Assembly: GCA_020444075.1 (NCBI GenBank)
Contig: JAHLLR010000023.1
Span: 1-64,000, forward strand
Length of the DNA: 64,000 nt
DNA from: Deltaproteobacteria bacterium
GTDB taxonomy: Bacteria; Desulfobacterota; Desulfobacteria; Desulfobacterales; Desulfosarcinaceae
Direction of reading: 5' to 3'
The position numbers and the translations under genes are program-made. The first letter of the stretch is position 1. The number at the start of each line of letters is the position of its first letter. Shown piece by piece: positions 1 through 64,000 of this stretch. The notes beneath the pieces are model-generated. The model ran no database searches and was not told the DNA's origin. It saw only the letters and a list, made by a program, of their open reading frames with translations.

Positions 1-2
1 AC

Positions 3-269
3 TTCATGACCGACAGCAGCACATGGGTGGCGGCCAAAAAAGACATCCGCCATTTGAAAATACTCTTTCGCGGCGATCCCTTTTTAATCAACACCTATCA
101 CACGCTCTGCCAGCCGGCCGGCGCGACCGCCGGTCAGCCGCTGGCTTCACAGTTTATCGATTTTGTGGTTTCCGACGCCGGCCAGAAGATAATCAGGGCC
201 TACGGCGCTGAATTGTATGGCGAAGGCCTGTATAACGACGCTGAATACGCCCGGCAGTACGACCACTGA
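3..269 (+). CDS. C-terminal part of a tungstate-type ABC transporter substrate-binding protein (5' end outside window)
   Basis: The reading frame is open from the left edge and ends at a stop at 267-269, giving the last 88 residues or so. The order TDSSTW, then RGDPFLINTYH, then FIDFVVSDAGQKII is that of periplasmic oxyanion-binding proteins of the TupA/PBP-like-2 group, which capture tungstate or molybdate for an ABC importer. Two MoeA genes a few kilobases away fit a molybdenum/tungsten cofactor theme. Only the C-terminus is visible, so tungstate versus another oxyanion cannot be decided. A strong terminator follows about 65 bases downstream, so this is the last gene of its transcript. Confidence 0.72.
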   Translation, partial: FMTDSSTWVAAKKDIRHLKILFRGDPFLINTYHTLCQPAGATAGQPLASQFIDFVVSDAGQKIIRAYGAELYGEGLYNDAEYARQYDH

Positions 270-333
270 AAGCGTTTCCAAGCTGAGATCGTTTCGCCCC
301 ACCTGATCCTGAAAAAAGATGGGCTGCCTTATT

Positions 334-376
334 GGACGCCCGACGTCGATGTTCGATGTTGGGCGTTCAGTTTTTT
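334..376 (+). terminator. Rho-independent terminator after the binding-protein gene
   Basis: A 16-bp stem (arms 334-349 and about 353-368, complementary when G-U pairs are allowed) closes on a three-base loop and is followed by a run of seven T at 371-376. It lies between the plus-strand binding-protein gene and the end of the minus-strand DUF3786 gene. An A-rich run at 311-317 could give a weaker U tract in the opposite direction. Confidence 0.8.
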
Positions 377-424
377 TATGGCGTGGGGAAGTCTCGTCCA
401 CACATCCAGATCCAAGTGCCCCAG

Positions 425-1027
425 TTAATGAACCAGCCCGAGAATCGTTTTGGACGTATACTCGCCCACATCGGCCAACCCGTCCATAGGCATGAACCGG
501 TTGGCGTTGCTGGAGTAAAGACAGGTCACCGACGGCGGGAACTCCTCGTCGGCCTCGTAGAAGATGTAGCACAGGAAAATCTTGGGCAGGGGCCGCACCA
601 TGAAAGCGAAATCGCCGCTGACTGATGCAGGCGCCGCCTCGCCGGAGAGCGTTTCTGCTATCAGGTCGATTTTTGTTTTGATCTTTGGAACCGCCGGCAC
701 CAGGATCTGCTCGGTGTGGGAGGCAAAGGCGCCCACATAGGGCGCCGAATCGGGAAACTCCTTGAACGCCCGAAGAGGCTCCAGTAGGGGAAGCTCGGCT
801 GTGGTATGTAAAGCATATAGAGAGAGCAGAATGCCGATGATGCCGGGCGGTTCCCCGCTACCCAGGGCTATTCCATCCGGTGAAATGACACACGTTTGGC
901 CGAATGCCGTGAACGAATAGATTGGCCCGTCTTTCTCGGCGGGAAGCGTCTTCTCCAGATCCCCCGGCAGATTCCCATAAAGCCGCTCCAGATTGGCCCT
1001 GGCCAGTTTCAGATAGTTGTCGGTCAT
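425..1027 (-). CDS. DUF3786 domain protein
   Basis: A protein of about 200 residues beginning MTDNYLKLARANLERL. The pattern of an N-terminal helix, then FGQTCVISPDG, then a central PPGIIGILLSLYAL segment and a late LPKIFLCYIFYEADEEFPPSVT stretch matches DUF3786 proteins, which are frequent in anaerobes; their biochemical role is not established. I prefer the start at 1027 over one seven codons upstream, because the latter has no ribosome site. It is transcribed divergently from the SNF2 helicase, sharing an intergenic region of about 160 bases. No transmembrane segment or signal peptide is seen. Confidence 0.7.
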   Translation of the reverse strand: MTDNYLKLARANLERLYGNLPGDLEKTLPAEKDGPIYSFTAFGQTCVISPDGIALGSGEPPGIIGILLSLYALHTTAELPLLEPLRAFKEFPDSAPYVGAFASHTEQILVPAVPKIKTKIDLIAETLSGEAAPASVSGDFAFMVRPLPKIFLCYIFYEADEEFPPSVTCLYSSNANRFMPMDGLADVGEYTSKTILGLVH

Positions 1028-1186
1028 TATCTCGCGTCCATCCTTCATGAATTCATGGTTATACCCGCCCGAACCTTTCCAGGAGGCGGTTTCAAAACAG
1101 ATATCATTTTACCCGTTCACGTTGCAAATGGAAGGATAGAACGGTATAGAAGGCCGAACCGACTCGATCATTCCAGGAGGATCCGT

Positions 1187-3841
1187 ATGAGAACTCTGCG
1201 AGACAAACTCTCCCATCTGTCCTTTTTACAGGCCGCTAAACTGTTGGGGCCCCGGGGCCGGGAACTGATCATGGAAGGCGGCAAATTCGAAATCGACCTG
1301 TACGAGCAGGTGACCCTGGATGATCGGCACTTCCGCCTGACCATCGAGGAGGCTGTCGTAACCATCGGCTTGAGCGACGACAAGCGGCAGCGATTCGACC
1401 TTTGCTGCAACGCCTGCAGCGGCGCCTGCGTGCATCAGGGGGCGGCCCTGTCCCTGGTGCTGGAGGAAAAGCTTGTTCTTGGTTTGTCGGCACCGCCCCC
1501 GGAACGCACCCCCATCGAGAGCCTTGATGAAGCGGCCCTCATCGAGCAGGCCATCAACGAACGCCGGCAGCGCGCCCGTGACGAAAAAATGCGCCTCCAA
1601 TCGATGAACCCTCAGCAGTTGTGGACCGATTATGTGATCACCAACCCGCTCTCCGGGAAAAGCTACCGCCTGGCCCTGCGCGGCTGGGAGCCGGGCGAAT
1701 CCTACTGCGCCTGTCCCGATTTTCGCAAAAACACCCTGGGCACCTGCAAGCATATCCTCTATGCCCTCGAGCGCGGCCGGGCCAAATTCCCCAAGGCGGT
1801 AAAGGACACTCCGGCAACCGTCGAAGAGATCGGCGTTTACCTGCACTATGGCCGGCATCTGGAACTTCGCCTGTTGCTTCCCGGCCAACTGGAGATGCCG
1901 ATCCAGACCCTGTTGGCCCCGCTGAAGGAAAAGGTCATCGATGACCCCCGGGATCTCTTGCGCCGTATCGGCCAGGTGGAACGCCTGGGCACGCCGGTGA
2001 CGATCTACCCGGATGCCGAAGAATACATTCAGCAGCTGCTGTTTCAACAGCGCATGGCGGCGGTGATGGCCGAAATCCGCACAGATCCCGCGGCCCATCC
2101 CCTGCGCAGGACCCTGCTGAAAGCCGACCTGCGACCCTACCAGCTGGACGGCATCGCCTTTGCCGCCGGAACCGGGCGGGCCGTTCTGGCCGACGATATG
2201 GGTTTGGGGAAAACCATCCAGGGCATCGGTGTGGCCGAACTGCTCTCCCGCCATGCCGCTGTTTCCAAAGTCCTGGTCATTTGCCCGGCTTCCCTCAAAC
2301 CCCAATGGCGCAGCGAGATCAGACGCTTCAGTGATCGCAGCGTCCGCCTGGTGCTGGGCAGCCACAAGGAGCGACCGGCACAATATGCGGGCAATCAGTT
2401 TTATACGGTCTGCAATTACGAACAGGTCCTCAGGGATGTGTTGGCCATCGAGCGCGTGGCCTGGGACCTGATTATCCTGGACGAAGGCCAGCGCATCAAG
2501 AACTGGGAAGCCAAAACCAGCCGGACAATCAAGGCTCTCAAGTCCCCCTTTGCCCTGGTCCTGTCCGGCACTCCCTTGGAGAACCGGCTGGATGAGCTCT
2601 TCTCGGTGGTGGAGTTTATCGACGACCGTCGCCTGGGACCGGCCTTCCGGTTTTTCAACCGCCACCGGGTGGTGGATGAAAAGGGCAAGCTTCTGGGATA
2701 TAAGCATCTGGACCGGCTCCGCGAGACCTTGCACCCGATTTTACTGCGCCGCACCCGCCGGCAGGTGCTGGATGAACTGCCGCCGCGCACCACCGAGGTG
2801 ATCCGCATCGCCCCCACGGCAGAACAGCTCGATATGCAAAAGGGCCACCGCAACATCGTTCAAACCATCATCAACAAGAAGTATCTCTCGGAAATGGACC
2901 TGTTGAGGCTGCAAAAGGCCCTGCTCATGTGCCGCATGTGCGCCGACAGCACCTTTCTGGTGGACAAACAGGCCCCGGGCTACTCCAGCAAACTGGCGGA
3001 GCTGGGCGGCCTGCTGGATCAACTCCAGGCCGAAGAGGACCGTAAGATTGTTCTCTTCTCCGAATGGACCACCATGCTCAACCTGATCGAACCCCTGCTG
3101 GAGGCCCGCGGGATGAACTACGTGCGCCTGGACGGTTCGGTGCCCCAGAAAAAACGCCAGGAGTTGATCCACCGCTTCCAGAACGATCCGGCCTGCATGC
3201 TGTTTATCACCACCAATGCCGGCGCCACGGGCCTGAACCTGCAGGCGGCCAATACCGTGATCAATGTGGATCTGCCCTGGAACCCGGCCGTACTGGAGCA
3301 GCGCATCTCCAGGGCGCACCGCATGGGCCAGCAGCAGCCGGTGCAGGTCTTTCTGCTGGTCACCACCGACACCCTGGAGGAAAACCTGCTGGCCACCCTG
3401 TCGGCCAAGCATCAACTCTCGCTGGCGGTTCTGGACCCGGACACCGACACCAGCCAGGTGGAGATGAGCACGGGCATGGAAGAGCTCAAGCGCCGCATGG
3501 AGATCCTCCTGGGAGCCCGGCCCGAGGCGGCCGAAGACGAGAGCATGAAGGCCGAAGCCGAAAAAACGGCCGCCGCCCTGGCCAGAAAGGAGAAGGTGGC
3601 CGCCGCCGGCGGCCAGTTGGTGGGGGCCGCATTCGCCTTTATCGGCGAAATGTTCGCGGACCGGTCAACCGACGACGGCTTGGAACAACTGGCCGGCGCG
3701 TTCAAAGCCAAATTGAGTGACTGCATGGAGAGATCGGAAGATGGCCGGTTGAATATGACCATCACCCTTCCCGACGAAGCCTTCCTGGACACCATGGCCC
3801 GCTCCCTGGCCAGGATGGTGGGAATGGGGACAAAGCCTTAG
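1187..3841 (+). CDS. SWIM zinc-finger SNF2-family DEAD/DEAH helicase
   Basis: 884 residues. An AGGAGG ribosome site at 1175-1180 fixes the ATG at 1187 although the frame is open further upstream. Domains in order: an N-terminal module of about 160 residues; a SWIM zinc finger with C174, C176, C187 and H189; SNF2 ATPase with Walker A DMGLGKT near 336 and Walker B DEGQ at 432; helicase C near 615-725 ending in the SNF2 motif with QRISRAHRMGQ; then an Ala/Glu-rich tail. Proteins of this build are ATP-driven DNA translocases of uncertain role in transcription or repair. Nothing nearby gives a partner; it stands alone on its strand. Confidence 0.9.
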   Translation: MRTLRDKLSHLSFLQAAKLLGPRGRELIMEGGKFEIDLYEQVTLDDRHFRLTIEEAVVTIGLSDDKRQRFDLCCNACSGACVHQGAALSLVLEEKLVLGLSAPPPERTPIESLDEAALIEQAINERRQRARDEKMRLQSMNPQQLWTDYVITNPLSGKSYRLALRGWEPGESYCACPDFRKNTLGTCKHILYALERGRAKFPKAVKDTPATVEEIGVYLHYGRHLELRLLLPGQLEMPIQTLLAPLKEKVIDDPRDLLRRIGQVERLGTPVTIYPDAEEYIQQLLFQQRMAAVMAEIRTDPAAHPLRRTLLKADLRPYQLDGIAFAAGTGRAVLADDMGLGKTIQGIGVAELLSRHAAVSKVLVICPASLKPQWRSEIRRFSDRSVRLVLGSHKERPAQYAGNQFYTVCNYEQVLRDVLAIERVAWDLIILDEGQRIKNWEAKTSRTIKALKSPFALVLSGTPLENRLDELFSVVEFIDDRRLGPAFRFFNRHRVVDEKGKLLGYKHLDRLRETLHPILLRRTRRQVLDELPPRTTEVIRIAPTAEQLDMQKGHRNIVQTIINKKYLSEMDLLRLQKALLMCRMCADSTFLVDKQAPGYSSKLAELGGLLDQLQAEEDRKIVLFSEWTTMLNLIEPLLEARGMNYVRLDGSVPQKKRQELIHRFQNDPACMLFITTNAGATGLNLQAANTVINVDLPWNPAVLEQRISRAHRMGQQQPVQVFLLVTTDTLEENLLATLSAKHQLSLAVLDPDTDTSQVEMSTGMEELKRRMEILLGARPEAAEDESMKAEAEKTAAALARKEKVAAAGGQLVGAAFAFIGEMFADRSTDDGLEQLAGAFKAKLSDCMERSEDGRLNMTITLPDEAFLDTMARSLARMVGMGTKP

Positions 3842-3846
3842 AAAGA

Positions 3847-3972
3847 GAATATCCAATATCGAGCAAGGAACCGTAGAATGAAAAAGGAAGGTATGCTGCC
3901 TGTTTTTAATATCGCCATCACGAAGTGATCCCTGCCTTCGATATTCGAAATTGAATATTGGCCATTCTGCGG
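3847..3972. repeat. AT-rich intergenic inverted-repeat element
   Basis: Two AT-rich inverted pairs occur between convergent genes: CCAATAT at 3853-3859 with ATATTGG at 3955-3961, and CCGTAGAATG at 3871-3880 with CATTCTGCGG at 3963-3972. The arms interleave, so it is not one simple hairpin. The style resembles short non-coding repeats that I recall from Desulfobacterales genomes, but there is no second copy in this window. Confidence 0.4.
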
Positions 3973-4024
3973 TTTGCTTTTCAATAAGATCCAGACCGAA
4001 GGCGCTTCACTCCTCAGCCCTCCG

Positions 4025-4216
4025 TCACTCCCCCCACCCATTCTCGCTGTCCTTGGCGATAAACCAGATGGGGCAGGCGGTCCGGTGCTTGCAATACAGT
4101 TTCGGGTCCCGGCACCGGGCGCACTGCTCGCAAAAATAAATCTGATATTTCATGCACACCAGCCCGGCGGATTGATCCGGATGATTCACACAGGTTGCCA
4201 TTGTTTCTGTTTCCAT
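4025..4216 (-). CDS. Small Cys/His-rich (B-box-like) zinc-binding protein
   Basis: 63 residues with an ordered set of metal ligands: CVNHP, then CMKYQIYFCEQCARC, then LYCKHRTACPIWF. The C-x2-H ... C ... C-x2-C-x2-C ... C-x2-H ... C spacing is like a B-box zinc finger. It reads as a genuine protein rather than a shadow frame because every Cys and His falls into that pattern. It could start five codons in at a second ATG (4201), which has a better GGA-type site. It precedes moeA in divergent orientation. Function unknown; I recall similar short proteins beside MoeA genes in sulfate reducers but cannot verify this here. Confidence 0.62.
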   Translation of the reverse strand: METETMATCVNHPDQSAGLVCMKYQIYFCEQCARCRDPKLYCKHRTACPIWFIAKDSENGWGE

Positions 4217-4404
4217 CGTTTCTATTGTGATATAATAACTTCAACAGCTGAAGCAGTCATGGAATCTATGGAGCCCTTGGTTTCATTGGGGTTACATTAA
4301 CGTGACACCCAAAAATGGATCCCCGGACCGGTTTGTGGCGATTGAATCGTCCCTGCCACCGGTTGCCCCGGTAAACCGGCATAGCAAAAAGAAATAGAGA
4401 TGTC

Positions 4405-5631
4405 ATGAAAGAGTTTTTCAACGTTGAAACCATCGAAGGGGTTCTGGCCCACGCCCCGTCATTTATGCCGGTGGGCACGGAGACCGTCCCCCTGGCTGAA
4501 TGCCTGGGCCGGGTTCTGGCCGGGGATATCTATTCCGATGTGGACATTCCCGATTTCAACCGGTCCACCATGGACGGGTTTGCCGTGAAAGCATCCTCCA
4601 CCTTCGGGGCATCCGAGGCCAACCCCGCCTATTTGAACGTTCGGGGGCAGATCAGGATGGGCGTCCGGCCCGACCTTGCCATCGGCCCCGGCGAAGCGGC
4701 GAGGATCGCCACCGGCGGCATGCTGCCCGACGGTGCGGACAGCGTCATCATGGTGGAGCATACGGATACGCTGGACGACGCCACCATCGAGGCTTACCGG
4801 AGTGTGGCCCCGGGCCAGCATGTCATCGAAAAGGGCGAGGACATCCGGCACACCCGGCCGGCGCTGACAAGGAGCACACGGATCCGCCCCCAGGAAGCCG
4901 GCCTGCTGGCCGCTTGCGGGTGCACGGAGATCGACGTTTTCAGACGGCCCCGGGTGGGCATCATCTCCACCGGCGACGAAGTGGTGCCGGTGGACCGGGT
5001 GCCCGGCCAGGGCCAGATCCGGGACATCAACACCCAGACCCTGTCCGGCCAGGTGCTGGCGGCCGGCGGGACGCCGATGGTTTTCGGCATCGTCAGGGAC
5101 AACCGTAACGACCTCATGGACAAGTGCCGGCGCGCCCTGGAGCGCACCGACATGGTCATGATTTCCGGCGGCAGTTCGGTGGGAGCCAGGGATTTCACCG
5201 TGGAGGTGCTCGACGCCCTGCCCGATACCGCAATCCTGGTCCACGGCATCTCCATCAGCCCCGGCAAGCCCACCATCCTGGCCCGCTCCGGCGGCAAAGC
5301 CTTCTGGGGGCTGCCCGGCCACGCCGTGTCGGCCATGGTGGTCTTCGCCGTGGTGGTCCGTCCTTTTCTGGACCGGCTCTGCGGGCTGTCGCAGACCGTC
5401 CGGCAATTTCCGATTCAAGCCGTCCTGAGCCGCAACCTGGCCTCGGCCCAGGGGCGCGTGGATTATGTCCGCGTGCGTCTGGTTGCCGCCGATGGCCATA
5501 TCATGGCCGAACCGATCCTGGGCAAATCAGGACTGATCAACACCATGGTCAAGGCCGACGGCCTCATCGCCATCGGCATGAATACCGAAGGACTGGAAAA
5601 GGGGACAACGGTTGAGGTGATACCGCTATGA
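4405..5631 (+). CDS. moeA: Molybdopterin molybdenumtransferase MoeA
   Basis: 408 residues, the usual MoeA length. MoeA inserts molybdate (or tungstate in some anaerobes) into adenylylated molybdopterin in the cytoplasm. Visible signatures are the N-terminal SDVDIPDFNRSTMDGFAVK segment, the GIISTGDEV segment, the SGGSSVG phosphate-binding loop, and the PGKPT and GLPGHAVSA motifs of the MoCF fold, followed by the C-terminal domain IV. A second moeA-like gene follows after about 160 bases on the same strand. The ribosome site is weak. Paralogue pairs like this are often taken as specialised for Mo versus W, but the sequence does not show which metal each uses. Confidence 0.92.
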   Translation: MKEFFNVETIEGVLAHAPSFMPVGTETVPLAECLGRVLAGDIYSDVDIPDFNRSTMDGFAVKASSTFGASEANPAYLNVRGQIRMGVRPDLAIGPGEAARIATGGMLPDGADSVIMVEHTDTLDDATIEAYRSVAPGQHVIEKGEDIRHTRPALTRSTRIRPQEAGLLAACGCTEIDVFRRPRVGIISTGDEVVPVDRVPGQGQIRDINTQTLSGQVLAAGGTPMVFGIVRDNRNDLMDKCRRALERTDMVMISGGSSVGARDFTVEVLDALPDTAILVHGISISPGKPTILARSGGKAFWGLPGHAVSAMVVFAVVVRPFLDRLCGLSQTVRQFPIQAVLSRNLASAQGRVDYVRVRLVAADGHIMAEPILGKSGLINTMVKADGLIAIGMNTEGLEKGTTVEVIPL

Positions 5632-5637
5632 ACAGAT

Positions 5638-5764
5638 AGTGTTAAGTGTTGAGCTGATGAATGCTGTCGATTCGAAAATAACCAGATGTCAGAACGACTC
5701 AAATCCTTTCCTTAATACTTAACACTGCCGGTTTAATCCGCCCCCATCGCTCAACACTTAAAAC
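5638..5764. repeat. Intergenic inverted/triplicated AGTGTTAAGTGTTGAGC motif
   Basis: The motif occurs at 5638-5654, in reverse complement at 5713-5728 with changes, and in reverse complement again at 5749-5764. The outer two copies form an inverted pair of about 16 bases around a loop of some 95 bases between the two moeA-type genes. It may be a dispersed repeat or a processing hairpin; there is no T run for a terminator. Confidence 0.5.
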
Positions 5765-5792
5765 AGAATCACCAATACATGGAGCTGCATCT

Positions 5793-7721
5793 TTGAATAC
5801 CAAACGCAATGTCTATCTGAACATGAAGCCCCTGGAGGAAGCCCGGCAGATCCTCTTCGACCATTTTCCCGGCATCGGCACCATGACCGCCGAAACCGTT
5901 TCGCCGCCCGATGCGGTGAACCGGGTCCTGGCCGAACCGGTGACGGCCGCCGTGTCGTCGCCCAACTTTCACGCCGCCGCCATGGACGGGGTTGCCGTGA
6001 AAGCGGAAGAGACCTTCGGCGCCAGCGAAACCCGACCCAAAGAGCTGGCCGTGGGCACCCAGGCCATCTTTCTCAACACCGGCCACGTCATGCCCGCGGG
6101 CACCGATGCGGTGATCATGATCGAGAACATCCAGACCGTGGGCGACGACCGCATCCGCATCGAGGCGCCCGCCTTTCCCTGGCAGCACGTGCGCAAAATG
6201 GGAGAGGACATCGTGGCCACCGAACTGCTCTACCCGCGCGGCCATACGGTGACCCCATACTGCGTCGGCGCCCTGATCTCGGGCGGCATCTATCAGGTAC
6301 CGGTGAGAAGAAAACCGCGCGTGCTGATCATCCCCACCGGCTCGGAGCTGGTAGACTGGCGCACCACCGCCCCCGAAGACCTGAAGCCGGGGCAGGTGCT
6401 GGAGACCAACGCCTACGTGCTGGAAAAAATCATCGACGCCTGCGGCGGCGAGGCGGTGCGGCACGACCGGGTCATGGACGACCTGGATCTCATCCGGCAG
6501 ACGGTGGCCGACGCCGTGGCCGGCGATGTGGACATGGTCATGACCATCGGCGGATCGTCAGCCGGTTCCGAGGACTACGCCCTGCCCGTTCTCCAGGCTC
6601 TGGGACAGCTGCTGGTCCACGGGGTGACCATCATGCCCGGCAAGCCGGTGATCCTGGGCGACATCCAGGGCAAACCCTTTTTCGGCATCCCCGGCTACCC
6701 GGTTTCCGCCATCATCGCCGCCGAGCAGTTTGTTCAACCCATGATCAGGCGCATGCTGGGCGTTGCCGACCACCCGCGGCAGACGGTTGCCGTGGTGCCT
6801 ACCCGCAAGATCGCCTCCAAGCTGGGCGTGGAGGAATTTTTACGGGTCAAGCTCGGACAGGTGGGCGATCGCATCGTGGCCACGCCCCTTCCCCGGGGGG
6901 CCGGCATGATCACCAGCATTACCGAGGCTGACGGCATTATCCGCATCCCCCGCCAGTCGGAAGGCATCAAGGACAGCGACCCGGTCGTTGCCGAACTGCT
7001 CAAGCCCCTGCCGGCCATCCGCAACACCATCGTCATCGTGGGCAGCCACGACAACACCCTGGACGTCCTGGCCGATCAACTGCGGGCCGGCGACGGCGCC
7101 CTGACCCTTTCTTCCAGCCACGTGGGCTCCATGGGCGGCCTCATGGCCGTCAAGCGCGGCGTTTGCCACCTGGCCGGCGCCCACCTGCTGGATACGGAAA
7201 CCGGCGAATACAACCGCTCCTATGTCAAGCGTTACCTTCCGGATACACCGGTCCGCCTGGTGAACCTGGTGATGCGCGACCAGGGCCTCATCATCCCCAA
7301 AGGCAACCCCAAGGGCATCACGGGCATCGAAGACCTGGGACGCGACGACATCGTTTTCATGAACCGCCAGGGCGGTTCGGGCACCCGGATCCTGCTGGAC
7401 TATCGGCTGGGACAGATCGGCCTCTCTCCGGATCAGATCAACGGCTACACCAGCGAAGAGTTCACCCACATGAACGTTGCCGTGGCGGTGCTCAGCGGCA
7501 CGGCGGACGCGGGGCTGGGCATCTTTGCTGCGGCAAAGGCCCTGGGCCTGGATTTCATCCCCGTGGTTACCGAACAATACGATCTGATCATTCCGGAACT
7601 GTTTTTCGATTCCGCCAACATCCGGGTGCTGCTGGAAACCATCAATACCGCTGTTTTTAAATCGCGGGTGGAAGCCCTGGGCGGTTATAGCACCGCCAGG
7701 ACCGGCGCGATTGTTGGCTAA
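5793..7721 (+). CDS. MoeA fused to a C-terminal periplasmic-binding-like (PBP) domain
   Basis: 642 residues. Residues 10-405 are a complete MoeA: NFHAAAMDGVAVK, IIPTGSELVD, the TIGGSSAGSEDY loop, then PGKPV and GIPGYPVSA. From about 410 (NTIVIVGSHDNTLDVLADQL) to the end is a LysR-substrate/PBP-like domain with MNRQGGSGTR and a DAGLGIFAAAKALGLDFIPV segment, as in oxyanion-binding proteins. The start is a TTG at 5793 with GGAG eight bases upstream; an ATG lies ten codons in. The fusion is a known type in anaerobes, and the C-terminal domain plausibly senses molybdate or tungstate. It directly precedes archease. Confidence 0.88.
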   Translation: MNTKRNVYLNMKPLEEARQILFDHFPGIGTMTAETVSPPDAVNRVLAEPVTAAVSSPNFHAAAMDGVAVKAEETFGASETRPKELAVGTQAIFLNTGHVMPAGTDAVIMIENIQTVGDDRIRIEAPAFPWQHVRKMGEDIVATELLYPRGHTVTPYCVGALISGGIYQVPVRRKPRVLIIPTGSELVDWRTTAPEDLKPGQVLETNAYVLEKIIDACGGEAVRHDRVMDDLDLIRQTVADAVAGDVDMVMTIGGSSAGSEDYALPVLQALGQLLVHGVTIMPGKPVILGDIQGKPFFGIPGYPVSAIIAAEQFVQPMIRRMLGVADHPRQTVAVVPTRKIASKLGVEEFLRVKLGQVGDRIVATPLPRGAGMITSITEADGIIRIPRQSEGIKDSDPVVAELLKPLPAIRNTIVIVGSHDNTLDVLADQLRAGDGALTLSSSHVGSMGGLMAVKRGVCHLAGAHLLDTETGEYNRSYVKRYLPDTPVRLVNLVMRDQGLIIPKGNPKGITGIEDLGRDDIVFMNRQGGSGTRILLDYRLGQIGLSPDQINGYTSEEFTHMNVAVAVLSGTADAGLGIFAAAKALGLDFIPVVTEQYDLIIPELFFDSANIRVLLETINTAVFKSRVEALGGYSTARTGAIVG

Positions 7722-7727
7722 AAAAAC

Positions 7728-8147
7728 ATGACCAAGAATTACACTCTTCTGGACCATACCGCGGACCTGAGAATCCGCGTCAGCGGCGCTGATCCGGCCG
7801 ATCTGTTTAAAAACGCCGGTCTGGCCCTGTTTGACCTGATCACCAACCCGGATCAGCTGAAATCACAAGAGGAGATGGTGATCCATGTCGGCGGCGACGA
7901 TCCGGCGGATCTCATGGTCAACTACCTGCGGGAGCTGCTCTACCTGTGGACGGGCAAGGAAAAACTGGTTAAACGCATCGAGATTGTTCGCATCTCTGAT
8001 ACCGCCGTCTCCGCCCGGCTATCCGCCGACCGCTATCGGCCTGAACGCCATGAGATTCTTCACGAAATCAAGGCGGTAACCTATCACCAGATCGATGTGA
8101 GCCGCACTAGGGACGGCTGGCAGGCAACGGTAGTTTTCGATGTGTAA
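7728..8147 (+). CDS. Archease
   Basis: 139 residues, starting six bases after the preceding stop. Archease activates the RNA ligase RtcB by promoting guanylylation and multiple turnover. Seen here: the N-terminal YTLLDHTADLRIRV signature, an acidic patch, DLMVNYLRELLYLW, and the conserved EIKAVTYHQIDV segment near the C-terminus, which carries metal-ligand residues of the family. The rtcB gene follows 249 bases downstream on the same strand, as the functional partnership predicts. Confidence 0.93.
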   Translation: MTKNYTLLDHTADLRIRVSGADPADLFKNAGLALFDLITNPDQLKSQEEMVIHVGGDDPADLMVNYLRELLYLWTGKEKLVKRIEIVRISDTAVSARLSADRYRPERHEILHEIKAVTYHQIDVSRTRDGWQATVVFDV

Positions 8148-8164
8148 GTAACTCAAGTGGCATC

Positions 8165-8262
8165 TTGCGGCCCAGGGCAGCGTTCTGACGTTTTCACAAT
8201 CCTCGACGTAGCGCTGCTGCGCCTGCGGTTGCGTAAACGCTGCGGCCTTGCCCTGAACCACA
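8165..8262. repeat. REP-like hairpin element, copy 1
   Basis: The 249-base archease-rtcB gap holds a nested inverted repeat. The core at 8197-8231 (CAATCCTCGACG ... CTGCGGTTG) differs from 47589-47623 at three of 35 positions, in the same orientation. Outer arms GCAGCGTT (8177-8184) and AACGCTGC (8236-8243) add to the stem. The rest of the gap holds a TTGACA box at 8309 with no convincing -10. Confidence 0.6.
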
Positions 8263-8396
8263 AGCCACCACTTCTGAACAAATTAGGTAAATGATGGCAT
8301 ACCTTCAATTGACATTTGGCCTTTGCAGGTATCGCATTACGCATTAACTGTTTATCCAGGATCATGCATAGATGTGTGCCTCTCCGGGAGGTTGAC

Positions 8397-9830
8397 ATGC
8401 AACTAAACAAAATCAGCCCATATTGCTACGAAATTCCCCGGTCCGGATCCATGAACGTCCCGGGCCGGATCTTCATGAGCGGTCGTCTGGCAGCCCAGCT
8501 GAGCGAAGAAGAAGCGCTGAAACAGGTGGCCAACGTGGCCACGCTGCCCGGTATTCTAAAGGCCGCCATGGCCATGCCCGACATGCACTGGGGCTATGGC
8601 TTTCCCATCGGCGGCGTAGCCGCCTTCGACTGGGACACGGGGGTCATCTCGCCCGGCGGGGTGGGCTACGACATCAACTGCGGCGTCCGTTTGGCCGCCA
8701 CCGGCCTGGAAGAGAAAGAGGTCCGACCCGTGTTGGATCGTCTGGTCAATGCCCTGTTCCAGAATATCCCCTCGGGTGTGGGCTCAACCGGGTCGGTAAA
8801 GCTCTCCCCCAAAGAAGAGATGAAGGTGCTGCGTGAGGGGGGCAGCTGGGCAGTCCGCCACGGCTTCGGCGAAAGGTCTGACGTCGAGCGCACCGAAGAC
8901 GGCGGCTGCATGGCCGATGCCGATCCGTCGGTGCTCAGCGAAAGGGCTTTGGAGCGCGGGGTTAAGCAGCTGGGCACGCTGGGCTCCGGGAACCATTTCC
9001 TGGAAGTGGGCGTGGTCGATGAGATTTTCGATGAACCGACGGCCCGGGCCTTCGGTCTGTTCCACCATCAGGTGACCGTGCTGCTGCACTCGGGGTCCCG
9101 GGGACTGGGATACCAGGTCTGCGACGACTCGCTGGCCTTCATGGCCAAGCACGTCAGGACGCTGGGCATCCAGCTGCCCGACCGCCAGCTGGCCTGCGCC
9201 ATGATCCAGTCCGATGCCGGCCGGCGCTACTTTGCCGCCATGGCCTGTGCGGCCAATTACGCCTGGGCCAACCGTCAGATCTTGTTGCACCGGGCCAGGC
9301 AAACCTTCCAGCAGGTGCTGGGCATCGGCCCCCGGGATCTGGCCATGCATCAAGTGTACGACATCTGTCACAACATCGCCAAGCGCGAGGAACACACGGT
9401 GGATGGTAAACAGCGGATCGTCTGCGTCCACCGCAAAGGGGCCACCCGGGCCTTTCCCCCGGGCCACCCGGCGATCTGCGAGGCCTACCGGCAGGTGGGC
9501 CAGCCGATCCTGATCCCCGGTGACATGGGCACCGCCTCCTACGTGCTGGCCGGCACCCGGACCGCCATGGACGAGAGTTTCGGGTCCACTTGCCACGGTG
9601 CCGGACGGGTGCTCAGCCGCACGGCCGCCAAGAAGCAGAGCAAAGGCCGCACCATTCAACGAGAGCTGGCGGACAAGGGCATCCTGGTGAGATGGACCGG
9701 CCGCAGCACCCTGGCCGAAGAGATGCCCGACGCCTACAAGGATATTGACCAGGTCGTGGAAACGGTGCATGGTGCCGGCCTGTCGAAGAAAGTCGCCCGG
9801 TTGAAACCAATTTGTGTGATCAAGGGATGA
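8397..9830 (+). CDS. rtcB: RNA-splicing ligase RtcB
   Basis: 477 residues, family length. RtcB joins RNA 2',3'-cyclic phosphate or 3'-phosphate ends to 5'-hydroxyl ends with GTP and Mn2+. Visible motifs: MPDMHWGYGFPIGGVAA, the metal-site segment GGVGYDINCGVR with its conserved Cys, LGTLGSGNHFLEV, HSGSRGLG, the VYDICHNIAKREEH region, and CVHRKGATRAFPPGHP with the invariant metal-binding His. The ATG at 8397 has GGGAGG at 8386-8392; the longer open frame upstream is not coding. With archease it forms an RNA-repair or tRNA-ligation pair. Targets in this organism are unknown. Confidence 0.95.
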   Translation: MQLNKISPYCYEIPRSGSMNVPGRIFMSGRLAAQLSEEEALKQVANVATLPGILKAAMAMPDMHWGYGFPIGGVAAFDWDTGVISPGGVGYDINCGVRLAATGLEEKEVRPVLDRLVNALFQNIPSGVGSTGSVKLSPKEEMKVLREGGSWAVRHGFGERSDVERTEDGGCMADADPSVLSERALERGVKQLGTLGSGNHFLEVGVVDEIFDEPTARAFGLFHHQVTVLLHSGSRGLGYQVCDDSLAFMAKHVRTLGIQLPDRQLACAMIQSDAGRRYFAAMACAANYAWANRQILLHRARQTFQQVLGIGPRDLAMHQVYDICHNIAKREEHTVDGKQRIVCVHRKGATRAFPPGHPAICEAYRQVGQPILIPGDMGTASYVLAGTRTAMDESFGSTCHGAGRVLSRTAAKKQSKGRTIQRELADKGILVRWTGRSTLAEEMPDAYKDIDQVVETVHGAGLSKKVARLKPICVIKG

Positions 9831-9885
9831 CGGATGAAACCGGCAGCGTCCGATAGCACGTCGGCCCTGTCAAAGAGGAGCGAAT

Positions 9886-10875
9886 ATGCACGCAGGAAAA
9901 TCGATGCGGATCCCGCTTGCAGGGATCTGCATATTGCTGTTGACCTTCAGTACTGGCAGCGCCGTTGGTGATCGTAACGTATCCACAAGCGTTGCCGGGC
10001 AGGAGACGGTGGCCATGACCGTCGGTCAGGCCATGATCCTGGGGGTGGTCGAAGGACTCACGGAATATCTGCCGGTCAGTTCCACCGGCCACCTGCTTCT
10101 GGCGGAGCGGCTGATGGGCATCGGTGATTCCCCATCCGCCTCGGCAGAGGAGAGGCAACACACCAGGGATGCCGCCGATGCATACACCATCTGCATTCAG
10201 GCAGGCGCCATCATTGCCGTGCTGGGGCTGTATTTCAGGCGTGTCAGGCAGATGCTGCGGGGGCTGATAGGAAGAGACCCCGACGGGAGCCGGCTGCTGG
10301 TCAACGTGGTGGCCGGCTTTATGCCCGCGGCCATCATCGGATTGCTGTTCAACAAAATCATCAAGGCCTACCTCTTCGGGCTCTGGCCGGTAGTGGCCGC
10401 CTGGTTCGCGGGTGGCGTGGCCATCCTGGCGGTCAGTTGGTACAACCGGAAGAAACGCCGGCAGGCCCATGAAGGCCTGTCGCTTGACGATCTGACCTGG
10501 CGCATGGCGCTGATCATCGGTTTTGCCCAGTGCATCGCCATGTGGCCCGGGGTGAGTCGCAGTCTGGTGACCATCGTGGGTGGTCTGATGGTGGGGCTGT
10601 CGCTGTCGGCCGCCGTGGAGTACAGTTTTCTGCTGGGCGTCGTGACCCTGGGTGCCGCCACGGCTTATGATGCCCTCAAACACGGGCAGATAATGATTCA
10701 GACCTTCGAGGTCCTTCCCCTCGCCATCGGTGTGCTGTTTGCCTTTATCTCGGCCGTGGTGTCGGTCAAATGGATGGTGTCCTATCTGAACCGCCACGGA
10801 CTGGCCGTTTTCGGTTATTACCGGGTGGCATTGTCGCTGGTGACGGTCTTATGGATCGTGACCGGGACCCTGTGA
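9886..10875 (+). CDS. uppP: Undecaprenyl-diphosphatase UppP (BacA family)
   Basis: 329 residues. It dephosphorylates undecaprenyl pyrophosphate to recycle the lipid carrier for cell-wall synthesis, and confers bacitracin tolerance. Catalytic motifs are intact: EGLTEYLPVSSTGH and PGVSRSLVTIVGG. Multiple hydrophobic helices are evident. The ATG at 9886 has a good GAGGAG site and yields about 43 extra N-terminal residues resembling a signal peptide (LAGICILLLTFSTGSA); the usual family start corresponds to the ATG at 10015. A polar insert (SASAEERQHTRDAADAY) follows helix 1. Which start is used is undecided. Confidence 0.92.
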   Translation: MHAGKSMRIPLAGICILLLTFSTGSAVGDRNVSTSVAGQETVAMTVGQAMILGVVEGLTEYLPVSSTGHLLLAERLMGIGDSPSASAEERQHTRDAADAYTICIQAGAIIAVLGLYFRRVRQMLRGLIGRDPDGSRLLVNVVAGFMPAAIIGLLFNKIIKAYLFGLWPVVAAWFAGGVAILAVSWYNRKKRRQAHEGLSLDDLTWRMALIIGFAQCIAMWPGVSRSLVTIVGGLMVGLSLSAAVEYSFLLGVVTLGAATAYDALKHGQIMIQTFEVLPLAIGVLFAFISAVVSVKWMVSYLNRHGLAVFGYYRVALSLVTVLWIVTGTL

Positions 10876-11405
10876 CAGCCAATTTTGACGGGTTCGTAAT
10901 AAAGCCGATATCTGCGTTACGCTTCATCCCTCGTCACTGCGGCCTACAGTCAGTAAGCCTTTCCTCAAGATTGGCAAGCCTTGATCTCGGCTTTATTACG
11001 AATCCATCGGATTTAAGAAAGAGCCTGTTTCAAAACGTTTCAGTTCGGTCAAGATCGTCGATCAGCGTTTTGAGGACCAGCTCCGTGCCTTTCATTCCTG
11101 AGTTTCCCTTCTGTGTGCGGTCAACGGCTGTTCGGGTAAATGCCCAGTTGAGGCGCTGAACAATGGATATCAAGCTTTTTTGGGTTCAGCCAATGCGCCT
11201 GCCGCGCCACCCGTCGGAGAGGACGGATGGACTCCGACCCGTCGCTATATTGTGGAATAAGTAATCCGTCCTTGAAAAATGGCAAGCAAATAGCCGGTCC
11301 ATTGCCTTGACTTTCAAGGGCCATAACGTCATTTTAATAGGATTGATCTCATCGAGGGAAAGAATCAGACCTAAAAAGCCGGAACCAACACAGAAAGATG
11401 AAGCC
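10876..11405. other. 530-base gene-free stretch before leuC, largely repeats
   Basis: It holds the palindromic element at 10887-11008 and, immediately after, a 36-base segment (11021-11056) that matches the reverse complement of 47641-47676 at 34 of 36 positions. The remaining 350 bases contain no supported gene; a leuC promoter or leader probably lies here, but I see no clear attenuator or T-box. Confidence 0.6.
10887..11008. repeat. Palindromic dispersed element A, full copy
   Basis: The ends form an inverted repeat: GGTTCGTAATAAAGCCGA at 10891-10908 and TCGGCTTTATTACGAATCC at 10987-11005. The interior holds no frame. The left half recurs in reverse complement at 12831-12890. Small size, non-coding content and terminal symmetry suggest a MITE- or REP-like element. 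Confidence 0.65.
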
Positions 11406-12815
<1,410 letters not shown>

Positions 12816-12830
12816 GCGGCGCACTTATGG

Positions 12831-12890
12831 GGCGCGGCAGTGGCGAGAAATGAGGCGTAACACGGTTATCTGGCTTATTACGAATCCGTC
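12831..12890. repeat. Element A, half copy in the leuC-leuD gap
   Basis: The segment ending TTATTACGAATCCGTC is the reverse complement, with scattered changes, of the left half of the palindrome at 10887-10941. It fills most of the gap between leuC and leuD, so the operon has tolerated an insertion. Confidence 0.6.
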
Positions 12891-12913
12891 ATCTTTCACA
12901 CAAAGGAAATACC

Positions 12914-13555
12914 ATGGATCCCTTTACCGAACATACCGGCATCGTCGCCACCCTGGACCGGGCCAATGTGGACACCGACGCCATCATCCCCAAGCAGTTT
13001 CTCAAGTCGATCCAGCGCACCGGCTATGGCCCCAACGCCTTTTTCGACTGGCGCTACCTGCCCGACGGCAGACCCAATATGGATTTCGAACTGAACCAGG
13101 CGCGTTTTCAGGGCCGCTCCATCCTGGTGACGCGCAACAACTTCGGCTGTGGGTCCAGCCGCGAGCATGCCGTCTGGGCACTGGTCCAGGACGGCTACCG
13201 GGTCGTCATCGCCCCCTGGAAAGAGATAGATGGAAAGCGGCTGCCCGGTTTTGCCGACATCTTTAAAAACAACACCACCAAAAACGGCATGCTGGCCATC
13301 GAGCTCTCGGAGACCGAGGTGGATGAAGTCTTCAAGCTGGTGGCCGAACACGCAGGGTTGACGGCATCCGTGGACCTGCCCGCCCAACGGATCGTATTCC
13401 ACGCACCGTCACCCCGGACCGTTGGTTTTGATATTGACGGCCGGGCGAAAGCGCAGCTGCTCAAAGGCTTGGACGACATTGACCTGACCCTGCAATATGA
13501 AGCGGATATCAGCCGGTTTGAATCACAATACGACCCGCTGAATCCGCAGGCCTGA
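12914..13555 (+). CDS. leuD: 3-isopropylmalate dehydratase small subunit
   Basis: 213 residues, slightly longer than the roughly 200 of typical LeuD. This is the swivelling subunit of isopropylmalate isomerase. It begins with PFTEHTGIVATLDRANVDTD and carries the substrate-loop motif NNFGCGSSREHAVWAL and the RVVIAPWKEIDGKRLPGF region with a retained small-subunit fold. AAAGGAAA precedes the ATG. It is co-directional with leuC across a gap of about 100 bases that holds a repeat, and is followed 35 bases later by maeB. Confidence 0.93.
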   Translation: MDPFTEHTGIVATLDRANVDTDAIIPKQFLKSIQRTGYGPNAFFDWRYLPDGRPNMDFELNQARFQGRSILVTRNNFGCGSSREHAVWALVQDGYRVVIAPWKEIDGKRLPGFADIFKNNTTKNGMLAIELSETEVDEVFKLVAEHAGLTASVDLPAQRIVFHAPSPRTVGFDIDGRAKAQLLKGLDDIDLTLQYEADISRFESQYDPLNPQA

Positions 13556-13590
13556 CCGGGATTGAAGCCGACCGGCCGAAGGAGACTGTA

Positions 13591-15855
13591 ATGTCCACCG
13601 ATGAAGAGGCGCTGCGCTACCACCGTGAACCGCGTCCGGGAAAAATTGAGGTGGTACCCACCAAACCGTTTTTCAGCCAGACCGATCTGAGCCTGGCCTA
13701 TACCCCCGGTGTGGCCGCTCCCTGCCGGAAGATCAAAGAAAACCCGGAGACTTCCTATGACTACACCAACCGGGGAAATCTGATTGCGGTCATCACCAAC
13801 GGCACGGCAGTACTGGGTCTGGGAAATATCGGCACCCTGGCCGCCAAACCGGTCATGGAGGGCAAAGCCGTCCTGTTCAAACGCTTTGCCAACATCGATG
13901 TGTTCGACATCGAAGTGGATACCACCGATCCGGACGACTTCATTCGCACCGTCAGGCTGCTGGAACCCACCTTCGGCGGCATCAATCTGGAAGACATCAA
14001 GGCACCGGACTGCTTCTACATCGAAGAACAACTGAAGGCGCAGATGTCGATCCCGGTCTTTCACGACGATCAGCATGGTACGGCCATCATTTCCGCGGCA
14101 GCCCTGTTGAATGCGGTGGCCCTTACCGGTCGGCGCATACAGGATCTGCGGGTGGTCATCAACGGATCCGGAGCGGCAGGTATCGCCTGCGGCAAGCTGT
14201 ACATCCAGCTGGGCGTCACACCGGGCAACCTGGTCATGCTGGATTCCGGCGGGGTGATCTATCAGGGGCGCACGGCCGGCATGAACCCTTACAAACAGGA
14301 ACTGGCCTGCGACACGGCCGCACGCACCCTGGCGGATGCGGCAGCGGGTGCAGACCTGCTCGTGGGGTTGTCGGTAAAGGGAGCCTTCACCCCGGAGTTG
14401 CTCAAACGGATGAACCCGAAGCCCATCGTCTTTGCCCTGGCCAACCCGGATTCGGAGATCGACTACCATGAAGCCAAGGCGGCACGGCCGGACGCCATCG
14501 TTGCCACCGGCCGTTCGGATTTTCCCAACCAGGTCAACAACGTGCTGGGATTCCCCTATATTTTCCGCGGAGCACTGGACGTGCGGGCCACCGAAATCAA
14601 CGAGGCCATGAAAGTCGCTGCCGTCCATGCCCTTGCCGAACTGGCCCGCGAAGATGTACCGGACGCCGTAATCCGCGCCTATGGCGGCAAGCCCATCCGG
14701 TTCGGCCCCGACTACATCGTCCCCAAACCCCTGGACACCCGCGTACTGCTCAAGGTGGTGCCGGCCGTGGCTGAGGCGGCGGTCGGCAGCGGCGTCGCGC
14801 GCGCATCGCTGCCCGACCGGGTGGTTTATCTCCAGCGCCTGGAGGCCAGCCTGGGCCCCGAGCGGGAAATCATGCGCAAAATCATTTTCCGGGCGCAGCA
14901 GGAACCGCGGCGGATCGTGCTGCCCGAAGGGGACCACCCCGTGATCATCCGGGCTGCCCACCATGCGGCCAAAGAAGGCATCGCCCGTCCGCTGCTTCTG
15001 GGAAGTCCGGAAGCCATTCATTCCCGGGCCGAGTCTCTGCATATTTCCCTGGCCGGTATCGACATCATGGACCCCTGCCGCAACCCCCATGCGGCGGCTT
15101 TTGCCGATACCCTCTATCACCTGCGGCAGCGCAAGGGATGGTCGCGGGCCGAAACGCAGTCCCAATTGCACAATCCTTACGTTTTCGGTGCGATGCTGGT
15201 TCGGGAAGGGATGGTTGACGGGCAGGTCCACGGCATCGCCCAGTCCTATCCCAACGCCATCCGTCCGGTGCTCCAGGTGATTCCCCGCCGTGCCGGGGTC
15301 AGGCGCGTGTCCGGCCTTTACCTGGTCATCCAGAAAAACCGCACCCTGCTTTTTGCGGATGCAACGGTCAACCTCCGCCCGGATGCCTCGGACCTGGCTG
15401 AAACGGCCCTGCTGGCCGGGGAGATGGCGGCTTTTTTCGACATGGTGCCACGGGTGGCCATGCTCTCCTACTCCAATTTCGGCAGCGTGCGCAATGAAGA
15501 TACGCTGAAGATCGCCCGTGCCGTTGATCTGGTGAGGGAGAAAAAACCGGACATGGTGGTGGACGGCGAAATGCAGGCCGATACAGCCGTGACGGAAAGC
15601 ATCCTGAACGGGGATTTTCCTTTCAACCGAATGGGACAGGCCGCCAATGTCCTTATCTTTCCCGATCTGGCGTCAGGCAACATCGCCTACAAACTGATGA
15701 ACCGGTTAGGCGGCGCGAAAGTGGTGGGCCCCCTGCTCATGGGCATCGACCGACCCTTCAACGTGCTGCAGCGCAATTCGGAGATGGAGAGTGTGGTGGA
15801 CCTGATTGCCATCACGGCAGTGCAGGCCCAGACGGATAACGCCGAAGCGATTTGA
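13591..15855 (+). CDS. maeB: NADP-dependent malic enzyme with C-terminal phosphotransacetylase-like domain
   Basis: 754 residues, the length of MaeB-type fusions. Residues 1-420 are malic enzyme: YTPGVAAPC, the [12 protein letters not shown] stretch, the acid-rich [24 protein letters not shown] metal-binding segment and the NAD(P) loop GSGAAG. From about 437 ([13 protein letters not shown]) to the end is a phosphate-acetyltransferase-like domain, which in the family senses acetyl-CoA rather than catalysing. The enzyme decarboxylates malate to pyruvate, linking the citric-acid branch to pyruvate. GGAGA precedes the ATG. Some homologues use NAD; cofactor choice is not certain from reading. Confidence 0.93.
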
Positions 15856-15884
15856 CAGGCTCCCCTTGAGGAGCTGACCGCCAA

Positions 15885-16523
15885 TTGCCCATGAAAAAGC
15901 CAAAATCCTACATCAAGACCCTTGACCGGCTCAAGGTGTCCAACCTCGCCGGGCGGTTGATCCGGGACATTGAACGAATCATCCCACCCGATACGGCGCT
16001 TTTCCATGAGGCAGTGATCATCGCCGGCGCTCCCGAAGCGACCCAGTCACTGCATTACCTTCCCTTCAACCGGCAGGTCCACGCCGATGGAGATGTGACC
16101 ATCGCCTTGTCCCTGGTGGTCCTCTTCAATAACCTGCGCATGGAACGGTTCTTTCTCAGCGGATTCCGGGAGCGGTTCAGCCGACTGGTTTTCAAATTTT
16201 CATTCAATGTCATGGACCAATTCATCAGAGCCATCCGCCTGGACCATCGCCTGTTGCGCATCATGGTGACAGCGGCTGGCGAATTCAGCATCATGGGCAT
16301 CGTTCAACGGGACGAGATCCAGCGGAAACGATTTTTCAAACGGCGACTCCGATTTCAGTATCCCCTGCTTCTGATCCCGATATCCGATTCCGCCAGCCTG
16401 GACTATCTGATCGAATTTGAAAGACGCCAGACGATCGAAAAAATTAAAATTCCGCTGCTTCCCCTGTATCGCAAGGTCCCCCGGCATGTGAATGGCTCCA
16501 TAACGCATCCGCGCTCAAAATAG
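15885..16523 (+). CDS. Unrecognised cytoplasmic protein
   Basis: About 212 residues; I do not recognise a family. The start is either TTG at 15885, eleven bases after GAGGAG, or ATG at 15891. Visible features: a Lys-rich N-terminus, a middle segment DVTIALSLVVLFNNLRMERFFLSGF, a run of basic and aromatic residues (FRERFSRLVFKFSF), and an Arg/Lys-rich stretch QRKRFFKRRLRFQY. There is no signal peptide and no certain membrane segment. It follows maeB by 30 bases on the same strand and may be co-transcribed. Coding likelihood is supported by GC-rich third positions and the ribosome site. Confidence 0.6.
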   Translation: MPMKKPKSYIKTLDRLKVSNLAGRLIRDIERIIPPDTALFHEAVIIAGAPEATQSLHYLPFNRQVHADGDVTIALSLVVLFNNLRMERFFLSGFRERFSRLVFKFSFNVMDQFIRAIRLDHRLLRIMVTAAGEFSIMGIVQRDEIQRKRFFKRRLRFQYPLLLIPISDSASLDYLIEFERRQTIEKIKIPLLPLYRKVPRHVNGSITHPRSK

Positions 16524-16856
16524 GTAATCGATTTCATAATCAGGGGAACCGGGTAGGAAAAAAATGAAACAGTTTTCCTTTTCCTTAAGTTTCCAATGCC
16601 TTTGGGATTTAATCCCGGGAGATCATGCTGAAAAAATCCTTAGCCGCATCAGTCCGCCTGACCGATTGACGACAGGAAAGGATATTGCCGTCCAAAGGGA
16701 CTCGGCAGGCATCTGCAGGCAGAGTCCAGGTGCTCCTGCGACCACAAAAAGAACCACGGCGTGTCGGGAAACCGTCAGTTATGCAAAATCGGCATATATT
16801 TTGTATGTTGGGAGGCGGGTGTTCCCTCTTGGCAATGGAATTGAATTGAGAATAAG
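16524..16856. other. 333-base gene-free stretch
   Basis: Lies between the unrecognised gene and the MerR-cyclase-like gene. A 104-codon open frame starting at 16564 lacks a ribosome site and protein-like composition. I see no hairpin with a T run; the region probably holds the promoter of the next gene. Confidence 0.5.
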
Positions 16857-18446
16857 GTGTCAGCCCGGACAGGCATGAACATGGCCCAGAACGTCAAACC
16901 ATTGTATCCCGATAAAGAGACGCTCAATCCCGACGGTCCGGCATGGCTGTCCGGAGAAGAGGTCATTCAGCAAACCGGTATCTCCAAAAGAGATCTGATC
17001 CGATTCATTCAACTGAAAGTGCTGCCCAAATCCATGATGCGGGTTGCTTCCGTCGGCCGCGACGGCGCCCGGAAAAAAAGTTACTTTTCCAGGTCCGTAC
17101 TCGGGCACGTAGCCATGCTGAAGCTGCTCAGAGACGAAGGGCATTCCGTGGACACCATTGCCACTGAATTGCGGGAAGCTGCAGAAGGCACCCCGATATC
17201 CCCGGCCCCCCCCCTGCCGGAACCGCAGCACACCGCGCCTTCAACGGAAAAAAAACAGGTGGAAACTCCATCGCAGAAGTTTCACCTGTCCGCTGACACC
17301 ATCGCAGCCTCCGCCCTTCTGGTCAATAATGATCTTCGCATCGGGTGGATTAAAGTGGATCAGGGCGACCGGTTGTCCAGAGCCATCAGGAATGAATTGA
17401 CCGATGATCCATCCGGAACCGTTTTTGACATCATGCTGCGCGCCTCCCTGAAAGAACTGGTTTTCAACTGGCAGCCGCTGTTTTCCTTCATCTATCGATT
17501 CTTACAGCAGACCACATCACCGGACACCTTCAACAGGCTGGCACCGACAATCTCGCTGAATCTGGAAGATGCAGACCCTTCGGAAGAATCGATGCCCGGC
17601 GCAACGAAGACGGGTCCAATCGACAGTTGCCCGATTCATCTCGAGGATGCCGACGGCCGGACTCAGGAAATGCGAATTTACGGGATGGCCCTGTCGGAAG
17701 GAACGCTCTTTATTCTGGATCAGGATCGCTGGCAGGAAACCCATCCTGTCGACAAGCCTGGTGAGCCTCATCCCGCCGCACCGACGGATGCAGAAGCCGC
17801 CTCCGGAAAGACGGCTTTCAGTGTGATCTCGGCCCGGCTCGATGATTCCCGCAGCATCGTCGATACCCTGTTGCCGGAAACCTATTTTCAGATCATGACC
17901 CGCATCTGGGATGAAAGCGATCGCATTCTGGCCGCCTACGGTGGACACCGCGCCAAGCGCAGCGGCACCGAAGTGCAATACATCATCCCCCGGCACGCGG
18001 ACACGGATCCCGCCTATGATGCCATCTGCTGTGCCGTTGAACTCAGAGACAAGATGCGTGAGATCGAGGCATCCCTGAAAGCGGAGGGTGAATGGTTTGC
18101 CGACATTCGACTGAACATCGGCATCAGCAGCGGAAGGGACCATCTCCAGCAGGAAGATTTGACCGCCAGCATGGCCTTCATGCTCCCCGGCGGGGCGGCG
18201 GACCAGGCCTTTCACCTCTCCGCCATCGCCCATGGAGGGGCCATCTGGATTACCAAATCGGCATTCAGCCATCTCACGCCGCAGCAGATGAAACGAATCA
18301 CCTTCGGTATCTATCGGGACGACCGGCTGATCCGCAATATCTTCGCGCAGGTATCAGAGCTTCCGCATGCCCCCGACACCCCCCCCCTGGGACGGGGAAT
18401 CCGATCGCTTTCCGTCACACGGATCATTGCCCTGCAAGCCCCTTAA
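16857..18446 (+). CDS. MerR-type HTH protein with C-terminal degenerate class III cyclase-like domain
   Basis: About 529 residues. Near residues 25-100 a MerR-like winged helix is seen: WLSGEEVIQQTGISKRDLIRFIQ, then YFSRSVLGHVAMLKLLRDEGHSVDTIATEL. A proline-rich linker and a variable middle follow. The last 210 residues follow the plan of class III nucleotidyl cyclases: YFQIMTRIWDESDRILAAYGG, AICCAVELRDKMREIE, DIRLNIGISSG. The two metal-binding Asp positions appear lost (SARLDD where FADI is usual, KRSGTE where GD is usual), so it likely senses or dimerises rather than makes cyclic nucleotide. The start may be GTG at 16857 or ATG at 16875. Its 3' end overlaps the convergent speD by 93 bases. 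Confidence 0.68.
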   Translation: MSARTGMNMAQNVKPLYPDKETLNPDGPAWLSGEEVIQQTGISKRDLIRFIQLKVLPKSMMRVASVGRDGARKKSYFSRSVLGHVAMLKLLRDEGHSVDTIATELREAAEGTPISPAPPLPEPQHTAPSTEKKQVETPSQKFHLSADTIAASALLVNNDLRIGWIKVDQGDRLSRAIRNELTDDPSGTVFDIMLRASLKELVFNWQPLFSFIYRFLQQTTSPDTFNRLAPTISLNLEDADPSEESMPGATKTGPIDSCPIHLEDADGRTQEMRIYGMALSEGTLFILDQDRWQETHPVDKPGEPHPAAPTDAEAASGKTAFSVISARLDDSRSIVDTLLPETYFQIMTRIWDESDRILAAYGGHRAKRSGTEVQYIIPRHADTDPAYDAICCAVELRDKMREIEASLKAEGEWFADIRLNIGISSGRDHLQQEDLTASMAFMLPGGAADQAFHLSAIAHGGAIWITKSAFSHLTPQQMKRITFGIYRDDRLIRNIFAQVSELPHAPDTPPLGRGIRSLSVTRIIALQAP

Positions 18447-18905
18447 CTTCTCAGTGACATTCATATTTTCCGGGGAAAAGGCACGCTTCAAAATAGGGAT
18501 GGCCTCTTCGGGCCTGGTATTGCCGCACATAAAAATATCAAATGCGGCGAAACCGCGTTCCGGCCACGTGTGGACGCTGATGTGGGATTCGGCCAGCACG
18601 GTCACCCCGGAAATGCCCCCATTGGGCGTAAAATGATGCAGGTGAAGGTGCAGCAGGGTGGCGCCGCATTTTATCACGCACTCGCGCAAGACACGCTCCA
18701 TGAGCTGCAGATCGTCCAGTCTTTTGGCGCCCCAGAGATCGATAATCAGATGGGTGCCGGCAAATTGGACTCTGTCTCTTTCAACAAAGTGGTCAGCGGG
18801 TGTGGCGAACTGAGAATGGTCGTGGTGTTCAGGCCAGATTTTACTGCGGGCAGTCGGGTCTATGGAACAAACGCCCTCAAAAGCAGAAGCAGCCTCTCTT
18901 TTCAT
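18354..18905 (-). CDS. speD: S-adenosylmethionine decarboxylase proenzyme
   Basis: 183 residues from an ATG at 18905 with a G-rich ribosome site; another ATG eight codons upstream lacks one. The proenzyme self-cleaves at the Ser in AESHISVHTWPE (Ser107) to form the pyruvoyl group; the conserved His and the Cys of FDIFMCGN are present. The product supplies decarboxylated AdoMet for spermidine synthesis. It is of the short SpeH-like class, but has about 45 extra residues at the N-terminus and a low-complexity C-terminal tail (SDSPSQGGGVGG) that lies wholly inside the convergent regulator gene. No spermidine synthase is adjacent. Confidence 0.9.
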   Translation of the reverse strand: MKREAASAFEGVCSIDPTARSKIWPEHHDHSQFATPADHFVERDRVQFAGTHLIIDLWGAKRLDDLQLMERVLRECVIKCGATLLHLHLHHFTPNGGISGVTVLAESHISVHTWPERGFAAFDIFMCGNTRPEEAIPILKRAFSPENMNVTEKLRGLQGNDPCDGKRSDSPSQGGGVGGMRKL

Positions 18906-19053
18906 CCATCGGGCCCCCCTTTTGTTCATCCATGGCCGTGGGTCAAAAAAGCCTCCGGAACGGCCGGGAAACTGAAAAACTGGGCGGATTTAATTTAAGG
19001 TTTGAAAAAGTGAAAGTTTTTTTTACCTATCCATTCGGTTGTCCGGATGAATC

Positions 19054-21177
19054 TTATTTAAGATCCAGGTAGGCCATGATCCCACTGCCGTAACGGGCGC
19101 CGAAGGCCCGGTCCACTTTCTGCACCGGATTTGCACCGAGAAATTTGAGCAGGTTGTCCAGTTGCTGTTTGCGCTCACCGGGGTCGGCAACGTGTTTCAA
19201 CCCGGCAATCCGCTCCTCGATCTCGAAATATTTCAGCTTGTCGTCCAGGGGCAGCTGCCAGAACAGCAGGAACCCCCGCTCGGGAAAATCCACCCCCAGT
19301 ATTCCGTAGCAATACCCCATGAAGGCCTGCTCCAGCCGTTCCTGAATGCTCACGATCTGCGCCTTTGCCGATTCCATGGCGGATAAATCGAATGGCCGGC
19401 CGAGCACTTCGATGTAAATCTTGAATTTGGGCTCGGTGCCCGACGGCCGGACCGTGATGCGGATACTCCGGGTCTCGGGCAGGTTCTCCAGTTTCAGGAT
19501 CAGCACGTTGCGAGACGAGGTGTCGGTTCTCGACAGGTGGGGCTGGGGTTCGCCTTGCCAGCGGTCGATCGTTTCGGCCACCTTGAAATCCCCCACCGCC
19601 GGAATCTCATTCTTCCGTAAATGGTCCATGATCGTTTTGATCCGGCCGATGCCCTTGGCGCCCAGCAGCCGGATTTCGGTAAGATAGTTGTGGCAGTAAC
19701 CATACTTGGCGTAGATGGCGTCCAGGTATTCCACCAGGGTGCGCCCGTCGGTCTTGAGTTGCGAGGTGAGCTCCGCCAGCCACACGGCGGCCCCGGCGGC
19801 ATCCTTGTCCCGGGCATAGTTGCCCATGAGAAATCCGTGGCTCTCTTCGGTGCCCAGGATAAAATCCCCCTGCCGGCCCTCCCTCTCCAGCCGGTTCATG
19901 CATTCGCCGATGTATTTGAATCCCACCAGCAGGTCGCCGATGCACTGGATGCCGTTTTCCGCGGCGATGGTGTCGATGAGGGACGAGGTCACCTCGGTTT
20001 TTATGATCACGTGGGTTGGGGTCAGCCATCCCTTTTTTCGGTACTGGTCGATGGCATACTCGGACAGAACGATGCCGATCTCGTTGCCGTTGAGAAATTT
20101 CCAGTTGCCATGGTGCCGCACCATGATGCCGATGCGGTCGGCGTCCGGATCGGTGCTCAGGATGACATCCGCGTCGATGGCGTCAGCGTTGGGCAGGGCC
20201 GTGTCGAAGGACTGGATCACCTCCGGGTTGGGGATGTTGAAGGTGACGTTCTCAAAGGCACCGCTCAGGTTGGCGGTAGCCGGGTCCAGATGAATGTCGA
20301 AACCCATGGATTCCAGCACCGGAAAGACGGAGGTCAGACCGGTGCCGTGCAGCGGGCTGTAAAGAATCTTCACGCCTCTGGCGTCGCTGAGCTGAAGTTC
20401 AGCCACCGCCGCGCGGTAGGCCTCGTCCACCTCCCTGCCGATCAGCACCAGCAGCCCCTTTTCGTCGGCAGCACCCAGATCCATGGTCTGAATGGCAGAG
20501 ACATTGCGGGTCACCTCGTCCACCAGATCCTGGTCATGGGGTGGAATGAGCTGGCCGCCATACTGGTCATATACCTTCTTGCCGTTATCCGTGGGGGGGT
20601 TGTGGCTGGCGCTGAACATGCAGCCGGAGACCGCTTTAAGATTCCGGATGGCAAAGGAGAGCTCCGGGGTGCTGCGGGTACTGTCGAAAAGATAGACCCG
20701 GATGCCGTTGGCCGCGTATACCTGGGCCGCCGCTTCGGCCAGCTGCCGGCAGTTCAGGTCTTTCACGGGATTGGGCCGCTCGGGATCATATATCCCGGTA
20801 TCGGTGAATTGGCGCACATCGTAGGCCAATACCAGTCCCCGCTGTTTGGCCGACTCGCCGTGGGCCTTGATCAGGTATTGGCTGTGACCCTGGGCCGATG
20901 CCTGGATGGTCCACGGGTTGATGCGGTTGGGACCGATGCCCACCAGTCCCCGCCGGCCACCGGTGCCGAAGGGAATTACCTGGTAGAAGGAGTCCAGCAG
21001 GAATTCCCATTGCCCGGACGCGATGAGATGGTCGATCTGGGGGACATAGGCGGCAAACATATCATCGGTCAACCAGGCCTTCAACCGGGCCAGGGCATCG
21101 GTTTTAAAGTTTTCGGGAATGTCGATGGTCCCGAATCCTTTTTTTGCTTTTTCAATCAGGGTCTGGTAATTGTCCAT
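19054..21177 (-). CDS. Phosphoglucomutase/phosphomannomutase family protein
   Basis: 707 residues, longer than the 450-580 usual for the family, with extra N- and C-terminal parts. It interconverts hexose 1- and 6-phosphates. Visible: GTGGRRGLVG, the active-site serine loop SASHNPPTDNGKK, the Mg2+ motif DPDADR, the sugar-binding GTEESHG segment, and the C-terminal phosphate-binding RPSGTEPKFKIY. The last 130 residues after that motif are a helical extension with FPERGFLLFWQLPLDDKLKYFEIEERI. GAGGA precedes the ATG. Glucose 1-phosphate production would feed the glycogen block some 7 kb away, although the two are not contiguous. Confidence 0.88.
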   Translation of the reverse strand: MDNYQTLIEKAKKGFGTIDIPENFKTDALARLKAWLTDDMFAAYVPQIDHLIASGQWEFLLDSFYQVIPFGTGGRRGLVGIGPNRINPWTIQASAQGHSQYLIKAHGESAKQRGLVLAYDVRQFTDTGIYDPERPNPVKDLNCRQLAEAAAQVYAANGIRVYLFDSTRSTPELSFAIRNLKAVSGCMFSASHNPPTDNGKKVYDQYGGQLIPPHDQDLVDEVTRNVSAIQTMDLGAADEKGLLVLIGREVDEAYRAAVAELQLSDARGVKILYSPLHGTGLTSVFPVLESMGFDIHLDPATANLSGAFENVTFNIPNPEVIQSFDTALPNADAIDADVILSTDPDADRIGIMVRHHGNWKFLNGNEIGIVLSEYAIDQYRKKGWLTPTHVIIKTEVTSSLIDTIAAENGIQCIGDLLVGFKYIGECMNRLEREGRQGDFILGTEESHGFLMGNYARDKDAAGAAVWLAELTSQLKTDGRTLVEYLDAIYAKYGYCHNYLTEIRLLGAKGIGRIKTIMDHLRKNEIPAVGDFKVAETIDRWQGEPQPHLSRTDTSSRNVLILKLENLPETRSIRITVRPSGTEPKFKIYIEVLGRPFDLSAMESAKAQIVSIQERLEQAFMGYCYGILGVDFPERGFLLFWQLPLDDKLKYFEIEERIAGLKHVADPGERKQQLDNLLKFLGANPVQKVDRAFGARYGSGIMAYLDLK

Positions 21178-21263
21178 GCCGTTATCCTCGAGGTTAAGTG
21201 GGTATGAATGACAGAAATTATTTCATTTTTTACCGGTATTGACAAGGGAAACCAGCTTCACCA

Positions 21264-22478
21264 ATGAACGCCATCGACCGTAAAATCTTCGGCACCCTTT
21301 TCTTCTCTATCTTTACGGCCGTAACCGGGGTGGGCATCGTGGTGCCGCTGCTGCCGGTCTACGCCCATGATCTGGGAGCCAGCGGCCTTTACATCGGGCT
21401 GATCTTTGGCGCCTTCTCCCTGTCCCGGACGGTTTTTCTACCCTACTTCGGCCGCCAGTCAGATAAAAAGGGGCGCAAGCCGTTCATTGTCACCGGACTT
21501 TTCTCATACGCCGTGATATCGGTGGCCTTTATTCTGTCCAGCGGGGTAGAATCCCTGATTGTCATCCGTTTTGTCCAGGGGATCACGTCAGCCATGATCA
21601 TGCCGGTGGTGCAGGCCTATGTGGGGGACATCACCCCCAGGGGCAAGGAGGGATGGGTCATGGGGCTGTTCAACATGTCCCTGTTCGTCGGTCTGAGCGC
21701 CGGCCCGCTGATCGGCGGAGTGATTAAAGATCGCTTCAGCCTCGATGGCGCCTTCGTCTGCATGGGTGCCTTGTCCATCGTCGGCTTTGTGTTGAGTCTG
21801 GTATTTCTTCCCCCCACCACCGAAGAGCGGGTGGTAAAAAAAGGCCTGCCACCGGTGGGATGGTCGAAAATTCTCACCGACCGGACCATCGCCGGCCTTT
21901 TTCTCTTCCGACTGGCCTATACGGCATGTATCGGAATCATCTGGGGATTTCTGCCGGTGTTCGCCGATGTGGAATTTTCCATCTCGGCGTCAGCCATCGG
22001 AATCCTGGTGATGCTGGGCGTCTTTGTGAGCGGCGTGGTTCACGTGCCCATGGGATGGCTGGCGGACCGATTGAACCGAAAGGCCATGGTCATCACAGGC
22101 GGTCTGGTGGTCACCGGCGCTGTCTATGCCTTCAGCCATGCCAGCGGTTTCCGGGATATGTTCTGGGCCAGCACGGTCTTCGGCATTGGCGGCGGCATCG
22201 CCATGCCCGCCTTGATGGCTGCCGCTGTCCTGCGAGGCAGCCGCAGCGAGGCCATGGGATCCGTAATGGCGCTGCTTACCGTGGGTCATAGCCTGGGTAT
22301 GCTCATCGGATCGGTTCTGGCCGGGGTGATGATGGACTGGTTCCAACTCCGGCAGGCCTTTATACTCGGCGCGCTGGTCATGGCCGCAGGAACGGTTCTG
22401 TTCGTGGCCTGCACCTGGCGCACCGACTTGAGCAGCGGGGCGGTTCTTGCCGCTGCGCCCCCTATTCCGGAGGGTTGA
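21264..22478 (+). CDS. Major facilitator superfamily drug/solute transporter
   Basis: 404 residues with about twelve hydrophobic helices. The MFS loop 2-3 motif is seen as YFGRQSDKKGRKPF, and its counterpart between helices 8 and 9 as GWLADRLNRKAMVI. The best description is a proton-coupled exporter of the DHA1 type in the inner membrane; substrate cannot be read. It is divergent from the phosphomutase gene and is followed directly by trmO, whose ATG is two bases after its stop, so the two are co-transcribed. Confidence 0.85.
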   Translation: MNAIDRKIFGTLFFSIFTAVTGVGIVVPLLPVYAHDLGASGLYIGLIFGAFSLSRTVFLPYFGRQSDKKGRKPFIVTGLFSYAVISVAFILSSGVESLIVIRFVQGITSAMIMPVVQAYVGDITPRGKEGWVMGLFNMSLFVGLSAGPLIGGVIKDRFSLDGAFVCMGALSIVGFVLSLVFLPPTTEERVVKKGLPPVGWSKILTDRTIAGLFLFRLAYTACIGIIWGFLPVFADVEFSISASAIGILVMLGVFVSGVVHVPMGWLADRLNRKAMVITGGLVVTGAVYAFSHASGFRDMFWASTVFGIGGGIAMPALMAAAVLRGSRSEAMGSVMALLTVGHSLGMLIGSVLAGVMMDWFQLRQAFILGALVMAAGTVLFVACTWRTDLSSGAVLAAAPPIPEG

Positions 22479-22479
22479 C

Positions 22480-22977
22480 ATGACCATCTCCTTTACGCCT
22501 ATCGGCACCATTCACACCCCGTTTACGATCCTCGACGGCATGCCTATCCAGCCGTCCGGCGCCAGCGATGTTAAAGGTCAGATCATCCTTGAGCCGCAAT
22601 ACGAGGAGGGGCTTCAGGATCTGGACGGATTCTCTCACATCATCCTGCTCTACCACTTTCACCTTTCTAAAGGGTACCGCTTGACGGTAACCCCTTTTCT
22701 GGACACCGTGCCTCGAGGCCTTTTCTCCACGCGTGCGCCCCGCCGGCCCAACCCCATCGGCCTGTCCATCGTCAGATTGGTGCGAATCGACGGCCTTACC
22801 CTGCATGTCCAAGGCGTGGATGTGCTTGATGGAACGCCGCTGCTGGACATCAAACCATGGGTTCCCGCCTTCGACGTACGGGAAAATGCACGAGCGGGAT
22901 GGCTGGACGACAAGCAGCAGGATTCCCGTTCCCTGAAATCCGACAGCCGGTTCATTGAAGACGAACGGAAGGGATAA
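22480..22977 (+). CDS. tRNA (N6-threonylcarbamoyladenosine37-N6)-methyltransferase TrmO family
   Basis: 165 residues. The TrmO/TsaA beta-barrel family uses AdoMet to methylate t6A37 of tRNA. Seen: FTPIGTIHTPF at the start, the DLDGFSHIILLYHFH segment, and the signature PRGLFSTRAPRRPNPIGLSIVRL that lines the AdoMet site. GGAGGG at 22469-22474, inside the end of the MFS gene, fixes the ATG at 22480. It is shorter than E. coli TrmO (about 235) and lacks its C-terminal domain, as do many family members. Confidence 0.88.
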   Translation: MTISFTPIGTIHTPFTILDGMPIQPSGASDVKGQIILEPQYEEGLQDLDGFSHIILLYHFHLSKGYRLTVTPFLDTVPRGLFSTRAPRRPNPIGLSIVRLVRIDGLTLHVQGVDVLDGTPLLDIKPWVPAFDVRENARAGWLDDKQQDSRSLKSDSRFIEDERKG

Positions 22978-23043
22978 TCCAATTCTTTGCCCGATGTCTT
23001 CGATAGGATGACACCGCACGCACCCCACCTCCAGATTCCCCTA

Positions 23044-23071
23044 AACTTATCGACTTGATTGCCGATAAGTT
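23044..23071. promoter_or_regulatory. Perfect 9-bp inverted repeat upstream of the hybrid kinase
   Basis: AACTTATCG at 23044-23052 and CGATAAGTT at 23063-23071 around a ten-base loop, 62 bases before the kinase ATG. There is no T run, so it is more like an operator or leader hairpin than a terminator. Function unproven. Confidence 0.4.
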
Positions 23072-23133
23072 ATGCCATACAGCGGCGCCCATCGATCCGG
23101 CAGCCGCCCGGCTCCAGAAATAATGGTGGATTA

Positions 23134-26100
23134 ATGCTGAACCTCCGATCATTGAGAGATCTGCCCAAAGTCATCGCATTCCTTGTCCTCATCTCCTGCA
23201 TCCTGGTTCCCGGCGCTTTCATGGCAATTCGGAAAACCGACGTCTTTTTCGACGAATCCCGCCGGATAGAATCCGATTTCCTGGCACAGAAGGAAGTCGA
23301 GCTCAAGGAACGGCTCCATAATGTACTGGCCCTGGTGAAAACCAAGCGCACCGTCATGGACACCATCGAACAAGCGAAGGTTAAAAGCCATGTGACGGAT
23401 ATCCATTCGATCCTGTCCCGCATGGACGCTGAATGGCGGACCCAAATAGGTGACACGGATCTGCAGCGGCTGGTTTGGCAAAATATCCAGGCCATTGACA
23501 ACAACGACAGGAACGGCCAGCTCGTCGTTCTGGACCAAACAGGGAAACTCGTCTATCCCCTGACGGCCCGGCTGCCGATCAGGGAAGACATCCGGCGATT
23601 CCGGGATGAGAATGGCGATCGGTTGATCGACACCCTCATTCCCACGGTTCTCCGATTCGACGATGTTTACCGAACCTTTTCGGCCGTCAGGGAGGAAACC
23701 GGAAGGACGATCGTGTATACCGGTTACTTCAGGTCGTTCCAGCCCTTCCAATGGATCATCGGCTACGTAGTCGACCAGGCCGACATGGAAAGCGGATTAC
23801 AGAGCGAAATCCTTCAGATCCTTCAAAATTTCAGATATCGTCTTAGCGATTACATCATTACCATCAGCGCCGATGGACATGTCCTGAGCCATGGCGCCCA
23901 GACGGAACTGATCGGCAAAAACGTGTTGGAGGTTCGCAATACCCAGGGGGTCTGCGTGGGCATGAAAATCGTGGAAACCGCTGCATTGGGCAATGAGGGT
24001 GGATATTTCCGGTTTGACTGGCTCAATACGGAAACCGGCCAGGTCGAACCGAAAATCACCTATAGCGTGGTCATCCCGGGCTGGGGCTGGACCATCGCGA
24101 CGGGGTGCTATCTCAATCCAATCTATGCCCAGATTGCAGAGAGCCGGCATCTGTTGAAACAGCGATTGATCACCGAGTTTTTGATCAACTGCGCCATGTG
24201 GCTCGTCTGCCTGGGAGGAACCTGGTTTTTTGTGGTCTGGGCCCGCCGAAAATTTTCGGCGGATGTGGATGCCTTCGTAACCTTCTTCCAGCAGGCCGCC
24301 CACCATGACCAGAAAATCGACGCGGGAATGCTCGGGATATCCGAATTCAAGGAATTGGCCGGATACGCCAACGAGATGGTGGAAAAACGCAGCTGCGCCC
24401 TGGCGGCGTTGGAGAATCAGCGCCAGCAGATGGTTACCCTGTCCCGTGCCATTGAGCAGAGCCCGGTATCGGTGGTCATCACCACGCCGGACGGCACCAT
24501 CGAATATGTGAATCCTTATTTTGAACAGATCAGCGGCTACTCGGCCGAGGAGGCCGTGGGACGCAATCCCCGAATCCTGAAATCCGGCCATCAGTCCGAA
24601 TCCTTTTACCAGCAGATGTGGCAGACGCTGAAAGAGGGGAAACCCTGGTCCGGAGAGATCATCAACCGACGAAAGGACGGCAGCCTTTACTGGGAACTGG
24701 CCCACATCTCGCCGGTGTTTGACGAAAAATCCGCCATCGTCCATTTCGTCGGTGTGAAAGAGGACATCACCGAGCACAAACAAGCACTGGAAGCGCTCTA
24801 CCAGGCCAAACAGGATGCCGAAGCGGCCAACGTCTCCAAAAGCCGTTTCCTGGCCAACATGAGCCATGAGATCCGCACGCCCATGAACGGGGTGATCGGC
24901 ATGCTGGGCCTGTTGATGGATACGGATATGACCGACGAGCAGCGCGACTTTGCCCACACCGCCAAAGTCAGCGCCAACGCCCTGCTAACCATCATCAACG
25001 ATATTCTCGATTTTTCCAAAATCGAAGCCGGCAAGCTCGAACTGGAGATGCTGGATTTCAACTTCCGGGACATGATGGAAGATTTGATGGAGATCATGTC
25101 CGTCCAAGCCCTGAACAAGGGCATCGAATTGACCAGCTTTATCCATCCCGACGTACCCTCCTGGATCTGTGGAGATCCCGGACGGATCAGGCAGATCCTT
25201 ATCAATCTGACCGGCAACGGAATCAAATTTACCGAGCGGGGGGCGGTGGCGGTTCGCGTCAACCTGGAAAAAACCAACGCAGACGCCGTGGAACTCCTCA
25301 TCGAGGTCCAGGACAACGGTCCCGGGATCCCCGCCGACCGGATGAACCGGCTGTTCCAGTCCTTCTCCCAGGTGGACGCCTCCACCACCCGCAAACACGG
25401 CGGCACCGGACTGGGCCTGGCTATTTCCAAACAACTGACCGAACTGATGGGCGGCAGCATCGGGGTTGAATCCCAACCGAACCGAGGCGCCCGCTTCTGG
25501 TTTACCCTGGTGCTTGAAAAGCGGCCGGCCCCGGAAGGCGTGCATCGCGCCCCGCCGGACATGCTCCAGGGCAAGCGCGTCCTGGTCGTGGACGACAACC
25601 CCACCAATCGAGAGCTGTTTGGTGCCTACCTCAACACCTGGGGCTGCCGGTTCGATACCGCATCCAGCAGCGAAACGGGTCTTGAGAAATTACGTGACGC
25701 CGCCGCGGACGACCCCTTCGATGCCGCCCTGGTGGATTTCATGATGCCCGGCACGGCCGGCGACCGCCTGGGCCAGATGATCAAACAGGACCCGGTGATT
25801 GAACATACCGCCCTGATCATGCTGACCTCCCGCGGACTTCGCGGCGACAGCCAACGCATGAAGGAGATCGGGTTTGCCGGGTACCTCCTCAAGCCGGTGA
25901 AACGCCAGCACCTTTTCGAATGCCTGGTGCAGGTGCTGGCCCGCTCACCCCAGACCGCCTCTGGGCTGCATTCTCCGGAACCCATGGTAACCCGGCACAC
26001 CATCGATGAAGCCCGGCATAAAGAACGACGACTGCTGGTGGTCGAAGACAATCTGGTTAACCAGAAGGTCGCCATGCTGCTGCTGGAAAAAATGGGCTAT

Positions 26101-26406
26101 CGGGTGGATGTGGCTGCCAATGGGCGCGACGCGGTGGACGCCTTGAAGCAGGTTCGCTACGATCTTGTGCTGATGGATCAACAGATGCCGGAAATGGACG
26201 GGCTGGAAGCCACCCGGGTCATCCGTGCTTCAGCCGAGGTCACCAACCGTCGCGTCCCCATTATCGCCATGACCGCCAATGCCCTGAAGGGCGACCGGGA
26301 ACGTTGCCTGAAAGCCGGCATGGACGATTATCTCTCCAAGCCGGTCAAGCCGGCTCAGCTGAAAAACAAACTCGATCAATGGCTGGTTGCAGGGCAGGTG
26401 AATTGA
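23134..26406 (+). CDS. Membrane hybrid sensor histidine kinase (Cache-PAS-HisKA-HATPase-REC-REC)
   Basis: 1090 residues. After an N-terminal membrane helix comes a large extracytoplasmic single-Cache domain (EPKITYSVVIPGWGWTIATG near 305-325), a second helix at about 349-371, PAS at about 440-545, HisKA with phospho-acceptor His in FLANMSHEIRTPMNG (near 577), HATPase with DNGPGIP and GGTGLGLAI, then two receivers: VVDDNPTN with Asp near 867, and VVEDNLVNQK with Asp near 1014 in LMDQQMPEMDG. It senses a small extracellular ligand, identity unknown. No response regulator is adjacent and no Hpt domain is seen, so output must go elsewhere. It is convergent with the next gene, six bases apart. Confidence 0.93.
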   Translation: MLNLRSLRDLPKVIAFLVLISCILVPGAFMAIRKTDVFFDESRRIESDFLAQKEVELKERLHNVLALVKTKRTVMDTIEQAKVKSHVTDIHSILSRMDAEWRTQIGDTDLQRLVWQNIQAIDNNDRNGQLVVLDQTGKLVYPLTARLPIREDIRRFRDENGDRLIDTLIPTVLRFDDVYRTFSAVREETGRTIVYTGYFRSFQPFQWIIGYVVDQADMESGLQSEILQILQNFRYRLSDYIITISADGHVLSHGAQTELIGKNVLEVRNTQGVCVGMKIVETAALGNEGGYFRFDWLNTETGQVEPKITYSVVIPGWGWTIATGCYLNPIYAQIAESRHLLKQRLITEFLINCAMWLVCLGGTWFFVVWARRKFSADVDAFVTFFQQAAHHDQKIDAGMLGISEFKELAGYANEMVEKRSCALAALENQRQQMVTLSRAIEQSPVSVVITTPDGTIEYVNPYFEQISGYSAEEAVGRNPRILKSGHQSESFYQQMWQTLKEGKPWSGEIINRRKDGSLYWELAHISPVFDEKSAIVHFVGVKEDITEHKQALEALYQAKQDAEAANVSKSRFLANMSHEIRTPMNGVIGMLGLLMDTDMTDEQRDFAHTAKVSANALLTIINDILDFSKIEAGKLELEMLDFNFRDMMEDLMEIMSVQALNKGIELTSFIHPDVPSWICGDPGRIRQILINLTGNGIKFTERGAVAVRVNLEKTNADAVELLIEVQDNGPGIPADRMNRLFQSFSQVDASTTRKHGGTGLGLAISKQLTELMGGSIGVESQPNRGARFWFTLVLEKRPAPEGVHRAPPDMLQGKRVLVVDDNPTNRELFGAYLNTWGCRFDTASSSETGLEKLRDAAADDPFDAALVDFMMPGTAGDRLGQMIKQDPVIEHTALIMLTSRGLRGDSQRMKEIGFAGYLLKPVKRQHLFECLVQVLARSPQTASGLHSPEPMVTRHTIDEARHKERRLLVVEDNLVNQKVAMLLLEKMGYRVDVAANGRDAVDALKQVRYDLVLMDQQMPEMDGLEATRVIRASAEVTNRRVPIIAMTANALKGDRERCLKAGMDDYLSKPVKPAQLKNKLDQWLVAGQVN

Positions 26407-26412
26407 GTGGGA

Positions 26413-27039
26413 TTATTGTTTCACGGTAGCCAGCTTCAAGGCCAACCCCACGAAAACGACACCGGCCGCCCGGTTCATGAAAACCTGGGTTCTTGGTGAG
26501 CGGTTGAGCCACTGACCGATGGACCCGGCCAGCAGGGCAATAGTGCCGAACACCAAAATGGTGGAGACGATGAACATGCCCCCCAGCAATAGCATCTGCA
26601 GGGACAGGGACCCGCGGCCCGGATCGGCAAACTGCGGCAGGAAGGCCAGAAAAAAGATGGACACCTTGGGGTTGGTGACGTTCATGATGATTCCCCGCCG
26701 GTAAAGCGTGGCGTAACTCAGCTCATTTTTCCGGCCGGCCGATATCCGCTCCGCGGATGCGCGCAAGGCATGCCAGGCCAGGTAAAGCAGATAGCCGGCG
26801 CCGAAAAGTTTGAGCGCCGTAAAGGCCACGGCGGAAGCCTGAAAAATGACCGCCACCCCAAAGGCCACCGCCAGGGTGTGAACGACAAGACCCGTGCACA
26901 GGCCCAGTGTCACCAGAAGGCCGGCGATTTTCCCCCGCAGGGCTGACTGAGTCAGGACGAAAATGTTGTCCGGTCCGGGCGCCAGCCCCAGCAGCACGGA
27001 CGCCATGAAAAAGGTTGCCAGGGTTTCCATCGGGATCAT
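26413..27039 (-). CDS. LysE/RhtB family amino-acid exporter
   Basis: 208 residues with about six hydrophobic helices. The family signature LLGLAPGPDNIFVLTQSALRG is at the N-terminus, and the helix-3 region TNPKVSIFFLAFLPQF is present. RhtB-type proteins export neutral amino acids or homoserine lactone by proton exchange across the inner membrane; the substrate here is unknown. A second ATG lies three codons in. murB lies 44 bases upstream on the same strand, so the two may share a transcript. Confidence 0.9.
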   Translation of the reverse strand: MIPMETLATFFMASVLLGLAPGPDNIFVLTQSALRGKIAGLLVTLGLCTGLVVHTLAVAFGVAVIFQASAVAFTALKLFGAGYLLYLAWHALRASAERISAGRKNELSYATLYRRGIIMNVTNPKVSIFFLAFLPQFADPGRGSLSLQMLLLGGMFIVSTILVFGTIALLAGSIGQWLNRSPRTQVFMNRAAGVVFVGLALKLATVKQ

Positions 27040-27082
27040 CCGCTCACCCGCTCCTCAGTTAAAAGGTTATGAACCGGCCCGG

Positions 27083-28111
27083 TTAGGGAACAACCAGGAC
27101 TTCCCTGTCCAATTCAATACCGAACATGGCCTGAACGGCTCCGCTGACCTGTTCGGAAAGCTCCAGAATCTCAAGCCCCGTGGCTCCGCCCAGATTCACC
27201 AGAACCAGCGCCTGCCGATCATGGACGGCCGCCCTGCCCATACCTCTGCCCTTCCATCCGCATCGCTCGATCAACCAGCCGGCAGCCAATTTATAGCTGC
27301 CATCACCTTGGGGATAGTGGGGCAGATCGGGATCCAATTTCAGCATCCCGTCCAGGGCGCGGCCGTCAATCACTGGATTTTTGAAGAAGCTGCCGGCATT
27401 GCCGATCAAGGCCGGGTCCGGCAGTTTGCGCTGACGGATAGATACGATCGCCTGACGAACCGTCTCCACCGTCACCGGCCCCAGTCTTTCAACAGCCGAC
27501 TTGACGCCGGGATAAGCGAGAACGAAGTCGGCCTTCCGGTTGAGTTTAAAAACCACCGCCGTGATAATGAACTGTCCGGCCCATCGGCCTTTGAATTTGC
27601 TGGACCGGTATCCGAAGCGGCAATCGTTGGGAGTAAAGCGGATCTTCTCAGGACTGTGGATGGAGATGGCTTCGACAGTATCGATAAGATCCTTGACCTC
27701 CACCCCGTATGCGCCGATGTTTTGAACTGCACTGGCGCCGACGCTGCCCGGGATGAGAGAAAGATTTTCGATGCCGCCCCAGCCGTTGTCCACGGCAAAC
27801 GCCACCAGGTCATCCCAGTTCTCACCGGCCATGGCCCGAATCCAAATATGCTGCCGGCCTGATTTTACCACCTGGATGCCCTTCAGCAGCGGATGCAGCA
27901 CGGTGCCGTTAAAATCATCCACGAACAGCACGTTGCTGCCCCCTCCGAGAACCAGACGGCGCCCGCCGTCAAGGGGATTCCGACCGAGAAAATCGACAAT
28001 CTCGTTTTCCGAATCAAAACGGACATAGCGGGCGGCGGCAGCCTCGACCTTGAATGTATTGAAGGCTTTGAGCGAGAAATCCGTTTTCAGTTCCATAACG
28101 ATCAGGGGCAC
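27083..28111 (-). CDS. murB: UDP-N-acetylenolpyruvoylglucosamine reductase (type I)
   Basis: About 342 residues, similar to E. coli MurB. It reduces UDP-GlcNAc-enolpyruvate to UDP-MurNAc with NADPH and FAD during peptidoglycan synthesis. Seen: NTFKVEAAAARYV, the FAD loop LGGGSNVLFVDDFNGTVLH, GAGENW-like AMAGENWDDLVAF, IPGSVGASAVQNIGAYGVE, CRFGYRSSKFK, the catalytic serine segment GNAGSFFKNPV, and AAGWLIERCGWKG. The open frame begins with GTG at 28111; the ATG at 28096 is equally possible since neither has a clear ribosome site. Other mur genes are not nearby. Confidence 0.93.
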   Translation of the reverse strand: MPLIVMELKTDFSLKAFNTFKVEAAAARYVRFDSENEIVDFLGRNPLDGGRRLVLGGGSNVLFVDDFNGTVLHPLLKGIQVVKSGRQHIWIRAMAGENWDDLVAFAVDNGWGGIENLSLIPGSVGASAVQNIGAYGVEVKDLIDTVEAISIHSPEKIRFTPNDCRFGYRSSKFKGRWAGQFIITAVVFKLNRKADFVLAYPGVKSAVERLGPVTVETVRQAIVSIRQRKLPDPALIGNAGSFFKNPVIDGRALDGMLKLDPDLPHYPQGDGSYKLAAGWLIERCGWKGRGMGRAAVHDRQALVLVNLGGATGLEILELSEQVSGAVQAMFGIELDREVLVVP

Positions 28112-28172
28112 GAAAATAAATCAGGGTAGCGTGAAATCCCATCCGCCTCAGCTTCGACGTCCGTATCGGGCA

Positions 28173-30245
28173 TCATCTTTCGGCGGCCGCCGGAATCCGG
28201 GTGTCTCCCTCACGGAAAAATTTGATGTCGGCCAAGGGTTTCAAAACGATTCCCGTACGCGACGGCAGGTAAAGGGACAACCGGGACCCCCATGGATTGC
28301 TTTTGTCCTCCAGGGTGTGGTGGACCTGGTCCGGCGTCAGCCGGCCGTGCCCGCCGAGATCACTGCCATCCGAATCCAGTTCCATCCGGTAAGCCCCCCC
28401 CGGCGCAGGGATGCCATAGTCGAAAAAAGATTGAGACGGATGAAAGTTGAAGGCGAAAATCCATCCCCCCCGTGAAAAAACAAGGACCTTGTCGCCGTCA
28501 TGATTCCACAACAGCCCGGGGTCACCGCTCGAAAGCAGGTCGAACCGGGCGAACAGGGCGATCATCCGACGGTCGAATCGGGCAAGAAAACGGTACTTGA
28601 GACGGGGATCGTCCGCCAGGTGCCACCGCCGCCGGGCGTATTGAAGGCTCCAGTTGTTTCCCTGACGGGGAAAGTCGATCCAGTCGGGATGGCCGAACTC
28701 GTTGCCCATGAAATTCAGGTAGCCGCTTCCCGCCGTGGCCAGGGTGACCAGACGGATCATCTTATGCAGGGACATGGCCCGGTCCACCCGCAGGTCCGGA
28801 TCATCGATGGACATGTGGTCATACATGGCGGCGTCGGCCATGCGGAACATCAGGGTCTTGTCACCCACCAGGGCCTGGTCGTGGGATTCGGTATAGCTGA
28901 TGGTCTTCTCTTCCCGCCGTCGGTTGGTAAGTTCGTACCACAGGTTCCCCATGGGCCAGCCTTCGTCGGGCGTATCCTTGACCAGGCGGATCCAGTAATC
29001 GGGAACGCCCATGGAAAAACGGTAGTCAAATCCGACGCCCCCGTCGGCGACGGGCAGCGCCAGCCCGGGCATGCCGCTGATGTCCTCGGCCACGGTCATG
29101 GCGTCGGGCCGGATGCGGTGAATCACCTCGTTGGCCAGGGCCAGGTAGGCCAGGGCGTCTTCATCCACCGTATCATTGAAATAATCGTCGTAGCCGGAAA
29201 ACGCTTTTTCCAGGCCATGGTGGGTGTAAAGCATGCTGGTGATGCCATCGAGGCGGAACCCGTCCACGTGAAAGGCGTCCAGCCAGTAGCGGCAGTTGGA
29301 CAGCAGAAAGTGAACGACCTGGGGTTTGCCGTAGTCGAAGCAGCGGCTGTCCCAGGCGTGGTGGTATCCCCGCCGGCCCTGGTGGAAATACTGGTACTCC
29401 GTGCCGTCGAACAGCCCCAATCCCTCTACGGTGTTGGACACCGCATGGGAATGGACGAGGTCCATGATCACGGCAATTCCCTGCTCGTGGGCCGAATCGA
29501 TCAGGTCCATGAGATCTTCCGGCGGGCCGAATCGGGAAGACGGGGCGAAGAAGCTGGAGACGTGGTAGCCGAAAGAACCGTAATAGGGATGCTCCTGGAC
29601 GGCCATCAGCTGGATGGTATTGTAGCCGGCATCCACGACCCGCGGCAGGACATTTTCCGTAAACTCACGCCATGTGCCGATCTTCTCCGCATCCTGGGCC
29701 ATGCCGGCATGCACTTCGTAGATCAGCGGCGGCCGATCCGCCCGCTTAAAATAAGGACGCCGCCAAGGGTAAGGTGAAACCGGCGCCCACACCTGGGCGT
29801 TGAAAATCAGGGTGCCCGGGTCCTGTACCACCCGGCGGGCATAGGCCGGAATGCGGTCCCCCCGGCCCCCGTCCCAGTGCAACCGAAGGCGAAAAAGATC
29901 ACCATGATGCAGCGCCTTGTCCGGCAGGCGAATCTCCCACTGGCCTTCCTCGGTCAGGCGGGACAGAGCAAATGCCGGGTCTTCGTTCCAGCCGGAAAAA
30001 TCACCCACCAGATAGACCGCCGTGGCATTGGGCGCCCACTCCCTGAACGTCCACCCCTCCGCCGTCCTGTGAAGACCGAAATACTCATGTCCCGACGCCA
30101 GATCCAGCAGGTCCATACGGCCTTCGGTGATCCGTTGGCGCAGGCCCTGAATATGCGCAAGCCGCCGGATGAGGGCCGGGCGATGGGCTTCCAGGTAGGG
30201 ATCGGCATCGATCATGCGATCGACAAGTGTGTTGACGGCAACCAT
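28173..30245 (-). CDS. glgB: 1,4-alpha-glucan branching enzyme, eukaryote-like type
   Basis: 690 residues. It makes alpha-1,6 branches in glycogen. An N-terminal CBM48 (about 55-135) precedes the GH13 barrel: nucleophile Asp333 in DGFRLDGITSMLYTHHG, acid/base Glu387 in VAEDISGMPG, and ESHDQALVGDKTL. The blocks LYTHHG, ISGMPG, GGVGFDYR and GNEFGHPDWIDFP resemble human and plant branching enzymes rather than E. coli GlgB, and the length fits that type (about 700). It is the last gene of a minus-strand glycogen series and starts twelve bases after glgA ends, so it is likely co-transcribed. Confidence 0.92.
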   Translation of the reverse strand: MVAVNTLVDRMIDADPYLEAHRPALIRRLAHIQGLRQRITEGRMDLLDLASGHEYFGLHRTAEGWTFREWAPNATAVYLVGDFSGWNEDPAFALSRLTEEGQWEIRLPDKALHHGDLFRLRLHWDGGRGDRIPAYARRVVQDPGTLIFNAQVWAPVSPYPWRRPYFKRADRPPLIYEVHAGMAQDAEKIGTWREFTENVLPRVVDAGYNTIQLMAVQEHPYYGSFGYHVSSFFAPSSRFGPPEDLMDLIDSAHEQGIAVIMDLVHSHAVSNTVEGLGLFDGTEYQYFHQGRRGYHHAWDSRCFDYGKPQVVHFLLSNCRYWLDAFHVDGFRLDGITSMLYTHHGLEKAFSGYDDYFNDTVDEDALAYLALANEVIHRIRPDAMTVAEDISGMPGLALPVADGGVGFDYRFSMGVPDYWIRLVKDTPDEGWPMGNLWYELTNRRREEKTISYTESHDQALVGDKTLMFRMADAAMYDHMSIDDPDLRVDRAMSLHKMIRLVTLATAGSGYLNFMGNEFGHPDWIDFPRQGNNWSLQYARRRWHLADDPRLKYRFLARFDRRMIALFARFDLLSSGDPGLLWNHDGDKVLVFSRGGWIFAFNFHPSQSFFDYGIPAPGGAYRMELDSDGSDLGGHGRLTPDQVHHTLEDKSNPWGSRLSLYLPSRTGIVLKPLADIKFFREGDTRIPAAAER

Positions 30246-30257
30246 GAGGTTAGCTTC

Positions 30258-31769
30258 TTAGTTGATCAGTGGTCTCTCCAGCATCTTCTCATACAGATCG
30301 ATGTACTGGCGAGCCGTGTTGGCATGGTTGAAGGATGCAGCACTCTGCTGCATGATGCGCTCGATCTGCGTGCGCTTTTCCTCTTTCGGCAATTTGAAGA
30401 AATCCATGGCCTGGGTCACGGCCCAGTAAAGCCCGCCGGCATCAAAGGTTTCGAATAAAAAACCGTTTCCGATGCCCCGGTCCACCTCCAGCGGGGAGAT
30501 GGTGTCATGGATGCCGCCGGTATCATGGGCCACCGGCAGCGCCCCGTAGATAGGGGCGATCATCTGGGGCAGGCCGCAGGGCTCGAACAGTGACGGCATG
30601 AGAATGAAATCGGCGGCCGCGTAGGCAAGATGCTCCAGGCTCTCGTTGAAATCACAAACCGCCACACGGTTTTGGAACCCGTGATGGTTGACAATGTCCC
30701 GGAAGGTCTGCTGGTAATCACCGTTCGCCACGAAAACCACCTGCAGGTTCATGTCCCAGTAGTTGGAAATGATGCCGTAAAAGGCTTCAGCCAGCAGCTG
30801 GCAGCCCTTTTGGACCGGATCCAGTCGCGATGGCCAGAAGAACAGCGGGGCACGGTCGTCCCGGATCAACCCCAGCGACTCCTGCAGATGACGTTTGTTC
30901 TCCCGTTTACCGTCCGGATGATCAGCGGCCGTGTAGTTGCAGTAAATCTCCTTGTCCTTTTCCGGGTTGAAGGCCGGATCCGGCGCATTGAGGATTCCGG
31001 TTCCACAGCCGGCATAATACTTGTTGGTCAACTGCTCCCGCAGTGGCCATTCCACGAAGCTGTGGCGGCCTTCGACGATCTCTTCGAGGAACCGGGGGCT
31101 GACGGTGTTGACAAAGTGGGCGGCAAACACCCCGCTGGCCAGAAAATCAACTGCATTGGTTTCCCAGGCGTCTTCGTAGCTGGTCGAAAATTTCTCATAA
31201 AAAAGATGATGCCAGAAGTAGGCCGCATCGATGCCGCGATCCTCGATATGGGCCAGGGTGGATTTCACCGTGTGGATGTTATGGATGGTGAACAGGCAGG
31301 GGATGCCCATCTGCCGGGCCATGGCCGGGATGAGACCGGTCATCCAGTCGTTGCAGTGGATCAGGTCCGGGCGCACCCGGGGAACGATGTTGTTGATCAC
31401 CTCCCGCTGGAAAGCCAGGGAAAGCTTGGTATTTTCACCGCCGTAAGCGGAGTAGACCCGGTTCAGGTAGAAAAAGGCCCGATCCTCGGCCAGGTGAACC
31501 CGGTCGTCGGGCATGACGTTCCGAATGGCCCACTGCTCCCGCTCGAGAAAGGGGGCCAGCCGATCGTGGAAAATTGACCGGTAGTCCGGCAGGGCCACGT
31601 GGACGTCGGCACCCTGGTTGAACAGCGCGCTGACCAGGGCGGCCGATACATCAGCCAGGCCGCCGGCCTTGGCCGTGAGGTATCGGGAAAAATTGCCCAT
31701 TCGCTGGGGCAGGTAGGTCACTTCCGGGGTAACGATAAGCACCCGTGGGTTCCGCTTGGCCGACGGCAT
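30258..31769 (-). CDS. glgA: Glycogen synthase
   Basis: 503 residues. A GT5 glycosyltransferase that extends alpha-1,4 glucan from ADP- or UDP-glucose. The nucleotide-sugar loop is KAGGLADVSAAL near the N-terminus; other blocks are LIHCNDWMTGLIPAM, FTIHN, and the C-terminal MPSLFEPCGLPQMIAPIYGALPVAHDTGGIHDT. AAGGAGG six bases before the ATG at 31769 fixes the start, ten codons inside the longest frame. The protein begins with an extended N-terminal part compared with classical GlgA. No glgC (ADP-glucose pyrophosphorylase) is in the window, so donor preference is open. Confidence 0.92.
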   Translation of the reverse strand: MPSAKRNPRVLIVTPEVTYLPQRMGNFSRYLTAKAGGLADVSAALVSALFNQGADVHVALPDYRSIFHDRLAPFLEREQWAIRNVMPDDRVHLAEDRAFFYLNRVYSAYGGENTKLSLAFQREVINNIVPRVRPDLIHCNDWMTGLIPAMARQMGIPCLFTIHNIHTVKSTLAHIEDRGIDAAYFWHHLFYEKFSTSYEDAWETNAVDFLASGVFAAHFVNTVSPRFLEEIVEGRHSFVEWPLREQLTNKYYAGCGTGILNAPDPAFNPEKDKEIYCNYTAADHPDGKRENKRHLQESLGLIRDDRAPLFFWPSRLDPVQKGCQLLAEAFYGIISNYWDMNLQVVFVANGDYQQTFRDIVNHHGFQNRVAVCDFNESLEHLAYAAADFILMPSLFEPCGLPQMIAPIYGALPVAHDTGGIHDTISPLEVDRGIGNGFLFETFDAGGLYWAVTQAMDFFKLPKEEKRTQIERIMQQSAASFNHANTARQYIDLYEKMLERPLIN

Positions 31770-31805
31770 CGGCGCCTCCTTTTGCTTTGTTGGGAGCAAG
31801 GGATA

Positions 31806-31857
31806 ATAGAAGCTATCTCAAAAATTGGGGCAAAAGACATTTTTGAGGTGCTTCTAT
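31806..31857 (-). promoter_or_regulatory. Long hairpin covering the glgP stop codon
   Basis: ATAGAAGC...TCTCAAAAAT (31806-31825) pairs with ATTTTTGAG...GCTTCTAT (31839-31857), a stem of about 19 bp with one internal mismatch patch. The glgP stop (31854-31856) lies in the arm. There is no T run on the transcribed strand, so an RNA-processing or stability element between glgP and glgA is likelier than a terminator. Confidence 0.6.
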
Positions 31858-34400
31858 GCCCAGGTCAACAACTCCGGCCGATACCGGATCCACGCATCGG
31901 CATTGGGGGTCACCCGGACGGTGAACCCGTATCGGCCGGAATCGCTGCATGGCAACTGGCAGCTGTAGAGGTACGTGCCTGCCTCGCGCTCCTCTTTGAC
32001 ATGCATCATTTTCACTCGGGGATTATCGATGCGGTCCAGATGGCGCATCTTGCCGTAGTAGAGTTCCACGTTCAGCTCATCCGGACGCAGTTCACCGGTC
32101 CGGACCACCGTGGTCACTTCGAAGGACTGGTTCACCCGGAAGGGTCCCTGGGCGCTGCGTACAGGCGTGCCCACCTGAATCTGCTGCCATTTGTCCAGAT
32201 AGCGGTGGCGCTGGTCACTGAGCCGGAGGGCTTCCGTACCGCCATCGGACACCAGCTCCACGAACCGCCGGCTGGCGGGAAGGTAGAATCGCTCTTCGTA
32301 TTCCGATATCATCCGCAGGCTGCAGAACTGGGACATGGCCATCTTCATGGAGGCCTTCATCATCTTCAGCCACGTTTTGGGGGTCCCGCCAGGGGTGCGG
32401 TCGTAATAGAGCGGCGCCACCTCGTTTTCGATGATGTTGTACACCGCCTGGCTCTCCACCGCATCCTGATAGTTGTGATCCTGGTACTCCTCCCCGTTGC
32501 CGATGCGCCAGCCCCGCTCCGGACTGTAGCCTTCGCACCACCAGCCGTCCAGAATACTCACATTGAGCACCCCGTTCAGGGCCGCCTTCATGCCCGAGGT
32601 GCCGCAGGCCTCCATGGGTCGACGCGGGGTGTTGAGCCATACGTCCGCTCCCTGAACCAGGCAGCGGGCAATGTGCATGTCGTAGTCTTCGAGAAAGATG
32701 AACCGGTGACGCAGGTTGGTGCGCCGGCCGAAATCAACCAGGCTGCGGATGATCCCCTTGCCCTCGTTGTCCTTGGGATGGGCCTTACCGGAAAAGATGA
32801 ACTGGACGGGCCGATCCGTTGAATTGATAATGGCCTCCAGCCGGTCGGGATCCTGGAACAGCAGGTGAGCCCGCTTGTAGGTGGCGAAGCGCCGGGCAAA
32901 GGCGATGGTCAGGGTGTCCTGGTCCAGCACCGACTCGACCGCTTTCATGATGTCCAGCGGCGCGTTGCGGCGCCCGTACTGTCGGTACATCAGTTCCCTG
33001 ACGGTCCGGATCAGGCGCGAACGGCACATCTCGTGGGCCTGCCACAGCTCCTCGTCGAAGATGTCGTCGATGCGGCTGGTGTTTTCCGGAATGGTGGAAC
33101 CCATGTTCCACTGGGGCCCCAGATACCGCTCGAACAGGAGCTTGATCTCCGGTGCCGTTACCGTGGGGATGTGGACCCCGTTGGTGATGTGGGTGATGGG
33201 CGTCTCGTCGTCGGATCGGGTGGGCCAGATGTGGGACCACATGTGGCGGGCCACCTGCCCGTGGAGTTTGCTCACGCCGTTGATGTACTGGGCGGTGCGC
33301 AGCCCTAATATGAACATGGAAAAGGGGGATTCCGAAGCCGCCCCTTCCGCCTGACCCAGGGCCACCAACTGGTCGGCATTCATGTCGAAGCTCTTTTCAA
33401 AGGGCTTCAGGTAAGGTTTGACCATGGCCGGCGGGAATTCGTCGTGCCCGGCCGCCACCGGGGTGTGGGTGGTGAAGACCGTGGTTCGCGAGACGATTTC
33501 CCGGGCCGCCTCGAGGCCGATGCCGTATCGGACCATGAGCAATCGAAGCCTTTCCAATCCAACGAAGGCACAATGTCCTTCGTTCATATGGCTGACCGTC
33601 GGCTGGATGTCCAGGGCATCCAGTGCCCGCATGCCGCCGATCCCCAATAGCACCTCCTGGGCCAACCGGGTATACTGCTCTCCCGAGTAAAGCCGCGCGG
33701 TGATGTCGCGGACCTCCGAGGAATTTTCCGGCAAGTTGGTGTCCAGCAGAATCAGCGGGATCCGGCCGATGCGGACCTTCCAGACCTGGGCATGGATATC
33801 CCCGCCGATCCCGGTCAGGCTGATGACGAGGTCCTTTCCGTCTTTGTCCTTCTGCTTGGACAGTGGCAGGTGATACAGGTCGGTTTCCGGATAGGTTTCC
33901 TGTTGCCACCCGTCCTTGTCCAGGTACTGGCGGAAATACCCTTCACGATATAGCAGTCCCACCCCCACCAGAGGCATCTTCATCCCCGAAGCCGCTTTGA
34001 GATGATCGCCGGCCAGAATCCCCAGCCCGCCCGCAAACAGGGGCAGGGTCTCATGGATGCCGAACTCCATGGAAAAATAGGCCACCGTCTCCCCCTGGTC
34101 CCAGGGACTGTCGCCATTGGTCTGGTTGAGCACCCGGTTTTCATAGCGCCTGCGCACCTGCTCCAGGTGGGCCAGGAAGCTGTCGTCATGGGCCAGCTCA
34201 TCGAACCGCTCCTGGGGGACCATGGTGGCGAACACGATGGGATTTCTTCCCGACCCCTCCCACAGCTTCGGGTTGATCCGCCGAAACAGCTCAACGGCAT
34301 TCTGATTCCAGCTCCACCAGAGATTGCGCGACAGCGTCTCCAGGAAGGAGAGAGGCTCGGGAATATCGGGAAAGACTTGAAATGTCTGAATAAACCTCAT
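31854..34400 (-). CDS. glgP: Alpha-glucan phosphorylase (GT35, AgpA-like)
   Basis: 848 residues. It phosphorolyses alpha-1,4 glucans to glucose 1-phosphate using pyridoxal phosphate. The N-terminal LSRNLWWSWNQNAVELFRRI and VAYFSMEFGIHETLPLFAGGLGILAGDHLKAAS mark the short Thermotoga-type alpha-glucan phosphorylase subfamily, and the PLP-lysine region is EACGTSGMKAALNGVLNVSILDGWW. The ATG at 34400 has GAGGAG seven bases upstream; a longer TTG-start frame is less likely. Flanked by glgA and a CBM48 protein in the same orientation, it is the degradative member of the cluster. Confidence 0.93.
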   Translation of the reverse strand: MRFIQTFQVFPDIPEPLSFLETLSRNLWWSWNQNAVELFRRINPKLWEGSGRNPIVFATMVPQERFDELAHDDSFLAHLEQVRRRYENRVLNQTNGDSPWDQGETVAYFSMEFGIHETLPLFAGGLGILAGDHLKAASGMKMPLVGVGLLYREGYFRQYLDKDGWQQETYPETDLYHLPLSKQKDKDGKDLVISLTGIGGDIHAQVWKVRIGRIPLILLDTNLPENSSEVRDITARLYSGEQYTRLAQEVLLGIGGMRALDALDIQPTVSHMNEGHCAFVGLERLRLLMVRYGIGLEAAREIVSRTTVFTTHTPVAAGHDEFPPAMVKPYLKPFEKSFDMNADQLVALGQAEGAASESPFSMFILGLRTAQYINGVSKLHGQVARHMWSHIWPTRSDDETPITHITNGVHIPTVTAPEIKLLFERYLGPQWNMGSTIPENTSRIDDIFDEELWQAHEMCRSRLIRTVRELMYRQYGRRNAPLDIMKAVESVLDQDTLTIAFARRFATYKRAHLLFQDPDRLEAIINSTDRPVQFIFSGKAHPKDNEGKGIIRSLVDFGRRTNLRHRFIFLEDYDMHIARCLVQGADVWLNTPRRPMEACGTSGMKAALNGVLNVSILDGWWCEGYSPERGWRIGNGEEYQDHNYQDAVESQAVYNIIENEVAPLYYDRTPGGTPKTWLKMMKASMKMAMSQFCSLRMISEYEERFYLPASRRFVELVSDGGTEALRLSDQRHRYLDKWQQIQVGTPVRSAQGPFRVNQSFEVTTVVRTGELRPDELNVELYYGKMRHLDRIDNPRVKMMHVKEEREAGTYLYSCQLPCSDSGRYGFTVRVTPNADAWIRYRPELLTWA

Positions 34401-34539
34401 AATCAAACTCCTCAACGGATTGAATGGCGACTAATGCCACGTCATCCTTACTGCCGGCACAGCGGTACCAAAGGCCATCCGGTCGAATTTTGTGGGTTTA
34501 ATACGAACAACACCGGCAACAATAATCATTAATTTATCA

Positions 34540-34848
34540 TTACACCACTACGACTGAATTTTCACAGTCGCCGAAATCACTTTTCACGTATCGGTCCGCT
34601 TCCCAGTCATTTTCCCAGGTCGTCTGGTCGATAAGGTAGCGGAACTGGTAGGCCTGGCCCGGAGCCAGTTCCATGACAGCGGTGAACTCGCCGTTCTTCA
34701 GCCGTTTCATGGGGGACTTTACCGTGCTCCAGTTGTTGAACTCGCCGACGATGTGGACGGTCTTGGCCCCAGGGGCTGCCGCTTTGGGGACACGGAAGGA
34801 CACTTTACACCGGTCTGCACTTTTTAGATACTGTTTTTTAAGGCTCAC
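34540..34848 (-). CDS. Isoamylase-N-like (CBM48/AMPK) glycogen-binding protein
   Basis: 102 residues from a GTG with AGGAGG six bases upstream. Almost the whole protein is one early-set beta sandwich: CKVSFRVPKAAAPGAKTVHIVGEFNNWS, MKRLKNGEFTAVMELAPGQAYQFRYLI, and TTWENDWEADRY. This is the glycogen-binding module found in AMPK beta and branching enzymes, here free-standing. Lying upstream of glgP in the same direction, it may target glycogen or help an enzyme bind it. No catalytic residues are expected. Confidence 0.88.
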   Translation of the reverse strand: MSLKKQYLKSADRCKVSFRVPKAAAPGAKTVHIVGEFNNWSTVKSPMKRLKNGEFTAVMELAPGQAYQFRYLIDQTTWENDWEADRYVKSDFGDCENSVVVV

Positions 34849-35009
34849 GAAGCACCTCCTGATAATTTTTTATTGTTTTTCCTATAGGTTAAAAGAAAGG
34901 TTCCAACCGGCACAAAGGCTGGCCGATGGAATCTATTTCATTACACCCATGTTTGAATTTGATGTGGTGGACTGAAAAATTCCGTCCCTAAAAAACACCC
35001 GACCCGCTC

Positions 35010-35055
35010 CAATCCCTCAATCCCTCAATCCCTGCTTTTTCAATCCCTCAATCTT
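35010..35055. repeat. Tandem octamer repeat across the stop of the debranching-enzyme gene
   Basis: Units of TCAATCCC recur three times in tandem at 35009-35032 and twice more near 35043-35055. The stop codon (35017-35019) is inside the repeat. An eight-base unit changes the frame when copy number changes. Confidence 0.65.
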
Positions 35056-38000
35056 GACCCACACCCGCAACAGCTCGCTCACCCCCCACGCCTGGGCGTC
35101 ACAACCGCGGCTGTGGTGCGGGGCGTCACCATCCAGAATCTCCGGCACGTGGCCCACACACCCGTCATTGATCAGCCGACTGCTGCTGGCCAGCCAGGCC
35201 AGGGCCGTTTCATATTCGCCGGGGCCGTAACAGTCCGCCCAGGCTTCGCAAAAGCTGGGAAAAACCCAGGTCCAGGCCGTGCCGTTATGGTAGGCCGGTT
35301 TGCGGTGCGTGTCCTCATCACCTCCATAGACACCCACATATGGCGCTTTGGGGTCGTTGACCAGCACCCCGTTATGGTAAACCGGCAATTCCGGATCGAT
35401 GGGGCGGTCGGCCAGGCTGCGGATCGCCCCGGGAACGATCAGTTCCTGACAGGCGGAAAGTATTTTCGCAGCCACCGTCGGGTCAGAAACCGCACCCAGT
35501 GTCAGGGCAAAAAGCTGGTTGGGCCGCAGGGCATTGTCGGCTGTCGCCTGACTGGCTGGGGTCCCGGGGCCGGCGTGCAGGCAATCGGACAGATAGCCCC
35601 GCGCGTCGCTGAAAAAAAGGTCCAGTATGGATTGCCGCACCTGCCCGGCCAGACGCTGCCACTGCTTGCGATGCGCCGGCGCATCCACGCGGCCCAGGTA
35701 GTCCAGGGCGGTCTGCCACAGGGCCTGGATCTCGATGGGGTATCCCTGGCGCGGGGTGCCCGCCGGATAGTTGGTATCCATCCAGGTGAAATGGGACGGG
35801 CTGAAGAGCAGCCCGCTGCCGACGTCCATGACGATGCCGTTGGGAGTGCCGGCCATGATGGACCGGGCCATGGAAAGCAGGACCTGCCTCAGCGTCCGCC
35901 CCCCGCAATCGGTTTCCAGCACCTTTTCCTGGCCCATCACCGTGCCCAGTTCGTCGCATACCCGAAAGAGCCACAGGGGGGCATCGGAGGTATCCCGGTT
36001 GCCCGTGTCGGTTCCGCGGATCATGTTGGGAATGGTGCCGTCCTTGGCAAACACGGCGAACTGGACGATGATGGTCAGGGCTTCCTCAAGGCGGCCGGCG
36101 GCGATAATCCCCCGAACCACGATAAGGGTATCACGCCCCCAGTCCAGAAACCAGGGATAACCGGCGATCACCGTGGAATACTGGTCTCGCTTGACGATGT
36201 ACTGGTCGAGGGCTTTTTCAAGTGCCGCCACCGGCGGTTCCCATTGGGGCGACATCTTGAAAAACCGGCTGATCCGTCGCCGCATGTCAACGACGGGTTC
36301 CACGGACGATCCGCCTTTTTCCGCCACGCGGGCCTTGAGGATCTCGCTCTCGCCGCCGGCCAGCGGTCCGGAAAAGTAGCCGGGGCTGAACAGGTCCGAA
36401 TCCGGGTCCTGGCCGCGCTGGGCCTCCTGGGGATGGTGAACCATGTAATGCCATTGGGTTTCGATGAAAAAATCGGCCCGATCCGCTTCCATTTCAAGGG
36501 CATGGTCCTCATTGGGATGAAAGATGAACCCTTTTTCCCGGCGGGTGACGGCTGATGGAAAGCGGTGTTCCGCACCGGTGAATGCCTTGGTGGTTTCGTG
36601 AAAGTTGCGATCCTCGATGTCCGGACGCAGGATCAGGGTCACCGGTCGATCGTCAGCCAGCCGATCCTTGCGGTCCCGGTCCGGGTGACGGTAAAAAACC
36701 AAGTCAATCGCGTTTTTGCCCGGAAGCATGTGGATGCCGACACTCAATACCACGTGCTGCCCCTGCCCCGAGGGGATGTGGTACTGCCATCCGCCCCAGG
36801 CATCGAAATCGAACCCGAACGCATCCAGGCAGTCCGGGCCGATCTCCTGGGAAAACCCCTGAAACACCACCCATCCCCGCAGCCGGGTCAGCAGGATGCG
36901 GCGATCCTCGGGAACATCGGGGTTCAGGTTGGCGGCAAGCAAGGCATCGTAGCGGCTGGGCAGCTGACCCCAGTGCGCATGGGCCCGGGTCATGGCGCCG
37001 CGGCCGTTGGTGCCCAGCATATGGATGCTGGAAAGCCGTATGCGTGGCCGGGTAAAAATTTTTCTCACCCTGACCTGCCGGGCAGCCGTGAGGTACAACA
37101 GGGGTGCCTCGTGGTGGGTGCAGCCGTCGGGGTCGTAGCAGGAGAGTTTTAATGTTCGCGGTTTGTGCCGACCGGCAACCGGCAGCGGGCGGAACAGGAC
37201 AAAGGCATTATCGCCGGCGTCAGTCAGACTCTCTTCGACGGCCATCGCCGTTCCGTTTTCAAACAGGGATGCCCGAAACGGCTGACAACCGCGGACCAGC
37301 AGAAAATGACCCGGTGGCACCATCACCTCCCGCCGCAGGTCGACGGGAAACTGCCACACCACGGTCCGCGGGGTGGTGCCGCAAGGATTCATGGACCGGC
37401 AGAAATCCAGGGGCGATGCCTGCATCTGCGCGGCCGCCTGGTCCACGTCCCATTGGCCCAGATCCCCTACTCCCCGGTGAAACCGCCAGACCTCAAGCGC
37501 CTTGGCCCGGAGGCGTTGCCGGAGGACGCGATCCGGACTGCGCGGGAACCGGCCGGTTGCCCGGGCTACCCGCTTCAGGTCTTCCGGGTCGTTCGTCAGA
37601 CAGAGCGCTTGCCCCGGTTCCAGCAGGATTCGACCCGTTTCTCGGTCGCCGCCAACAGATACCGGCTGCCCGCCGAGCAGGTCAATGACCGAATCCCCGT
37701 TCAGAGGAGACCGGCTCCAAAGCCATTCCGCTTCGTTGGCCGAGGCCGCATCCAGATTGACCAGGATCAGCAGCCCGTTGCCGCCGGGTTCACATCGACG
37801 GGCGGCGACGATGGTATTGCCCGGTCCCTGCTGGATCATCTCCACCCGTACCGGGTGAAAGAATGCCGGGTGGACCGTGAGCAGGGCATTGAGCCGGCGG
37901 ATGTGGTCCACCTGATTGTCCGGCGCCCCCCAGTTCAGGGACGGGGAGCCGTGGACGTTGATCTTTTCCGTGGCCAGCCATTCCACGCCATTGGCGAATC

Positions 38001-39333
38001 CGAAGCCTCCCTGGCTGGAGAGCAGGGCACACAGGGCGATCCGCATGCGGGCGTAGACCGGGGAAGTGGCGGCCAGGCGCAGGTTGTCGTGGGTTTCGGC
38101 AAAATGGATGGCGGTGCCGTCGGCCTGCGAGATGTCCATGGCCCCGGGTAGGTAATGTTCGATCTGCCCCCGGTCGTAGTTTTGAAACAGCTCGCTGTAG
38201 GCCCAGTTGAAATCGGCCCAGTTGAGCAGGTCCCGGGTGACGGAGATCTTGCCGCCGAGCCCCTCCAACAGGAAAATCACGTTGGGGAACTGGTCCCGGA
38301 CCTTCCCGATCATATAGCGCCAGGCTGCCGTGGGAATCATGTAACCGGCGTCGCAGCGAAAACCATCCACGCCCCGGCGGCACCAGGTCAGAAAAACATC
38401 GGCCATATACTGCCACAAATCTTTGTGGCTGTAATCCAGGCGGGTGAGATCCGCCCAGACCACCCCCCAGGCGCCCGGATTTTCGATCTGGCCGTCCGGC
38501 TCCCGGGAGAGCCATTGGGGATGGGTTTCGTGAAGGCTGGCCGCCCAGCCGGTGTGGTTGATGGCGATATCGATTAACAGGCGCGCCCCTCTGGCGTGGA
38601 CGGCATCGACCAGTTCGATGAACTGCTCCAGGGGAGTGGCCTTGGGATCGAATTCGGCCAGGGCCGGATCGACGGCGCTGAAGCTCAAGGCGGCATAAGG
38701 GCTGCCGAACCGGCCCATGCGGGCATAGGTGGTGGGCGTGGGATGGATCGGCAGCAGCTGGAGGATCCGGCAGCCCAGGTGGCCGATGATAAAATCCAGT
38801 TCCCCGATCAGGTCCCGAAACGTCCCCGACGGCGGAATGACCGTATATCCGGCATCGTCCAGGCTTTTCACGGTCGGGTCGACAACGCCCATGGCCCCAT
38901 TTTTGTTCGGACCGAACTGACGCACGAAAGCATTGTAGATGATGTTGGCACAGCAGGTGTCCGCCGGGGCCACGTTGATAGCGGTGTTGGGCCCCGGCGG
39001 CCACAGCGGGTCAGCGCTGTCCCGGCTCAGGAAATAGCCCTTGGCCTCGAAGTGCCCCACTTCGGTCAGAGCGACGGTGAGGGTATAGCGGCCCTTTCCG
39101 ACAGCGGTCATGGGAAGATCGTACCAGCTCCGGCCCAACGGGTTTTCCCGGCGGTCCACCTGCCGGATGATTTCCCGGAGCACGGATCTGCCGTGCCCCA
39201 GGCTGGTCCTCAGCCAGGCCTGCCCATCCCATGCTTCGGGCACGTTGAGGTAAAAGGTGATCGTATCTCCCGCAAAATGAAGTTGCCGGGCGCCGGGCGC
39301 CGGAACCTGTACGATGGCATCGGACTGAACCAT
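35017..39333 (-). CDS. Fused alpha-amylase-family and amylo-alpha-1,6-glucosidase (glycogen debranching) protein
   Basis: 1438 residues. After a CBM-like N-terminus, a GH13 barrel spans about 130-560: nucleophile Asp328 in GVDGFRCDAGYMIP, acid Glu357 in IFLLEGLGG, and transition-state Asp416 in ETHDN. A beta-rich middle follows. The C-terminal 420 residues are a GDE-type (alpha/alpha)6 barrel starting near GYPWFLDWGRDTLIVVRGI, with the late HNGTAWTWVFPSF block. The two activities in one chain recall eukaryotic AGL, though I cannot say the N-terminal half is its homologue. Part of the minus-strand glycogen series. The end of the frame lies in a tandem repeat. Confidence 0.88.
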   Translation of the reverse strand: MVQSDAIVQVPAPGARQLHFAGDTITFYLNVPEAWDGQAWLRTSLGHGRSVLREIIRQVDRRENPLGRSWYDLPMTAVGKGRYTLTVALTEVGHFEAKGYFLSRDSADPLWPPGPNTAINVAPADTCCANIIYNAFVRQFGPNKNGAMGVVDPTVKSLDDAGYTVIPPSGTFRDLIGELDFIIGHLGCRILQLLPIHPTPTTYARMGRFGSPYAALSFSAVDPALAEFDPKATPLEQFIELVDAVHARGARLLIDIAINHTGWAASLHETHPQWLSREPDGQIENPGAWGVVWADLTRLDYSHKDLWQYMADVFLTWCRRGVDGFRCDAGYMIPTAAWRYMIGKVRDQFPNVIFLLEGLGGKISVTRDLLNWADFNWAYSELFQNYDRGQIEHYLPGAMDISQADGTAIHFAETHDNLRLAATSPVYARMRIALCALLSSQGGFGFANGVEWLATEKINVHGSPSLNWGAPDNQVDHIRRLNALLTVHPAFFHPVRVEMIQQGPGNTIVAARRCEPGGNGLLILVNLDAASANEAEWLWSRSPLNGDSVIDLLGGQPVSVGGDRETGRILLEPGQALCLTNDPEDLKRVARATGRFPRSPDRVLRQRLRAKALEVWRFHRGVGDLGQWDVDQAAAQMQASPLDFCRSMNPCGTTPRTVVWQFPVDLRREVMVPPGHFLLVRGCQPFRASLFENGTAMAVEESLTDAGDNAFVLFRPLPVAGRHKPRTLKLSCYDPDGCTHHEAPLLYLTAARQVRVRKIFTRPRIRLSSIHMLGTNGRGAMTRAHAHWGQLPSRYDALLAANLNPDVPEDRRILLTRLRGWVVFQGFSQEIGPDCLDAFGFDFDAWGGWQYHIPSGQGQHVVLSVGIHMLPGKNAIDLVFYRHPDRDRKDRLADDRPVTLILRPDIEDRNFHETTKAFTGAEHRFPSAVTRREKGFIFHPNEDHALEMEADRADFFIETQWHYMVHHPQEAQRGQDPDSDLFSPGYFSGPLAGGESEILKARVAEKGGSSVEPVVDMRRRISRFFKMSPQWEPPVAALEKALDQYIVKRDQYSTVIAGYPWFLDWGRDTLIVVRGIIAAGRLEEALTIIVQFAVFAKDGTIPNMIRGTDTGNRDTSDAPLWLFRVCDELGTVMGQEKVLETDCGGRTLRQVLLSMARSIMAGTPNGIVMDVGSGLLFSPSHFTWMDTNYPAGTPRQGYPIEIQALWQTALDYLGRVDAPAHRKQWQRLAGQVRQSILDLFFSDARGYLSDCLHAGPGTPASQATADNALRPNQLFALTLGAVSDPTVAAKILSACQELIVPGAIRSLADRPIDPELPVYHNGVLVNDPKAPYVGVYGGDEDTHRKPAYHNGTAWTWVFPSFCEAWADCYGPGEYETALAWLASSSRLINDGCVGHVPEILDGDAPHHSRGCDAQAWGVSELLRVWVKIEGLKKQGLRD

Positions 39334-39621
39334 GAATCAACCTTGCCTTCTTTAGAATGGATGGCTGACAGCCGTCATCGGGCCGCCATGGTCGTTGTGA
39401 ATTTTCCGGCACACGACCAATGGTGCCGGTGCCGGATGAATGGAAGCCTCCAATGGAGTCAACGGTGAATCAAAAAACAGAAAGGGTGGCGCCGGGCGCG
39501 TAAGAACCCACAATCAAGGTGGCTCAAATGAAAAAATCAGCGGCAAATGTAAACGTCAGAATAAGATAGATGCTTTTCCCTTGTCAACACGGACCTGCGG
39601 GCATTTCTGCAAAACTCGTGT
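39334..39621. other. 288-base gene-free stretch upstream of the glycogen series
   Basis: Lies between the start of the debranching-enzyme gene and the end of the next minus-strand gene. AT-rich around 39530-39575. No gene, tandem repeat or clear hairpin; the glycogen-cluster promoter is probably here. Confidence 0.45.
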
Positions 39622-41040
39622 TCAGCCGGAGGACTTGGCCCGGTAAACAAGGACACCGGCTGTTATCACGACCAGGCCGGCCGCCAGGGATAGCGGAAAC
39701 CAGAAAAACGTGTTCCTGAAAACGATGTTCTCCACGGTCTGGGTGCTGATATCGACGGCATCGATGCCCGTCTTTTTTACCTCCAGAAGCCCCGCATAAA
39801 CCATCCCGATAAGACCGTAGGATAGGTTGTAGGCCAGTCCCTTGAAGCTGAGCACCGTTGCCCGGCGCGATGAGGATGCCTGCTGGTTGACAAAATAACT
39901 GACGTAAAATCCCACCATATAAAGGGCGGAGAAGGCCACCAAAGCCGGCACCAGCCCCGTGTACGGCCAGAAATACACCATGCCCCACAGGCCGGCAAGG
40001 GCCGTGGCGGCGGTGGTCCACAGGCAGAAGGCCGGCGAATGGCTTTCCGCAATACGAAGCGCCAGCCGGGGGATGAACATCCCCGTCACCGCCATCACCG
40101 ATCCGATAATCCCGTAAAGCGATTCGGGCAGCTGCACCATGCGGTAGTATTGGCTGGCCAGGGTGATGACCATGCGCAAAATACCGTCGAACAGCATCCC
40201 GAAAAGGATCACAGCCAGGACAAACGGAGTCTGGAAAATCCATCTGCCGGTGGAAAGGGTGAGTTTGAACGCATCCATGGCCGACCCTCCGAATTGCTGT
40301 TCACAGGTGCCGTCCGCCTTGGGGGCGGGGCAGATCTCGTCCAGCCGGAAAACGGCGGCCAGGGTAAACAGGGCCAGAATGAAGGTCAGGTAAAGGGGAA
40401 ACCGCAGGGTCTGGGCCTGGGTGAAATGATAATCCGATCCGAACGCGGACACGATCCGCGTCATCAGATCCGCATCGTAGACGGCGGCACCCACCGTCAT
40501 GGTGAGGATAAACATAGCCGATCGCAGACGCATCTGGACGTCCAGCACCCGTCCCCACTGGTCTGCCATCCCCTTGGCCTGGAGGGCGTCATAGGCGATG
40601 GCCTCGTCGGCACCGCTGGCAGCCGCCTCGGCCAGCCCGCTGAGCACCCGGTTGATCAGGAAAAAGATGAACAGCAAGGCTGTGTTGCCCCGCGGCGCCA
40701 GGCACAGGATCGCCATTTCCACCAGCATGGAAAAGGCGGCGAACACCAGCAGTCGGCGCCGGCCGACAATGTCCGCCAGGGCACCGGAGGGCACCTCGGC
40801 CATGACGATGGTGGCCGCCCACACCGCGTTAAGAATGGAAAACTGGGCCACGGAAAGCCCGAAATCCAGGAATAGAACGGTAAAAATCGGGTAGTAGAAC
40901 CGGCAGTTGAAAAACACCCGGAAGGCGATGAACATGCGCACATTGTTTACCGAAAACGGGGATGGCGGTGCGGGTGTGCGGTCGGATGCGTCAATTTTCA
41001 GCGGTCTGCCCTCCTGTTCGACATTCCTGGGTATCCACAA
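39622..41040 (-). CDS. Major facilitator superfamily transporter
   Basis: About 472 residues with 12 hydrophobic helices. The loop 2-3 signature is EVPSGALADIVGRRRLLVF, typical of MFS proteins; a long cytoplasmic central loop includes ICPAPKADGTCEQQFGG. The substrate is unknown. The open frame begins with TTG at 41040 without a clear ribosome site; the true start may be downstream, before NVRMFIAFRVFFNCRF where the first helix begins. It stands alone, 185 bases from a divergent NYN gene. Confidence 0.82.
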   Translation of the reverse strand: MWIPRNVEQEGRPLKIDASDRTPAPPSPFSVNNVRMFIAFRVFFNCRFYYPIFTVLFLDFGLSVAQFSILNAVWAATIVMAEVPSGALADIVGRRRLLVFAAFSMLVEMAILCLAPRGNTALLFIFFLINRVLSGLAEAAASGADEAIAYDALQAKGMADQWGRVLDVQMRLRSAMFILTMTVGAAVYDADLMTRIVSAFGSDYHFTQAQTLRFPLYLTFILALFTLAAVFRLDEICPAPKADGTCEQQFGGSAMDAFKLTLSTGRWIFQTPFVLAVILFGMLFDGILRMVITLASQYYRMVQLPESLYGIIGSVMAVTGMFIPRLALRIAESHSPAFCLWTTAATALAGLWGMVYFWPYTGLVPALVAFSALYMVGFYVSYFVNQQASSSRRATVLSFKGLAYNLSYGLIGMVYAGLLEVKKTGIDAVDISTQTVENIVFRNTFFWFPLSLAAGLVVITAGVLVYRAKSSG

Positions 41041-41224
41041 CCATGGCGTATAATATAATACGTGTTTTCATTGGATAAAGGCTGGCCAGGGATTATGCGG
41101 CGGCACCAACGGCGAAATTGACAAAATCCGATAATCTCATTACTGTTCTGAAGACAGCAAGGTAACGGCAGAATTCAAAAATTCGTTTTTTTCCGTCCCA
41201 CCCCCATCATTGAACGAGGAACAT

Positions 41225-42004
41225 ATGACCAAGGAAGCGGTAGCCATATACTGGGATTTCGAAAACCTGCATGCCAGCATCTTCGATGCCCTCAATGGCA
41301 GCGGCAGCTATCCGAAGCCGGCCAACCGGAATCGACAGCAGGAGGTGCTGGTGGACGTTCAGGGCGTCTACGATTTTGCCACCACTTACGGGAATGTGGC
41401 CATCAACAAAGCCTACTGCAACTGGCACTGGTTTACGCGGTATCGCCAGAGCCTGCTCAAATGCGCCGTGGAACTGATCCAGCTTTTCCCCCCCGGCGCC
41501 CAGGCCAAAAACGGGGCGGACATCAAACTCTCCCTGGACGCGGTGGAGGATATCCTGCGCTTTCCCCACATTTCGTCGATCATCGTCGTTGGCGGGGACA
41601 GCGACTTCATCCCTCTGGCCCAGAAACTCAAAGCCGCCGGCAAGGATCTCATCGGGGTGGGATGTAAAAATGCCACCAACCGCCATTGGGCCAACAGCTG
41701 CTCGGATTTCAAATATTACGAAACCTTCGCCCTTGAACCGCAGGACGAAGAAGAAGAGACGGAAACCGCCACGGTCAAGGATGCCGCCGAACTGATCACC
41801 AAGGCCATCAAACAGATCTCCTTGAGGAACGGCGACAAATGGGTGCTCAAGGCCGCCATCCGGCCGGTGGTCAAACGGCTGGACCCGACCTTCGACGAAG
41901 CCAGCTACGGCTGCCGCAGCTTCGCCGACCTGCTGAAAAAACACAACGACAAATTCCAGATTGAACGGGGCCAGCACGACCATCTGGTGTGCCTGATGGA
42001 ATAG
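41225..42004 (+). CDS. NYN-domain ribonuclease with C-terminal LOTUS/OST-HTH domain
   Basis: 259 residues; ATG at 41225 follows a GAGGA site. The NYN (PIN-like, LabA/DUF88) domain covers about 1-165 with conserved acids Asp11 (IYWDFEN), Asp99 (NGADIKLSLD), Asp125 and Asp127 (GGDSDF). An acidic linker (EPQDEEEETETATV) leads to a C-terminal LOTUS-type winged helix at about 183-257 (WVLKAAIRPVVKRLDP, YGCRSFADLLKKHNDKFQI). Such proteins bind RNA through LOTUS and are predicted to cut it through NYN. A cupin gene follows closely. The RNA target is unknown. Confidence 0.9.
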   Translation: MTKEAVAIYWDFENLHASIFDALNGSGSYPKPANRNRQQEVLVDVQGVYDFATTYGNVAINKAYCNWHWFTRYRQSLLKCAVELIQLFPPGAQAKNGADIKLSLDAVEDILRFPHISSIIVVGGDSDFIPLAQKLKAAGKDLIGVGCKNATNRHWANSCSDFKYYETFALEPQDEEEETETATVKDAAELITKAIKQISLRNGDKWVLKAAIRPVVKRLDPTFDEASYGCRSFADLLKKHNDKFQIERGQHDHLVCLME

Positions 42005-42024
42005 CCCAGGTCCGAAGGAAAACC

Positions 42025-42396
42025 ATGCCCACCAAAATCAACGGTCCGAGCATCATCGACGCGGCAGGCACCAGGCCCAAACGCATCGAAGAATTTATCG
42101 GGAAGGTCAATTCCGGCACCGGGGCGCTCAGCGTCGCCCGCATGATCTCTCCACCCGGATGGCGGGAGCCGGGGCAACGACCGGCGTTCGACGAATATAC
42201 CGTCGTCCTCAAGGGACGGCTGCGGGTGGAATCGGAAGCGGGCACGCTGGATATCCGGGCCGGCGAGGCCGTCATCGCCCATGCCGGTCAGTGGGTGCGC
42301 TACAGCACCCCGGAACCGGAAGGCGCCGAGTACATCGCCGTCTGTCAACCCGCCTTTTCGCCGGAAACCGTTCACCGGGATGATGAAGTTGCCTGA
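42025..42396 (+). CDS. Small cupin-domain protein
   Basis: 123 residues; GAAGGAA precedes the ATG at 42025. A single conserved beta-barrel is seen: PGWREPGQRPAFDEYTVVLKGRLRVES, then IRAGEAVIAHAGQWVRY. The expected metal-binding His are partly replaced (Phe-Asp-Glu-Tyr where HxH-type residues are usual), so it may not be a metalloenzyme. It follows the NYN gene by 20 bases and precedes a small membrane protein, suggesting one transcript. Role unknown. Confidence 0.85.
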   Translation: MPTKINGPSIIDAAGTRPKRIEEFIGKVNSGTGALSVARMISPPGWREPGQRPAFDEYTVVLKGRLRVESEAGTLDIRAGEAVIAHAGQWVRYSTPEPEGAEYIAVCQPAFSPETVHRDDEVA

Positions 42397-42455
42397 ATAC
42401 GTTCTGGAATGGATTGCATCAAAACGCTATCAATTGCCGCGCCAAAAGGAAAGAC

Positions 42456-42905
42456 ATGAAAAATATATTGTTTCTGGCACTGGCCTTCTGCGTGGGCGGC
42501 CTGCTGCCTGTCCAGGGTTCCATCAACGCCCACCTGAGCAAGAGCCTCAACCACCCGCTTCAGGCCACGTTCATCTCTTTTTTCGGGGCTATCATCTTTC
42601 TCATTATCCTGCTTGTGGCGCTTAACCCGCCATTGCCGTCGGTTTCTCAACTCAAATCCACCCCGGCCTTCTATTTCACCGGCGGCATCTACGGGGTTAT
42701 TTTCGTCACCACCATCCTGATGCTGGCACCGCGCATCGGCATTGCCAATACGTTGGTGGCCACCATCATCGGCCAGCTCGTCATCTCGGTGATTCTGGAT
42801 CACTTCGGCGTTTTCGGCCTGCTGCGGCACCCGGTAAACGGATTCCGCCTGCTGGGATGCGTGGGATTGCTGGTCAGCCTCTACCTGATTCAAAAGTCCG
42901 GCTGA
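42456..42905 (+). CDS. DMT-superfamily membrane protein (YdcZ/DUF606 type)
   Basis: 149 residues, five hydrophobic helices. The N-terminal LALAFCVGGLLPVQGSINAHLSKSL and the TFISFFGAIIFLIILL helix match the DUF606 small transporters, which act as pairs or dimers. AAAAGGAAAG precedes the ATG at 42456; the longer frame upstream is not supported. The substrate is unknown. It is followed 18 bases later by the PHP gene. Confidence 0.86.
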   Translation: MKNILFLALAFCVGGLLPVQGSINAHLSKSLNHPLQATFISFFGAIIFLIILLVALNPPLPSVSQLKSTPAFYFTGGIYGVIFVTTILMLAPRIGIANTLVATIIGQLVISVILDHFGVFGLLRHPVNGFRLLGCVGLLVSLYLIQKSG

Positions 42906-42923
42906 GAAACGGTTAAAGGCCGC

Positions 42924-43493
42924 ATGATGCTGCAACAGGATTTGCATATTCACACCACCTATTCGACAAGTGATTCTTCCGTCGTACCCGAACAGACCGT
43001 TGCCCTGGTCGCTGCGGTCAACCATGCCAGGGTTGTGGGAATCAGCGACCACCTGGAGAATCTGTTGGATGGGATCTTCGATATCTATGCCGGGGAAATC
43101 CGCCAGGTCGGGTTAAAGGTCGGCGTTGAAGTGGACGGGCATTCCTGGGTCGCCGAAGCCACCGGCTGCGATGTCGATTATTATCTCTTCCACTGTCGGG
43201 ATCAGGATGCCGATTATCGTTCACTGGACCGGCTGCTCGCCACCGGCAGGCCGGTCATTGTCGCTCATCCCAACGCTTTATGCACCGACCTGAGCCGGGT
43301 ACCCACCGAGTGTCTGGTTGAAATCAACAACCGCTATGTCTGGCGAACCGACTGGAAACAATTTTACGGCCCTTTCAAAAATCGCTTCAAATTCGTCATC
43401 GGCTCCGACGCTCACCAGCCGAATTGGCTCGGTCAGGCGGCTGCTCACTTTGCCGCTGCGCAGCTCGGTATAAAAGAGCATCTGGTCTTCTAA
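42924..43493 (+). CDS. PHP-domain phosphoesterase
   Basis: 189 residues. Metal-binding motifs of the PHP fold are all seen: DLHIHTTYS, GISDHLE, GVEVDG, IVAHPNA and GSDAHQP. Members hydrolyse phosphoesters such as histidinol phosphate or oligonucleotide ends; this short version cannot be assigned a substrate. A second ATG follows immediately. The last four bases overlap the end of the convergent SDR gene. Confidence 0.85.
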   Translation: MMLQQDLHIHTTYSTSDSSVVPEQTVALVAAVNHARVVGISDHLENLLDGIFDIYAGEIRQVGLKVGVEVDGHSWVAEATGCDVDYYLFHCRDQDADYRSLDRLLATGRPVIVAHPNALCTDLSRVPTECLVEINNRYVWRTDWKQFYGPFKNRFKFVIGSDAHQPNWLGQAAAHFAAAQLGIKEHLVF

Positions 43494-44449
43494 CCGGCTG
43501 CCAGTTCCTCCAGCCCCTTTTCACGAGATACATGGCCCCGGTATCCCAGTTCCCGCCGGGCCTTCGAATCGCCGACGGTGACCTCTCCGCCGATGAGGGC
43601 CAGGTGAGCCCGGGTGATCGGTGGTGCCCAGGAAAAAGGCATACCCTCCAAAACTGCCGCCATACGCCACGCCAGCCATCGAGGCAGACTGACCGATCCG
43701 GGTTTCACACCCTGAGTTGCCAAAAGGCCGGTGAGAAACTGCCTGAATGTAACGGGTGGATCGCCGTCGGTCAGGAAATAGGCCTGGCCAGCTCGGCCGT
43801 GCCGGATGGCCAGGATGGCACCTTCACAGACGTTGCGCACATGGCAGGTGGCGTAAGAGTAATTTCCGCGATCGATCCATATGAACTGCCGGCGCTTTAC
43901 CGCAGCCACGACAGTGGGAAGGAAGGTGGCGTCCCCGACGCCCCAGATACATGGCGGACGAACTGCAACAGCAGAAAAGCCGGTGCTGTTTGCCCCCAGT
44001 ACAAGTTTTTCGGCTTCGGCCTTGGTACGGCAGTAGGTCCCGAAAACACGCGGCGGGTAGGGCCGGCTTTCATCGGCCTGTATCACCGGATGTCCATCGG
44101 AGACCACCGCTGCGGCACTGATAAAGACCAGTCGGGGGATGCCGACGGCCTTTGCAGCCTCGATGACGCACCGGGTACCATGGATGTTGACCGTTTCCAT
44201 CTCCTTACAACGGCCGAAAAAAGCCATCACGGCGGCACTGTGCACGACCGCGCCACAGCCGCGCATTCCGGCCCGCATCACCTCGATCTCGGCAAGATCG
44301 CCGGATACAGGCTCCGCACCAGCTGCCCGCACCACTGCTTCCGCACGGTCGGAGCGAACCAGTGCACGGACGTTGTCTCCGCCCGCCACAAGCATCCGGA
44401 TCAGATTCCTTCCCACGAAACCGGACCCGCCGGTGACGAATACGTTCAT
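43490..44449 (-). CDS. Extended short-chain dehydrogenase / NAD-dependent epimerase-type protein
   Basis: 319 residues. The Rossmann loop VTGGSGFVGRNLIRML is at the N-terminus, and the catalytic YCRTKAEAEKLV (YxxxK) is present with an upstream SAAAVVSDG. The closest broad types are 3-beta-hydroxysteroid dehydrogenase/isomerase-like or NAD-dependent epimerases acting on sugars or lipids; the substrate is unknown. AGGAGAGGA precedes the ATG. Its 3' end overlaps the convergent PHP gene by four bases. Confidence 0.87.
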   Translation of the reverse strand: MNVFVTGGSGFVGRNLIRMLVAGGDNVRALVRSDRAEAVVRAAGAEPVSGDLAEIEVMRAGMRGCGAVVHSAAVMAFFGRCKEMETVNIHGTRCVIEAAKAVGIPRLVFISAAAVVSDGHPVIQADESRPYPPRVFGTYCRTKAEAEKLVLGANSTGFSAVAVRPPCIWGVGDATFLPTVVAAVKRRQFIWIDRGNYSYATCHVRNVCEGAILAIRHGRAGQAYFLTDGDPPVTFRQFLTGLLATQGVKPGSVSLPRWLAWRMAAVLEGMPFSWAPPITRAHLALIGGEVTVGDSKARRELGYRGHVSREKGLEELAAG

Positions 44450-44490
44450 CTGTCCTCTCCTGATTTACCCGTCGGATCAGTTTGTCAGTA

Positions 44491-44748
44491 TTATGCTGTA
44501 CGCTCAGCTAAGGAAACCATATGAATTCCGAGCGGATTCATATCCACGGCGCCTATGGATATCAACAGGACGGGCATCCCGGACGAAAGCCGGTACCCTT
44601 TTAGGCTTACGACCAGGGTCATCGATTGACCGGTAATGGCCCGAAAACTGGAAATCGTCAGGATCTCCCAAAAAAGTGGAACCGGAGCAAGGGGTAGTGC
44701 GAGGGGGCCGTTCACGGGGTGTGACCGGCTGGACAACTGAGTGTCCAT
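44491..44748 (-). CDS. Possible small protein between GNAT and SDR genes
   Basis: A frame of 85 codons from an ATG with GGAG six bases upstream, in the 396-base gap between two minus-strand genes. The sequence has mixed hydrophobic and polar character (EILTISSFRAITGQSMTLVV, then SGMPVLLISIGAVDM), which could form a small beta-barrel. I do not recognise a family, and it may be chance. The remainder of the gap holds nothing I can identify. Confidence 0.3.
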   Translation of the reverse strand: MDTQLSSRSHPVNGPLALPLAPVPLFWEILTISSFRAITGQSMTLVVSLKGYRLSSGMPVLLISIGAVDMNPLGIHMVSLAERTA

Positions 44749-44845
44749 TGCGTTGCTCCGGTGTAACAATAAAATAAGGATAGCCCCATCCGGAGTCAAG
44801 AATCCAGCATAAAAAGTGGACTGACAATGACAGCGACAAAATCGT

Positions 44846-45367
44846 TCAGAACGTCCTATCGGGGATTTCCCCCGCTGAAGATGCGGGAAGTTCCAATTCC
44901 ATGTAAACATCTGCCGATGCATATCCCGGGTCCACGGGTAACGGCCGGTGTACGAAACCCATGGACGCATAAAGCCCCAGGGCAGATTTCAGCTTTGTGT
45001 TCGAAACCAGGACAACCTTCTTCGCACCGATACTTCTGGCATAGTCAATCACCGTCTGCGCTAAAAGCCGTCCGATTCCACGTCGCCTCGCCCAGGGGGC
45101 GGTGACAAGTTTGGCAATTTCTACGGCTGGGCCGTCCCCATGAATGGCTGCACAGGTACCCACGACAGCTCCATCCTCGACAGCCAGAAATATTTGCCCT
45201 CCCCGCTCAATTATCGATTCACGCGGAAAGTTCAAATGCTTTTCGTCAGCATCCTCGAGCAAACCAAAAGATTCAAGCCATGCCCGATTGAGGGTCGTGA
45301 AATCCTGCCTGTACCGATCCTCAAAAGGGATGATTTTCAATTTTCCCATGCTTTCGTTCTCTGTCAT
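44846..45367 (-). CDS. GNAT-family N-acetyltransferase
   Basis: 173 residues (167 if the second ATG at 45349 is used). Acetyl-CoA-binding motif A is VTAPWARRRGIGRLLAQTVIDYARSIGA, followed by the C-terminal LYASMGFVHRP. The beta-4/alpha-3 region EIAKLVTAP is typical. The acceptor is unknown; nothing nearby suggests one. Confidence 0.88.
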   Translation of the reverse strand: MTENESMGKLKIIPFEDRYRQDFTTLNRAWLESFGLLEDADEKHLNFPRESIIERGGQIFLAVEDGAVVGTCAAIHGDGPAVEIAKLVTAPWARRRGIGRLLAQTVIDYARSIGAKKVVLVSNTKLKSALGLYASMGFVHRPLPVDPGYASADVYMELELPASSAGEIPDRTF

Positions 45368-45590
45368 TTTGCCAAGGGTGTTGAAAAACCAGTGCGCTTG
45401 GCCCTACGGCGTTAAAATTCGGTTCAACAGGCTCATCGATCACCCACAAACTCGGCTTTTTCGCCTACTTTTACCCTGGCAAAGGCTTGGAATTCTTCCG
45501 GTCATGATGCCATGAGATGGATGGGATGAACAGCAAAAAAAAAGGGAACCGAGATGAAAGCACCGATCGTTGAGAAGGCAGTTCATAAAC

Positions 45591-46721
45591 CTACGAATTG
45601 TCGCCCGGCATCCCCGGCGATGACGCATCAATATCGATAATTTTTTTCCCGTCCACATAATCTTTGGTGGTATATTGGGTAATATTTTGAATTTTTTGGA
45701 TATTTTTTCTCATTTTCTCGATATTGGTTTTTAACAGACTGTACAATCTGGACTGGCGTTGATCGCCACCTGAGGCGGGAACCAATTTTTCGGTGCACGT
45801 CAGCACCACCTGCAGCGGATTGTTGAGCTCATGCCCCACTGCACCGGCCAACTCCAATACCGACTGTAATTTTTCTTTGGCAAGGCGCTCCTTTTCAACC
45901 TGTTTGCTTTTGGATATATCCATGAAATAGCCCAGGGCAGCGCGTCGGCCTTTATACTGGATGGATGTTGCGGTTTCCAATATCCATTTGGTATTCCCGC
46001 ATTTATCATTGATACAAAATTCGTAGGGGAACAGCCGTTCGGCTTTCAACATCTTGATAAAATTCTCATTGACCTGGCGTCTATATTTTTTTTGGACGAT
46101 ATTGAGTGGATCCGCTCCGATGAGTTCATCTTCACTGTATCCCGTGATGCGCATAAATTCCGGGTTGACATACTTAAATGTGGAATCTTGAACAATGTAG
46201 CAACCGATCAGGGAATTGCGTATGCTCAGTTCAAATTCTTTCTCGGCCTGTCTGCCCCGGCTGTTGTCCCGGATAAACCCTTCAATGGCGATGGGTTGAC
46301 CCCCAGGATCACGCACAACCGTCCAGCGGTCATGCATCATGCGCAGGGAATCGTCGGGTTGCAAAAAACGGTATTCCACTTCTCCGCTTCTATTTTCAGG
46401 GCGTAGGGATAACGCTCTGGCAGCCTTGACTTTTTCACGGTCATCGGGATGGATATGCAGGAGGACACTTTTGGGGGACAGGGTTTTTACACCCTTTTCT
46501 TCCATTGCATACAGGGATAGAAATTGTTTGTTGAAAAATGAAAAGGTCTGCGATTCGATATCAAATTGGTAGATGGCGTCCGGGGACCGGTCGGCAAGCT
46601 GCTTGAAATCCTCTGTCAGCAGGCGAATGATCGTATTGTCTTTTCTTTTCGATGCCGATAGTTCAAGTTCCAGAGCCTTGATCTTGGCTTCCAATTCTTC
46701 ATAGGTTCGTTTTGTTGTCAT
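45591..46721 (-). CDS. PAS-PAS protein with HisKA helix but no ATPase domain
   Basis: 376 residues from an ATG with AGGTAGG. A short coiled coil (YEELEAKIKALELELSAS) leads to a PAS domain at about 45-160 with PAC (EVEYRFLQPDDSLRMMHDRW), and a second PAS at about 170-285 (IVQDSTFKYVNPEFMRITGYSEDELIG). Then comes a HisKA-like segment with the H-box GAVGHELNNPLQVVL. The chain ends about 60 residues later with KIIDID and a short tail, and no N, G1 or G2 box of HATPase follows. It may act as a phospho-acceptor or dimerising partner of another kinase. No downstream frame continues it. Confidence 0.78.
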   Translation of the reverse strand: MTTKRTYEELEAKIKALELELSASKRKDNTIIRLLTEDFKQLADRSPDAIYQFDIESQTFSFFNKQFLSLYAMEEKGVKTLSPKSVLLHIHPDDREKVKAARALSLRPENRSGEVEYRFLQPDDSLRMMHDRWTVVRDPGGQPIAIEGFIRDNSRGRQAEKEFELSIRNSLIGCYIVQDSTFKYVNPEFMRITGYSEDELIGADPLNIVQKKYRRQVNENFIKMLKAERLFPYEFCINDKCGNTKWILETATSIQYKGRRAALGYFMDISKSKQVEKERLAKEKLQSVLELAGAVGHELNNPLQVVLTCTEKLVPASGGDQRQSRLYSLLKTNIEKMRKNIQKIQNITQYTTKDYVDGKKIIDIDASSPGMPGDNS

Positions 46722-46941
46722 CCGCCTACCTGTAGGGTGTAGATTAATAGGGTGGCTCCGGGAGTGCACCGTTCCTGGATCATTGCAAGGACCGATAATC
46801 CCTGTCAAGGGGTACATGAGTATTGGCCCTGCCGATGTTCAGCATCCATTTGACCGTAGCTTGCGGGTAACCACCGCGGATCGTCAGCGCCTCCCAAATT
46901 AAGCGTTTATTGAGATATCCGAAAGCCACTCGCACCAACCC

Positions 46942-46984
46942 TGACCCGAAGATTACCATCCGGTAATCTTCGGGTCATTTTCTT
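46942..46984 (+). terminator. Terminator-like hairpin
   Basis: TGACCCGAAGATTACC and GGTAATCTTCGGGTCA (46942-46957, 46962-46977) pair fully over a four-base loop and are followed by ATTTTCTT. It reads as a plus-strand terminator, yet no plus-strand gene precedes it, so it may end an unannotated short RNA. Confidence 0.6.
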
Positions 46985-47018
46985 GTAAGGTTTGCCTGGT
47001 AGGGTACGGTCATAGGAC

Positions 47019-47096
47019 GGGCACCCGGTACGGGAGCCCAACCTCCTCCTAACCCTCCTTGCTAAACCGGGCCACCCCAAAGGTGGCCCGGTTTCC
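47019..47096 (+). ncRNA. Candidate small RNA or structured leader with anti-Shine-Dalgarno stretch
   Basis: A compact hairpin (GGGC-A-CCCG-GTA-CGGG-A-GCCC, 47019-47039) is followed by a pyrimidine stretch with CCTCCTCC and CCCTCCTT (47042-47060), then a strong stem (AAACCGGGCCACC / GGTGGCCCGGTTT, 47064-47094) ending in TTT. Hairpin, single-stranded CCUCC and terminator-like stem is the layout of some regulatory small RNAs. The U run is short, so a leader of the gene at 47138 is the alternative. Confidence 0.35.
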
Positions 47097-47137
47097 TGGA
47101 GCCCGGAAACAACAGACCTGGGAGAAAGGACAGTTCA

Positions 47138-47341
47138 ATGCGAACTCAATACGTCGACCAAATCGTAAATGAAATCCTGACCGACATGTCCCACCGGGAA
47201 AAGGATACCACCGGCCATAGGGATATCTCGTCTGTCCCTGGTTTCGAAGAAGCACTTGGGGAACTCATCCAAGAAGAAGATGAAACCAGTCGGGACGTCA
47301 TGCGCAGAATCTGGAATGAATTACAGGCTATTCATCGGTAG
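47138..47341 (+). CDS. Small acidic hypothetical protein
   Basis: 67 residues with AAAGGA ten bases before the ATG. Rich in Glu, Asp and Arg and predicted helical (YVDQIVNEILTDM, then VMRRIWNELQAIHR). No family recognised. It follows the candidate small RNA and is isolated between non-coding elements. Confidence 0.5.
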   Translation: MRTQYVDQIVNEILTDMSHREKDTTGHRDISSVPGFEEALGELIQEEDETSRDVMRRIWNELQAIHR

Positions 47342-47685
47342 GGGTATAAAATAGGAGGGCCAGGCGTTTGGGGGCAAATTCGTTGATGCGGTCATAATGC
47401 CCTCCTTAAGGTTTATATGTTTGGGGAAAACGAATCATACCCCGAAAGGACGACCGTGCTCCATCCCAGGCCTCTAAGGGGCCGGGGATGACGATTTTCT
47501 CAAACTGCATTGGAGGATCTTAACTTTTTCAAGTGAGCCAATTTCAAAACGCCCCATTTTGGTTAATATCGGCGTTGGGCTCACATTTCAATCCTCAACG
47601 TAGCGCGGCTACGCCTGCGGTTGAAATGATCGCCCGCCTTGATCTTGACCGAACTAAGACGTTTTGAAACAGGCTCAAGTAACTA
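47342..47685. other. 344-base gene-free stretch with terminator-like hairpin and repeat element
   Basis: GGAGGGC (47357) and GCCCTCC (47399) form a loose inverted pair; CATCCC ... GGGGATG with nested GGCC pairs (47462-47490) forms a hairpin followed by ACGATTTTCTC, a possible terminator for the small gene. The right half is element B, listed separately. Confidence 0.5.
47532..47680. repeat. MITE-like element B with internal REP-like hairpin
   Basis: Imperfect terminal inverted repeats bound about 149 bases: AGTGAGCCAATTTCAAAACG at 47532-47551 and its counterpart ending GGCTCAAGT at 47660-47680. The hairpin core 47589-47623 also occurs at 8197-8231, and the right end 47641-47676 matches the reverse complement of 11021-11056 (34 of 36). 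Confidence 0.65.
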
Positions 47686-48048
47686 TTATTGACATCCGGC
47701 AGGAAGTGTATCTTTAAAATATTCGAAGCATAAGCATATCGCGTCCCGTTGCCTCTCCGCAAGAGATATGAACTGGCAACCAATACCTCGATGTGTTTTA
47801 TTCACTACTCTGGCCTTAAATCTCATCGCTTGGGGTTCTGTCGGTAGCTTGACGTTAATTATCACAACTTGGCCAATTTCTATTTTATCTGAATCCCCGG
47901 CTTCTACAAAAATCCCGCCCAGACTGATGTCCGTAATGGTCATAATACCATCTAAACCCAAAACCAATGCGTTACAATGAAATTCCAGCCTTGGATCTTT
48001 TCTTCTTTCGTATTTAACTTTTTTGTTTTCGCTTCGAATATCGGCCAT
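47686..48048 (-). CDS. PilZ-domain protein
   Basis: 120 residues, essentially one PilZ domain, a c-di-GMP receptor fold. The binding motif RRKDPR is at about 16-21 and the second motif appears as DISLGGIFVEAG, with TVD-S-GG-type spacing kept. It starts with a Lys-rich tail. AGGA precedes the ATG. It could couple c-di-GMP to motility or surface traits, but no partner gene is adjacent. Confidence 0.88.
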   Translation of the reverse strand: MADIRSENKKVKYERRKDPRLEFHCNALVLGLDGIMTITDISLGGIFVEAGDSDKIEIGQVVIINVKLPTEPQAMRFKARVVNKTHRGIGCQFISLAERQRDAICLCFEYFKDTLPAGCQ

Positions 48049-48087
48049 TTAGTTGTCCTAAAAATAAACTGGGAACGCACTCATATC

Positions 48088-48130
48088 AAAAAAAGGGGAC
48101 CCCTTCAAATGTGTGAAGGAATCCCCCTTT
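48088..48130 (-). terminator. Terminator after the cold-shock gene
   Basis: On the minus strand a stem AAAGGGGGATTCCTTCA / TGAAGGGGTCCCCTTT closes on a six-base loop and runs into seven T (48088-48094). It lies 20 bases after the csp stop and before the PilZ gene. Confidence 0.8.
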
Positions 48131-48149
48131 AAAATTGAAAAATGAACGG

Positions 48150-48350
48150 TTAGACGACAGTAACGTTAGCTGCGGCAGGTCCCTTGGGTCCCTGTTCTAT
48201 ATCAAATGAAACCCGATCCCCTTCCTTCAGGGACCTGAAGCCGGTAGCATTGATTGCGGAATGATGAACGAAAACATCGGGGCCGTCTTCCTGCTCGATG
48301 AATCCAAATCCCTTGCTGTCATTGAACCACTTCACGATACCATTTGCCAT
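48150..48350 (-). CDS. Cold-shock domain protein
   Basis: 66 residues, the standard CspA length. RNA-binding motifs RNP1 (KGFGFI) and RNP2 (VFVHHSAI) are intact. It is a single-strand nucleic-acid chaperone. TAGGAGG precedes the ATG at 48350. A gene-free stretch of about 400 bases upstream would accommodate the long leader common in this family. Confidence 0.96.
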
Positions 48351-48764
48351 TCTGACTGCCTCCTACCCATTAAAAGTATTCTATCATTGTTTCATTCGTC
48401 AGGGGACCCATCCCCACTGATCCTTCGGAATGAAACCGAACCGCCAGCACCGACGGTTTTTTATAATCCTTTTTCAATATCACTGGAAATGATAAAATCA
48501 AGCAAAAATTTATATTAATGTATAAACTCTTATAGTTGTGCTTTTATTCATTTTGATCAATTTGAGTTTGATGGATATTCGCCTCCCACCAAATTAGCAG
48601 CCCGGGGATGCCACATCCCAAAGGCATTGAATGTTAACGCTCGCATCGGTATTTTCTTGCGGGTGGGTATGAAAACCGCCTTATTTTTCCTTGGATTTAA
48701 TCTTCTGGTTCGTCGCCGGAGACATCAACGTCTACGATTCGGCAACTTTCTTGTTTTCGGTCGT
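48351..48764. other. 414-base gene-free stretch upstream of the cold-shock gene
   Basis: Probably holds the csp promoter and leader on the minus strand. AT-rich at 48470-48560. A plus-strand frame at 48627-48830 has no ribosome site. No repeat or terminator recognised. Confidence 0.45.
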
Positions 48765-49241
48765 TCACTTATCCAATACCAATCTAAAAAAAGCACTATC
48801 GGCAGGTTTTATTTTTTCGGTTTGTTTTAAAAATTGGGAGTAATCCGGACGTCGGGGGAGATGAATCAAATGTGAAAGGCATTGACAGTCGGATGCCCCG
48901 AAGCCTTCAATAGGACGGGTAGCACCTTTCAGAGTGGAAATTTTTCCGGCCCAATCATGCTCCCTTTTGACTTCATCAGCAGTGACCCAAATTTCAATGG
49001 GGTGAAGGGCGTGTTTGATGTAATCCAGATGCCAGTGTGGGCGGGTCGATGGTTTCAAATGGTGGGCGAGTCTGGAATGCAGTCCACCAGGGCCGAACGC
49101 GCTGCCCACATATACCCAATATCCGGTGGTCAGGCTTATTGGGCCAAGTCTTCCCGCCACCGCACGGAAAGGAGTTCCGCATTTAAAAACCAAGGCATAT
49201 GTGCCCTGCTGTTTAGATAATGGTATCGAATGATTGGCCAT
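48765..49241 (-). CDS. GIY-YIG-like DUF123 protein
   Basis: 158 residues. Signatures of the DUF123 family: GTYALVF near the start, TTGYWVYVGSAFGPGGLHSRLAHHL and PHWHLDYIKHAL. The family is a divergent GIY-YIG nuclease relative, sometimes fused to endonuclease III or V; the function of stand-alone members is unproven. The C-terminal part adds DCQCLSHLIHLPRRPDYSQFL. It lies next to the tRNA-Asp scar but looks like core genome by composition. Confidence 0.85.
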   Translation of the reverse strand: MANHSIPLSKQQGTYALVFKCGTPFRAVAGRLGPISLTTGYWVYVGSAFGPGGLHSRLAHHLKPSTRPHWHLDYIKHALHPIEIWVTADEVKREHDWAGKISTLKGATRPIEGFGASDCQCLSHLIHLPRRPDYSQFLKQTEKIKPADSAFFRLVLDK

Positions 49242-49330
49242 CCAGACAACTTCTGATTATTGGAGTGTATTCAGACGGTTGACGTTTTCTTAGAATAATA
49301 GTGCTGGGTAAAAAAAACAAACTAATAAAA

Positions 49331-49359
49331 AAGGGCTCACAATTTCTTGTGAACCCTTT
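49331..49359 (-). terminator. Terminator of the former tRNA-Asp gene
   Basis: AAAGGGTTCACAA GAAA TTGTGAGCCCTTT on the minus strand, followed by TTTATT, ten bases after the CCA end of the tRNA fragment. It shows that an intact tRNA-Asp gene once read leftward here. Confidence 0.8.
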
Positions 49360-49368
49360 ATTATGTAA

Positions 49369-49416
49369 TGGCGGGAGCGACGAGACTCGAACTCGCGACC
49401 TCCGGCGTGACAGGCG
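49369..49416 (-). tRNA. 3' fragment of tRNA-Asp(GUC), probable attachment site
   Basis: On the minus strand the sequence reads anticodon loop CCTGTCACG, variable region, T arm with TTCGAGT, 3' acceptor strand and genomic CCA. The D arm and 5' half are absent; sequence to the right (49417 on) does not continue the tRNA. A 48-base tRNA 3' end next to a tRNA terminator is what integration at a tRNA gene leaves at the distal edge of an element. No intact tRNA-Asp is visible to the right inside the window. Confidence 0.75.
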
Positions 49417-49785
49417 CTTAAATGGCATTCTAACATTGTTATTTCAATATGTTACACAGGAACAGATGCTAATTCTTTGACGCTATTTGCACCCTATACG
49501 CACCCTTTTTCCACGATTTGCCAATCCACGCAAAAATGCGGTTCAATGGACAAGGAAAACGGTACGTAATTTTTATGTGCCAACCGCCCTACCCCTACTA
49601 AAAGATCCTCTACATGAAAAATACCACCAAATATGTACGTTTTCTATACCCTCACACTTACCAAACACCCAATATCCCACATAATTCCAATCCAGCCACA
49701 CATTGTGTGTGCTGGGTATCCTCACATTACGTTGCTATTGAAAGTAACACCCCTACCGAGATATAGGGGGCAACTATTTGATATG
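49417..49785. other. AT-rich gene-free junction beside the tRNA scar
   Basis: No supported gene. A minus-strand frame ending at about 49480 (KKGAYRVQIASKN) may be the tail of a lost integrase, but it cannot be extended convincingly. Confidence 0.35.
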
Positions 49786-49854
49786 TTAAGGTATACCTCG
49801 GTAAATGGGGTAGGATGCTTTGAAGTGTCCCTTTTGGGGGAGGAATAGTGGAGG

Positions 49855-49995
49855 GTATTGATGAACAAAGATTTCGATCTCGGCTTCCAGTGCCTGGGTC
49901 AACAACTTTCGGGCCCCCTGTCGCAAAATATCGGTGATCGGGTCATCCACAAAGACATCTGGTTTTTTCAGCTTGATTACGTTATCTTCACTCAT
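49855..49995 (-). pseudogene. IS256-family transposase, N-terminal remnant
   Basis: Begins MSEDNVIKLKKP and continues DPITDILRQGARKLLTQALEAEIEIFV, the conserved N-terminus of IS256-type transposases. Homology stops after about 47 residues; the DDE catalytic domain is missing. It marks past transposition at the edge of the island. Confidence 0.75.
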
Positions 49996-50115
49996 GGTGT
50001 GTGTATCCTTTCCAATTGTTGGCCGGTTGAATGCCTCGTAAACAGTCAACCGGGGGATACACCACCTACTTTCCTAAACACAACTTTTGATTATAGCTCT
50101 TGAAGGATAAGGTAA

Positions 50116-50631
50116 ATGGGAAATAAAAGTATGGGGAATAGTGACATGAATAAAGGATTATCCATTCCAGACGAGGTAAAAAATCATCCTGCATGGCATC
50201 GATTAGAGGATCAAGAAAAATGGTATGATGACAAAAGCGTTCACAACCAGAAATGGTACAAGCAATTAAAGCTGGCTCAGGTAGTCATAGCAGCTTTCAT
50301 TCCTTTAATCGCGCTAACTGATGTGCCCTTGGCCAAATATATTGTCGCATTATTCGGTGCAGTAATTGTTATCCTTGAATCCATCCAACAACTGTACCAG
50401 TTTCATACCCTTTGGACAGAATACAGATCAACGGCAGAGCATCTGAAACATGAAAAGTACCTTTTCCTTTCACTAAGTGGTCCATATCGGGAACTTGATC
50501 AAAACAATGCTTTGCTTGTCCTTGCCGAGCGCATTGAGGAACACATTTCGAAGGAACATGCCAAATGGATAGATGCTTCAAAGAAGACTGCATCGGAAAT
50601 CTTGAAGGACAAGACTCAGCCGACAAAATAA
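50116..50631 (+). CDS. SLATT/DUF4231 two-transmembrane protein (probable effector)
   Basis: 171 residues, AAGG-type ribosome site. Layout: an N-terminal cytoplasmic helix with WHRLEDQEKWYDDKSVHNQKWYKQ; TM1 at about 51-68; TM2 at about 73-95; then QQLYQFHTLWTEYRSTAEHLKHEKYLF and a C-terminal helix. That is the SLATT architecture (SMODS/SLOG-associating two-TM effector), Pfam DUF4231 type. Known SLATT proteins are predicted membrane-disrupting effectors in nucleotide-signalled conflict systems. It is first of three same-strand genes; the next ATG is 33 bases after its stop. Function here is inferred. Confidence 0.82.
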   Translation: MGNKSMGNSDMNKGLSIPDEVKNHPAWHRLEDQEKWYDDKSVHNQKWYKQLKLAQVVIAAFIPLIALTDVPLAKYIVALFGAVIVILESIQQLYQFHTLWTEYRSTAEHLKHEKYLFLSLSGPYRELDQNNALLVLAERIEEHISKEHAKWIDASKKTASEILKDKTQPTK

Positions 50632-50664
50632 TGAGTGGCCTATATATTGGTATGGGATCTTTTT

Positions 50665-51996
50665 ATGCCGAATCCTGAACATGTAAGAATCCTCAAGAGC
50701 GGAGTTGACGCTTGGAATCTGTGGAGGTCTCAGAATCCCGAGATCCGCCCCGATCTTCGTGAGATAGACCTGCATGACACCAACCTATATGGAACAGATA
50801 TTGATCCTTTCCTGAGCCACATCAACCTCAAAGACGCCGTAATGTTCAACAGCAACCTGAGAAACGCTAACCTAACCAGAGCGAACCTTGAAGGGGTTGA
50901 CTTAAGAAAAAGTGATCTGCGTCAAACGAATCTTCGTGAAGCCACACTTGACCGCAGTTTACTGATGAATGCTGACTTCGGCGATGCTGATCTTTCAGGT
51001 GCCATAATACTGGGTGCGAATCTTAAACAGATAAAACTTGATGGCGCTAAATTAAATGGTGCAGACATGAGCGGTTCGTACTTGGGTCGCGCCTCCATCG
51101 TAGGTACGGATTTCACCCATTGCAAACTTCGTAGAACCATTTTCAGAAGGGCTGATCTTACCAAATCACTATTTGTAAAAGCGCTCCTTACAGATGCTGA
51201 CCTTAGCGAAACCAAACTGATCAATAGCAACTTGAGTGGCGCCAACATGCGTGGTGCCTACATCATCAGGGCAAACCTTGCCGGTGCTGACCTCACAGGC
51301 GCCGACCTTTCGTTCAGTCGTCTTGTCGAAGTAAATCTGGATGGAGCCTCGCTCTCGGATTGCACAGTTTACGGAATCTCTGCATGGAATCTGAACCTGA
51401 GGGACACGGACCAGGCCAATCTTGTAATCACAAGCCCCGGTGAACCCACCATTACAGTGGACAACATCGAAGTGGGTCAGTTCATTTATTTGCTCCTGAA
51501 CAACCAGAAAGTGCGGGATGTAATAAACACCATAACGTCAAAGGCCGTGCTGATTCTCGGTCGTTTTACACAGGAGCGAAAAGCTGTTCTTGATGCACTG
51601 AGGACCAAGCTCCGTGAGTTGAACTATTTGCCTATCCTGTTTGATTTCGATAGACCTTCAAGTCGCAATCTCACGGAAACAATCTCAACGCTGGCTCACA
51701 TTGCAAAATTCGTCATAGCGGATATAACCGGCGCCAAAAGTATCCCCCAAGAACTGCAGCGTATCATCCCCAATCTTCCGTCCCTGCCGATACAACCGTT
51801 ACTACTTTCCACTGAAACCGAGTACGGCATGTTTGCCGACTTGTTGGATTACCCATGGGTGCTTGAACCATTCTCGTACGATAGTCTTGAGATGTTGCTT
51901 GACTCTGTGAACCAAAAAGTTATCGGACCTGCAATTGCAAAAGCCCAAGAGATTGAAGCCAAACGTAAATCAATTGAAGATGCGATGAATCTATAG
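50665..51996 (+). CDS. Pentapeptide-repeat protein with C-terminal Rossmann/TIR-like domain
   Basis: 443 residues from an ATG at 50665 that matches the start of the next gene (PNPEHVRILKSGVDAWNLW, then IRPDL). Residues about 31-250 are pentapeptide repeats (A[D/N]LxxA pattern), a right-handed quadrilateral helix. Residues about 292-415 form a Rossmann-like domain: KAVLILGRFTQERKAVLDAL, LPILFDFDRPSSRNLTETISTLA, KFVIADITGAKSIPQEL, and PWVLEPF. This resembles TIR-like or SLOG-like nucleotide-handling domains, but I see no canonical TIR catalytic Glu motif. A helical tail follows. Its pairing with SLATT and TIR genes suggests a sensor or signal-making role. Confidence 0.78.
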   Translation: MPNPEHVRILKSGVDAWNLWRSQNPEIRPDLREIDLHDTNLYGTDIDPFLSHINLKDAVMFNSNLRNANLTRANLEGVDLRKSDLRQTNLREATLDRSLLMNADFGDADLSGAIILGANLKQIKLDGAKLNGADMSGSYLGRASIVGTDFTHCKLRRTIFRRADLTKSLFVKALLTDADLSETKLINSNLSGANMRGAYIIRANLAGADLTGADLSFSRLVEVNLDGASLSDCTVYGISAWNLNLRDTDQANLVITSPGEPTITVDNIEVGQFIYLLLNNQKVRDVINTITSKAVLILGRFTQERKAVLDALRTKLRELNYLPILFDFDRPSSRNLTETISTLAHIAKFVIADITGAKSIPQELQRIIPNLPSLPIQPLLLSTETEYGMFADLLDYPWVLEPFSYDSLEMLLDSVNQKVIGPAIAKAQEIEAKRKSIEDAMNL

Positions 51997-52026
51997 CCCA
52001 CACGTTTAATATAATGAGGTTTAGGT

Positions 52027-53331
52027 ATGGCTAACCCAGAGCATGTTGAGCTCCTGAAACAGGGTGTCGAAGCCTGGAATCGGTGGAAAGATGAACATCA
52101 GAAGATCCGGCCTGATCTATCAAACACAAGCCTCAATGGCTTGGACTTATGCAATTATGAGCTAAGTGAGGTGGACTTTAGAGGTGCCAACCTTCAACGA
52201 GCAGACCTCAGGGAAGCTAACTTGTTCCGATCCCAACTTTATTCAGCCAAACTCAGAGGTGCAAATCTAAGTTCTGCAAATCTGCGAGAGGCAAATCTTA
52301 GGGAAGCGGATCTCTCAGAGAAAGTTGATTTAAGACATGCTAATCTCTTCAAGGCCGACCTCAGTTATGCAATTCTAAATGAAGCAGATTTAAGAAACGC
52401 AGATCTTAGAGGTGCGAAATGCATTATGGCATCCCTTAAAAAAACTCAACTTCAAAATGCACTATTCACTGGGGGTGACTTTGGTGGAGTTGACTTCGAT
52501 GGAGCAGGGTTCCAAGAGGCAGATTTTTCAGCAACAGACCTGAGTAATGCATACTTTGGGAATATTGACCTCAGAGGTTCTGATTTTCATTCGACAAATC
52601 TTAGCCAAGTAAAGTTTGATGATGCAGATTTAACTAATTCCACAATGGGTCTAACTGTGTTGGTGAATATGGATTTAACTAATGTTAAAGGTCTTGAACA
52701 TATTAAGCATCTTGGTCCATCCAGCATTGGGATTGATACTATCTACAAATCGAGAGGTCAAATCTCTGAGACTTTTCTCCGTGGCTGTGGCGTCCCTGAA
52801 AACTTTATTGTTTACATGAAGTCCCTCACCATGAATCCTATTGAGTATTTTTCCTGTTTCATCAGTTATAGCCATGAGGATAAATCGTTTGCCAGAAGGC
52901 TTCATGACTCACTGCAAGGACGGGGCATTCGTTGCTGGCTAGACGAAAAGCAGTTACTGCCCGGTGATGACATCTATGAACAGGTTGATCGTGGCATCAG
53001 GATGTGGGACAAAGTTTTGTTGTGCTGTTCAAAGCATTCCCTAACCAGTTGGTGGGTGGACAATGAGGTTGCGACTGCATTCAGCAAAGAGCAGAGGCTC
53101 ATGAAGGACCGAGGCAAGAAGGTTCTGTCTCTGATCCCATTGAATCTCGACGGCTTGATGTTCAGTGATGAATGGACCAGTGGGAAGAGCCAACAGATCA
53201 GGGAACGACTTGCAGCTGATTTTACAGGGTGGGAAACCAACAACGCAAAGTTTGAAGATCAGTTTGAGCGGGTGGTGAAGGCGTTGCAGACCGAAAGAGC
53301 AAGGGAAGAAGCTCCGATAAGTAGGTTGTGA
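52027..53331 (+). CDS. Pentapeptide-repeat protein with C-terminal TIR domain
   Basis: 434 residues. It shares its N-terminal NPEHV-LK-GVEAWN-W module with the preceding protein. Pentapeptide repeats span about 31-220. A conserved linker (GPSSIGIDTIYKSRGQ, then FLRGCGVPENFI) precedes a TIR domain at about 274-375: CFISYSHEDKSFARRLHDSL, IRCWLDEKQLLPGDDI, VLLCCSKHSLTSWWVDNEV. Glu347, in the SWWVDNE motif, is the position of the catalytic Glu of NAD-cleaving TIRs. It starts 30 bases after the previous stop. TIR proteins beside a membrane effector are typical of bacterial antiviral systems. Confidence 0.88.
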   Translation: MANPEHVELLKQGVEAWNRWKDEHQKIRPDLSNTSLNGLDLCNYELSEVDFRGANLQRADLREANLFRSQLYSAKLRGANLSSANLREANLREADLSEKVDLRHANLFKADLSYAILNEADLRNADLRGAKCIMASLKKTQLQNALFTGGDFGGVDFDGAGFQEADFSATDLSNAYFGNIDLRGSDFHSTNLSQVKFDDADLTNSTMGLTVLVNMDLTNVKGLEHIKHLGPSSIGIDTIYKSRGQISETFLRGCGVPENFIVYMKSLTMNPIEYFSCFISYSHEDKSFARRLHDSLQGRGIRCWLDEKQLLPGDDIYEQVDRGIRMWDKVLLCCSKHSLTSWWVDNEVATAFSKEQRLMKDRGKKVLSLIPLNLDGLMFSDEWTSGKSQQIRERLAADFTGWETNNAKFEDQFERVVKALQTERAREEAPISRL

Positions 53332-54027
53332 TGAAATGCCAGATCTTGATATCACTTCTGGGCACATTCGTTATTACGATTGTACCGGAGTCACCCTACA
53401 ACTCATCAGGACAAGACTTTCTTGAGCTGACAATCCCGAATTGTGCTATCTGGACTCTGGCCGCCTTGAGAATAGTTTCAATGCATCACCACGCGACAGA
53501 TTTATCAGAAATGTTCATTGCCTGGTGTGCAACCAATACCCACCCAAGATTTCACATGACCGCAATATATAGTGGTGCTTCGAATTAGTCCATTATCCGC
53601 ATACTGGCAAGCTGTACGTAAGTTTTACAAGCACAAATAGCTTCAGTTCTTGTGATCTATCCTGCACCTCCCCCTATCAGAATTCATTTCTCACGACGCA
53701 TACAAAATCACGCCGTGTAATTCCAAATGCGGATCTCCAGAAAGCTCAAGTTCACATTTTTTGACCGGGCAACCGAGTTTGTCATTCCGGGACGTAGCGT
53801 AGCGAAGATCCGGAATCCAGGAAGGTTCATGGGGGGTGCTGGATTCCCGCTTTCGCGGGAATGACACCAAAGAAAGACCGGCTTGAGCTTTATAGATAAC
53901 CGTAATCCCAAATTATTTCGGTTTGAGGTAGGAAGCAGAGTCGTCAATCGATTTAATGAACCGTGCTCACTCTTCTTTTCCGATGCCTAACACATGGTGT
54001 GAACCGCCGCATTTGAAGGTGAGAAAA
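53332..54027. other. About 700-base gene-free stretch between island genes and the Ldh2 gene
   Basis: An 86-codon frame overlapping the TIR stop (53328-53588) has weak coding character. The rest contains a palindromic repeat (53781-53865) and no gene I can support. Confidence 0.5.
53781..53865. repeat. Palindromic GTCATTCC/GGAATGAC element
   Basis: GTCATTCCGG ... CGGAATCCAG on the left pairs with CTGGATTCCCG ... CGGGAATGAC on the right, giving a long imperfect hairpin. This type with GTCATTCC ends is widespread in proteobacterial genomes; only one copy is seen in this window. Confidence 0.7.
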
Positions 54028-55041
54028 CTATTGTGCCAGCAAACGAAGCTCTTCCAGCAATGTTTTATCGATATCCATTTCCCCCGAGGACATACACCGT
54101 TTTTGATTGGTATGCCCTCTGTCCCCCGGGATCTGAACTTCTGAATAGCCTTCCGCAGGCGGTAAGAATCGAATCGTAGCACACATATCGGATACATTCT
54201 GCTTGAAGAGTGACACATCGACGAAACTGCCGACATCGATTCCGATCATCAAAAATCCATATTCCTCCGGATTCCAGCCGGATGATTGCTCCGTGCTCAG
54301 CAAGCTATGCACCAGCGGCCCGGTCAGGACCTCGATCAACATCATAATTCCATACCCTTTGAAGCCGCCGCCCATGGGCAATAGATTGGCCACGCCATTA
54401 TCGTTCAAGGCTTTACCGGCATCGGTGGTAAACAAGCCGTTTTGATCCAATGCCGCATTGGGTTTGAGTGGCAGTTTGTTCTCTTTGGCGGCTTTCAGTT
54501 CAAAAAAAGGAATTTCGGTTGTGGCCATATCCAAAAGAATCGGATCGGTAGCTGTGGGGATGGCATAGGCGATTGGATTGGTCCCTAACACGCCCTTTCT
54601 GGCACCATGGGGAACACAGCATTCCGTTCCACCATTGAACATACAGATGGCGATCATATCTCGCTTGGCCAATTCGGCCGACCACATGTTCAGCGTAATG
54701 ATGCCTGAGGAATTTCGAAAACCGACCGCTGCGATCCCGTTGTTTTTGGCTTTGCGCTCAATTTCATCGTGAATGGCTCGGATCTTTAATGATGGCGCCA
54801 GGCCGTTGAAATCAAAAATCGTAACACCTGCGTTGTCAACAAGGGTACCAACCTGTCTGCCATCATTGTTCTTCCAGACGTTCAGATCTGCTATGGCTTC
54901 CTTGATGGGTTGCATCCGTGGGGCCTTTCTCAGGTGGGATGCAACTATGCAATCGCTGAAGTACCGCGCCTCCTGATCGGATACATGCGTTGACGCTGCC
55001 GTTGCAAGCAGCCGTCCAACTTCATCGATGGTTATTTTCAT
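54028..55041 (-). CDS. Ldh2-family NAD(P)-dependent oxidoreductase, probable pyrroline-2-carboxylate reductase
   Basis: 337 residues of the malate/L-lactate dehydrogenase (Ldh2) fold. Seen: IVASHLRKAPR with the family His, VGFRNSSGI, GTNPIAYAIPT and LPMGGGFKGYGIMMLIEVLTG. Family members include malate, sulfolactate and delta-1-pyrroline-2-carboxylate (Pyr2C) reductases. Placement after both aconitase X subunits on the same strand (39 bases from the small one) favours Pyr2C reductase in hydroxyproline breakdown. GGAGGAAAA precedes the ATG. It could instead be a sulfolactate-type enzyme; the substrate cannot be read. Confidence 0.83.
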   Translation of the reverse strand: MKITIDEVGRLLATAASTHVSDQEARYFSDCIVASHLRKAPRMQPIKEAIADLNVWKNNDGRQVGTLVDNAGVTIFDFNGLAPSLKIRAIHDEIERKAKNNGIAAVGFRNSSGIITLNMWSAELAKRDMIAICMFNGGTECCVPHGARKGVLGTNPIAYAIPTATDPILLDMATTEIPFFELKAAKENKLPLKPNAALDQNGLFTTDAGKALNDNGVANLLPMGGGFKGYGIMMLIEVLTGPLVHSLLSTEQSSGWNPEEYGFLMIGIDVGSFVDVSLFKQNVSDMCATIRFLPPAEGYSEVQIPGDRGHTNQKRCMSSGEMDIDKTLLEELRLLAQ

Positions 55042-55080
55042 TTTTCCTCCGCAACTGCACCAGTGGTTGATCGGTGCAAT

Positions 55081-55494
55081 TTATCCCAAGATTTCAATGA
55101 TACCGCGATCACCATCGATCCGCAGTCGATCGCCGACTCGGATAAGGGCGAACAGATCCTCGGCAATGTCGGTTACCAACGGAACGTTGAGCACGGCAGC
55201 GGTAACCGCGGTTCGTGAATCCAGGCGCGGAAACACCAGCGCGGCAGGACCGCAGCCGGCTTCCTTGGCTGCATGGAAAAAAACCGACCATCCATTGGAG
55301 CCTTTGCTGCCGTCAAGGATCAGCACGCTGTCTTTGATGCTCATGCCTTCGAGGGGATGGCCAGTTTCAACCACCTTACCGGTGAAAATATCGACGCCAC
55401 CCCAACCGGTAATGGTCTGGCGGCTGATCATGGCAGGTCCCTCCGCAATTCCTCCCAGGGCCCCCCGACCGGTGATGATCTTTCTCGCCCTCAT
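55081..55494 (-). CDS. Aconitase X swivel (small) subunit, DUF126
   Basis: 137 residues. The ATG overlaps the stop of the large subunit at the shared A of TGATG, so translation is coupled. Family motifs: the SRQTITGWGGVDIFTGKVVETGHPLEG segment, the SKGSNGWSVFFHAAKEAG block with the conserved substrate-loop Ser, and DSRTAVTAAVLNVPLV. In aconitase X (AcnX) enzymes this is the equivalent of the aconitase swivelling domain. See the large subunit for function. Confidence 0.9.
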   Translation of the reverse strand: MRARKIITGRGALGGIAEGPAMISRQTITGWGGVDIFTGKVVETGHPLEGMSIKDSVLILDGSKGSNGWSVFFHAAKEAGCGPAALVFPRLDSRTAVTAAVLNVPLVTDIAEDLFALIRVGDRLRIDGDRGIIEILG

Positions 55495-56765
55495 CAACGC
55501 CCCTCCCAGTATCCACTGATTGCCGATTGCAGACATTCTTCCCATGAACCATAGAACAATTTGGCATTCGTTTCCTGTGCAGCGGAAATGCGCTGTTTGG
55601 ACGAATCATAAGCAGCGGTGCGCACCCCATCCGGGTAGCCGCGCGTAGATGGGCAACTGCCCGTCAAGAGTGTTGCTCCGGCCTTCTCAATCGTGTTGGT
55701 GTACCCGCAAATATCGGCCATATATTTTATTGAACCGGCCGTCCACAAATGAACGGTGGTGTCCGCATGAATGCGTTTGCCGTCCAAATAGGCAGCAATC
55801 CGCCGAAGTTCATCGATGTGGTAATGGGGACAGCCCAACGATACATAATCGATTTTTTGACGTCCGTGGCCGTTTAATTCCTCCATGGAAGCAGCCATAT
55901 CGATAGTGCCGATCGCAAGGGTTTGGTTCGGTTTTCGATGGTTCAGGGCTTGTGCGGATGTGCCTGCTTCGGGTGTGAGGCCGACGATATGACACAATTC
56001 CGTGCCTGCCGCGCAGGCCAAGGCGGCAGAAAACGCCTTCAGCTGAATGCTGTTGGGACGGGGGAAGTCCCCGATTAAGACCGGAACCGCATGGGGCGGC
56101 AGTTGGCGACCTATCGTAAACCCGAGAAGATCCCAGTCAGATACCGACTTCGGTGCGACGTTGACAGCAACCAGATCCGTACCGATACGGTTTTCGGGCA
56201 GATGATTGCCGGCCAGCGGCGTGCGGCCGCAGACCGCTGCACAAAAGCTGGCTTCGATGCCGTCTCCATTGCCGCAAGCGCCCCATACGGAGTTCATATA
56301 CAATACGGCGCTGGATTCACAGCTGACAAAATGCTCGCCCATGAGCGGTATGAATCCGGTCAGGTAGGGAATACAATTTCCGCTCAACACGACACCGGCA
56401 TCGACGAATCTCGAGAGAAAACGGGCATTTCGTGTCTTTTTATCAGGGGGCATCAGCATGCCATCCGGGACTTCGCTGCAATCCGCATCCACCCCGGAGA
56501 AACAGATACACTGGCTATCCATTGTTTCCAGGTTCACGGTTTCCGATGAGCATAGCGACATCTTTGAGAAAACAATGTCAAAATCATCGGATGAAACGAC
56601 ATCCAAATAGTGATGACTGCCGCAGAAAAGATCGGCCCAGGTGACCTTGCACAACGCCTCTGCGCCCACTATTCGCCCATAGCGGACGATCAATTCCATC
56701 GCCTTTTGCCTCACAGGACCCTCATAGCCGTCCAGAATCCCTTTTTCTTTATCGGACAACTTCAT
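55494..56765 (-). CDS. Aconitase X catalytic (large) subunit, DUF521
   Basis: 423 residues. AcnX binds an Fe-S cluster and dehydrates hydroxy acids. Seen: KAMELIVRYGRIVGAEAL, WADLFCGSHHYLD, the NSVWGACGNGDGIEASFCAAVCGRTPLAG block, VSLGCPHYHIDELR with conserved Cys, and LLTGSCPS. Characterised AcnX proteins include cis- or trans-3-hydroxy-L-proline dehydratases and archaeal mevalonate-5-phosphate dehydratase. With an Ldh2-family gene downstream, 3-hydroxyproline dehydratase is the better guess. First gene of a three-gene minus-strand operon. Confidence 0.9.
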   Translation of the reverse strand: MKLSDKEKGILDGYEGPVRQKAMELIVRYGRIVGAEALCKVTWADLFCGSHHYLDVVSSDDFDIVFSKMSLCSSETVNLETMDSQCICFSGVDADCSEVPDGMLMPPDKKTRNARFLSRFVDAGVVLSGNCIPYLTGFIPLMGEHFVSCESSAVLYMNSVWGACGNGDGIEASFCAAVCGRTPLAGNHLPENRIGTDLVAVNVAPKSVSDWDLLGFTIGRQLPPHAVPVLIGDFPRPNSIQLKAFSAALACAAGTELCHIVGLTPEAGTSAQALNHRKPNQTLAIGTIDMAASMEELNGHGRQKIDYVSLGCPHYHIDELRRIAAYLDGKRIHADTTVHLWTAGSIKYMADICGYTNTIEKAGATLLTGSCPSTRGYPDGVRTAAYDSSKQRISAAQETNAKLFYGSWEECLQSAISGYWEGR

Positions 56766-57331
56766 CGAATGTCGCTTTCTTTAAATCAAGGTTTTGAACA
56801 CGGATATGTGGGTTCACACAAATCGCTTTTTCATGGCAGTCCTTACCCGGGAGTTCCCCAGCGTTGTCACAAAAAATGATGACATTCGTTGTTTCGTGAA
56901 ACGTTACCTCAAGCCTGGGAAACAACCAACAGCATCATCTGTGTATGGTCGAATTTTTATGTGTGTTTTGCATGAAAAAGCAAGGAATTTAATTTGTTGG
57001 CCTCTGCTACCCAAGACAAGCCTATGAGATCCAGTTGTAAAATGAAAATTCTATGCACTCCCTGACAGATAAATTCCCTGGCAAGTAACATGAAATCTGA
57101 AGTCACACCAAAGATTGGTAATCTGTAATCTATCCTGCACCCAGCTTGTTCAATAAATATTGCACACCTGCAGAGCATCGATAAGCTTTACAAAGCTGCT
57201 CCGCGGCAGGTCACCATCCTGACCCACCGTAGTTACTTTTCCATCGATCCCTCCATGTCCCAACTCTCCGTTACCTGATCGTGCAAACTACCTTTGCGAG
57301 TTTGTTTAACCCTAAACCAAGAAGGTGGACC
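56766..57331. other. 566-base gene-free stretch
   Basis: No supported gene. Around 57170-57275 a short frame (QSIDKLYKAAPRQVTILTHRSYFSID) may be transposase debris, but the family is not recognisable. Confidence 0.4.
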
Positions 57332-57612
57332 ATGGCACCACTGCGTCAACAGATGATCAGGGAAATGGATTTAAAGAACCTTTCCTCAAACACCCGGCGT
57401 ACCTACCTTAGGGCCGTAACCGGTTTGGTTTGGCACTACCGGCAGTCGCGGGAAGCCATCACCAAGGAGATGATCGAGAATTACCTGCTGCATCTCAAAA
57501 CGAAAAGGGTAATGCGCCAGCCAGTTGCTGCCTATTTTTTACCTGCCTGCGATTTTTCTACAAACATATTTTAGGCCAGCAGATCAAGGTTGATTTCCGT
57601 CTAACCAAATAA
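57332..57612 (+). pseudogene. Tyrosine recombinase (integrase), frameshifted N-terminal remnant
   Basis: Begins MAPLRQQMIREMDLKNLSSN and continues TRRTYLRAVTGLVWHYRQS, the SAM-like N-terminal core-binding domain of phage/transposon integrases. After HLKTK the frame breaks, and homology resumes in another frame (EKGNAPASCCLFFTCLRFFYKHILGQ). It ends at 57612 with no catalytic domain. Dead by frameshift and truncation. Confidence 0.75.
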
Positions 57613-57847
57613 GCTTTCCCAACCATCCGGGCGATTCATAGTCCACATTCTACCTGGTCTTGTGAGGGTATTTCTTTCCGACCATCGATCAGATCCAAGC
57701 GAATTGGTAGGTTTTACCTATCGCCATACGGTCAATGGGCTCACATTGCAGGTACTATCAGCTGCTGATTATTGTTAAAAGTGTAATCTATAAACATTGC
57801 TTCCGAAAAGCATGAATCGGGAGATGCGAAGGCGGAGGATTCGATCA

Positions 57848-58924
57848 ATGAAATGGTCATTTAAGGTTGGCAGGTTTGCCGGTATTGATGTTTTCATGCA
57901 TTTTACCTTCATATTGCTGATCAGCTGGGTAGCAGTGGTCCACTGGCGTCAGGGGCAAAGCGTAACCGCTGCCTTGGCGGGCGTTTTGTTTATCCTGGTA
58001 ATTTTTATTTGTGTGGTCTTGCATGAGTTTGGTCATGCACTGATGGCCAGGCGCTACGGCATCAAAACCCGCGACATCATACTGCTGCCAATCGGAGGTG
58101 TGGCGCGTTTGGAAAAATTGCCCACCAACCCGATACAGGAACTGTGGGTCGCCCTTGCCGGCCCTGCTGTGAATGTCGTCATCGTCGTTGCCCTGTTCTT
58201 TTGGCTGAGACTCACCGCCTCGCTGGAGCCGCTGCAAACCCTGACCATCACCACCGGGCCTTTCATGGAGCGGATCATGGCGGTCAACCTATTTATGATT
58301 TTTTTCAACATGATACCGGCTTTTCCAATGGATGGTGGTCGTGTGTTGCGCGCCCTGCTGGCCACTCGCAAGGAATATAGCCGTGCGACCCAGATCGCGG
58401 CATCTATCGGGCAGGGCATTGCGGTCCTCTTCGGTTTTGTCGGACTGATTTATAACCCGTTTTTGCTTTTCATCGCTCTGTTTGTGTGGATCGGTGCAGC
58501 CCAGGAAGCCAGCATGGTCCAATTTAAATCTGCCATTGGGGGTATTCCGGTTCAGCAGGCCATGATCAGCGATTTCAAGGCGCTTGACTTGAACGACCAA
58601 CTCAATCGGGCTGTCGAACTCACCCTGAAAGGATCCCAAAAAGATTTTCCGGTAGTCGATAACGGCACGCTGAAGGGTATTCTGACGCAAACCGATCTGT
58701 TGAAAGCACTTTCCAATCGGGAAAACTATCCTACCGTCGCATCAGCCATTCAAAAAGTTTATGTCACGGTAGATCACCTGGACATGCTGGAATCTGCCTT
58801 TGCCAAACTTAGCGATTGCAATTGTCACACGCTGCCGGTGCTGCAAAACGGTAAACTCGTGGGGTTGGTAACCATGGATAATCTGGGTGAGTACATGCGA
58901 ATTCAGGCAGCCATGAGCAACTGA
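57848..58924 (+). CDS. M50 (site-2 protease family) metalloprotease with two CBS domains
   Basis: 358 residues; GGAGG precedes the ATG at 57848. About six membrane helices. The zinc motif HEFGHALMARRYG sits in a helix near 60-75, and the third ligand in NMIPAFPMDGGRVLRA. The C-terminal part has two CBS motifs (QKDFPVVDNGTLKGILTQTDLL and CHTLPVLQNGKLVGLVTMDNL), which in the family bind adenine nucleotides. It cuts membrane-embedded substrates. It begins a plus-strand operon with the efflux genes, 10 bases from the next, which suggests a link to envelope stress or efflux control. Confidence 0.9.
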   Translation: MKWSFKVGRFAGIDVFMHFTFILLISWVAVVHWRQGQSVTAALAGVLFILVIFICVVLHEFGHALMARRYGIKTRDIILLPIGGVARLEKLPTNPIQELWVALAGPAVNVVIVVALFFWLRLTASLEPLQTLTITTGPFMERIMAVNLFMIFFNMIPAFPMDGGRVLRALLATRKEYSRATQIAASIGQGIAVLFGFVGLIYNPFLLFIALFVWIGAAQEASMVQFKSAIGGIPVQQAMISDFKALDLNDQLNRAVELTLKGSQKDFPVVDNGTLKGILTQTDLLKALSNRENYPTVASAIQKVYVTVDHLDMLESAFAKLSDCNCHTLPVLQNGKLVGLVTMDNLGEYMRIQAAMSN

Positions 58925-58934
58925 TGGTAGTGAT

Positions 58935-60365
58935 ATGACAATCATGAACAGACGTTTAGAGGCCGGGCGTAACGCGCAAAATTGGGTATCGCATCGATTT
59001 ATCGTATTGATCGTTGCTGCCAGCTTTCTGATCTCCGGCTGTCAATCCCATACCATAAACCCATCGCCGGAACCGTTGCAGAAAGGAGGCGTCGCTTACA
59101 GCATCCCATCGCCGACTTCAACACCCGTCGATCAAAATTGGTGGGCGTCGTTTAAGGATGCCAAGCTGGATGCGCTCATCAACAGCGCATTGAACAGCAA
59201 TTTTGACATCATGCGGGGCTTGGCCAGGCTCGATCAGGCCGACGCACTCACCCGCCAAGCCAAGGCGGCCCGTCTGCCGCAGGTGGACCTCGAGGCCAGC
59301 ATCCTGAGGGATTGGGCCGATGGCGACACGCGCAATCGGCTGAGTACGGTCGGCGGCGCATTGGCCTGGGAAGTGGATGTGTTCAATCGGCTGGGGTCTG
59401 CCGCTCTGGCCCGTCAAAGTGACAGGGCTGCACGCGTGGAAGACCTGCAAGCCATCCGGCTAAGTTTGTCCGCGGAAGTCACCGATGCCTATTTTGATGT
59501 GATCGAACAACGCAGCCAGCTGGCCTTGCTCGCACAGCAAATTGGTGCTGACCAAGACTTGCTGGAACTGACCGAGCTTCGTTTTCAGGCGGGGCTGACC
59601 GCCTCGGTGGATGTACTGCAGCAAAGCAGTGTATTGGCCGAAACAGAGAGCCTGGTGCCCCCCACCGAAGCATTGCTGCGGGTTTCGGAAAATCGCTTGG
59701 ATGTTTTGATCGGGCAGGCACCGGACGCGGTGGATCGCGTGGACGATAACGATCGGTTCGTTGCCATTGGAGTTCTGCCGTTTACCGGCGTCCCCTCGGA
59801 CCTGTTGCTCAACCGTCCGGACCTGAGGGCTTTCAAAAACGAACTCGTCGCAGCAGATGCCGAAATTGGACAAGCGATTGCCGAACGCCTGCCGCGGATC
59901 ACGCTGGATGGGTCCTTTTTTTATGGAAACGGTTCGGACTTCACCGGACCCGCAGGAATCTTGTTGGGGTCAATTGTACAGCCGCTGCTGGACTGGGGCG
60001 CCCGCAAGGCGGAGGTTGAGCGCAGCCGTGCCCTGTATGTCGAACGGTTGGCGGTATTTTCCCAAGCCTATCTTCAGGCGATTGAAGATGTTGAAAACAC
60101 ACTTTACCGGGAACGCAAACAGCGGGAGTTTCTGGACCGACTGGAGCGTCGCCGCCAATTTCTGGAACGCACCGTCGAAGAGACCAGGGATCGATATACC
60201 AACGGCCTGACAGATTTTCTGCCGGTCCTGGATGCGATAAAAGAGCTGCAGCGCATTGAGCGCATCATCGTGAGACAGGAACGAGCGCTGCTGGGCTTTC
60301 GTATTCAGCTCCACCGCGCACTGGGTGGGCGGGTTAACGCAAGCCAAAATGGAGATACGATATGA
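58935..60365 (+). CDS. Outer-membrane efflux lipoprotein (OMF/OprM type)
   Basis: 476 residues. A lipoprotein signal is seen: hydrophobic FIVLIVAASFLISGC with the lipobox Cys. Then WWASFKDAKLDALINSAL, long helices typical of TolC-like tunnels, and NRPDLRAFKNELVAADAEIGQA followed by the second repeat. It forms the outer-membrane channel of a tripartite pump. The stop overlaps the ATG of the adaptor gene (ATGA). A second ATG lies three codons in. Confidence 0.93.
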   Translation: MTIMNRRLEAGRNAQNWVSHRFIVLIVAASFLISGCQSHTINPSPEPLQKGGVAYSIPSPTSTPVDQNWWASFKDAKLDALINSALNSNFDIMRGLARLDQADALTRQAKAARLPQVDLEASILRDWADGDTRNRLSTVGGALAWEVDVFNRLGSAALARQSDRAARVEDLQAIRLSLSAEVTDAYFDVIEQRSQLALLAQQIGADQDLLELTELRFQAGLTASVDVLQQSSVLAETESLVPPTEALLRVSENRLDVLIGQAPDAVDRVDDNDRFVAIGVLPFTGVPSDLLLNRPDLRAFKNELVAADAEIGQAIAERLPRITLDGSFFYGNGSDFTGPAGILLGSIVQPLLDWGARKAEVERSRALYVERLAVFSQAYLQAIEDVENTLYRERKQREFLDRLERRRQFLERTVEETRDRYTNGLTDFLPVLDAIKELQRIERIIVRQERALLGFRIQLHRALGGRVNASQNGDTI

Positions 60366-61465
60366 TGAATCATAAACCATTTTTTAGCGCACCGCTATGT
60401 ATGGCCTTGGCGGGGATCATCGGCATGCTTGGGATTGATCAGGCAAGCGCTCAGCAGGCCGTGCCCGTGATTGTTAAGCAGGCAGCCATCGATCGCTTCG
60501 TCGACCGTGTGGAGGCCCTTGGCACGCTGCGCGCCAATGAAACTATCGAGCTAACCGCGACGGTTTCCGAAATCGTGACCGACGTCCATTTTGAAGATGG
60601 CCAGCGGGTGAAAGCCGGCAGAATCCTGGTCGAGATGACCAACGAAGAGGAGCACGCCCTGATCGAAGAGGAACGCTCGACGGTTGCCGAAGCCAAAAAA
60701 CAGTATGATCGGCTGCGCCCCCTGGTCCAACGCGGGGCGGCATCCACTTCGCTGCTCGATCAGCGACGGAGGGAGTACGAAACCGCCAAGGCCCGCCTCC
60801 GGGCCATCGAATCCAAGCTGCAGGATCGCCTGATCGTGGCACCATTTTCCGGGGTTGTCGGCCTGCGCAACATCAGTGTGGGCGCACTCATCGAGCCGGG
60901 TGACGTCATCACGACCCTGGACGACGACAGCGTCATGAAGCTCGATTTCACGGTGCCGTCGATTCACCTGGCGAGCCTTCAAACCGGCTTGCCCATTATT
61001 GCCACATCGCCCGCCTTTGCCGGTCGCCAATTCGAGGGCATTGTTGCCAGCATCAACAGCCGAATCGATCCGATTACCCGTGCCATAGTCGTCAGAGCGA
61101 TTCTACCCAATCCGGAGCGTCTGCTCAAACCGGGTCTGCTGATGCAAGTCGCGTTGCTGAAAAATCCCCGGGACGTATTGGTGATTCCCGAGGAGGCACT
61201 CATTCCGTCCGGTCGCGAAAACCACGTGTTGGTCGTAGATCGATCCGCCGAACCCACCCTTACCCAACGCCGCCAGGTGACCACCGGCGGCCGCCGACCG
61301 GGTGAAGTCGAGATTATCGACGGCCTAAAGGCCGGTGAATTCGTGGTGGTTGACGGGACCTTACGCACCCGGCCGGGACAACCGGTGACCGTCATCGCCC
61401 TGGACAGCGGCAACGAACCCCTGGCCCAGCTGTTAACCCAGGGCAGGAAAGGCCCAGGCCAATGA
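60362..61465 (+). CDS. RND efflux periplasmic adaptor (membrane-fusion protein)
   Basis: 367 residues with an N-terminal signal-type helix (CMALAGIIGMLGIDQASA). The lipoyl/biotinyl-like domain halves ATVSEIVTDVHFEDGQRVKAG and RLIVAPFSGVVGLRNISVGALIEPGD flank an alpha-hairpin. It bridges the RND pump and the outer-membrane channel. Start and stop both overlap neighbours by four bases (ATGA), so the three pump genes are translationally coupled. The substrate is unknown. Confidence 0.93.
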   Translation: MMNHKPFFSAPLCMALAGIIGMLGIDQASAQQAVPVIVKQAAIDRFVDRVEALGTLRANETIELTATVSEIVTDVHFEDGQRVKAGRILVEMTNEEEHALIEEERSTVAEAKKQYDRLRPLVQRGAASTSLLDQRRREYETAKARLRAIESKLQDRLIVAPFSGVVGLRNISVGALIEPGDVITTLDDDSVMKLDFTVPSIHLASLQTGLPIIATSPAFAGRQFEGIVASINSRIDPITRAIVVRAILPNPERLLKPGLLMQVALLKNPRDVLVIPEEALIPSGRENHVLVVDRSAEPTLTQRRQVTTGGRRPGEVEIIDGLKAGEFVVVDGTLRTRPGQPVTVIALDSGNEPLAQLLTQGRKGPGQ

Positions 61466-64000
61466 TCCTATCCGATGTCTCTGTCAAGCGGCCAGTGTTT
61501 GCCGCCGTGATCTCGCTGCTGTTGATCGTCTTCGGTCTGGTCTCCTTTGGCCGGCTGCCCCTGCGAGAATACCCGGACATTGACCCCCCCGTCGTGACCA
61601 TTGAAACCCTTTATCCTGGTGCGTCCGCGAATGTGGTGGAGACACGCATCACCGAATTGATCGAAGAGCGTATTGCCGGCGTCGAAGGTATTGAATTTAT
61701 TGCCTCGACCAGTGAAGACGGGCTTTCTACAGTGACGGTCGAATTCGATACCGGGCGGGATGTCGACGGGGCGGTCAACGATGTTCGGGACCGTGTTTCG
61801 GCGATTTTGGGCGATTTGCCTGACGAAGCCGATCCGCCGGAAATACAGAAAGTCGATTCCAACAACGATGTGATCATGTGGTTAAATCTGGTCAGCGATC
61901 GCATGACCGTACCGGCCCTGACGGATTATGCCGATCGCTTTCTGGTCGATCGGTTTTCGGTTTTAGACGGCGTCGCGCGGGTGCGAATCGGCGGCGGTCA
62001 AACCTATGCCATGCGGATCTGGATCGATCGCAGCGCCATGGCGGCGCGGGGGCTTGTGGTCGGCGATGTCGAAACCGCCCTGCGGGCAGAAAATCTGGAG
62101 TTGCCGGCCGGAAGCATCGAATCCCAGACGCGCAGCTTTACGGTGCGGGTCAAGCGTGCCTTTCGAACGGCGCAGGATTTCAGTCGCCTGGTTCTGGCGC
62201 GCGGCGCCGACGGCCACCTGGTTCGCCTGGGTGACATCGCCCGCGTCGAGCGCGGCACCGAAGAGGATCGGACGTTTTTCCGCGGCAACGGCGTGGCCAT
62301 GGTGGGCATGGGCATCATCAAACAGTCGACCGCCAACACGATCGATGTGGCCCGCGGGGCCAAAGCGGAAATGCTGCGTCTCAACCCCACCCTGCCCGAG
62401 GGGATGGAAATCAAACAGAGCTACGACACATCCGTATTTGTCGAAGGTGCCATCAAGGAAGTCTACAAGACCCTGCTGATTGCCATCGGCCTGGTCATCT
62501 TGGTGATCTATCTGTTTCTGGGCAGCATTCGGGCCACGATCGTACCAGCCGTGACGGTTCCGGTTTCCATTATCGCCAGTTTCATCGTTTTGTATATGCT
62601 GGGTTTCTCGGTCAATTTGCTGACGCTGCTGGCCCTGGTCCTGGCGATCGGATTGGTGGTGGACGATGCCATCGTGGTGTTGGAAAATATCTACCGGCGC
62701 ATGGCGGAAAAAGGCGAATCCCCCCTGGTCGCGGCTTACAGAGGCACCCGCCAGGTCGGTTTCGCGGTGATCGCCACTTCCCTTGTACTGGTTGCCGTAT
62801 TTGTACCCATTGCTTTTCTGCAGGGGGATGTGGGCCGCCTGTTTTCCGAGTTTGCTATCACCATGGCGGCGGCAGTCTGCTTTTCCAGCATTGTGGCCCT
62901 GAGCCTCTCGCCCATGCTGGCATCAAAAATCCTCAAGCGCAAAACCGGCCATCGTGTCAGGCGCACCCGTATGGACCGCTTTTTCGGATCCATCCGCAAC
63001 CGCTACCGCCGTATGCTCAGCCGCACCATGAAGCGCCCCCTGTTGGTGGTGGGCGTTTTTGCGATGCTGCTCGCAGCAACGGTGTGGCTGTTTAGGCAGA
63101 TTCCAACAGAATATGCCCCCAAGGAAGACCGCGGCGCCTTTTTTGTGATCGTCAACGGGCCGGAAGGCGCCTCCTATGCGTACATGGAAGAATATATGAA
63201 TGAAATCGAGCGACGACTGATGCCCTTTGTCGAAAGCAAAGAGGCCACCCGGCTGCTGGTTCGCGCGCCGCGAACATTTTCGAATTATGAGAACTTCAAT
63301 ACCGGCATCGTTATTTTTGTGCTCAACGACTGGGACCAGCGACGATCCGCCTGGGCCATCATGGATGCGGTGCGCGCCAAATTGGCCGGGCTTCCGGGGG
63401 TGCGCGCCTTCCCCGTCATGCGCCAGGGCTTCGGTGCATCAATCCAAAAGCCGCTGCAGTTCGTAATCGGCGGCGGCACCTACGCGGAGCTGGCCCAATG
63501 GCGCGACACGCTGTTGAATCAGATCGAGGCCAACAATCCGGGCCTGATAGGGATCGACTGGGATTACAAGGAAACCAAACCCCAACTTCAGGTGAACATC
63601 GACTATGATCGCGCGGCCGAACTGGGGGTAACCATCGGCAATGTCGGCCGCACCCTGGAGACGATGCTGGGCTCCCGGCGGGTGACCACCTATATCGACG
63701 CCGGTGAAGAATATGATGTGATCCTGGAAGGCGAACGCGAGCGTCAGCGCACGCCGACCGATTTGCAGAACATCTATGTGCGCTCATCACGCGGCGGCAA
63801 CCTGATCCCGCTGTCCAATCTGGTCACGCTGGAGGAATTCGCCGACTCAACCGCCCTGAACCGCTACAATCGCGTCAGGGCCATTACCATCGAAGCCAAC
63901 CTTGCCGACGGCCTGGCCCTGGGCGATGCGCTGGCCTATATGGAAGGCTTGGTCGAGGCCCATCTGCCGGAAAACGTGATCATCGATTACAAGGGCCAAT
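61462..64000 (+). CDS. RND efflux inner-membrane transporter (AcrB/MexB type), 3' end outside window
   Basis: The frame runs from ATG 61462 to the right edge without a stop: 846 codons seen of about 1030 expected. It starts MILSDVSVKRPVFAAVISLLL. Helix 1 is followed by PEYPDIDPP-type REYPDIDPPVVTI. The helix-4 proton-relay motif LVVDDAIVVLENI shows the paired Asp needed for proton coupling, and PTEYAPKEDRGAFFV begins the second half. The pump exports drugs or other compounds together with the adaptor and channel encoded just upstream. Confidence 0.95.
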   Translation, partial: MILSDVSVKRPVFAAVISLLLIVFGLVSFGRLPLREYPDIDPPVVTIETLYPGASANVVETRITELIEERIAGVEGIEFIASTSEDGLSTVTVEFDTGRDVDGAVNDVRDRVSAILGDLPDEADPPEIQKVDSNNDVIMWLNLVSDRMTVPALTDYADRFLVDRFSVLDGVARVRIGGGQTYAMRIWIDRSAMAARGLVVGDVETALRAENLELPAGSIESQTRSFTVRVKRAFRTAQDFSRLVLARGADGHLVRLGDIARVERGTEEDRTFFRGNGVAMVGMGIIKQSTANTIDVARGAKAEMLRLNPTLPEGMEIKQSYDTSVFVEGAIKEVYKTLLIAIGLVILVIYLFLGSIRATIVPAVTVPVSIIASFIVLYMLGFSVNLLTLLALVLAIGLVVDDAIVVLENIYRRMAEKGESPLVAAYRGTRQVGFAVIATSLVLVAVFVPIAFLQGDVGRLFSEFAITMAAAVCFSSIVALSLSPMLASKILKRKTGHRVRRTRMDRFFGSIRNRYRRMLSRTMKRPLLVVGVFAMLLAATVWLFRQIPTEYAPKEDRGAFFVIVNGPEGASYAYMEEYMNEIERRLMPFVESKEATRLLVRAPRTFSNYENFNTGIVIFVLNDWDQRRSAWAIMDAVRAKLAGLPGVRAFPVMRQGFGASIQKPLQFVIGGGTYAELAQWRDTLLNQIEANNPGLIGIDWDYKETKPQLQVNIDYDRAAELGVTIGNVGRTLETMLGSRRVTTYIDAGEEYDVILEGERERQRTPTDLQNIYVRSSRGGNLIPLSNLVTLEEFADSTALNRYNRVRAITIEANLADGLALGDALAYMEGLVEAHLPENVIIDYKGQ

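Follow-up and report, generated by a model that had tools for sequence, protein, structure and literature searches.

Positions 1–64,000 of contig JAHLLR010000023.1 (assembly GCA_020444075.1; G000:C18:1-64000), hereafter the window, carry part of a tRNA-Asp gene from a member of the Desulfosarcinaceae. The question raised by this locus is whether the partial gene marks the edge of integrated DNA and, if so, on which side the acquired DNA lies. The source genome (G000) is a 5.59-Mb assembly of 173 contigs, in which the contig concerned (C18) ends at 67740. Our analysis indicates that the partial gene is very probably the displaced-fragment end (attR) of a tRNA-Asp-targeted island that arrived by integrase insertion. 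The features of the locus are collected in Table 1.

Table 1. Features around the tRNA-Asp fragment, in window coordinates.
Feature	Position	Strand	Remarks
Downstream flank of tRNA-Asp common to congeners	28173-47341	.	In G012, G014, G022 and G023, none of them over the full range
Glycogen-debranching gene	35017-39333		Within shared flank
MFS gene	39622-41040		Within shared flank
NYN/OST-HTH gene	41210-42004		Within shared flank; in G012 and G014 only
Small gene	47066-47338		Within shared flank
Cold-shock-domain gene	48150-48350	-	About 1.0 kb from fragment; 0.93 kb from intact tRNA-Asp in G023
DUF123-domain gene	48765-49241	-	First gene on old-chromosome side; not adjoining tRNA-Asp in congeners
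Intrinsic terminator after tRNA-Asp fragment	49327-49358 (hairpin 49330-49359)	-	Sequence type as behind intact tRNA-Asp in G015, G017
3' half of tRNA-Asp(GUC)	49369-49415	-	47 nt; starts within 5' anticodon-stem arm, runs through CCA
Anticodon loop of tRNA-Asp fragment	49407-49413	-	Within 3' half
Inferred integrase crossover region	49407-49415	-	Identity with intact tRNA-Asp begins here; in G013, start of displaced fragment two bases further on
Three tandem 11-bp repeats (AGGGTGCGTAT, AGGGTGCAAAT, AGCGTCAAAGA)	49474-49506	-	Element side, 59-91 bases from fragment
Remnant repeat	49786-50100	-	Partial copies in G023, G012; last 54-55 bp = ends of own contigs C173, C107
Inserted cargo: consecutive DUF4231/SLATT, pentapeptide-repeat and pentapeptide-TIR genes	50116-53331	+	
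Ldh_2 and AcnX genes	54028-56765	-	Relatives at 66-68% DNA identity at other places in G012, G019
Truncated, frameshifted recombinase remnant, IS91-associated type	57281-57609	+	Matches G019 protein
M50 protease / outer-membrane efflux / RND block	57703-64000, on towards contig end 67740	+	Similar DNA in G019:C21, part in G023

Read on the minus strand from 49415 to 49369, the fragment (GCCTGTCACGCCGGAGGTCGCGAGTTCGAGTCTCGTCGCTCCCGCCA) begins with GCCTGTCACG and ends with CCCGCCA. It comprises, in this order, the inner (last) two bases of the 5' anticodon-stem arm, the GUC loop, the 3' anticodon arm, the T arm, the 3' strand of the acceptor and CCA, and its length of 47 nt corrects the 48 bases counted in the earlier note. 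The terminator behind it folds into a 13-pair stem followed by a T run, with a hairpin energy of -18.9 kcal/mol (z -7.0) that was equalled by none of 200 shuffled sequences. Within the 64-kb window ARAGORN predicted no tRNA gene, and cmscan returned no Rfam match at the gathering score. Taken as one unit of 89 bp (49327–49415), 3' half and terminator are 97.8 and 94.4% identical to the intact tRNA-Asp loci of G015 and G017, and 88 and 86% identical to those of G014 and G010. By eye, at least three unrelated terminators stand behind the same tRNA-Asp gene among the congeners. Since congeners have other terminators, the terminator of the window may itself derive from an earlier element, and incoming elements seem to bring tRNA-Asp a new terminator upon insertion.

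The missing part of the gene is found at the end of another contig of the same genome, C9, whose minus strand carries in succession a gene resembling lon by eye, tRNA-Val(TAC) and tRNA-Asp(GTC). This contig stops 7 nt short of the end of the tRNA-Asp gene, and holds the 5' half together with 40 nt of the 3' half. Identity with the fragment starts at 49415 and extends over 40 of 40 nt up to the end of C9 (E 5.4e-14), whereas the next-best match anywhere in the genome reaches 83% over 36 nt, within another tRNA gene on C26; the fragment is therefore not a product of chance. The repeat is present on no third contig among the 173, and a genome-wide search with a 43-nt pattern, allowing up to 3 mismatches, recovered the window copy only, the C9 copy being missed because C9 is too short for the pattern. 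When the 5' part from C9 and the 3' part from the window were joined in a script, a complete tRNA-Asp(GTC) of 77 bases was predicted, with all stems paired when G-U wobbles are counted; the unjoined pieces yielded no tRNA for the window and tRNA-Val only for C9 (all runs with linear topology). This bears out the description of the locus as a tRNA-Asp 3' fragment with its terminator and without its 5' half. The earlier note had also suggested looking for a tRNA-Asp with the same 3' bases further right in the genome: a second copy does exist, on C9, but its placement further right is not borne out, as C9 ends 7 nt early. We considered whether the 40-nt overlap with C9 equals the word length of the assembly, and ruled this out, as two other contig ends share 54–55 nt. 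Separately, the far end of C9 (L137) and contig C5 (G000:C5:1-54, L136) also appear by eye to end within tRNA-Leu-like genes, and C5 carries a 371-codon integrase frame directly beside that end.

To orient the fragment we turned to the relatives. A 240-base query from C9 (E ≤ 0.001) matched 28 of 30 genomes, the source genome included, in some of them via other tRNA genes only. Among the 29 relatives, an intact tRNA-Asp was identified in 25. The lon-side DNA, tRNA-Val and tRNA-Asp are conserved in relatives. DNA downstream of tRNA-Asp was read in nine congener loci (G012–G017, G020, G022, and G023); contig C304 of G019 begins within the tRNA region, and its downstream DNA lies outside these nine. 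Behind the intact tRNA-Asp, the genes found on the left of the window are collinear and in the same orientation in four of the nine loci (G012, G014, G022, and G023). A homologue of the small gene is located 0.8 kb after the CCA of tRNA-Asp in G012 and 3.8 kb after it in G022, and in G014 the NYN gene, at 9.6 kb, is the first shared flank gene; the MFS and glycogen-debranching genes then follow. The stretch at approximately 43.1–46.9 kb of the window has no protein-level match in these four loci. The collinear flank was not seen in the other five loci: in G020 the glycogen-debranching gene lies 7.8 kb from tRNA-Asp in the opposite orientation, and no flank genes occur within the approximately 11.5, 2.1, 7.3, and 2.4 kb read behind tRNA-Asp in G013, G015, G016, and G017, respectively.

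As the left genes follow an intact tRNA-Asp in congeners, the left side of the window is the downstream flank of tRNA-Asp, and the 5' half has been replaced from 49416 onward. The window can thus be oriented, with old chromosome to the left of 49327 and acquired DNA to the right of 49416. The proposal that the fragment is an integration boundary at the displaced-fragment edge, with the inserted DNA to its right, is accordingly upheld by the 40-nt repeat and the synteny of the left flank. Relatives with an intact tRNA-Asp in the syntenic position, and with no insertion, had been named as evidence that would speak against it. G012 shows exactly this arrangement, which is the ancestral state expected from an insertion and no refutation. 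The G023 locus is collinear too, and has a decayed integrase remnant beside its intact tRNA-Asp. The DNA on either side of the boundary is poor in GC (0.44–0.50 from about 45 to 54.5 kb), and composition is therefore no marker of it. Two other arrangements were rejected. An element on the left of the fragment conflicts with the syntenic left genes, and no integrase domain was found on C18. The DUF123-domain gene as an ancestral neighbor of tRNA-Asp is contradicted by a distance of more than 1 Mb on single large contigs of G012, G022, and G023.

In the model that we propose, the tRNA-Asp gene that follows lon and tRNA-Val was the target of a mobile element bearing its own copy of the tRNA-Asp 3' half. 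A tyrosine integrase would have inserted the element, and the strands would have been exchanged around the anticodon loop. On the C9 side the incoming copy would have made tRNA-Asp functional again, and the former 3' half with its terminator would have been pushed to the far end, as the attR in the window. Anticodon loops are a usual crossover place for tRNA-targeting integrases. The attP of tyrosine integrases that use tRNA genes holds a partial copy of the gene; after insertion, a complete gene stands at one end of the element, and the part that was originally there has moved to the opposite end (PMC4383910; PMC9897764). The Islander criteria comprise a displaced tDNA fragment, an intact tDNA on the same replicon in the correct orientation at 2–200 kb, and between them an integrase that is neither of the Xer nor of the integron type (PMC4383910). 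As in those islands, a displaced tDNA fragment and a probably regenerated intact tDNA mark the ends here, the fragment being 47 nt long with 40 of 40 nt common to the C9 tRNA-Asp as far as C9 reaches; the empty site that Islander also considers is best seen in G012, in which 0.8 kb separate the CCA of an intact tRNA-Asp from the first gene of the shared flank, and collinear loci occur in G023, G022, and G014 as well. In contrast to Islander islands as described there, the ends lie on separate contigs and the known part carries no integrase, for which reason the Islander integrase filter would reject this case (PMC4383910). The PYG1 island of P. yayanosii similarly has a partial and a complete tRNA copy with a direct repeat, of 44 bp there and at least 40 nt here; it differs in using tRNA-Gln, in its archaeal host and in being a delimited island of about 21.4 kb (PMC9897764).

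We infer that an integrase was the agent of the insertion and that the DNA between C9 and C18 forms one island. The two tRNA-Asp halves lie on different contigs of the assembly, and the interval between them is not closed. The element looks old: next to the boundary, cargo genes are interspersed with remnants of insertion sequences, and the 18.3 kb of C18 to the right of it contain no recognized tyrosine-integrase catalytic domain; the six PF00589 matches in the genome include none on C18 or C9. Searches of the genome by arm repeat, by the right end of C18 and by integrase did not reveal the continuation of attL, the right-end search returning the query itself, a match of 92% over 79 bases at the end of C74, and nine weak matches. 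We regard the locus as a genuine attR-type scar, left by a tRNA-Asp island that has either decayed or been assembled incompletely. Scars of this kind are common and well understood, and this is a further instance, with good comparative support.

Because the right side is acquired, the TIR module and its neighbors are to be read as cargo. The remnant repeat nearest to the boundary had been labeled IS256, which we could not confirm: it matched no Pfam family at E ≤ 1, and by eye no long transposase frame was recognized beside its copies in G023 and G012. In the three cargo genes, PADLOC recognized the TIR part only (best 2.1e-13) and the other two had no match. That the DUF4231/SLATT, pentapeptide-repeat and pentapeptide-TIR genes constitute an undescribed anti-phage defense system, delivered via a tRNA-Asp hot spot, is a tentative and rather doubtful reading. 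A dispersed repeat at 53472–53914 has partial copies at several places in the own and congener genomes, and a frame over part of it reads ...CHSRESGNP.... The M50/efflux block has long matches of more than 80% in two of 12 congeners (G019 and G023). Its left neighborhood differs in each of the three genomes, and the genes to its left in G019 are located on contig C107 of the source genome. From about 57.7 kb rightward the genes may thus be rearranged chromosome rather than island.

On the element side, the three tandem 11-bp repeats show 15 of 20 matches at lag 11, a value reached by 1 of 1000 dinucleotide shuffles, and judging from the sequence they may be candidate arm-type sites of the integrase. 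The same test on six other fragments gave 6 of 1000 for G013 and 60, 84, 572, 637, and 844 of 1000 for the rest; period-11/12 repeats were not significant in five of the seven fragments tested. On the attL side, 4 of 27 entries (25 genomes) scored 17 of 500 or lower, with about one expected by chance. L143 is the only one of the six other fragments to share words of at least 10 bases with the window repeats, which together amount to the 12-mer GGGTGCAAATAG. An arm-repeat search of the genome yielded only the window copy and three matches with 2 mismatches each, versus 2 for the reversed control.

The closest counterpart is found in congener G013. Here, the intact tRNA-Asp is followed after about 90 bp by the start of a 388-codon integrase frame pointing at the tRNA (L097:2136-3299), with a Phage_integrase domain (1.9e-19) and an Arm-DNA-bind_4 match below its cut-off (0.0079). 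Contig C197 (L101:10660-10800) carries a displaced 3' fragment of tRNA-Asp, followed by a terminator of its own, and the two element sides have the 23-mer TGACGGCTTTTTAGACGGCTTTT in common. The G013 element resembles that of the window in its tRNA, crossover region, displaced fragment with terminator and element-side direct repeats; it differs in its intact integrase frame, its repeat motif and its terminator, and in that a uvrA-like frame (by eye) follows the fragment instead of the flank of the window. In G023, a repeat similar to that of G013 and a 39-residue match to the G013 integrase lie beside the intact tRNA-Asp.

These observations allow the alternatives to be weighed. An assembly artefact, in which the repeat misjoined an element end to the tRNA-Asp flank, or a strain mixture, in which only part of the population carries the insertion, would be in keeping with both junctions lying on a short repeat inside which C9 stops, with the 173 contigs, and with the missing continuation of attL. 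However, the fragment can only be accounted for if the 3' half genuinely occurs a second time, preceded by foreign DNA; the assembly offers a single continuation behind the repeat (the syntenic flank), and the same kind of arrangement recurs in other assemblies; in a mixture, the insertion would still be real. We consider this explanation improbable. A rearrangement via the tRNA-Asp repeat or insertion sequences, which placed unrelated chromosome (57.7 kb on) beside the flank and involved no single island, is distinctly improbable, although the different neighborhoods of the M50/efflux block in G019 and G023, the presence of its G019 left neighbors on C107 and the IS91-type remnant at the seam would fit it. 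Rearrangement alone does not duplicate a tRNA 3' half, and it may well have come later, inside or beyond the island, limiting the extent of the island but not affecting the boundary. The bare fragment, with nothing further, would agree with a local duplication, or with a piece of a tRNA gene having been picked up by chance, no site-specific recombination being involved. As the genes downstream belong to the original locus, and G013 has both element ends and an integrase at the same tRNA, this is exceedingly unlikely.

The remnant at 57281–57609 had been cited in the earlier note as a dead integrase in support of the island. It lies on the element side and matches Phage_int_SAM_4 (2.1e-8), as the island's own, now dead, integrase might, yet this origin is very unlikely. 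Window positions 57329–57609 correspond, in two frames, to residues 1–94 of an intact 297-aa recombinase of G019 with SAM_4 and Phage_integrase domains, which is directly followed there by an IS91-type zinc-binding transposase domain (Zn_Tnp_IS91; one homologue examined), and the G013 tRNA-Asp integrase is only a distant relative (24.8% over 165 residues, E 0.002). No transposase is kept beside the remnant in the window, and tblastn with the G019 transposase piece matched only its own source. Given the pairing in G019, the remnant is poor evidence for a tRNA island and loses its value as support.

In wider collections, we scanned genome_contigs, in which 84,980 species are represented by one genome each, for a tRNA-Asp 3' half with a non-tRNA 5' neighbor. 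Five such fragments, preceded by unrelated DNA, were obtained in four contigs. The pattern requires the anticodon loop onward and forbids a G three bases before, by which about a quarter is missed by chance; as it fixes the start point, the shared start of the five fragments is not independent evidence. ARAGORN detected no intact tRNA in the stretches around them. By eye, four have their own hairpin-and-T-run terminators and the fifth is at a contig end. The fragment pattern had no match in viral_contigs. A 90-base query matched 43 phage-collection and 153 plasmid-collection records, of which 1 and 0, respectively, covered at least 80% of it; among the matches listed (ten per collection), nearly all cover the tRNA part only. 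The locus also suggests that tRNA-Asp is used repeatedly for integration within the Desulfosarcinaceae. In G025 and G027, tRNA-Asp is followed by partial copies resembling it, in which the anticodon loops are odd and a complete 5' end is lacking (L053, L059, and L071). A Desulfobacteraceae MAG (L145:633-2439) contains two tRNA-Asp 3' fragments at a distance of 1.76 kb from each other, with an open frame of 380 codons in the interval; they are perhaps tandem integration scars.
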